Assembly (NCBI RefSeq): GCF_000003605.2
Contig: NW_003147387.1
Span: 1-41,925, forward strand
Length of the DNA: 41,925 nt
DNA from: Saccoglossus kowalevskii
Taxonomy: Eukaryota; Hemichordata; Enteropneusta; Harrimaniidae
Direction of reading: 5' to 3'
A program made the translations under genes and the position numbers. The notes under the pieces were generated by a model. The model saw nothing but the letters and a program-made list of their open reading frames with translations. It made no database searches and was not told the origin of the DNA. Positions 1-41,925 of the stretch are shown piece by piece. Numbering within the stretch: position 1 is the stretch's first letter; each line of letters starts with the position of its first letter.

Positions 1-223
1 TCAGGCAGCGTTCCTCATAATGTATTTTGTATAACATAATTATTTGTCTAGCCTTTAATAACAAACCACCTAAGTTTCTGTAAGAAATTACACATAGTAC
101 ACAAAATCGAAAGATATTTGTTTTCCCACTTTACTCACCTTATCCGAAGTTGTGGTCACTGAAACGTATGTATTACACCACAACCATATGTCGAATTAAC
201 TCTGGTTTTTCTGCAGGCCGCAT

Positions 224-250
224 AAATCTTTCGCCTTTTACTAAAGATTT
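224..250. other. LINE target site in an inverted repeat (unit 1 example)
   Basis: Each satellite unit has AAATCTTT, an 11-base spacer and AAAGATTT, a perfect 8-bp inverted repeat at 224-231 and 243-250 in the first unit. Comparing empty units with the occupied ones shows that LINEs C, D and E sit between the bases equivalent to 230 and 231, one base from the inner end of the left arm. An insertion therefore splits this palindrome. Every empty unit in the window keeps the site. The role of the palindrome in target recognition is inferred. Confidence 0.8.
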
Positions 251-280
251 CCGTGTAGAGGAACAACTAATGAGTCTATA

Positions 281-314
281 ATCAAATTTTTGATAACCCC
301 GCTCAATTGCGGGG
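281..314. other. Tandem short hairpins in the satellite unit (unit 1 example)
   Basis: Two perfect inverted repeats lie side by side: ATCAAA-TT-TTTGAT at 281-294 and CCCCGC-TCAATT-GCGGGG at 297-314. They are kept in nearly all units of both arrays; one unit has GGGGTG instead of GGGGCG just after the second stem. The layout resembles a stem-loop terminator or a transposon-end hairpin, but no function can be assigned. Confidence 0.6.
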
Positions 315-354
315 CGATAAATAAACAAATATTAGAAATAATTGAATCGGCAAC

Positions 355-375
355 CTGAATATGTACGATATTCAG
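355..375. other. 8-bp palindrome in the satellite unit (unit 1 example)
   Basis: CTGAATAT, a 5-base loop and ATATTCAG form a perfect inverted repeat. It is conserved in every unit on both sides of the inversion. Confidence 0.6.
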
Positions 376-733
376 ATGACCAAATCTTTCAGTATCCAAA
401 TTTCGACGATGGCCAGGCTCTATGGGGCGGGTTTACAACAGACGGGCAGGTTTCATGACTGTCTAATCAGGCCCGGGTATGCTTGGGCAAAATTCAACAT
501 CGCCGTTTTTTGTTTGTTTGTTTTTTTCATTTTTATTTCACAGATTACTTCCAATTGGCGGATCTTTGTGGCCGGGCACTGACCTTCTGTAGAAATTTAC
601 ACTTTGGTTTGATAGCTCATCAAATTCGCACGAGTTGCGCCCTCTACCAGCGGATACAGGGATATGTTGAAGTAGCTGTCGACTGAAAGGGCAAGTTATT
701 AAAAAAATCATGAAGGTAAACTATTAATTACAT

Positions 734-748
734 TGTTGACTATCAACA
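734..748. other. 6-bp palindrome in the satellite unit (unit 1 example)
   Basis: TGTTGA-CTA-TCAACA, a perfect short inverted repeat kept in all units inspected. Function unknown. Confidence 0.45.
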
Positions 749-901
749 GTTTGTACTGACTGGCAGCTAAACTTTGAAGTGCTATATGCTAAAACAATGT
801 TACAATCATACTGGACATTATGACGAAAAGAAATCTAAGATTACTTATAATATCCGAAATGACGAGACGGTTTTCACTTTGAACAACATTGTTACAGTAT
901 C

Positions 902-919
902 GTCGCTATAGAGCGCGAC
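902..919. other. 5-bp inverted repeat in the satellite unit (unit 1 example)
   Basis: GTCGC at 902-906 and GCGAC at 915-919 flank an 8-base loop and recur in all units inspected. With the other palindromes it makes the satellite unusually rich in potential hairpins for its AT content. Function unknown. Confidence 0.4.
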
Positions 920-3900
920 TTAAACGTTTATTGGTCAGAAAGCAGGGGCAAATTATGTATTTCTCATATTCAAGGCAGCGTTCCTCATAATGTATTTTGT
1001 ATAACATAATTATTTGTCTAGCCTTTAATAACAAACCACCTAAGTTTCTGTAAGAAATTACACATAGTACACAAAATCGAAAGATATTTGTTTTCCCACT
1101 TTACTCACCTTATCCGAAGTTGTGGTCACTGAAACGTATGTATTACACCACAACCATATGTCGAATTAACTCTGGTTTTTCTGCAGGCCGCATAAATCTT
1201 TCGCCTTTTACTAAAGATTTCCGTGCAGAGGAACAACTAATGAGTCTATAATCAAATTTTTGATAACCCCGCTCAATTGCGGGGCGATAAATAAACAAAT
1301 ATTTGAAATAATTGAATCGGCAACCTGAATATGTACGATATTCAGATGACCAAATCTTTCAGTATCCAAATTTCGACGATGGCCAGGCTCTATCGGGCGG
1401 GTTTACAACAGACGGGCAGGTTTCATGACTGTCTAATCAGGCCCGGGTATGCTTGGGCAAAATTCAACATCGCCGTTTTTTGTTTGTTTGTTTTTTTCAT
1501 TTTTATTTCACAGATTACTTCCAATTGGCGGATCTTTGTGGCCGGGCACTGACCTTCTGTAGAAATTTACACTTTGGTTTGATAGCTCATCAAATTCGCA
1601 CGAGTTGCGCCCTCTACCAGCGGATACAGGGATATGTTGAAGTAGCTGTCGACTGAAAGGGCAAGTTATTAAAAAAATCATGAAGGTAAACTATTAATTA
1701 CATTGTTGACTATCAACAGTTTGTACTGACTGGCAGCTAAACTTTGAAGTGCTATATGCTAAAACAATGTTACAATCATACTGGACATTATGCCGAAAAG
1801 AAATCTAAGATTAATTATAATATCCGAAATGACGAGACGGTTTTCACTTTGAACAACATTGTTACAGTATCGTCGCTATAGAGCGCGACTTAAACGTTTA
1901 TTGGTCAGAAAGCAGGGGCAAATTATGTATTTCTCATATTCAAGGCAGCGTTCCTCATAATGTATTTTGTATAACATAATTATTTGTCTAGCCTTTAATA
2001 ACAAACCACCTAAGTTTCTGTAAGAAATTACACATAGTACACAAAATCGAAATATATTTGTTTTCCCACTTTACTCACCTTATCCGAAGTTGTAGTCACT
2101 GAAACGTATGTATTACACCACAACCATATGTCGAATTAACTCTGGTTTTTCTGCAGGCCGCATAAATCTTTCGCCTTTTACTAAAGATTTCCGTGCAGAG
2201 GAACAACTAATGAGTCTATAATCAAATTTTTGATAACCCCGCTCAATTGCGGGGCGATAAATAAACAAATATTAGAAATAATTGAATCGGCAACCTGAAT
2301 ATGTACGATATTCAGATGACCAAATCTTTCAGTATCCAAATTTCGACGATGGCCAGGCTCTATCGGGCGGGTTTACAACAGACGGGCAGGTTTCATGACT
2401 GTCTAATCAGGCCCGGGTATGCTTGGGCAAAATTCAACATCGCCGTTTTTTGTTTGTTTGTTTTTTTCATTTTTATTTCACAGATTACTTCCAATTGGCG
2501 GATCTTTGTGGCCGGGCACTGACCTTCTGTAGAAATTTACACTTTGGTTTGATAGCTCATCAAATTCGCACGAGTTGCGCCCTCTACCAGCGGATACAGG
2601 GATATGTTGAAGTAGCTGTCGACTGAAAGGGCAAGTTATTAAAAAAATCATGAAGGTAAACTATTAATTACATTGTTGACTATCAACAGTTTGTACTGAC
2701 TGGCAGCTAAACTTTGAAGTGCTATATGCTAAAACAATGTTACAATCATACTGGACATTATGCCGAAAAGAAATCTAAGATTAATTATAATATCCGAAAT
2801 GACGAGACGGTTTTCACTTTGAACAACATTGTTACAGTATCGTCGCTATAGAGCGCGACTTAAACGTTTATTGGTCAGAAAGCAGGGGCAAATTATGTAT
2901 TTCTCATATTCAAGGCAGCGTTCCTCATAATGTATTTTGTATAACATAATTATTTGTCTAGCCTTTAATAACAAACCACCTAAGTTTCTGTAAGAAATTA
3001 CACATAGTACACAAAATCGAAAGATATTTGTTTTCCCACTTTACTCACCTTATCCGAAGTTGTGGTCACTGAAACGTATGTATTACACCACAACCATATG
3101 TCGAATTAACTCTGGTTTTTCTGCAGGCCGCATAAATCTTTCGCCTTTTACTAAAGATTTCCGTGCAGAGGAACAACTAATGAGTCTATAATCAAATTTT
3201 TGATAACCCCGCTCAATTGCGGGGCGATAAATAAACAAATATTAGAAATAATTGAATCGGCAACCTGAATATGTACGATATTCAGATGACCAAATCTTTC
3301 AGTATCCAAATTTCGACGATGGCCAGGCTCTATCGGGCGGGTTTACAACAGACGGGCAGGTTTCATGACTGTCTAATCAGGCCCGGGTATGCTTGGGCAA
3401 AATTCAACATCGCCGTTTTTTGTTTGTTTGTTTTTTTTCATTTTTATTTCACAGATTACTTCCAATTGGCGGATCTTTGTGGCCGGGCACTGACCTTCTG
3501 TAGAAATTTACACTTTGGTTTGATAGCTCATCAAATTCGCACGAGTTGCGCCCTCTACCAGCGGATACAGGGATATGTTGAAGTAGCTGTCGACTGAAAG
3601 GGCAAGTTATTAAAAAAATCATGAAGGTAAACTATTAATTACATTGTTGACTATCAACAGTTTGTACTGACTGGCAGCTAAACTTTGAAGTGCTATATGC
3701 TAAAACAATGTTACAATCATACTGGACATTATGCCGAAAAGAAATCTAAGATTAATTATAATATCCGAAATGACGAGACGGTTTTCACTTTGAACAAAAT
3801 TGTTACAGTATCGTCGCTATAGAGCGCGACTTAAACGTTTATTGGTCAGAAAGCAGGGGCAAATTATGTATTTCTCATATTCAAGGCAGCGTTCCTCATA

Positions 3901-6900
3901 ATGTATTTTGTATAACATAATTATTTGTCTAGCCTTTAATAACAAACCACCTAAGTTTCTGTAAGAAATTACACATAGTACACAAAATCGAAAGATATTT
4001 GTTTTCCCACTTTACTCACCTTATCCGAAGTTGTGGTCACTGAAACGTATGTATTACACCACAACCATATGTCGAATTAACTCTGGTTTTTCTGCAGCCG
4101 CATAAATCTTTCGCCTTTTACTAAAGATTTCCGTGCAGAGGACAACTAATGAGTCTATAATCAAATTTTTGATAACCCCGCTCAATTGCGGGGCGATAAA
4201 TAAACAAATATTAGAAATAATTGAATCGGCAACCTGAATATGTACGATATTCAGATGACCAAATCTTTCAGTATCCAAATTTCGACGATGGCCAGGCTCT
4301 ATCGGGCGGGTTTACAACAGACGGGCAGGTTTCATGACTGTCTAATCAGGCCCGGGTATGCTTGGGCAAAATTCAACATCGCCGTTTTTTGTTTGTTTGT
4401 TTTTTTTCATTTTTATTTCACAGATTACTTCCAATTGGCGGATCTTTGTGGCCGGGCACTGACCTTCTGTAGAAATTTACACTTTGGTTTGATAGCTCAT
4501 CAAATTCGCACGAGTTGCGCCCTCTACCAGCGGATACAGGGATATGTTGAAGTAGCTGTCGACTGAAAGGGCAAGTTATTAAAAAAATCATGAAGGTAAA
4601 CTATTAATTACATTGTTGACTATCAACAGTTTGTACTGACTGGCAGCTAAACTTTGAAGTGCTATATGCTAAAACAATGTTACAATCATACTGGACATTA
4701 TGCCGAAAAGAAATCTAAGATTAATTATAATATCCGAAATGACGAGACGGTTTTCACTTTGAACAAAATTGTTACAGTATCGTCGCTATAGAGCGCGACT
4801 TAAACGTTTATTGGTCAGAAAGCAGGGGCAAATTATGTATTTCTCATATTCAAGGCAGCGTTCCTCATAATGTATTTTGTATAACATAATTATTTGTCTA
4901 GCCTTTAATAACAAACCACCTAAGTTTCTGTAAGAAATTACACATAGTACACAAAATCGAAAGATATTTGTTTTCCCACTTTACTCACCTTATCCGAAGT
5001 TGTGGTCACTGAAACGTATGTATTACACCACAACCATATGTCGAATTAACTCTGGTTTTTCTGCAGGCCGCATAAATCTTTCGCCTTTTACTAAAGATTT
5101 CCGTGCAGAGGAACAACTAATGAGTCTATAATCAAATTTTTGATAACCCCGCTCAATTGCGGGGCGATAAATAAACAAATATTAGAAATAATTGAATCGG
5201 CAACCTGAATATGTACGATATTCAGATGACCAAATCTTTCAGTATCCAAATTTCGACGATGGCCAGGCTCTATCGGGCGGGTTTACAACAGACGGGCAGG
5301 TTTCATGACTGTCTAATCAGGCCCGGGTATGCTTGGGCAAAATTCAACATCGCCGTTTTTTGTTTGTTTGTTTTTTTCATTTTTATTTCACAGATTACTT
5401 CCAATTGGCGGATCTTTGTGGCCGGGCACTGACCTTCTGTAGAAATTTACACTTTGGTTTGATAGCTCATCAAATTCGCACGAGTTGCGCCCTCTACCAG
5501 CGGATACAGGGATATGTTGAAGTAGCTGTCGACTGAAAGGGCAAGTTATTAAAAAAATCATGAAGGTAAACTATTAATTACATTGTTGACTATCAACAGT
5601 TTGTACTGACTGGCAGCTAAACTTTGAAGTGCTATATGCTAAAACAATGTTACAATCATACTGGACATTATGCCGAAAAGAAATCTAAGATTAATTATAA
5701 TATCCGAAATGACGAGACGGTTTTCACTTTGAACAACATTGTTACAGTATCGTCGCTATAGAGCGCGACTTAAACGTTTATTGGTCAGAAAGCAGGGGCA
5801 AATTATGTATTTCTCATATTCAAGGCAGCGTTCCTCATAATGTATTTTGTATAACATAATTATTTGTCTAGCCTTTAATAACAAACCACCTAAGTTTCTG
5901 TAAGAAATTACACATAGTACACAAAATCGAAAGATATTTGTTTTCCCACTTTACTCACCTTATCCGAAGTTGTGGTCACTGAAACGTATGTATTACACCA
6001 CAACCATATGTCGAATTAACTCTGGTTTTTCTGCAGGCCGCATAAATCTTTCGCCTTTTACTAAAGATTTCCGTGCAGAGGAACAACTAATGAGTCTATA
6101 ATCAAATTTTTGATAACCCCGCTCAATTGCGGGGCGATAAATAAACAAATATTAGAAATAATTGAATCGGCAACCTGAATATGTACGATATTCAGATGAC
6201 CAAATCTTTCAGTATCCAAATTTCGACGATGGCCAGGCTCTATCGGGCGGGTTTACAACAGACGGGCAGGTTTCATGACTGTCTAATCAGGCCCGGGTAT
6301 GCTTGGGCAAAATTCAACATCGCCGTTTTTTGTTTGTTTGTTTTTTTCATTTTTATTTCACAGATTACTTCCAATTGGCGGATCTTTGTGGCCGGGCACT
6401 GACCTTCTGTAGAAATTTACACTTTGGTTTGATAGCTCATCAAATTCGCACGAGTTGCGCCCTCTACCAGCGGATACAGGGATATGTTGAAGTAGCTGTC
6501 GACTGAAAGGGCAAGTTATTAAAAAAATCATGAAGGTAAACTATTAATTACATTGTTGACTATCAACAGTTTGTACTGACTGGCAGCTAAACTTTAAAGT
6601 GCTATATGCTAAAACAATGTTACAATCATACTGGACATTATGCCGAAAAGAAATCTAAGATTAATTATAATATCCGAAATGACGAGACGGTTTTCACTTT
6701 GAACAACATTGTTACAGTATCGTCGCTATAGAGCGCGACTTAAACGTTTATTGGTCAGAAAGCAGGGGCAAATTATGTATTTCTCATATTCAAGGCAGCG
6801 TTCCTCATAATGTATTTTGTATAACATAATTATTTGTCTAGCCTTTAATAACAAACCACCTAAGTTTCTGTAAGAAATTACACATAGTACACAAAATCGA

Positions 6901-9900
6901 AAGATATTTGTTTTCCCACTTTACTCACCTTATCCGAAGTTGTGGTCACTGAAACGTATGTATTACACCACAACCATATGTCGAATTAACTCTGGTTTTT
7001 CTGCAGGCCGCATAAATCTTTCGTCTTTTACTAAAGATTTCCGTGCAGAGGAACAACTAATGAGTCTATAATCAAATTTTTGATAACCCCGCTCAATTGC
7101 GGGGCGATAAATAAACAAATATTAGAAATAATTGAATCGGCAACCTGAATATGTACGATATTCAGATGACCAAATCTTTCAGTATCCAAATTTCGACGAT
7201 GGCCAGGCTCTATCGGGCGGGTTTACAACAGACGGGCAGTTTCATGACTGTCTAATCAGGCCCGGGTATGCTTGGGCAAAATTCAACATCGCCGTTTTTG
7301 TTTGTTTGTTTTTTCATTTTTATTTCACAGATTACTTCCAATTGGCGGATCTTTGTGGCCGGGCACTGACCTTCTGTAGAAATTTACACTTTGGTTTGAT
7401 AGCTCATCAAATTCGCACGAGTTGCGCCCTCTACCAGCGGATACAGGGATATGTTGAAGTAGCTGTCGACTGAAAGGGCAAGTTATTAAAAAAATCATGA
7501 AGGTAAACTATTAATTACATTGTTGACTATCAACAGTTTGTACTGACTGGCAGCTAAACTTTGAAGTGCTATATGCTAAAACAATGTTACAATCATACTG
7601 GACATTATGCCGAAAAGAAATCTAAGATTAATTATAATATCCGAAATGACGAGACGGTTTTCACTTTGAACAACATTGTTACAGTATCGTCGCTATAGAG
7701 CGCGACTTAAACGTTTATTGGTCAGAAAGCAGGGGCAAATTATGTATTTCTCATATTCAAGGCAGCGTTCCTCATAATGTATTTTGTATAACATAATTAT
7801 TTGTCTAGCCTTTAATAACAAACCACCTAAGTTTCTGTAAGAAATTACACATAGTACACAAAATCGAAAGATATTTGTTTTCCCACTTTACTCACCTTAT
7901 CCGAAGTTGTGGTCACTGAAACGTATGTATTACACCACAACCATATGTCGAATTAACCCTGGTTTTTCTGCAGGCCGCATAAATCTTTCGCCTTTTACTA
8001 AAGATTTCCGTGCAGAGGAACAACTAATGAGTCTATAATCAAATTTTTGATAACCCCGCTCAATTGCGGGGTGATAAATAAACAAATATTAGAAATAATT
8101 GAATCGGCAACCTGAATATGTACGATATTCAGATGACCAAATCTTTCAGTATCCAAATTTCGACGATGGCCAGGCTCTATCGGGCGGGTTTACAACAGAC
8201 GGGCAGGTTTCATGACTGTCTAATCAGGCCCGGGTATGCTTGGGCAAAATTCAACATCGCCGTTTTTTGTTCGTTTGTTTTTTTTCATTTTTATTTCACA
8301 GATTACTTCCAATTGGCGGATCTTTGTGGCCGGGCACTGACCTTCTGTAGAAATTTACACTTTGGTTTGATAGCTCATCAAATTCGCACGAGTTGTGCCC
8401 TCTACCAGCGGATACAGGGATATGTTGAAGTAGCTGTCGACTGAAAGGGCAAGTTATTAAAAAAATCATGAAGGTAAACTATTAATTACATTGTTGACTA
8501 TCAACAGTTTGTACTGACTGGCAGCTAAACTTTGAAGTGCTATATGCTAAAACAATGTTACAATCATACTGGACATTATGCCGAAAAGAAATCTAAGATT
8601 AATTATAATATCCGAAATGACGAGACGGTTTTCACTTTGAACAACATTGTTACAGTATCGTCGCTATAGAGCGCGACTTAAACGTTTATTGGTCAGAAAG
8701 CAGGGGCAAATTATGTATTTCTCATATTCAAGGCAGCGTTCCTCATAATGTATTTTGTATAACATAATTATTTGTCTAGCCTTTAATAACAAACCACCTA
8801 AGTTTATGTAAGAAATTACACATAGTACACAAAATCGAAAGATATTTGTTTTCCCACTTTACTTCACCTTATCCGAAGTTGTAGTCACTGAAACGTATGT
8901 ATTACACCACAACCATATGTCGAATTAACTCTGGTTTTTCTGCAGGCCGCATAAATCCTTCGCCTTTTACTAAAGATTTCCGTGCAGAGGAACAACTAAT
9001 GAGTCTATAATCAAATTTTTGATAACCCCGCTCAATTGCGGGGCGATAAATAAACAAATATTAGAAATAATTGAATCGGCAACCTGAATATGTACGATAT
9101 TCAGATGACCAAATCTTTCAGTATCCAAATTTCGACGAAGGCCAGGCTCTATCGGGCGGGTTTACAACAGACGGGCAGGTTTCATGACTGTCTAATCAGG
9201 CCCGGGTATGCTTGGGCAAAATTCAACATCGCCGTTTTTTGTTTGTTTGTTTTTTTCATTTTTATTTCACAGATTACTTCCAATTGGCGCATCTTTGTGG
9301 CCGGGCACTGACCTTCTGTAGAAATTTACACTTTGGTTTGATAGCTCATCAAATTCGCACGAGTTGCGCCCTCTACCAGCGGATACAGGGATATGTTGAA
9401 GTAGCTGTCGACTGAAAGGGCAAGTTATTAAAAAAATCATGAAGGTAAACTATTAATTACATTGTTGACTATCAACAGTTTGTACTGACTGGCAGCTAAA
9501 CTTTGAAGTGCTATATGCTAAAACAATGTTACAATCATACTGGACATTATGCCGAAAAGAAATCTAAGATTAATTATAATATCCGAAATGACAAGACGGT
9601 TTTCACTTTGAACAACATTGTTACAGTATCGTCGCTATAGAGCGCGACTTAAACGTTTATTGGTCAGAAAGCAGGGGCAAATTATGTATTTCTCATATTC
9701 AAGGCAGCGTTCCTCATAATGTATTTTGTATAACATAATTATTTGTCTAGCCTTTAATAACAAACCACCTAAGTTTCTGTAAGAAATTACACATAGTACA
9801 CAAAATCGAAAGATATTTGTTTTCCCACTTTACTCACCTTATCCGAAGTTGTGGTCACTGAAACGTATGTATTACACCACAACCATATGTCGAATTAACT

Positions 9901-12837
9901 CTGGTTTTTCTGCAGACCGCATAAATCTTTCGCCTTTTACTAAAGATTTCCGTGCAGAGGAACAACTAATGAGTCTATAATCAAATTTTTGATAACCCCG
10001 CTCAATTGCGGGGCGATAAATAAACAAATATTAGAAATAATTGAATCGGCAACCTGAATATGTACGATATTCAGATGACCAAATCTTTCAGTATCCAAAT
10101 TTCGACGATGGCCAGGCTCTATAGGGCGGGTTTACAACAGACGGGCAGGTTTCATGACTGTCTAATCAGGCCCGGGTATGCTTGGGCAAAATTCAACATC
10201 GCCGTTTTTTGTTTGTTTGTTTTTTTCATTTTTATTTCACAGATTACTTCCAATTGGCGGATCTTTGTGGCCGGGCACTGACCTTCCGTAGAAATTTACA
10301 CTTTGGTTTGATAGCTCATCAAATTCGCACGAGTTGCGCCCTCTACCAGCGGATACAGGGATATGTTGAAGTAGCTGTCGACTGAAAGGGCAAGTTATTA
10401 AAAAAATCATGAAGGTAAACTATTAATTACATTGTTGACTATCAACAGTTTGTACTGACTGGCAGCTAAACTTTAAAGTGCTATATGCTAAAACAATGTT
10501 ACAATCATACTGGACATTATGCCGAAAAGAAATCTAAGATTAATTATAATATCCGAAATGACGAGACGATTTTCACTTTGAACAACATTGTTACAGTATC
10601 GTCGCTATAGAGCGCGACTTAAACGTTTATTGGTCAGAAAGCAGGGGCAAATTATGTATTTCTCATATTCAAGGCAGCGTTTCTCATAATGTATTTTGTA
10701 TAACATAATTATTTGTCTAGCCTTTAATAACAAACCACCTAAGTTTCTGTAAGAAATTACACATAGTACACAAAATCGAAAGATATTTGTTTTCCCACTT
10801 TACTCACCTTATCCGAAGTTGTGGTCACTGAAACGTATGTATTACACCACAACCATATGTCGAATTAACTCTGGTTTTTCTGCAGACCGCATAAATCTTT
10901 CGCCTTTTACTAAAGATTTCCGTGCAGAGGAACAACTAATGAGTCTATAATCAAATTTTTGATAACCCCGCTCAATTGCGGGGCGATAAATAAACAAATA
11001 TTAGAAATAATTGAATCGGCAACCTGAATATGTACGATATTCAGATGACCAAATCTTTCAGTATCCAAATTTCGACGATGGCCAGGCTCTATCGGGCGGG
11101 TTTACAACAGACGGGCAGGTTTCATGACTGTCTAATCAGGCCCGGGTATGCTTGGGCAAAATTCAACATCGCCGTTTTTTGTTTGTTTGTTTTTTTCATT
11201 TTTATTTCACAGATTACTTCCAATTGGCGGATCTTTGTGGCCGGGCACTGACCTTCCGTAGAAATTTACACTTTGGTTTGATAGCTCATCAAATTCGCAC
11301 GAGTTGCGCCCTCTACCAGCGGATACAGGGATATGTTGAAGTAGCTGTCGACTGAAAGGGCAAGTTATTAAAAAAATCATGAAGGTAAACTATTAATTAC
11401 ATTGTTGACTATCAACAGTTTGTACTGACTGGCAGCTAAACTTTAAAGTGCTATATGCTAAAACAATGTTACAATCATACTGGACATTATGCCGAAAAGA
11501 AATCTAAGATTAATTATAATATCCGAAATGACGAGACGATTTTCACTTTGAACAACATTGTTACAGTATCGTCGCTATAGAGCGCGACTTAAACGTTTAT
11601 TGGTCAGAAAGCAGGGGCAAATTATGTATTTCTCATATTCAAGGCAGCGTTTCTCATAATGTATTTTGTATAACATAATTATTTGTCTAGCCTTTAATAA
11701 CAAACCACCTAAGTTTCTGTAAGAAATTACACATAGTACACAAAATCGAAAGATATTTGTTTTCCCACTTTACTCACCTTATCCGAAGTTGTGGTCACTG
11801 AAACGTATGTATTACACCACAACCATATGTCGAATTAACTCTGGTTTTTCTGCAGACCGCATAAATCTTTCGCCTTTTACTAAAGATTTCCGTGCAGAGG
11901 AACAACTAATGAGTCTATAATCAAATTTTTGATAACCCCGCTCAATTGCGGGGCGATAAATAAACAAATATTAGAAATAATTGAATCGGCAACCTGAATA
12001 TGTACGATATTCAGATGACCAAATCTTTCAGTATCCAAATTTCGACGATGGCCAGGCTCTATCGGGCGGGTTTACAACAGACGGGCAGGTTTCATGACTG
12101 TCTAATCAGGCCCGGGTATGCTTGGGCAAAATTCAACATCGCCGTTTTTTGTTTGTTTGTTTTTTTCATTTTTATTTCACAGATTACTTCCAATTGGCGG
12201 ATCTTTGTGGCCGGGCACTGACCTTCCGTAGAAATTTACACTTTGGTTTGATAGCTCATCAAATTCGCACGAGTTGCGCCCTCTACCAGCGGATACAGGG
12301 ATATGTTGAAGTAGCTGTCGACTGAAAGGGCAAGTTATTAAAAAAATCATGAAGGTAAACTATTAATTACATTGTTGACTATCAACAGTTTGTACTGACT
12401 GGCAGCTAAACTTTAAAGTGCTATATGCTAAAACAATGTTACAATCATACTGGACATTATGCCGAAAAGAAATCTAAGATTAATTATAATATCCGAAATG
12501 ACGAGACGATTTTCACTTTGAACAACATTGTTACAGTATCGTCGCTATAGAGCGCGACTTAAACGTTTATTGGTCAGAAAGCAGGGGCAAATTATGTATT
12601 TCTCATATTCAAGGCAGCGTTTCTCATAATGTATTTTGTATAACATAATTATTTGTCTAGCCTTTAATAACAAACCACCTAAGTTTCTGTAAGAAATTAC
12701 ACATAGTACACAAAATCGAAAGATATTTGTTTTCCCACTTTACTCACCTTATCCGAAGTTGTGGTCACTGAAACGTATGTATTACACCACAACCATATGT
12801 CGAATTAACTCTGGTTTTTCTGCAGACCGCATAAATC

Positions 12838-13145
12838 GTCGTTGGATGCCGGAGCTATTCTTCACTTCAGGTTTACCTGTACCGAGTGGTGTATTCTGTG
12901 TTTGCAGCCTAATCGTACAAGTCACAACCGGACGCTGAAGCCGTTCTTCAATTCAAGGTCACCTGTGTTGAGTGCTGTGTCCTGATTGCTGTTTGGTTCG
13001 TTAGCTTTTCCCTGCTTTTTTTTGCTCTGTGTTTGCTCTCCTTTTGGCGTCTGCTGTTCCTCTGCCCATAGTCAAATAGACTATTGGGCTGAGGGGCCCT
13101 CCCCTCTTCTCCATTCCTGTTTCTTTCTCACTACGTTTGGCTGCC
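12838..13145 (+). promoter_or_regulatory. 5' UTR of LINE A, with an internal repeat and hairpins
   Basis: This is the 308 bases before the ORF1 ATG. A 42-base stretch at 12857-12898 recurs imperfectly at 12943-12984, an 86-base period that recalls monomeric promoter repeats of other LINEs. At 13064-13089 there is a strong hairpin: GCCCA and TAGTC pair with GACTA and TGGGC, with one bulged T. A second 6-bp hairpin, GAGGGG-CCCT-CCCCTC, lies at 13091-13106, about 40 bases before the ATG. The region just before the ATG is pyrimidine-rich. Internal promoter activity is expected for a LINE 5' UTR but is not shown by the sequence. Confidence 0.6.
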
Positions 13146-14525
13146 ATGACTGGAGCTCCATCAATGGCAAGAAAGGACAGAGTTCTCTGCCTTTCCTTCC
13201 AGAGCGAAAGTGTCCCTCCCAAAGAGGTATTCTCATTTTTAGCTTCTGGTGACGTTGTCGTCGAGCCACATCTGGAGGCAGTTGAAAAACTATCTGCCTC
13301 AAAGTATGATGTGACCTTTCGGTCTATCTCTCTCAGGCGTGAGTTCTTTACTAAGCTAAAGGGCTTGGATACGCAAGTTTGTGTGTCTTCTTATGAAGAA
13401 TTTGTGATTGTTACTGCCTCCTTTGTGGGGAATGATTTAGACGATTCATTTGTTCGCCACGCTTTAAATGCTTTTGGAGAAGTTGTTGCAGCGAGAAAAT
13501 GTGTGTACGCAGACCACCCTTCATGTTTCAACGGTCTGCGACAGTACAAGATCAGACTACGTCATAATATCCCACCACGCCTTCGTGTATGTAATCGTAA
13601 CATCTGGTTCTCATACCTTGGTCAACCGAAGATTTGCGCACGGTGCAATAAGAATGGTCATTTTGCCAAAGACTGTAAAGAAGTTATTTGTTACAGGTGC
13701 CTCGAAATGGGCCACTCAGTTGACAGCTGCACAAATCCCATCACTTGCACTGTCTGTCATAAAGGTGGACACAATTACCGCAACTGTCCAATTTCTTTCG
13801 CCGGCAGAGTCAACCTAGGTAAAACTTGGACCCCTACCAATCCACCAGCCTCAGATCCTATTCCCCCACCTGAGCCCTCGAGTGCAACCGCACCCCACGA
13901 TCCTCCTTCTGAGCCCCAAGCAGCTACAATGCACAGGGAGGAACCAACAAACGAACATCTCACCGACCCCCACTCCACATCTCTGGACCCTGCAAAGAAC
14001 CTACCAAGAACCCTGGATATGAACAGCCAAGTCTCCACTACCAAAGATCCTCTACCCACCACAGCAGAGACCAATAAAGGAGAGAAGCGTCCCGCTTCAA
14101 ACGAAGATCCCACCAATGAAGACAACAAGAGACCGAAAGCGCCCGAAGACGATGAGTTCTGCGCCTCTTCGGACCAAGAATCAGTGGATAGTGGAAAAGA
14201 AGAACCCCTCCTTTCCAGACGTGTTCGTAACACTCTATCAAAATGTCGTGACTCCCCACTGCACAAGCTTTCCGAAGTTGATGTCAGATGCTGCTCAATA
14301 TCTAGCACAGACTGCCGGAAAATTCTCACAGGTTGGGCTGACGTGGTAAACCACCTACAAACCTCCCACAACTTCTTTGATACCATCCATCTTTTGTGCC
14401 CTGTAAAACAATGCAAAGCCACTTCTATCAACACCTCAGAATGGCTTTCCCACTGCTGCAACTGCCATCCTGAGTTTGTTCTGGCCAAGGACTCATCCTT
14501 CTTTGACTATTATTACATCACCTAA
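13146..14525 (+). CDS. LINE A ORF1: gag-like CCHC/C2H2 zinc-finger protein, 459 aa
   Basis: ORF1 proteins of non-LTR elements bind the element RNA and form the retrotransposition particle. The first in-frame ATG (GCTGCCATGA) was chosen; upstream the frame is open only from a TTG and runs into the UTR. Residues ~10-150 resemble the ZCCHC3-like N-terminal region of Tx1 ORF1s, probably RRM-like. Three CCHC knuckles follow: C164/C167/H172/C177, C182/C185/H190/C195 and C201/C204/H209/C214. Residues ~220-380 are a low-complexity, Pro/Thr/acidic linker with a bipartite basic motif (K314-R315 and K328-R329-P-K331), a possible nuclear signal. The C-terminus carries two C2H2-like fingers: C382-x7-C390-x12-H403-x4-H408 and C418-x4-C423-x12-H436-x4-H441. 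The frame is fully open. ORF2 starts 33 bases after the stop. Family assignment is confident; the role of the C-terminal fingers is inferred. Confidence 0.9.
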   Translation: MTGAPSMARKDRVLCLSFQSESVPPKEVFSFLASGDVVVEPHLEAVEKLSASKYDVTFRSISLRREFFTKLKGLDTQVCVSSYEEFVIVTASFVGNDLDDSFVRHALNAFGEVVAARKCVYADHPSCFNGLRQYKIRLRHNIPPRLRVCNRNIWFSYLGQPKICARCNKNGHFAKDCKEVICYRCLEMGHSVDSCTNPITCTVCHKGGHNYRNCPISFAGRVNLGKTWTPTNPPASDPIPPPEPSSATAPHDPPSEPQAATMHREEPTNEHLTDPHSTSLDPAKNLPRTLDMNSQVSTTKDPLPTTAETNKGEKRPASNEDPTNEDNKRPKAPEDDEFCASSDQESVDSGKEEPLLSRRVRNTLSKCRDSPLHKLSEVDVRCCSISSTDCRKILTGWADVVNHLQTSHNFFDTIHLLCPVKQCKATSINTSEWLSHCCNCHPEFVLAKDSSFFDYYYIT

Positions 14526-14558
14526 CTCGTCATGCTTCACACCACCCTACCCCTTATT

Positions 14559-16990
14559 ATGGCTTCTCTGTCCATACTCACCATCAATACTAATGGTTTA
14601 AAAGAGTACAATAAACGTGCTCAGCTTTTTTCAGACTGCCGTAACAACTACAACATTGTTTTCATCCAGGAAGCTCATGTCAGCACTCTTGCAGAAGAAC
14701 AACAGTGGACGTGCGAGTGGGGAGGCGAGGCCATTTGGAGTATCGGCGCTAACAACAGCAAGGGTGTTGGGATTTTGTTTTCGCCAAACTCTGGCATTTC
14801 TCCAACTAACATCATGAAAGACGGCGATGGTAGAGTAATCGCCTGTACAGTTAAAGTCAGCGGGTCACCTTTAACTCTGGTCAACATTTATGGGCCTAAT
14901 GTCCCTGGGCGCAGGTCTGATTTTTTCAACTCACTTCATGAATTCTGTGGCAGCGGCTTCCCAATCGTACTTGGAGGAGACTTTAACTGCATCGAGTCCA
15001 CCAATGACAAATGTGATGGTTTACTTTCCAGTCGTCACTCCTTTGTCGGTAGTAGGCAACTTTGCCAACTGGTCAGTGATTTCTCCATGGTCGATTCTTG
15101 GCGCAAAGACCACCCTACTGCTCAGCAGTTTACCTGGCGGGATGCTAATAACACCACTGCCTCCCGGCTTGACAGATTTTACGTCTCCATCTGCTTAAAC
15201 ACTGAAACTAGCATTTCTCCTTGTTCGCTATCTGATCATGAGTTTATGAAACTCTCTATTTCTCCTTTCTCCTCCCCACATCGTGGCCCAGGAGTTTGGA
15301 AGTGTAACACGTCTCTTTTCCAGGACCCTAAAATTACTAAAGACCTAGAAGAGCATTATAACAAGTGGAAGACACTGCAACCAGCTTTCAATACCATGGC
15401 AGATTGGTGGGATATGATAAAACATCGTATGCAGCTTCTTCTGAAGTCCCATTCTCATCGCAAGGCAAAAGCCCACAAGGCAGCGTTGGAATCGCTCCAT
15501 CAACAGCTTGTGCTCTATACATCAAAACTGAATCAGGGAGATCGCTCCAAGCCAACCCTAGACAACTACCACGAAATTAAAAACAAAATTAATAAGCTTA
15601 AAGCCAAGCGCTTGCAGGGAGTCAAGATCCGGGCCCGTATGCAAAAACTGGATATGGATGAGAAATGCTCCAGATACTTCTTCAGCCGGGAACATCGCAG
15701 AGGAAAGGAGAAAATCATCACTGCCATCTTGAATAAACATGGTACTATTCACCATTCTCAGAATAAAATCTCTGAAACCCTCATCGACTTTTACCAAACG
15801 CTGTACATGGCTGAACCTTGTCTCAACACCACGGAACAGGAGTACTTCCTATTTAAATTTCTAACAAACTCTCACCTAATCAGTAATCTACTCTGGAAGG
15901 GCTTCTCACCTCTGCAGAGGTTCAACAGTCACTTTGCTGCATGCAAAACCACAAAACCCCCGGAAGCGATGGATTACCTAAGGAATTTTATTCTGCATGT
16001 TGGCGTTTTATAGGGGAAGACCTCACTGAAGTACTCAATCAAGAACTTGAGCTTGGGAAACTCTCGTCCTCCCAGCGCCATGGTACCATCATCCTGCTGA
16101 ACAAACCCGGTGATTCCTCCACTCCAGCTAACGAAAATGCCCATTTGAGCCCACAAAACTAACCGTCAATTTCCCTACTCAACACCGATTACAAGCTCAT
16201 CTCCAAATCCTTCTGCAACCGTTTAAAATCTGTTACCTCTCACCTGCTGTCTCCATACCAAACGTGTGGGACCCTGGGAGGTCCATCCAGGAGAACGTCC
16301 AGGTTATTCGAGACGTTGTCTACCTTGCCAATGAACGCAACTTTCCCTGTGCTCTGGTATCGCTAGACCAGCAAAAGGCTTTCGACCGTGTTGAGTGGCC
16401 CTTCCTTGTAAAGGTTCTGCAGAGAATGAATTTTGGCCCCTCGTTCATCCAAACCATTCAGACCTTCTATAATGACATCCACAGCTCAGTTCTGGTTAAT
16501 GGGTTCCTCTCAAAAGTCTTTCCCTCTTTCAAGAGGTGTGCGGCAGGGCTGCCCCATTTCACCACTGCTGTACACCCTTTACATTGAACCCTTTGCTGCT
16601 GCAGTTAGGCAATCCCCGTGCATCCAAGGGTTTAACCTGCCAGGAGCTCCCTCACCATCCAAACTCTTCCAGTACGCCGATGACAACACTGCCATTATTA
16701 CCAGCTCAGAGTCCTTGGAAGCTCTGATGTCCATCAGTGAGCGTTTTGGTTTAGCATCCGGATCCCGACTAAATAAGCAAAAGACCAAAGGCATGTGGGC
16801 TGGAAGCTGGAAACACAGAGTGGACTCTCCAAGTGGCATATCTTTCAATAACAAGAGACTTAAAGTCAATGGGGTTTGGATCTCAAACGAGGACATGCCA
16901 TCAGAAAACTGGTCCGTTAGACACAACAAGCTGAGAAATATGCTCATGTCCTGGAGATCTAGACGTCTCACCTTAACTGGCAAAACCACC
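14559..16990 (+). pseudogene. LINE A ORF2: APE endonuclease-reverse transcriptase, frameshifted and 3'-truncated
   Basis: In an active element ORF2 nicks the target and reverse-transcribes the RNA from the nick. The ATG at 14559 (MASLSIL) aligns with the ORF2 start of C and D; an in-frame ATG at 14532 would add nine residues. The endonuclease is complete: N9/N12 region, QEAH with E38, GGDFNCI, SRLDRFY and SDHE. The frame breaks near 15890, just before the RT. Further breaks follow near 16160 (paired indels around the RT NYRPIS-type motif, leaving a TAA), 16270 and 16510-16540. RT motif A (SLDQQKAFD), motif B (RQGCPISP) and YADD (16673-16684) are all still readable. The frame is lost at the LINE B junction, so the thumb and C-terminal Cys/His region are missing. 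Not functional. Confidence 0.9.
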
Positions 16991-18332
16991 AGTTTTCAGA
17001 GGTGATTCCAAAGAATCACGCTGGCTACTTGAAAGACTGTGAGTCACCTGTGAAAGAAAAAAATCCTGATCTTCTTCGTCAAGTGATGATTTAGAAGTGA
17101 ACAGAGATGCATAGAAGTTGTGAATTGTATTCAAAATATTTTTCTGAGAATGGTGAATGTCTCCATTCGTGTCTCTGATGGCAGAAATTACTTTCATTTT
17201 TCCGCGACGGCGTTCACGACCAAGAAAATAACGAGAGCACTTCTCATTTTCATCAAGATTCTGAACCCGCGCACGAATTTTGGCGCCTTCGAGATTAGAC
17301 ATATTCAGGGAGTTGATTTGATCCCTTACAGAAGAATACTGCTCAAGGCTGGATTGGGACCGGTCCCCCTGATTCAGCTTGGACGTCAGATGCTGAAGCT
17401 CATCATTAAGATATTTAAGTTTGACCTTTCTTGCATGAGATTTTTGACAAGCATATGAAATGAGACAAGATTTACAACGGTCTTTAACCATATCCCACCA
17501 TTCACTGATGTTATCAAAGGCCGGCTTCAGAGTCTTCCATCTTTCATAGTCGTCTTCGATGGATCTTATAATCTCCGGATCCTGGAAGAGTGAGACGTTA
17601 CATTTCCATACTCCAGGTCCCCGAGCAGGGGAATTAAAGGCTTTAAGCAGAATACATACAGCATCATGATCAGAAAGAGTGAAAGCAGAAATAGTTGCAG
17701 AAGATACATTCAGGGATGAAGATACATACAATCGGTCAATCCTAGATGAAACAGAGTTGTTCTTGTTGCGCCAGGTGAATTGTGATGTAGAAGGATGATG
17801 CTTTCGCCAAACATCCACAAGGCTAAGTTCAGAGCAAAGATCACCCAGCTCTAAGCCCCCTACATAGGAATGGGAGCATGTTAGAGAACCTCCCAACTTG
17901 TCCATACTACTCTCAATACAATTAAAGTCCCCACCAAGAATCAGGGGGGGGGTTACCTCCAAGAAATTGATGAAGCGAGTCAAGGAATTTTTTCCTCTGA
18001 GAAGGCATATTAGGAGCATACACAGAAATAACTTTAAAAAGGTTTGTGTTCCACTTCACAACACTTGATACCACTCTGCCACTATCATCAGAAACATTAC
18101 ATTTCGGTGAAAGGAGGATCCCCACACCTCTGCTGTTGTTCGAGCCGAGACTCCATATCGCACTACCACCCCATTCTCTCTCCCACTGCTTTCCTTCCTC
18201 AAGAGAACAAACATGTGCCTCCTGGACAAGGATGATATCAAAGTTAGATTCATGACAGTATTTGAAAAAAAGAGACCTTTTCATATAATCTTTTAAACCA
18301 TTTATGTTTATTGAAATAATAGAGACAGACAT
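16991..18332 (-). pseudogene. LINE B ORF2 fragment: endonuclease and linker, frameshifted
   Basis: The frame opens at an ATG at 18332 (MSVSIISININGL), 20 bases after the ORF1 stop. It matches C and D ORF2 through the endonuclease (QEAH, GGDFNCI, SDHDAV) and the linker up to the SPLKT segment before the RT. Two lesions are visible. One is an 18-bp deletion near 18090, whose ends are GAAAC direct repeats in C and D; it removes six residues. The other is a +1 frameshift in a nine-G run at 17944-17952, where C and D have GGGGGTAG. The RT is absent because the copy is cut at the junction with LINE A. Confidence 0.88.
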
Positions 18333-18352
18333 ATTTTTGGTGAGAAGAACTT

Positions 18353-19807
18353 TTATTTCGTAAAATAATCATCAAAATAGCTGGATTCTTTGTTCAGAAC
18401 CCATTGTGGGTGGGCTTCGCAACAGTGGACGAGCCACTCGGATGGCGTGACAGACACAGCTTCACATGCTTCGACAGGGCAGAGCAGTTGCACCGTGTCC
18501 AGAAAAGAGTGGTGAGCTTGGAGATGAGAAACTAGGGCAGGCCATCCAGTAAATTCGCTATTGCAGTCCGCATCAGACACTCGGTGACATGTAACTTCCA
18601 CCTGGTTCAGTTTGTGGAGGCGAGAATCTCTTGTCCTCGACAAGGCAGCCTTAGTTTCAGTATTCACATTCGGTGTGTTTACACTTTGTTCGTCAGCACT
18701 GGTGAAGCTCTCGCAATCAGAAACAATAGTGACATCGTGTGAAAAGCCAGGGACCCTAGTTCGTTTGTGATCTTCAGTGGAGGGAACATAGTCATCTTCT
18801 GCTGGGCGTTTTCCGCTAGCAAGATGGGGAAGAATAGGAGCTTCAGCCACCATATCAGAAATGTCTTCGGGTTCACTACCAACAGTTTCAGATGGTGATA
18901 CACTGGCGGGTGAAGAAGAGATGGCGCCTGGACCAGAAGTAGTTTTCGCAGAATCATGTTTAGAAATACGCAAGATCGGAGGAGAATCGTAATTCATATC
19001 AGATTGAACCGGACAGGCAGGTGAGATTACAGGGTCAGTGATATCAGCCGAATCAGCTGGAGAGGTATCATGGACAGGTTTGGCAGGAGCAGGATCAGAT
19101 GTCCGGCTTGCTTGTGGTGCTGTGGACCACTTGTTCAGAACACTGGCTTTGTTCGCAAAAGAGACTTTACATTGGCGGAAGTTGTGCCCGTTTTCATGGC
19201 ACACAGTACATTTTATGTCATTGGTACAGTTGTCAAGAGAGTGGCCAACTCCAAGACAGCGAAAGCAAACAATTTCTTTGCATTCTTTAGCAAAGTGATC
19301 AACTCCGTGACAGCGGGCACAGATTTTAGGCTGACCGGGATAAGAAATCCAAACATTTCTATTACAGATGCGCTGACGGGGAGGAATATTTCCCCCCAAT
19401 TTAACTTTATATTGACGAATTCCATTAAAGCAAGTAGGAAACTCAGAGTAGACGCATTTTCGTGCAGCAAGAACCTTTCCAAATCTAGATAAAGCATGTT
19501 GCATGTATGAGTCATCTAGATCATTGCCCACGTATGAGGCGGTGACGATAGTGGATTCTTCATATGAAGATGAGGAACAGTCTGCTGAGGCAGCAATTTT
19601 CTCTTCAAAATTTCTTCTGAAGGATAAGGAATGACAGGTGACATCATATTTTGACGGACCAAGCTTTTCAACAGCTTCCAAGTGAAGCTTCACATCAATG
19701 TCGAAGGATTTTAAATAATCAAACACCTGTTTAGGTGTTGCAGATTCAGATTTTAAAACCAAACAAAGAACTCTGTCTTTTCTACCAATAGGCTGAATTC
19801 CAGCCAT
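18353..19807 (-). CDS. LINE B ORF1: gag-like CCHC/C2H2 protein, 484 aa, intact
   Basis: The start is the ATG at 19807 in a good Kozak context (TTGCCATGG), as in C and D. The open frame continues upstream through the UTR into satellite DNA by chance. It has the same length and domain order as LINE C ORF1: N-terminal ZCCHC3-like region, three CCHC knuckles, acidic/Ser-Pro linker and two C-terminal C2H2-like fingers. It differs from C and D by scattered substitutions (for example VTCHSLSF for VTFRSLSF and PPRQRIC for PPRLRIC). The frame is intact although the element cannot move by itself. Nothing suggests host use; relaxed decay of a recent copy is the simplest reading. Confidence 0.88.
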   Translation of the reverse strand: MAGIQPIGRKDRVLCLVLKSESATPKQVFDYLKSFDIDVKLHLEAVEKLGPSKYDVTCHSLSFRRNFEEKIAASADCSSSSYEESTIVTASYVGNDLDDSYMQHALSRFGKVLAARKCVYSEFPTCFNGIRQYKVKLGGNIPPRQRICNRNVWISYPGQPKICARCHGVDHFAKECKEIVCFRCLGVGHSLDNCTNDIKCTVCHENGHNFRQCKVSFANKASVLNKWSTAPQASRTSDPAPAKPVHDTSPADSADITDPVISPACPVQSDMNYDSPPILRISKHDSAKTTSGPGAISSSPASVSPSETVGSEPEDISDMVAEAPILPHLASGKRPAEDDYVPSTEDHKRTRVPGFSHDVTIVSDCESFTSADEQSVNTPNVNTETKAALSRTRDSRLHKLNQVEVTCHRVSDADCNSEFTGWPALVSHLQAHHSFLDTVQLLCPVEACEAVSVTPSEWLVHCCEAHPQWVLNKESSYFDDYFTK

Positions 19808-19871
19808 GGCAACAGAGAGACAAAACAAAAAAGATGAAAACAGCACGAGGCAAAGCCTCGAGCAAGACAAG

Positions 19872-22800
19872 CAAACAAAAAACGGCGATGTTGAATTTTG
19901 CCCAAGCATACCCGGGCCTGATTAGACAGTCATGAAACCTGCCCGTCTGTGTAAACCCGCCCGATAGAGCCTGGCCATCGTCGAAATTTGGATACTGAAA
20001 GATTTGGTCATCTGAATATCGTACATATTCAGGTTGCCGATTCAATTATTTCTAATATTTGTTTATTTATCGCCCCGCAATTGAGCGGGGTTATCAAAAA
20101 TTTGATTATAGACTCATTAGTTGTTCCTCTGCACGGAAATCTTTAGTAAAAGGCGAAAGATTTATGCGGCCTGCAGAAAAACCAGAGTTAATTCGACATA
20201 TGGTTGTGGTGTAATACATACGTTTCAGTGACTACAACTTCGGATAAGGTGAGTAAAGTGGGAAAACAAATATCTTTCGATTTTGTGTACTATGTGTAAT
20301 TTCTTACAGAAACTTAGGTGGTTTGTTATTAAAGGCTAGACAAATAATTATGTTATACAAAATACATTATGAGGAACGCTGCCTTGAATATGAGAAATAC
20401 ATAATTTGCCCCTGCTTTCTGACCAATAAACGTTTAAGTCGCGCTCTATAGCGACGATACTGTAACAATGTTGTTCAAAGTGAAAACCGTCTCGTCATTT
20501 CGGATATTATAATTAATCTTAGATTTCTTTTCGGCATAATGTCCAGTATGATTGTAACATTGTTTTAGCATATAGCACTTCAAAGTTTAGCTGCCAGTCA
20601 GTACAAACTGTTGATAGTCAACAATGTAATTAATAGTTTACCTTCATGATTTTTTTTAATAACTTGCCCTTTCAGTCGACAGCTACTTCAACATATCCCT
20701 GTATCCGCTGGTGGAGGGCGCAACTCGTGCGAATTTGATGAGCTATCAAACCAAAGTGTAAATTTCTACAGAAGGTCAGTGCCCGGCCACAAAGATCCGC
20801 CAATTGGAAGTAATCTGTGAAATAAAAATGAAAAAAACAAACAAACAAAAAACGGCGATGTTGAATTTTGCCCAATCATACCCGGGCCTGATTAGACAGT
20901 CATGAAACCTGCCCGTCTGTTGTAAACCCGCCCGATAGAGCCTGGCCATCGTCGAAATTTGGATACTGAAAGATTTGGTCATCTGAATATCGTACATATT
21001 CAGGTTGCCGATTCAATTATTTCTAATATTTGTTTATTTATCGCCCCGCAATTGAGCGGGGTTATCAAAAATTTGATTATAGACTCATTAGTTGTTCCTC
21101 TGCACGGAAATCTTTAGTAAAAGGCGAAAGATTTATGCGGCCTGCAGAAAAACCAGAGTTAATTCGACATATGGTTGTGGTGTAATACATACGTTTCAGT
21201 GACTACAACTTCGGATAAGGTGAGTAAAGTGGGAAAACAAATATCTTTCGATTTTGTGTACTATGTGTAATTTCTTACAGAAACTTAGGTGGTTTGTTAT
21301 TAAAGGCTAGACAAATAATTATGTTATACAAAATACATTATGAGGAACGCTGCCTTGAATATGAGAAATACATAATTTGCCCCTGCTTTCTGACCAATAA
21401 ACGTTTAAGTCGCGCTCTATAGCGACGATACTGTAACAATGTTGTTCAAAGTGAAAACCGTCTCGTCATTTCGGATATTATAATTAATCTTAGATTTCTT
21501 TTCGGCATAATGTCCAGTATGATTGTAACATTGTTTTAGCATATAGCACTTCAAAGTTTAGCTGCCAGTCAGTACAAACTGTTGATAGTCAACAATGTAA
21601 TTAATAGTTTACCTTCATGATTTTTTTAATAACTTGCCCTTTCAGTCGACAGCTACTTCAACATATCCCTGTATCCGCTGGTGGAGGGCGCAACTCGTGC
21701 GAATTTGATGAGCTATCAAACCAAAGTGTAAATTTCTACAGAAGGTCAGTGCCCGGCCACAAAGATCCGCCAATTGGAAGTAATCTGTGAAATAAAAATG
21801 AAAAAAACAAACAAACAAAAAACGGCGATGTTGAATTTTGCCCAAGCATACCCGGGCCTGATTAGACAGTCATGAAACCTGCCCGTCTGTTGTAAACCCG
21901 CCCGATAGAGCCTGGCCATCGTCGAAATTTGGATACTGAAAGATTTGGTCATCTGAATATCGTACATATTCAGGTTGCCGATTCAATTATTTCTAATATT
22001 TGTTTATTTATCGCCCCGCAATTGAGCGGGGTTATCAAAAATTTGATTATAGACTCATTAGTTGTTCCTCTGCACGGAAATCTTTAGTAAAAGGCGAAAG
22101 ATTTATGCGGCCTGCAGAAAAACCAGAGTTAATTCGACATATGGTTGTGGTGTAATACATACGTTTCAGTGACCACAACTTCGGATAAGGTGAGTAAAGT
22201 GGGAAAACAAATATCTTTCGATTTTGTGTACTATGTGTAATTTCTTACAGAAACTTAGGTGGTTTGTTATTAAAGGCTAGACAAATAATTATGTTATACA
22301 AAATACATTACGAGGAACGCTGCCTTGAATATGAGAAATACATAATTTGCCCCTGCTTTCTGACCAATAAACGTTTAAGTCGCGCTCTATAGCGACGATA
22401 CTGTAACAATGTTGTTCAAAGTGAAAACCGTCTCGTCATTTCGGATATTATAATTAATCTTAGATTTCTTTTCGGCATAATGTCCAGTATGATTGTAACA
22501 TTGTTTTAGCATATAGCACTTCAAAGTTTAGCTGCCAGTCAGTACAAACTGTTGATAGTCAACAATGTAATTAATAGTTTACCTTCATGATTTTTTTAAT
22601 AACTTGCCCTTTCAGTCGACAGCTACTTCAACATATCCCTGTATCCGCTGGTAGAGGGCGCAACTCGTGCGAATTTGATGAGCTATCAAACCAAAGTGTA
22701 AATTTCTACAGAAGGTCAGTGCCCGGCCACAAAGATCCGCCAATTGGAAGTAATCTGTGAAATAAAAATGAAAAAAACAAACAAACAAAAAACGGCGATG

Positions 22801-25800
22801 TTGAATTTTGCCCAAGCATACCCGGGCCTGATTAGACAGTCATGAAACCTGCCCGTCTGTTGTAAACCCGCCCGATAGAGCCTGGCCATCGTCGAAATTT
22901 GGATACTGAAAGATTTGGTCATCTGAATATCGTACATATTCAGGTTGCCGATTCAATTATTTCTAATATTTGTTTATTTATCGCCCCGCAATTGAGCGGG
23001 GTTATCAAAAATTTGATTATAGACTCATTAGTTGTTCCTCTGCACGGAAATCTTTAGTAAAAGGCGAAAGATTTATGCGGCCTGCAGAAAAACCAGAGTT
23101 AATTCGACATATGGTCGTGGTGTAATACATACGTTTCAGTGACTACAACTTCGGATAAGGTGAGTAAAGTGGGAAAACAAATATCTTTCGATTTTGTGTA
23201 CTATGTGTAATTTCTTACAGAAACTTAGGTGGTTTGTTATTAAAGGCTAGACAAATAATTATGTTATACAAAATACATTATGAGGAACGCTGCCTTGAAT
23301 ATGAGAAATACATAATTTGCCCCTGCTTTCTGACCAATAAACGTTTAAGTCGCGCTCTATAGCGACGATACTGTAACAATGTTGTTCAAAGTGAAAACCG
23401 TCTCGTCATTTCGGATATTATAATTAATCTTAGATTTCTTTTCGGCATAATGTCCAGTATGATTGTAACATTGTTTTAGCATATAGCACTTCAAAGTTTA
23501 GCTGCCAGTCAGTACAAACTGTTGATAGTCAACAATGTAATTAATAGTTTACCTTCATGATTTTTTTAATAACTTGCCCTTTCAGTCGACAGCTACTTCA
23601 ACATATCCCTGTATCCGCTGGTAGAGGGCGCAACTCGTGCGAATTTGATGAGCTATCAAACCAAAGTGTAAATTTCTACAGAAGGTCAGTGCCCGGCCAC
23701 ACAGATGCGCCAATTGGAAGTAATCTGTGAAATAAAAATGAAAAAAACAAACAAACAAAAAACGGCGATGTTGAATTTTGCCCAAGCATACCCGGGCCTG
23801 ATTAGACAGTCATGAAACCTGCCCGTCTGTTGTAAACCCGCCCGATAGAGCCTGGCCTTCGTCGAAATTTGGATACTGAAAGATTTGGTCATCTGAATAT
23901 CGTACATATTCAGGTTGCCGATTCAATTATTTCTAATATTTGTTTATTTATCGCCCCGCAATTGAGCGGGGTTATCAAAAATTTGATTATAGACTCATTA
24001 GTTGTTCCTCTGCACGGAAATCTTTAGTAAAAGGCGAAAGATTTATGCGGCCTGCAGAAAAACCAGAGTTAATTCGACATATGGTTGTGGTGTAATACAT
24101 ACGTTTCAGTGACTACAACTTCGGATAAGGTGAGTAAAGTGGGAAAACAAATATCTTTCGATTTTGTGTACTATGTGTAATTTCTTACAGAAACTTAGGT
24201 GGTTTGTTATTAAAGGCTAGACAAATAATTATGTTATACAAAATACATTATGAGGAACGCTGCCTTGAATATGAGAAATACATAATTTGCCCCTGCTTTC
24301 TGACCAATAAACGTTTAAGTCGCGCTCTATAGCGACGATACTGTAACAATGTTGTTCAAAGTGAAAACCGTCTCGTCATTTCGGATATTATAATTAATCT
24401 TAGATTTCTTTTCGGCATAATGTCCAGTATGATTGTAACATTGTTTTAGCATATAGCACTTCAAAGTTTAGCTGCCAGTCAGTACAAACTGTTGATAGTC
24501 AACAATGTAATTAATAGTTTACCTTCATGATTTTTTTAATAACTTGCCCTTTCAGTCGACAGCTACTTCAACATATCCCTGTATCCGCTGGTAGAGGGCG
24601 CAACTCGTGCGAATTTGATGAGCTATCAAACCAAAGTGTAAATTTCTACAGAAGGTCAGTGCCCGGCCACAAAGATCCGCCAATTGGAAGTAATCTGTGA
24701 AATAAAAATGAAAAAAACAAACAAACAAAAAACGGCGATGTTGAATTTTGCCCAAGCATACCCGGGCCTGATTAGACAGTCATGAAACCTGCCCGTCTGT
24801 TGTAAACCCGCCCGATAGAGCCTGGCCATCGTCGAAATTTGGATACTGAAAGATTTGGTCATCTGAATATCGTACATATTCAGGTTGCCGATTCAATTAT
24901 TTCTAATATTTGTTTATTTATCGCCCCGCAATTGAGCGGGGTTATCAAAAATTTGATTATAGACTCATTAGTTGTTCCTCTGCACGGAAATCTTTAGTAA
25001 AAGGCGAAAGATTTATGCGGCCTGCAGAAAAACCAGAGTTAATTCGACATATGGTTGTGGTGTAATACATACGTTTCAGTGACCACAACTTCGGATAAGG
25101 TGAGTAAAGTGGGAAAACAAATATCTTTCGATTTTGTGTACTATGTGTAATTTCTTACAGAAACTTAGGTGGTTTGTTATTAAAGGCTAGACAAATAATT
25201 ATGTTATACAAAATACATTATGAGGAACGCTGCCTTGAATATGAGAAATACATAATTTGCCCCTGCTTTCTGACCAATAAACGTTTAAGTCGCGCTCTAT
25301 AGCGACGATACTGTAACAATGTTGTTCAAAGTGAAAACCGTCTCGTCATTTCGGATATTATAATTAATCTTAGATTTCTTTTCGGCATAATGTCCAGTAT
25401 GATTGTAACATTGTTTTAGCATATACGCACTTCAAAGTTTAGCTGCCAGTCAGTACAAACTGTTGATAGTCAACAATGTAATTAATAGTTTACCTTCATG
25501 ATTTTTTTAATAACTTGCCCTTTCAGTCGACAGCTACTTCAACACATCCCTGTATCCGCTGGTAGAGGGCGCAACTCGTGCGAATTTGATGAGCTATCAA
25601 ACCAAAGTGTAAATTTCTACAGAAGGTCAGTGCCCGGCCACAAAGATCCGCCAATTGGAAGTAATCTGTGAAATAAAAATGAAAACAAAAAACAAAAAAC
25701 GGCGATGTTCAATTTTGCCCAAGCTTACCCGGGCCTGATTAGACAGTCATGAAACCTGCCCGTCAGTTGTAAACCCGCCCGATAGACCCTAGCCATCGTC

Positions 25801-27914
25801 GAAATTTGGATACTGAAAGATTTGGTCATCTGAATATCGTACATATTCAGGTTGCCGATTCAATTATTTCTAATATTTGTTTATTTATCGCCCCGCAATT
25901 GAGCGGGGTTATCAAAAATTTGATTATAGACTCATTAGTTGTTCCTCTGAACGGAAATCTTTAGTAAAAGGCGAAAGATTTATGCGGCCTGCAGAAAAAC
26001 CAGAGTTAATTCGACATATGGTTGTGGTGTAATACATACGTTTCAGTGACCACAACTTCGGATAAGGTGAGTAAAGTGGGAAAACAAATATCTTTCGATT
26101 TTGTGTACTATGTGTAATTTCTTACAGAAACTTAGGTGGTTTGTTATTAAAGGCTAGACAAATAATTATGTTATACAAAATACATTATGAGGAACGCTGC
26201 CTTGAATATGAGAAATACATAATTTGCTCCTGCTTTCTGACCAATAAACGTTTAAGTCGCGCTCTATAGCGACGATACTGTAACAATGTTGTTCAAAGTG
26301 AAAACCGTCTCGTCATATCGGATATTATAATTAATCTTAGATTTCTTTTCGGCATAATGTCCAGTATGATTGTAACATTGTTTTAGCATATAGCACTTCA
26401 AAGTTTAGCTGCCAGTCAGTACAAACTGTTGATAGTCAACAATGTAATTAATAGTTTACCTTCATGATTTTTTTAATAACTTGCCCTTTCAGTCGACAGC
26501 TACTTCAACATATCCCTGTATCCGCTGGTAGAGGGCGCAACTCGTGCGAATTTGATGAGCTATCAAACCAAAGTGTAAATTTCTACAGAAGGTCAGTGGC
26601 CGGCCACAAAGATCCGCCAATTGGAAGTAATCTGTGAAATAAAAATGAAAAAAACAAACAAACAAAAAACGGCGATGTTGAATTTTGCCCAAGCATACCC
26701 GGGCCTGATTAGACAGTCATGAAACCTGCCCGTCTGTTGTAAACCCGCCCGATAGAGCCTGGCCATCGTCGAAATTTGGATACTGAAAGATTTGGTCATC
26801 TGAATATCGTACATATTCAGGTTGCCGATTCAATTATTTCTAATATTTGTTTATTTATCGCCCCGCAATTGAGCGGGGTTATCAAAAATTTGATTATAGA
26901 CTCATTAGTTGTTCCTCTGCACGGAAATCTTTAGTAAAAGGCGAAAGATTTATGCGGCCTGCAGAAAAACCAGAGTTAATTCGACATATGGTTGTGGTGT
27001 AATACATACGTTTCAGTGACCACAACTTCGGATAAGGTGAGTAAAGTGGGAAAACAAATATCTTTCGATTTTGTGTACTATGTGTAATTTCTTACAGAAA
27101 CTTAGGTGGTTTGTTATTAAAGGCTAGACAAATAATTATGTTATACAAAATACATTATGAGAAACGCTGCCTTGAATATGAGAAATACATAATTTGCCCC
27201 TGCTTTCTGACAATAAACGTTTAAGTCGCGCTCTATAGCGACGATACTGTAACAATGTTGTTCAAAGTGAAAATCGTCTCGTCATTTCGGATATTATAAT
27301 TAATCTTAGATTTCTTTTCGGCATAATGTCCAGTATGATTGTAACATTGTTTTAGCATATAGCACTTTAAAGTTTAGCTGCCAGTCAGTACAAACTGTTG
27401 ATAGTCAACAATGTAATTAATAGTTTACCTTCATGATTTTTTTAATAACTTGCCCTTTCAGTCGACAGCTACTTCAACATATCCCTGTATCCGCTGGTAG
27501 AGGGCGCAACTCGTGCGAATTTGATGAGCTATCAAACCAAAGTGTAAATTTCTACGGAAGGTCAGTGCCCGGCCACAAAGATCCGCCAATTGGAAGTAAT
27601 CTGTGAAATAAAAATGAAAAAAAACAAACAAACAAAAAACGGCGATGTTGAATTTTGCCCAAGCATACCCGGGCCTGATTAGACAGTCATGAAACCTGCC
27701 CGTCTGTTGTAAACCCGCCCGATAGAGCCTGGCCATCGTCGAAATTTGGATACTGAAAGATTTGGTCATCTGAATATCGTACATATTCAGGTTGCCGATT
27801 CAATTATTTCTAATATTTGTTTATTTATCGCCCCGCAATTGAGCGGGGTTATCAAAAATTTGATTATAGACTCATTAGTTGTTCCTCTGCACGGAAATCT
27901 TTAGTAAAAGGCGA
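19872..27914 (-). repeat. 970-bp satellite array, inverted orientation (about 8.3 units)
   Basis: The left-hand satellite continues here as its reverse complement; landmark positions recur at 20997, 21967, 22937, 23907, 24877, about 25847, 26814 and 27784. The array starts in mid-unit at the LINE B breakpoint and ends at 27914 inside the LINE target site (AAAAGGCGA), where LINE C begins. Most units are near identical. The unit around 25.2-26.2 kb is the most diverged, with an extra base near 25425 and changes near 25680-25800 in the A-rich tract and the GATAGACCCTAG segment. The last half unit before LINE C carries the insertion-associated variants (GAGAAACG, AAAATCGTC, ACTTTAAAG, TACGGAAGG). 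Confidence 0.97.
20249..20309 (+). promoter_or_regulatory. Splice-site-like pair in the satellite (one unit shown)
   Basis: On the strand opposite to the LINE-sense strand of the satellite, each unit reads AAG|GTGAGTAAAG and, 61 bases after the GT, TTTCTTACAG|AA. Donor and acceptor match the metazoan consensus well and the span suits a short intron. A 53-codon open stretch ends with TAA 5' of the donor, so no coding role is evident. Chance cannot be excluded. Confidence 0.25.
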
Positions 27915-28183
27915 TTTTTAGTTTGTAGGAAAAATCAATTTAACTTATCTTGAAACAGATGTGCAGAGGATCAAACATATACAAATGAACTGCAGGAGCC
28001 TCCTACTAGCAGGCTGGTCTCACCAGTTCTCGCCACAAGAGGGTACGATCCTCCCTACTGTAAAACTCCTGCTGAAATTAAATATTTAGGGAACAAATGT
28101 GTTGTACTTGGAGGGATGTATCGAGAAAAGTTAACTCGAAAAGTTGAATAGATCAGGCATAGAATAGTGGTTACAAGACAAAT
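27915..28183 (-). other. 3' UTR of LINE C
   Basis: These 269 bases follow the ORF2 stop. They contain a folded element (27992-28072) and end in AAAAAT directly against the target. The terminal A/T-rich 40 bases resemble the LINE E tail in layout. No canonical AATAAA is present on the sense strand. Confidence 0.75.
27992..28072 (-). ncRNA. Conserved folded 3' UTR element of LINE C
   Basis: On the sense strand (minus), GCAGGAG at the 5' end pairs with CTCCTGC at the 3' end (28066-28072 with 27992-27998). Inside, AGTAGG pairs with CCTGCT with one G-U. The hairpin CTGGT-GAG-ACCAG lies at 28014-28026, directly beside the inner stem. LINE E, from another family, has the same hairpin with three compensatory pair changes and the same GAG loop. 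This supports a selected RNA structure, probably recognised by the element's own reverse transcriptase (inference). It is a cis-acting part of the element RNA, not a separate gene. Confidence 0.65.
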
Positions 28184-31100
28184 TCATGACAAAATGGTGG
28201 CATACCCAGTCTGTGTTTTTTGGACGACAGGACCCCATCTGAAGAAGAAATCTGGTCTTGCCAAACGGAGAAAATCAGTTTTCAAACGTGTTTTAATAGA
28301 GATCTTTACTTGTTGCAATAGTTGGTCCTGAGAAAGATGAATATTTTCAAATGCCGATTTGCATCGAGACTTCCAGATGTGCAATTTGACGATGTTAATC
28401 AAATAGAGTGCTGTACTCGATGGAAAGGATGAAGGTGACGCATCAGATATGCTATAGAAAATTAAGTTCAGATCACAAGCAGATATAATATTGAACCATT
28501 TAAAGAACAAATTATCCAGCCAAGACCACAAGAAAGCGGCAAGGTGGCAGGTGATGAACATGTGAATCATAGTTTCAGGGGAAGTACAGGTCGCACGTGG
28601 GCATTTGGAACATGAAACATATCCCCATTTGTGCATTACTGATGTTGTAACGACAGCACGGTGAACAATTTTCCAGGACAGACAGATCATATTGTTTTCC
28701 AGAATACACGAGTGCATACGATGCCAAATCAAAGGCCAGTCAAGGTTCGGGTTTTCTCCCACGACCTTTGGGTAGATTACCGTATTTCTGGAGAGGTGAT
28801 CGGACAATTCTCTAGTTGATGATGTCTCCCAGTTGATGCTTGGGCTTTTCCTCATGATCTGTTTAACCAATTCAGTTGTTGTTTTGTACCAAACTGGGCA
28901 CGATTCAAAGTGAGGACTAGAATTAGACCAAAGGTGAGGAAGATAGCGTCTGAGTTCAGAGGCACAGTATGCTGTGAAATAAAGGTTGCAAGGTTTAGTC
29001 TGAAAAGAGATTTTTATGCTTTTCAGAAGAAGTGACATAGCTTTTGAGGGCAGATGTGATAGGCCCCAACCACCCTTTTCCTTCGGTAAGCAGATCACAT
29101 CTCTTCGGACGTGTTCTTTGCGTCCTCCCCAAAAAAAACCCAAAGATATCGGCCATGATTGACTTCCTAATTGGAAGGGGGCAGGGGAAGAGAGGAGCAA
29201 TATAGAAAAAGAGTGGCAAAGCAACAGAGTTCAGAAGAGTTGTCTTACCGGCATAAGTGAGATTTCTTGATTTCCAAGAATTTAGCACATGCTTCAGTTT
29301 GATTTGCCGATCATACCAATTCAAAGCAGACATATCAGAATTTGAAATCCAGACACCGTTAACTTTTAGTTTATTGCTGTTAAAGGTGAATTGGCAAGGC
29401 GAGTCACTACGGTGCTTCCACCTGCCAAGCCACAGACCTTTGCACTTAGATTTATTCAGACAAGAGCCCGAGGCTTTAGAAAATCTATCAGACAACATGA
29501 TAAGGTGGTTGAGAGATGACAGGTCCGATAGTGAGGCTGTATTATCATCAGCATACTGCACAAGCTTACACTCATCAGTTGATCCAGGAAGGTAAAAGCC
29601 CTTGATCTTTTGGCAGTTCCTCACAGCGGCTGCAAATGGCTCGATGAATAGCACATAAAGCAGGGGAGAAAGAGGGCATCCTTGGCGAACTCCTCTAGAT
29701 AACATGATGGGGGGTGACAAATGACCATTAACCAGAACAGAGCTGGTGATACCATTATACAGACATGATATGAAGTGACTGAATTGGGGACCAAAATTCA
29801 TACGAAAAAGAACTTTGTGCAGAAAACTCCATTCCACCTGGTCAAAGGCTTTCTGTTGGTCCAATGAGATAAGCAGACCTGACATATTACGATCATTAGC
29901 ATGAAACACAATATCACGGATGATCTGAATGTTTTCTTGGATCGATCTTCCAGAGACACCACATGTTTGAAAGGGAGATAACAGACTAGAGATGACAGGT
30001 TTCAGGCGGTTACAGAGAGATTTGGAGATCAGCTTGTAGTCCACATTCAAAAGCGATATAGGACGTTTGTTCTTTGGATCGAGGTGAGAGTTTTCATTGC
30101 CAGGTTTGGTGACATCAATATCCTTATTGATAAGGGTGATGACGCCTTTCTTTTGAGATGAAGAAAGATGACCCGAAGAAAGCTCTTCATTGATGACGTC
30201 AGTCAGATCATATTTCAGAAAGTGCCAGCAATGAATATAAAATTCCTTTGGCAAACCATCCCTTCCGGGTGTTTTGTTGTTCTCCATGCCCCTAAGGGCA
30301 TGTTCAATTTCAGAAGTTTTCAGAGGTGATTCCAAAGAATCACGCTGGCTACTTGAAAGACTGTGAGTCACCTGTGAAAGAAAAAAATCCTGATCTTCTT
30401 CGTCAAGTGATGATTTAGAAGTGAACAGAGATGCATAGAAGTTGTGAATTGTATTCAAAATATTTTTCTGAGAATGGTGAATGTCTCCATTCGTGTCTCT
30501 GATGGCAGAAATTACTTTCCTTTTTCCGCGACGGCGTTCACGACCAAGAAAATAACGAGAGCACTTCTCATTTTCATCAAGATTCTGAACCCGCGCACGG
30601 ATTTTGGCGCCTTCGAGATTAGACATATTCAGGGAGTTGATTTGATCCCTTACAGAAGAATACTGCTCAAGGCTGGATTGGGACCGGTCCCCCTGATTCA
30701 GCTTGGACGTCAGATGCTGAAGCTTATCATTAAGATATTTAAGTTTGACCTTTCTTGCATGAGATTTTTGACAAGCATATGAAATGAGACAAGATTTACA
30801 ACGGTCTTTAACCATATCCCACCATTCACTGATGTTATCAAAGGCCGGCTTCAGAGTCTTCCATCTTTCATAGTCGTCTTCGATGGATCTTATAATCTCC
30901 GGATCCTGGAAGAGTGAGACGTTACATTTCCATACTCCAGGTCCCCGAGCAGGGGAATTAAAGGCTTTAAGCAGAATACATACAGCATCATGATCAGAAA
31001 GAGTGAAAGCAGAAATAGTCGCAGAAGATACATTCAGGGATGAAGATACATACAATCGGTCAATCCTAGATGAAACAGAGTTGTTCTTGTTGCGCCAGGT

Positions 31101-31673
31101 GAATTGTGATGTAGAAGGATGATGCTTTCGCCAAACATCCACAAGACTAAGTTCAGAGCAAAGATCACCCAACTCTAAGCCCCCTACATAGGAATGGGAG
31201 CATGTTAGAGAACCTCCCAACTTGTCCATACTACTCTCAATACAATTAAAGTCCCCACCAAGAATCAGGGGGTAGTTACCTCCAAGAAATTGATGAAGCG
31301 AGTCAAGGAATTTTTTCCTCTGAGAAGGCATATTAGGAGCATACACAGAAATAACTTTAAAAAGGTTTGTGTTCCACTTCACAACACTTGATACCACTCT
31401 GCCACTATCATCAGAAACCGCGTTGTCAAATGAAACATTACATTTCGGTGAAAGGAGGATCCCCACACCTCTGCTGTTGTTCGAGCCGAGACTCCATATC
31501 GCACTACCACCCCATTCTCTCTCCCACTGCTTTCCTTCCTCAAGAGAACAGACATGTGCCTCCTGGACAAGGATGATATCAAAGTTAGATTCATGACAGT
31601 ATTTGAAAAAAAGAGACCTTTTCATATAATCTTTTAAACCATTTATGTTTATTGAAATAATAGAGACAGACAT
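28184..31673 (-). pseudogene. LINE C ORF2: APE endonuclease-reverse transcriptase, ~1163 codons, one frameshift
   Basis: The frame starts at ATG 31673, 20 bases after the ORF1 stop. Endonuclease: N9/N11, E38 (QEAH), D141 and N143 (GGDFNC), D205, and S226-D227-H228. Linker ~240-450. RT: NKRPISLLN (~535-543), motif A SLDQQKAFD with D605, motif B RQGCPLSP (663-670), and motif C YADD (707-710, at 29544-29555). The frame breaks at about codon 845 in an A8/C4 run (29127-29138, plus strand) with one extra base. The protein continues in another frame from about 29224 to the stop at 28184 and includes the C-x4-C-x7-H-x4-C motif typical of this lineage's C-terminus (near 28560-28605). No RNase H motif was seen. 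As written, the protein keeps the endonuclease and RT core but loses the C-terminus. LINE D shares the same +1. Confidence 0.92.
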
Positions 31674-31693
31674 ATTTTTGGTGAGAAGAACCT

Positions 31694-33148
31694 TTATTTC
31701 GTAAAATAATCATCAAAATAGCTGGATTCTTTGTTCAGAACCCATTGTGGGTGGGCTTCGCAACAGTGGACGAGCCACTCGGATGGCGTGACAGACACCG
31801 CTTCACATGCTTCGACAGGGCAGAGCAGTTGCACCGTGTCCAGAAAAGAGTGGTGAGCTTGGAGATGAGAAACCAGGGCAGGCCATCCAGTAAATTCGCT
31901 ATTGCAGTCCGCATCAGACACTCGGTGACATGTAACTTCCACCTGGTTCAGTTTGTGGAGGCGAGAATCTCTTGTCCTCGACAAGGCAGCCTTAGTTTCA
32001 GTATTCACATTCGGTGTGTTTAGACTTTGTTCGTCAGCACTGGTGAAGCTCTCGCAATCAGAAACAATAGTGACATCGTGTGAAAAGCCAGGGACCCTAG
32101 TTCGTTTATGATCTTCAGTGGAGGGAACATAGTCATCTTCTGCTGGGCGTTTTCCGCTAGCAAGATGGGGAAGAATAGGAGCTTCAGCCACCATATCAGA
32201 AATGTCTTCAGGTTCACTACCAACAGTTTCAGATGGTGATACACTGGCGGGTGAAGAAGAGATGGCGCCTGGACCAGAAGTAGTTTTCGCAGAATCATGT
32301 TTAGAAATAGGCAAGATCGGAGGAGAATCGTAATTCATATCAGATTGAACCGGACAGGCAGGTGAGATTACAGGGTCAGTGATATTAGCCGAATCAGCTG
32401 GAGAGGTATCATGGACAGGTTTGTCAGGAGCAGGATCAGATGTCCGGCTTGCTTGTGGTGCTGTGGACCACTTGTTCAGAACACTGGCTTTGTTCGCAAA
32501 AGAGACTTTACATTGGCGGAAGTTGTGCCCGTTTTCATGGCACACAGTACACTTTATGTCATTGGTACAGTTGTCAATAGAGTGGCCAACTCCAAGACAG
32601 CGAAAGCAAACTATTTCCTTGCATTCTTTAGCAAAGTGATCAACTCCGTGACAGCGGGCACAGATTTTAGGCTGACCGGGATAAGAAATCCAAACATTTC
32701 TGTTACAGATCCGTAGACGGGGAGGAATATTTCCCCCCAATTTAACTTTATATTGACGAATTCCATTAAAGCAAGTAGGAAACTCAGAGTAGACGCATTT
32801 TCGTGCAGCAAGAACCTTTCCAAATCTAGATAAAGCATGTTGCATGTATGAGTCATCTAGATCATTGCCCACGTATGAGGCAGTGACGATAGTGGATTCT
32901 TCATATGAAGATGAGGAACAGTCTGCTGAGGCAGCAATTTTCTCTTCAAAATTTCTTCTGAAGGATAAGGAACGAAAGGTGACATCATATTTTGACGGAC
33001 CAAGCTTTTCAACAGCTTCCAAGTGAAGCTTCACATCAATGTCGAAGGATTTTAAATAATCAAACACCTGTTTAGGTGTTGCAGATTCAGATTTTAAAAC
33101 CAAACAAAGAACTCTGTCTTTTCTGCCAATAGGCCGAATTCCAGCCAT
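31694..33148 (-). CDS. LINE C ORF1: gag-like CCHC/C2H2 protein, 484 aa
   Basis: The frame starts at ATG 33148 in TTGCCATGG; the open extension upstream begins at a non-ATG codon in the 5' UTR. N-terminal ~150 residues: ZCCHC3-like, probably RRM-related. CCHC knuckles: C163/C166/H171/C176, C181/C184/H189/C194 and C200/C203/H208/C213. Linker 220-400 is Ser/Pro/acidic with KR at 333-334 and 348-349, a possible bipartite nuclear signal at the same place as in LINE A. C-terminal fingers: C407-x7-C415-x12-H428-x4-H433 and C443-x4-C448-x12-H461-x4-H466. The frame is intact and nearly identical to LINEs B and D. Predicted role: coats the LINE RNA and joins ORF2 in the retrotransposition complex. The C-terminal fingers could contact target DNA or RNA; this is not shown. 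Confidence 0.92.
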   Translation of the reverse strand: MAGIRPIGRKDRVLCLVLKSESATPKQVFDYLKSFDIDVKLHLEAVEKLGPSKYDVTFRSLSFRRNFEEKIAASADCSSSSYEESTIVTASYVGNDLDDSYMQHALSRFGKVLAARKCVYSEFPTCFNGIRQYKVKLGGNIPPRLRICNRNVWISYPGQPKICARCHGVDHFAKECKEIVCFRCLGVGHSIDNCTNDIKCTVCHENGHNFRQCKVSFANKASVLNKWSTAPQASRTSDPAPDKPVHDTSPADSANITDPVISPACPVQSDMNYDSPPILPISKHDSAKTTSGPGAISSSPASVSPSETVGSEPEDISDMVAEAPILPHLASGKRPAEDDYVPSTEDHKRTRVPGFSHDVTIVSDCESFTSADEQSLNTPNVNTETKAALSRTRDSRLHKLNQVEVTCHRVSDADCNSEFTGWPALVSHLQAHHSFLDTVQLLCPVEACEAVSVTPSEWLVHCCEAHPQWVLNKESSYFDDYFTK

Positions 33149-33340
33149 GGCAACAGAGAGACAAAACAAAAAAGATGAAAACAGCACGAGGCAAAGCCTC
33201 GAGCAAGACAAGTCCAATAACCAGCAAGCAAACTGAAGGCAGCAGCACACGTGAGAGGACAGCAGCGAATCAGAAAATATCAAACGATGATCAAAGCAAG
33301 AAGAGAATTACTTACAGGATCCAGTGACTTGGTAACAGCG
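33149..33340 (-). promoter_or_regulatory. 5' UTR of LINE C
   Basis: This is the 192-bp leader from the target junction to the ORF1 ATG. A perfect hairpin, CGAGGC-TTT-GCCTCG on the sense strand (33187-33201), lies about 40 bases before the ATG. That is the same position as a different 6-bp hairpin in LINE A. The stretch after it is U/C-rich. An internal promoter is expected because a site-inserted LINE must carry one or be read through from the satellite; no core motif is recognisable. Confidence 0.55.
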
Positions 33341-34310
33341 AAGATTTATGCGGTCTGCAGAAAAACCAGAGTTAATTCGACATATGGTTGTGGTGTAATA
33401 CATACGTTTCAGTGACCACAACTTCGGATAAGGTGAGTAAAGTGGGAAAACAAATATCTTTCGATTTTGTGTACTATGTGTAATTTCTTACAGAAACTTA
33501 GGTGGTTTGTTATTAAAGGCTAGACAAATAATTATGTTATACAAAATACATTATGAGAAACGCTGCCTTGAATATGAGAAATACATAATTTGCCCCTGCT
33601 TTCTGACCAATAAACGTTTAAGTCGCGCTCTATAGCGACGATACTGTAACAATGTTGTTCAAAGTGAAAATCGTCTCGTCATTTCGGATATTATAATTAA
33701 TCTTAGATTTCTTTTCGGCATAATGTCCAGTATGATTGTAACATTGTTTTAGCATATAGCACTTTAAAGTTTAGCTGCCAGTCAGTACAAACTGTTGATA
33801 GTCAACAATGTAATTAATAGTTTACCTTCATGATTTTTTTAATAACTTGCCCTTTCAGTCGACAGCTACTTCAACATATCCCTGTATCCGCTGGTAGAGG
33901 GCGCAACTCGTGCGAATTTGATGAGCTATCAAACCAAAGTGTAAATTTCTACGGAAGGTCAGTGCCCGGCCACAAAGATCCGCCAATTGGAAGTAATCTG
34001 TGAAATAAAAATGAAAAAAACAAACAAACAAAAAACGGCGATGTTGAATTTTGCCCAAGCATACCCGGGCCTGATTAGACAGTCATGAAACCTGCCCGTC
34101 TGTTGTAAACCCGCCCGATAGAGCCTGGCCATCGTCGAAATTTGGATACTGAAAGATTTGGTCATCTGAATATCGTACATATTCAGGTTGCCGATTCAAT
34201 TATTTCTAATATTTGTTTATTTATCGCCCCGCAATTGAGCGGGGTTATCAAAAATTTGATTATAGACTCATTAGTTGTTCCTCTGCACGGAAATCTTTAG
34301 TAAAAGGCGA
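33341..34310 (-). repeat. Single satellite unit between LINE C and LINE D
   Basis: One complete 970-bp unit, permuted so that it starts and ends at the LINE target cut (AAGATTTATG... to ...AAAAGGCGA). It carries the insertion-associated variants GGTCTGCAG, GAGAAACG, AAAATCGTC, ACTTTAAAG and TACGGAAGG. Confidence 0.97.
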
Positions 34311-34526
34311 TTTTTAGTTTGTAGGAAAAATCAATTTAACTTATCTTGAGACAGATGTGCAGAGGATCAAACATATACAAATGAACTGCAGGAGCCTCCT
34401 ACTAGCAGGCTGGTCTCACCAGTTCTCGCCACAAGAGGGTACGATCCTCCCTACTGTAAAACTCCTGCTGAAAATAAATATTTAGGGAACAAATGTGTTG
34501 TACTTGGAGGGATGTATCGAGAAAAG
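34311..34526 (-). other. 3' UTR of LINE D
   Basis: Nearly identical to the LINE C 3' UTR, including the terminal AAAAAT at the target. The ORF2 stop used by the shifted frame is at 34527; the stop homologous to that of C would lie upstream, near 34590. Confidence 0.7.
34388..34468 (-). ncRNA. Conserved folded 3' UTR element of LINE D
   Basis: Same fold as in LINE C: outer GCAGGAG/CTCCTGC stem (34388-34394 with 34462-34468) and hairpin CTGGT-GAG-ACCAG at 34410-34422. Sequence is unchanged from C across the stems. Confidence 0.6.
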
Positions 34527-37500
34527 TTAACTCGAAAAGTTGAATAGATCAGCATAGAATAGTGGTTTACAAGACAAATTCATGACAAAATGGCGGCATA
34601 CCCAGTCTGTGTTTTTGGACGACAGGACCCCATCTGAGAGAAATCTGGTCTTGCCAACGGTGAAATCAGTTTTCAAACGTGTTTTAATAGAGATCTTTAC
34701 TTGTTGCAATAGTTGGTCCTGAGAAAGATGAATATTTTCAAATGCCGATTTGCATCGAGACTTCCAGATGTGCAATTTGACGATGTTAATCAAATAGAGT
34801 GCTGTACTCGATGGAAAGGATGAAGGTGACGCATCAGATATGCTATAGAAAATTAAGTTCAGATCACAAGGAGATATAATATTGAACCATTTAAAGAACA
34901 AATTATCCAGCCAAGACCACAAGAAAGCGGCAAGGTGGCAGGTGATGAACATGTGAATCATAGTTTCAGGGGAAGTACAGGTCGCACGTGGGCATTTGGA
35001 ACATGAAACATATCCCCATTTGTGCATTACTGATGTTGTAACGACAGCACGGTGAACAATTTTCCAGGACAGACAGATCATATTGTTTTCCAGAATACAC
35101 GAGTGCATACGATGCCAAATCAAAGGCCAGTCAAGGTTCGGGTTTTCTCCCACGACCTTTGGGTAGGTTACCGTATTTCTGGAGAGGTGATCGGACAATT
35201 CTCTAGTTGATGATGTCTTCCAGTTGATGCTTGGGCTTTTCCTCACGATCTGTTTAACCAATTCAGTTGTTGTTTTGTACCAAACTGGGCACGATTCAAA
35301 GTGAGGACTAGAATTAGACCAAAGGTGAGGAAGATAGCGTCTGAGTTCAGAGGCACAGTATGCTGTGAAATAAAGGTTGCAAGGTTTAGTCTGAAAAGAG
35401 ATTTTTATGCTTTTCAGAAGAAGTGACATAGCTTTTGTGAGCAGATGTGATAGGCCCCAACCACCCTTTTCCTTCGGTAAGCAGATCACATCTCTTCGGA
35501 CGTGTTCGTTGCGTCCTCCCCCAAAAAAACCCAAAGATATCGGCCATGATTGACTTCCTAATTGGAAGGGGGCAGGGGAAGAGAGGAGCAATATAGAAAA
35601 AGAGTGGCAAAGCAACAGAGTTCAGAAGAGTTGTCTTACCGGCATAAGTGAGATTTCTTGATTTCCAAGAATTGAGCACATGCTTCAGTTTGATTTGCCG
35701 ATCATACCAATTCAAAGCAGACATATCAGAATTTGAAATCCAGACACCGTTAACTTTTAGTTTATTGCTGTTAAAGGTGAATTGGCAAGGCGAGTCACTA
35801 CGGTGCCTCCACCTGCCAAGCCACAGACCTTTGCACTTAGATTTATTCAGACAAGAGCCCGAGGCTTTAGAAAATCTATCAGACAACATGATAAGGTGGT
35901 TGAGAGATGACAGGTCCGATAGTGAGGCTGTATTATCATCAGCATACTGCACGAGCTTACACTCATCAGTTGATCCAGGAAGGTAAAAGCCCTTGATCTT
36001 TTGGCAGTTCCTCACAGCGGCTGCAAATGGCTCGATGAACAGCACATAAAGCAGGGGAGAAAGAGGGCATCCTTGGCGAACTCCTCTAGATAACATAATG
36101 GGGGGGTGACAAATGACCATTAACCAGAACAGAGCTGGTGATACCATTATACAGACATGATATGAAGTGACTGAATTGGGGACCAAAATTCATACGAAAA
36201 AGAACTTTGTGCAGAAAACTCCATTCCACCTGGTCAAAGGCTTTCTGTTGGTCCAATGAGATAAGCAGGCCTGACATATTACGATCATTAGCATGAAACA
36301 CAATATCACGGATGATTTGAATGTTTTCTTGGATCGATCTTCCAGAGACACCACATGTTTGAAAGGGAGATAACAGACTAGAGATGACAGGTTTCAGGCG
36401 GTTACAGAGAGATTTGGAGATCAGCTTGTAGTCCACATTCAAAAGCGATATAGGACGTTTGTTCTTTGGATCGAGGTGAGAGTTTTCATTGCCAGGTTTG
36501 GTGACATCAATATCCTTATTGATAAGGGTGATGACGCCTTTCTTTTGAGATGAAGAAAGATGACCGGAAGAAAGCTCTTCATTGATGACGTCAGTCAGAT
36601 CATATTTCAGAAAGTGCCAGCAATGAATATAAAATTCCTTTGGCAAACCATCCCTTCCGGGTGTTTTGTTGTTCTCCATGCCCCTAAGGGCATGTTCAAT
36701 TTCAGAAGTTTTCAGAGGTGATTCCAAAGAATCACGCTGGCTACTTGAAAGACTGTGAGTCACCTGTGAAAGAAAAAAATCCTGATCTTCTTCGTCAAGT
36801 GATGATTTAGAAGTGAACAGAGATGCATAGAAGTTGTGAATTGTATTCAAAATATTTTTCTGAGAATGGTGAATGTCTTCATTCGTGTCTCTGATGGCAG
36901 AAATTACTTTCCTTTTTCCGCGACGGCGTTCACGACCAAGAAAATAACGAGAGCACTTCTCATTTTCATCAAGATTCTGAACCCGCGCACGGATTTTGGC
37001 GCCTTCGAGATTAGACATATTCAGGGAGTTGATTTGATCCCTTACAGAAGAATACTGCTCAAGGCTGGATTGGGACCGGTCCCCCTGATTCAGCTTGGAC
37101 GTCAGATGCTGAAGCTCATCATTAAGATATTTAAGTTTGACCTTTCTTGCATGAGATTTTTGACAAGCATATGAAATGAGACAAGATTTACAACGGTCTT
37201 TAACCATATCCCACCATTCACTGATGTTATCAAAGGCCGGCTTCAGAGTCTTCCATCTTTCATAGTCGTCTTCGATGGATCTTATAATCTCCGGATCCTG
37301 GAAGAGTGAGACGTTACATTTCCATACTCCAGGTCCCCGAGCAGGGGAATTAAAGGCTTTAAGCAGAATACATACAGCATCATGATCAGAAAGAGTGAAA
37401 GCAGAAATAGTCGCAGAAGATACATTCAGGGATGAAGATACATACAATCGGTCAATCCTAGATGAAACAGAGTTGTTCTTGTTGCGCCAGGTGAATTGTG

Positions 37501-38065
37501 ATGTAGAAGGATGATGCTTTCGCCAAACATCCACAAGACTAAGTTCAGAGCAAAGATCTCCCAACTCTAAGCCCCCTACATAGGAATGGGAGCATGTTAG
37601 AGAACCTCCCAACTTGTCCATACTACTCTCAATACAATTAAAGTCCCCACCAAGAATCAGGGGGTAGTTACCTCCAAGAAATTGATGAAGCGAGTCAAGG
37701 AATTTTTTCCTCCGAGAAGGCATATTAGGAGCATACACAGAAATAACTTTAAAAAGGTTTGTGTTCCACTTCACAACACTTGATACCACTCTGCCACTAT
37801 CATCAGAAACCGCGTTGTCAAATGAAACATTACATTTCGGTGAAAGGAGGATCCCCACACCTCTGCTGTTGTTCGAGCCGAGACTCCATATCGCACTACC
37901 ACCCCATTCTCTCTCCCACTGCTTTCCTTCCTCAAGAGAACAGACATGTGCCTCCTGGACAAGGATGATATCAAAGTTAGATTCATGACAGTATTTGAAA
38001 AAAAGAGACCTTTTCATATAATCTTTTAAACCATTTATGTTTACTGAAATAATAGAGACGGACAT
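34527..38065 (-). pseudogene. LINE D ORF2: APE endonuclease-reverse transcriptase with several frameshifts
   Basis: The frame starts at ATG 38065 (MSVSIISVNINGL) and contains the same endonuclease residues and RT motifs as LINE C. It breaks first in the G-run at 36100-36106 (seven G; C has six), between RT motifs A and B. It continues in a second frame with RQGCPLSP and YADD (about 36186 to 35520). It breaks again at 35518-35529, where C5/A7 replaces C4/A8 of LINE C: the same total length, hence the same +1. It ends in a third frame with small deletions near 34610-34670 that replace the normal C-terminus and extend to the stop at 34527. The Cys/His motif (CPRATC...HMFITC) is still readable. 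Not functional as written; homopolymer assembly errors could account for part of this. Confidence 0.92.
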
Positions 38066-38085
38066 ATTTTTGGTGAGAAGAACCT

Positions 38086-39540
38086 TTATTTCGTAAAATA
38101 ATCATCAAAATAGCTGGATTCTTTGTTCAGAACCCATTGTGGGTGGGCTTCGCAACAGTGGACGAGCCACTCGGATGGCGTGACAGACACCGCTTCACAT
38201 GCTTCGACAGGGCAGAGCAGTTGCACCGTGTCCAGAAAAGAGTGGTGAGCTTGGAGATGAGAAACCAGGGCAGGCCATCCAGTAAATTCGCTATTGCAGT
38301 CCGCATCAGACACTCGGTGACATGTAACTTCCACCTGGTTCAGTTTGTGGAGGCGAGAATCTCTTGTCCTCAACAAGGCAGCCTTAGTTTCAGTATTCAC
38401 ATTCGGTGTGTTTAGACTTTGTTCGTCAGCACTGGTGAAGCTCTCGCAATCAGAAACAATAGTGACATCGTGTGAAAAGCCAGGGACCCTAGTTCGTTTG
38501 TGATCTTCAGTGGAGGGAACATAGTCATCTTCTGCTGGGCGTTTTCCGCTAGCAAGATGGGGAAGAATAGGAGCTTCAGCCACCATATCAGAAATGTCTT
38601 CGGGTTCACTACCAACAGTTTCAGATGGTGATACACTGGCGGGTGAAGAAGAGATGGCGCCTGGACCAGAAGTAGTTTTCGCAGAATCATGTTTAGAAAT
38701 AGGCAAGATCGGAGGAGAATCGTAATTCATATCAGATTGAACCGGACAGGCAGGTGAGATTACAGGGTCAGTGATATCAGCCGAATCAGCTGGAGAGGTA
38801 TCATGGACAGGTTTGTCAGGAGCAGGATCAGATGTCCGGCTTGCTTGTGGTGCTGTGGACCACTTGTTCAGAACACTGGCTTTGTTCGCAAAAGAGACTT
38901 TACATTGGCGGAAGTTGTGCCCGTTTTCATGGCACACAGTACACTTTATGTCATTGGTACAGTTGTCAATAGAGTGGCCAACTCCAAGACAGCGAAAGCA
39001 AACTATTTCTTTGCATTCTTTAGCAAAGTGATCAACTCCGTGACAGCGGGCACAGATTTTAGGCTGACCGGGATAAGAAATCCAAACATTTCTGTTACAG
39101 ATCCGTAGACGGGGGGGAATATTTCCCCCCAATTTAACTTTATATTGACGAATTCCATTAAAGCAAGTAGGAAACTCAGAGTAGATGCATTTTCGTGCAG
39201 CAAGAACCTTTCCAAATCTAGATAAAGCATGTTGCATGTATGAGTCATCTAGATCATTGCCCACGTATGAGGCGGTGACGATAGTGGATTCTTCATATGA
39301 AGATGAGGAACAGTCTGCTGAGGCAGCAATTTTCTCTTCAAAATTTCTTCTGAAGGATAAGGAACGAAAGGTGACATCATATTTTGATGGACCAAGCTTT
39401 TCAACAGCTTCCAAGTGAAGCTTCACATCAATGTCGAAGGATTTTAAATAATCAAACACCTGTTTAGGTGTTGCAGATTCAGATTTTAAAACCAAACAAA
39501 GAACTCTGTCTTTTCTGCCAATAGGCCGAATTCCAGCCAT
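38086..39540 (-). CDS. LINE D ORF1: gag-like CCHC/C2H2 protein, 484 aa
   Basis: The start is ATG 39540 in TTGCCATGG. Same length and domain order as LINE C ORF1: N-terminal ZCCHC3-like region, three CCHC knuckles, bipartite basic motif in an acidic linker, and two C-terminal C2H2-like fingers with all eight ligands kept. Differences from C are a few substitutions (for example ARKCIYSE for ARKCVYSE, ALLRTRD for ALSRTRD, and DSADITD for DSANITD). The frame is intact although ORF2 is broken. ORF2 begins 20 bases after the stop. Confidence 0.92.
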   Translation of the reverse strand: MAGIRPIGRKDRVLCLVLKSESATPKQVFDYLKSFDIDVKLHLEAVEKLGPSKYDVTFRSLSFRRNFEEKIAASADCSSSSYEESTIVTASYVGNDLDDSYMQHALSRFGKVLAARKCIYSEFPTCFNGIRQYKVKLGGNIPPRLRICNRNVWISYPGQPKICARCHGVDHFAKECKEIVCFRCLGVGHSIDNCTNDIKCTVCHENGHNFRQCKVSFANKASVLNKWSTAPQASRTSDPAPDKPVHDTSPADSADITDPVISPACPVQSDMNYDSPPILPISKHDSAKTTSGPGAISSSPASVSPSETVGSEPEDISDMVAEAPILPHLASGKRPAEDDYVPSTEDHKRTRVPGFSHDVTIVSDCESFTSADEQSLNTPNVNTETKAALLRTRDSRLHKLNQVEVTCHRVSDADCNSEFTGWPALVSHLQAHHSFLDTVQLLCPVEACEAVSVTPSEWLVHCCEAHPQWVLNKESSYFDDYFTK

Positions 39541-39732
39541 GGCAACAGAGAGACAAAACAAAAAAGATGAAAACAGCACGAGGCAAAGCCTCGAGCAAGA
39601 CAAGTCCAATATCCAGCAAGCAAACTGAAGGCAGCAGCACACGTGAGAGGACAGCAGCGAATCAGAAAATATCAAACGATGATCAAAGCAAGAAGAGAAT
39701 TACTTACAGGATCCAGTGACTTGGTAACAGCG
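39541..39732 (-). promoter_or_regulatory. 5' UTR of LINE D
   Basis: 192 bp, nearly identical to the LINE C leader, with the same CGAGGC-TTT-GCCTCG hairpin (about 39579-39593) upstream of the ATG. It abuts the satellite target at 39733. Confidence 0.55.
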
Positions 39733-40703
39733 AAGATTTATGCGGTCTGCAGAAAAACCAGAGTTAATTCGACATATGGTTGTGGTGTAATACATACGTT
39801 TCAGTGACCACAACTTCGGATAAGGTGAGTAAAGTGGGAAAACAAATATCTTTCGATTTTGTGTACTATGTGTAATTTCTTACAGAAACTTAGGTGGTTT
39901 GTTATTAAAGGCTAGACAAATAATTATGTTATACAAAATACATTATGAGAAACGCTGCCTTGAATATGAGAAATACATAATTTGCCCCTGCTTTCTGACC
40001 AATAAACGTTTAAGTCGCGCTCTATAGCGACGATACTGTAACAATGTTGTTCAAAGTGAAAATCGTCTCGTCATTTCGGATATTATAATTAATCTTAGAT
40101 TTCTTTTCGGCATAATGTCCAGTATGATTGTAACATTGTTTTAGCATATAGCACTTTAAAGTTTAGCTGCCAGTCAGTACAAACTGTTGATAGTCAACAA
40201 TGTAATTAATAGTTTACCTTCATGATTTTTTTATAACTTGCCCTTTCAGTCGACAGCTACTTCAACATATCCCTGTATCCGCTGGTAGAGGGCGCAACTC
40301 GTGCGAATTTGATGAGCTATCAAACCAAAGTGTAAATTTTTTACGGAAGGTCAGTGCCCGGCCACAAAGATCCGCCAATTGGAAGTAATCTGTGAAATAA
40401 AAATGAAAAAAACAAACAAACAAAAAACGGCGATGTTTGAATTTTGCCCAAGCATACCCGGGCCTGATTAGACAGTCATGAAACCTGCCCGTCTGTTGTA
40501 AACCCGCCCGATAGAGCCTGGCCATCGTCGAAATTTGGATACTGAAAGATTTGGTCATCTGAATATCGTACATATTCAGGTTGCCGATTCAATTATTTCT
40601 AATATTTGTTTATTTATCGCCCCGCAATTGAGCGGGGTTATCAAAAATTTGATTATAGACTCATTAGTTGTTCCTCTGCACGGAAATCTTTAGTAAAAGG
40701 CGA
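39733..40703 (-). repeat. Single satellite unit between LINE D and LINE E
   Basis: One complete unit of 971 bp, permuted at the LINE target cut as in 33341-34310 and carrying the same insertion-associated variants. It has small indels near 40230, 40340 and 40437. Confidence 0.96.
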
Positions 40704-40952
40704 TTTTTGATTTAGGAGGTTAAATCAATCAATCAATCATTCATCAAGAAGACGAAATGAGATTACAGGCCCCTCCTAGGCAGGCCAGCCTCGCTGGATC
40801 TCACCACATAAGACTTCGAGTCCTCCTGCCTGATGTTATGTAGCCTGAATGTCTATGGAAAAGTCCAAAAGCAACAGAAACAGAGATGTGTAACTTTGAA
40901 TTGATTGCGCTAATCGATGAACAGTAGTGATGCTGAGCTCGGGCCATTATGA
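40704..40952 (-). other. 3' UTR of LINE E
   Basis: On the sense strand it ends with four GATT-type repeats, TTTAACCTCC and CAAAAAT against the target. A folded element at 40778-40831 matches that of C and D in layout. A short microsatellite-like tail instead of poly(A) is common in several LINE groups. Confidence 0.7.
40778..40831 (-). ncRNA. Conserved folded 3' UTR element of LINE E
   Basis: On the sense strand AGGCAGG pairs with CCTGCCT (40825-40831 with 40778-40784). The hairpin CCAGC-GAG-GCTGG (40785-40797) sits directly beside this stem, and AGGACT-CGA-AGTCTT forms a further hairpin in between. Against LINE C the short hairpin differs at three base pairs, all compensated. The loop GAG and the following CCTGC are identical. 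Confidence 0.65.
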
Positions 40953-41925
40953 TTAAGTTGGAGAACTGGGTTGATTGGTCAGGTGGAGTGGTTGCCAAAG
41001 GGAGACGTATTTCGCTCTGGAGAAACGCAGTTGATCAGTCTGGAGTCGTCTTTTGATGTCTTCATTGATGTTCAAAATGGCCGATTCAGATGACAAGTGG
41101 ATGTTTTCAAAGGCGGCTTTACATCTGGTCTTCCAAATATGGAGTTTAACTAAGTTAATGATGTAAAGGGCGGAGTTGTTGGGAAATGACGTGTGCACGG
41201 GGTCGGCTAAGCTGTAGATGATGAGGTTGGATGTACAGACGTTTAAGAGACCAAAGTGACGAAAAATGAAGCTTTCCACCCAAGACCATAGGGAAGCCGA
41301 AAAATCGCAAGAAATAAACATGTGATGTATTGTCTCTGGCATAGTACAAGAGAGACGAGGACACATTTGACTGGTGGCGTATCCCCATCTATGCATCATA
41401 ATGGTGGTGGTAAGTGCATTATGGATTATTCTCCAAGACAGGTCCCTCATGTTCATGTCCAGAAGGGGGGCATGAACTCTGTGCCAAATAGTGTTCCAGT
41501 CGAGACAGCCCTTCAACTCCATCACACGTGGGTATATAGAAGCTTGATTCAGGAGTAAGCCATATAATTCTTTCGTGGTGGCTTTATTGCAAATAATGTT
41601 GTTGTCCATTCTATGTACTGTACGAGCAAGGGTGATGATAGAAGCATACCAGGGAGGTTCCGGTGGGAAGTGTGGGCCAATGTTTGACCACATGTTCGGC
41701 AGAAGCCACCTGAGATCTGAGGCACAGTATGCCTTGGTGAAATAGCAGCAGGGACGATCATGGAAGCATGAGAAGACAGTTTTCAACAGCAGAGCATTTG
41801 CCATGCTGTGGAGATGTACGAGGCCCCAACCCCCCTTCGTCATAGGCAGATGAATAACATCGCGGCGGACCTTTTCCTTTCTTTCTTCCCCAAAGAAGCG
41901 GAATATATCAACTTGAATTTGTTTT
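40953..41925 (-). CDS. LINE E ORF2, C-terminal part (partial, runs off window)
   Basis: The frame is open from the window edge (entering at 41924) to the stop at 40953; the ATG at 41843 is internal. Upstream of it the frame reads DIFRFFGEERKEKVRRDVI, which aligns with LINE C across its frameshift site and so defines the uninterrupted frame there. The rest matches the family 2 C-terminus: KGGWGL, AYCASDLR, LDWNTIWHR, LSWRIIH, and the Cys/His motif C-x4-C-x7-H-x4-C followed by LWSW, then VKLHIWKTRCKAAFENIHLS. No lesion is visible in this part. The C-terminal Cys/His region is needed for retrotransposition in related LINEs; its role here is inferred. Confidence 0.88.
   Translation of the reverse strand, partial: KQIQVDIFRFFGEERKEKVRRDVIHLPMTKGGWGLVHLHSMANALLLKTVFSCFHDRPCCYFTKAYCASDLRWLLPNMWSNIGPHFPPEPPWYASIITLARTVHRMDNNIICNKATTKELYGLLLNQASIYPRVMELKGCLDWNTIWHRVHAPLLDMNMRDLSWRIIHNALTTTIMMHRWGYATSQMCPRLSCTMPETIHHMFISCDFSASLWSWVESFIFRHFGLLNVCTSNLIIYSLADPVHTSFPNNSALYIINLVKLHIWKTRCKAAFENIHLSSESAILNINEDIKRRLQTDQLRFSRAKYVSLWQPLHLTNQPSSPT

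Follow-up and report, generated by a model that had tools for sequence, protein, structure and literature searches.

Two related LINE families at one position of the tandem U5 snRNA genes of Saccoglossus kowalevskii

The stretch of the Saccoglossus kowalevskii genome analysed here (the window, 41,925 bp, which is the entire contig C3795) carries several LINEs among copies of a 970-bp repeat, and a sequence-only reading had proposed that these LINEs are specialists for the repeat and that two families enter it at the identical base. This raises the question of what the repeat is and whether different LINEs are indeed bound to a single position of it. The repeat had been taken for a satellite, but it consists of U5 snRNA genes (Rfam RF00020) in tandem: the window holds 24 RF00020 matches, comprising 21 whole genes (86-99 bits) and three half genes (40-45 bits), the latter all located at LINE joins. 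Self-BLAST at a period of 970 revealed two U5 arrays of opposite orientation that are broken up by LINEs, arranged as follows.

1..12837, plus strand: U5 tandem array of 13 units and part of another (self-BLAST period 970, unit map, RF00020 86-99 bits)
132..149, plus strand: TACTCACCnTATCC, which we take to be a PSE-like element of the snRNA promoter; it precedes the first U5 match (197-316) by about 65 bp and is also present at the U5 gene of contig C4724
9896..10015, plus strand: U5 gene, one of the three top scorers in the window (98.8 bits), with the equivalent of the insertion site at 9929/9930
12838..16990, plus strand: LINE A, family 2, 5' part, 4153 bp, entered directly after CATAAATC; ORF1 at 13080-14525, endonuclease (EN) at 14526-16013, broken reverse transcriptase (RT) frames at 16132-16587 and 16430-17005
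16991..19871, minus strand: LINE B, part of a family 1 element (positions 129-3026), 98.3% identical to C and opposite in orientation to A
19864..27914, minus strand: U5 tandem array of 8 units and part of another, opposite in orientation to the array at 1-12837
27915..33340, minus strand: LINE C, family 1, full length, 5426 bp, flush in U5; ORF1 at 31694-33148, ORF2 split over two frames at 28995-31673 and 28184-29230
33341..34310, minus strand: single U5 unit between D and C, made of U5 3' half, spacer, promoter region and U5 5' half; half U5 match at 34225-34338
34311..39732, minus strand: LINE D, family 1, full length, 5422 bp, flush in U5; ORF1 open, ORF2 in three pieces
39733..40703, minus strand: single U5 unit between E and D; half U5 match at 40618-40732
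40704..41925, minus strand: LINE E, family 2, 3' part, 1222 bp, running past the contig end; ORF2 C-terminus at 40953-41924

The genome searched comprises 572,110,611 bp in 4830 contigs. At least 45 U5 matches above the cut-off were found among the best 47 of 32,916 candidates scored, a listing that misses the half genes of the window and thereby undercounts low-scoring copies. These 45 consist of 42 whole genes of at least 86 bits, two half genes and one hybrid of U5 and a LINE fragment, and all of them are located either on three array contigs (C3795, C191 and C2012, of 41,925, 44,677 and 32,488 bp) or in a solitary gene on C4724, so that 41 of the 42 whole genes listed lie in arrays. Since the array contigs end inside LINEs or units, the numbers of U5 genes and of LINEs are lower bounds. 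The solitary gene on C4724 is nearly identical to the array unit in its coding part, and TACTCACCnTATCC, which precedes U5 by about 65 bp in the array unit compared, is present there as well.

In the orientation of U5, the empty site reads CATAAATCTT/TCGCCTTTTACTAAAG and lies between nucleotides 34 and 35 of the U5 match, a position that the Rfam structure line assigns to the closing stem of loop 1, one base pair below the loop. Given that this point is in the coding region, each insertion splits a U5 gene. The three array contigs contain 42 uninterrupted sites, of which 21 lie in the window. The coordinates proposed for C, D and E on the minus strand (27915-33340, 34311-39732 and a start at 40704) turned out to be exact to the base, as did the claim that C and D occupy the identical base and that empty counterparts of it exist. 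Read in the orientation of the LINE, CATAAATCTT/TCGCC becomes CATAAATCTT/LINE/TCGCC in both C and D; the 3' join of E is AAAAA/TCGCC, the same as in C and D, and the 5' join of A, at CATAAATC, stops 2 bp short of the site, again as had been read from the letters.

In total, 16 LINE copies were identified on the three array contigs, nine of family 1 (B, C, D and six more) and seven of family 2 (A, E and five more). The LINEs with ends at the site all run in the sense direction of U5. The 3' join is identical in 12 of 12 recent copies, AAAAA/TCGCC with exactly five A in both families, and on-target 5' joins are flush in all six cases of family 1 and lack 2 bp of U5 in all four cases of family 2, which bears out the proposed absence of target-site duplication at these joins. 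Three of the 13 observed 5' ends are off target (B, C191:26149 and C2012:2162); all three belong to 5'-truncated copies that join elsewhere in the unit, B being joined to spacer on its 5' side, and in the remaining three of the 16 copies (C191:1, C2012:32488 and E) the 5' side runs off the contig end. Microhomology of 7-10 bp at the three irregular joins, as suggested by BLAST overlaps, was considered and dropped, the exact overlaps being 0, 4 and 1 bp. A search for the junction AAAAATCGCCTTTTACTAAAGATTT with at most two mismatches returned 13 matches in the whole genome, 12 of them recent LINE/U5 joins and one a relic join, against none for the reversed AAAAATCGCCTTTTACTAAAGATTT, which argues that the junction is not due to chance. 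The same junction scan of viral contigs gave no match.

The number of families behind these joins required one correction. The sequence-only reading was right that two families share the site, but it treated A and E apart, and a third recent family for E was also considered here and dropped. LINE A is cut off at the inverted junction 16990/16991 and E by the end of the contig, whereas in longer copies on C191 and C2012 the E-type sequence follows the A-type sequence consecutively, giving complete elements of about 5.43-5.45 kb with an A-type 5' end and an E-type 3' end; A and E are thus parts of one family. Over 314 aa, the proteins of E and C show 47% identity, in agreement with the earlier estimate that about half of the residues differ. 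Between the families as a whole, identity is 55% for ORF2, 47% for ORF1, 65% for the reverse transcriptase and 49% for the endonuclease, and the last 120 bases are largely different. Divergence within a family amounts to 0.4-1.9% (one comparison of five sites set aside).

Both families are APE-endonuclease, L1-like non-LTR retrotransposons. The ORF2 of family 2 matches the Pfam domains Exo_endo_phos (E 1.2e-9) and, behind it, RVT_1 (E 1.8e-35), with zf-RVT also present, and that of family 1 matches Exo_endo_phos (4e-11) and RVT_1 (7.6e-35). The best solved relative of the family 2 ORF2 is the LINE-1 ORF2 protein (E 3.6e-77), R2 proteins being weaker (8.2e-18); the R2 endonuclease is of another type. 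A zf-CCHC match above the cut-off was obtained for the ORF1 of family 2, and no Pfam match for that of family 1. A separate ORF1 with CCHC knuckles is a feature of the Tx1/L1 relatives of invertebrates, and Keno, an element discussed below, is a member of the Tx1 clade. No named Tx1 protein occurs among the best 120 of the 351 relatives, and relatives of the C ORF2 were found in none of the viral contigs or genome contigs scanned. A quick tree of 46 proteins, made up of both families and 44 of these best 120 relatives (two of them from lancelet), placed family 1, family 2 and the protein P0001 in one clade with an SH-aLRT support of 100. As to whether the two families are sisters, which the earlier reading had suggested examining by a tree, the common clade with P0001 is firm, but within this same tree the two are drawn as sisters with a support of only 59. 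In the 3' UTR, one stretch shows loose similarity between the two families and a relic on contig C1645, and it may represent a binding site of the reverse transcriptase.

One copy of family 2 (C2012:25220-19774) has both ORFs open, with 481 and 1169 aa, and none of the nine copies of family 1 has a fully open ORF2; single-base homopolymer frameshifts are found on the three array contigs. The open frames carry fewer amino-acid changes than expected under neutrality, with a pN/pS between copies of 0.30-0.47. The silent and amino-acid-changing polymorphisms number 30 and 30 in ORF1 and 40 and 50 in ORF2 of family 1, and 18 and 28 in ORF1 and 37 and 49 in ORF2 of family 2. Pairwise ratios range from 0.17 to 0.59, and 2 of the 38 pairs are not significant at 0.05.

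Specificity was then assessed over the whole genome by DNA searches, which recovered every copy of the queried stretches known from the array map. Among the matches listed, in counts that include the query copies, the 3' kilobase of family 1 gave eight matches (seven recent, all in U5 arrays, and one relic on C1645), the 3' end of family 2 gave nine (five recent, all in U5 arrays, and four relic pieces on C1645), and the 5' 4.1 kb of family 2 gave 26, including six recent copies of family 2 that are all located in arrays; the others were relics, on C1645 and C4461, and cross-matches with family 1. All 12 recent 3' ends among the matches listed thus join U5 at the same base, within the arrays on C3795, C191 and C2012, and no recent copy was listed in unrelated DNA, although the search scores its best candidates only and a first run with a U5 unit missed the 13 units of the array at 1-12837, so that absence elsewhere is not absolute. 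Among the matches listed, recent copies are confined to one site of one repeat, and these LINEs behave as target-specific elements; both the proposed specialization on the repeat and its sharing by two families, with seven recent copies of family 1 and five of family 2, are upheld.

The thirteenth junction, on the 850-kb contig C1645 (793796-793820, with the join at 793816), belongs to a heavily decayed LINE within a decayed U5 array. Among the proteins compared, this LINE is matched best, and narrowly, by P0001, and the same decayed array also holds family-1-like and family-2-like relics. Two of the three relic ends read on C1645 are off-site, probably as a result of deletions. On C4461, a decayed internal family-2-like piece is present with neither LINE end, and no U5 was detected in the 7 kb read.

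Taken together, we regard it as very likely that two related families of U5-specific APE-endonuclease LINEs integrate here by precise target-primed reverse transcription. The 3' join points to priming from a nick after GGCGA. The endonuclease itself would recognize the U5 coding sequence and would nick its antisense strand one base pair below loop 1, after GGCGA; reverse transcription of the LINE RNA would start from the 3' end released there. The second strand would be cut afterwards, at a flush position in family 1 and 2 bp back in family 2, so that no target duplication would arise. The LINE comes to lie in sense to U5 and behind the U5 promoter region, with the gene split, and could be transcribed from the U5 promoter. 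The specificity may have been inherited from a common U5-specific ancestor. In a more tentative extension, which we hold to be possible but doubtful, the whole clade, including families 1 and 2, the relic and the P0001 lineage, would be ancestrally U5-specific, its RNA would start at the U5 promoter with about 34 nt of U5 and maybe carry the U5 3' half, and pairing of this RNA with the nicked target would produce the invariant junctions and write the donor U5 5' half (allele A, in 10 of 10 flanks) into new sites.

The copies sit in arrays that exchange DNA, and the 12 joins therefore stand for fewer than 12 proven events. One may ask whether a single ancient insertion per family, followed by amplification of the array through unequal crossing-over and gene conversion, would account for the common junction, and we consider this rather unlikely. 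It would fit that C with its unit and D with its unit are 99.2% alike over 7397 bp, so that two separate events cannot be taken for granted for C and D, that the copies 191c and 2012a have a common deletion of about 60 bp in ORF2, and that allele A, which lies some 13 bp upstream of the insertion point, occurs in 10 of 10 LINE flanks versus 9 of 42 sites without an insertion (Fisher p 7e-6; one gapped site was excluded, and the cells are not independent). This pattern of allele A is compatible with old insertions, with conversion between units that carry a LINE, or with a flank copied from a U5-LINE transcript. Amplification is however at odds with the same 3' base being shared by two families with different 5' joins and by a decayed third LINE, from which it follows that there were at least three insertion events (family 1, family 2 and the relic family). 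More than three are probable in view of the different unit haplotypes occupied by copies of one family, the divergence of C and D relative to adjacent units, and the depletion of amino-acid changes. Between C and D there are 40 substitutions in 5420 sites, compared with 1-2 in 970 among three neighbouring units, which conversion could keep alike; the differences between C and D comprise 15 silent and 8 changing ones in ORF1 together with the initial part of ORF2, but 1 silent and 10 changing ones in the ORF2 tail, which weakens the test. A composite duplication of C and D, against which both the divergence and these counts were set, may still have given rise to the pair. The pair 191c and 2012a has a ratio of 0.37 where neutrality would be expected of a mere duplicate, and the ratio test thus falls short of proving that every copy is a separate event. 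Array exchange probably multiplied some of the copies.

Target-specific integration by both families also has to be weighed against the idea that E, and family 2 with it, owes its position solely to recombination with a copy of family 1, as the A5 tail and the 3' base common to both families might suggest. This is highly improbable, because family 2 has both ends in U5 at C191:2286-7710, C191:15460-20908 and C2012:25220-19774, its complete copies have a 5' join of their own (4 of 4), and the last 120 bases of the two families are largely different. An assembly artefact as the source of this arrangement of repeated DNA is likewise highly improbable. Three short array contigs that end in LINEs or units, the homopolymer frameshifts and the inverted A/B junction would be in keeping with an artefact, but the same junctions recur on three contigs and with several unit haplotypes, and one junction is preserved with a decayed LINE within the 850 kb of C1645.

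Several mobile elements are known from comparable targets, and the snRNA genes U1, U2 and U6 are described as homes of such elements in PMC4640811. Keno, a non-LTR element with an apurinic-like endonuclease in animal U2 snRNA genes (PMC4640811), resembles the present families as an APE-type LINE in an snRNA gene, but its target is U2 instead of U5. Utopia is maintained in U2 genes as several families, at times within a single array, and with many disrupted genes (PMC4640811); the coexistence of multiple families in an snRNA array is similar, whereas Utopia has a restriction-like endonuclease and targets U2. Dada-U1 and Dada-U6 also have specific insertion sites within snRNA genes (PMC3706591; PMC4640811), but they are DNA transposons with a DDE transposase and target duplications of 6-7 bp, not retrotransposons (PMC3706591). 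R1 and R2 share with the U5 LINEs the specific insertion into a tandem essential RNA gene, their target being the 28S rRNA genes (PMC3706591). The term "U5 snRNA" is absent from PMC3706591 and PMC8869645, and the one snRNA passage of PMC13188248 concerns U2. Within the full-text literature searched, as represented by titles and the beginnings of abstracts, no mobile-element insertion in U5 genes and no earlier description of U5 as a LINE target was found; an entry in Repbase or in a subscription journal is possible.

With these two families, U5 joins U1, U2 and U6 as an snRNA gene that is home to mobile elements. Loop 1 of U5, which ranks with the best-conserved RNA stretches of eukaryotes, holds exons together as they are spliced. 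The site itself is present in nearly all eukaryotes, and the LINEs could in principle provide a precise integrase for it. For the LINEs, a target beside loop 1 is one that hardly mutates, but every hit splits a U5 gene, and in Saccoglossus kowalevskii two families share one and the same base in a host with at least 41 whole array U5 genes listed.

Upstream of the insertion site within the U5 snRNA coding region, allele A occupies nucleotide 21 of the U5 hit (about 13 bp from the site) in all ten LINE 5' flanks, compared with 9 of 42 uninterrupted sites, as counted across the window and the sequence stretches L009-L017. The same allele is carried by the solitary, non-array U5 gene on contig C4724, which has the highest U5 score (105.7 bits) among the genome matches listed. 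Two U5 loci on other contigs of the genome are as follows:

C4724:136378-136496, solitary U5 gene, uninterrupted, with diverged flanks
C1645:784486-796830 (stretches L041, L027 and L028), fossil U5 array harbouring decayed LINEs

Families 1 and 2 are both represented among the decayed LINEs of the fossil array, as is a third type, and one LINE/U5 junction there remains exact.

Among family 1 copies, those at C191:32142-37505 and C2012:11445-6083 have in common an ORF2 deletion of approximately 60 bp, despite which they differ at 43 of 5363 sites. In LINEs C and D, also of family 1, a shared T/G homopolymer within ORF2 (around window positions 29131 and 35522) carries one extra base in each copy, the extra base not being identical (T8G4 versus T7G5); this represents either an assembly error or a shared frameshift.

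At window position 16990/16991, truncated LINE A (+) meets truncated LINE B (-) in an inverted junction where the orientation of the U5 array also flips, reflecting either a rearrangement or a misassembly.

One array U5 gene has a mutated loop 1 sequence (CGTCTTTTAC, window position 7018), and some of the uninterrupted U5 genes may therefore be non-functional.
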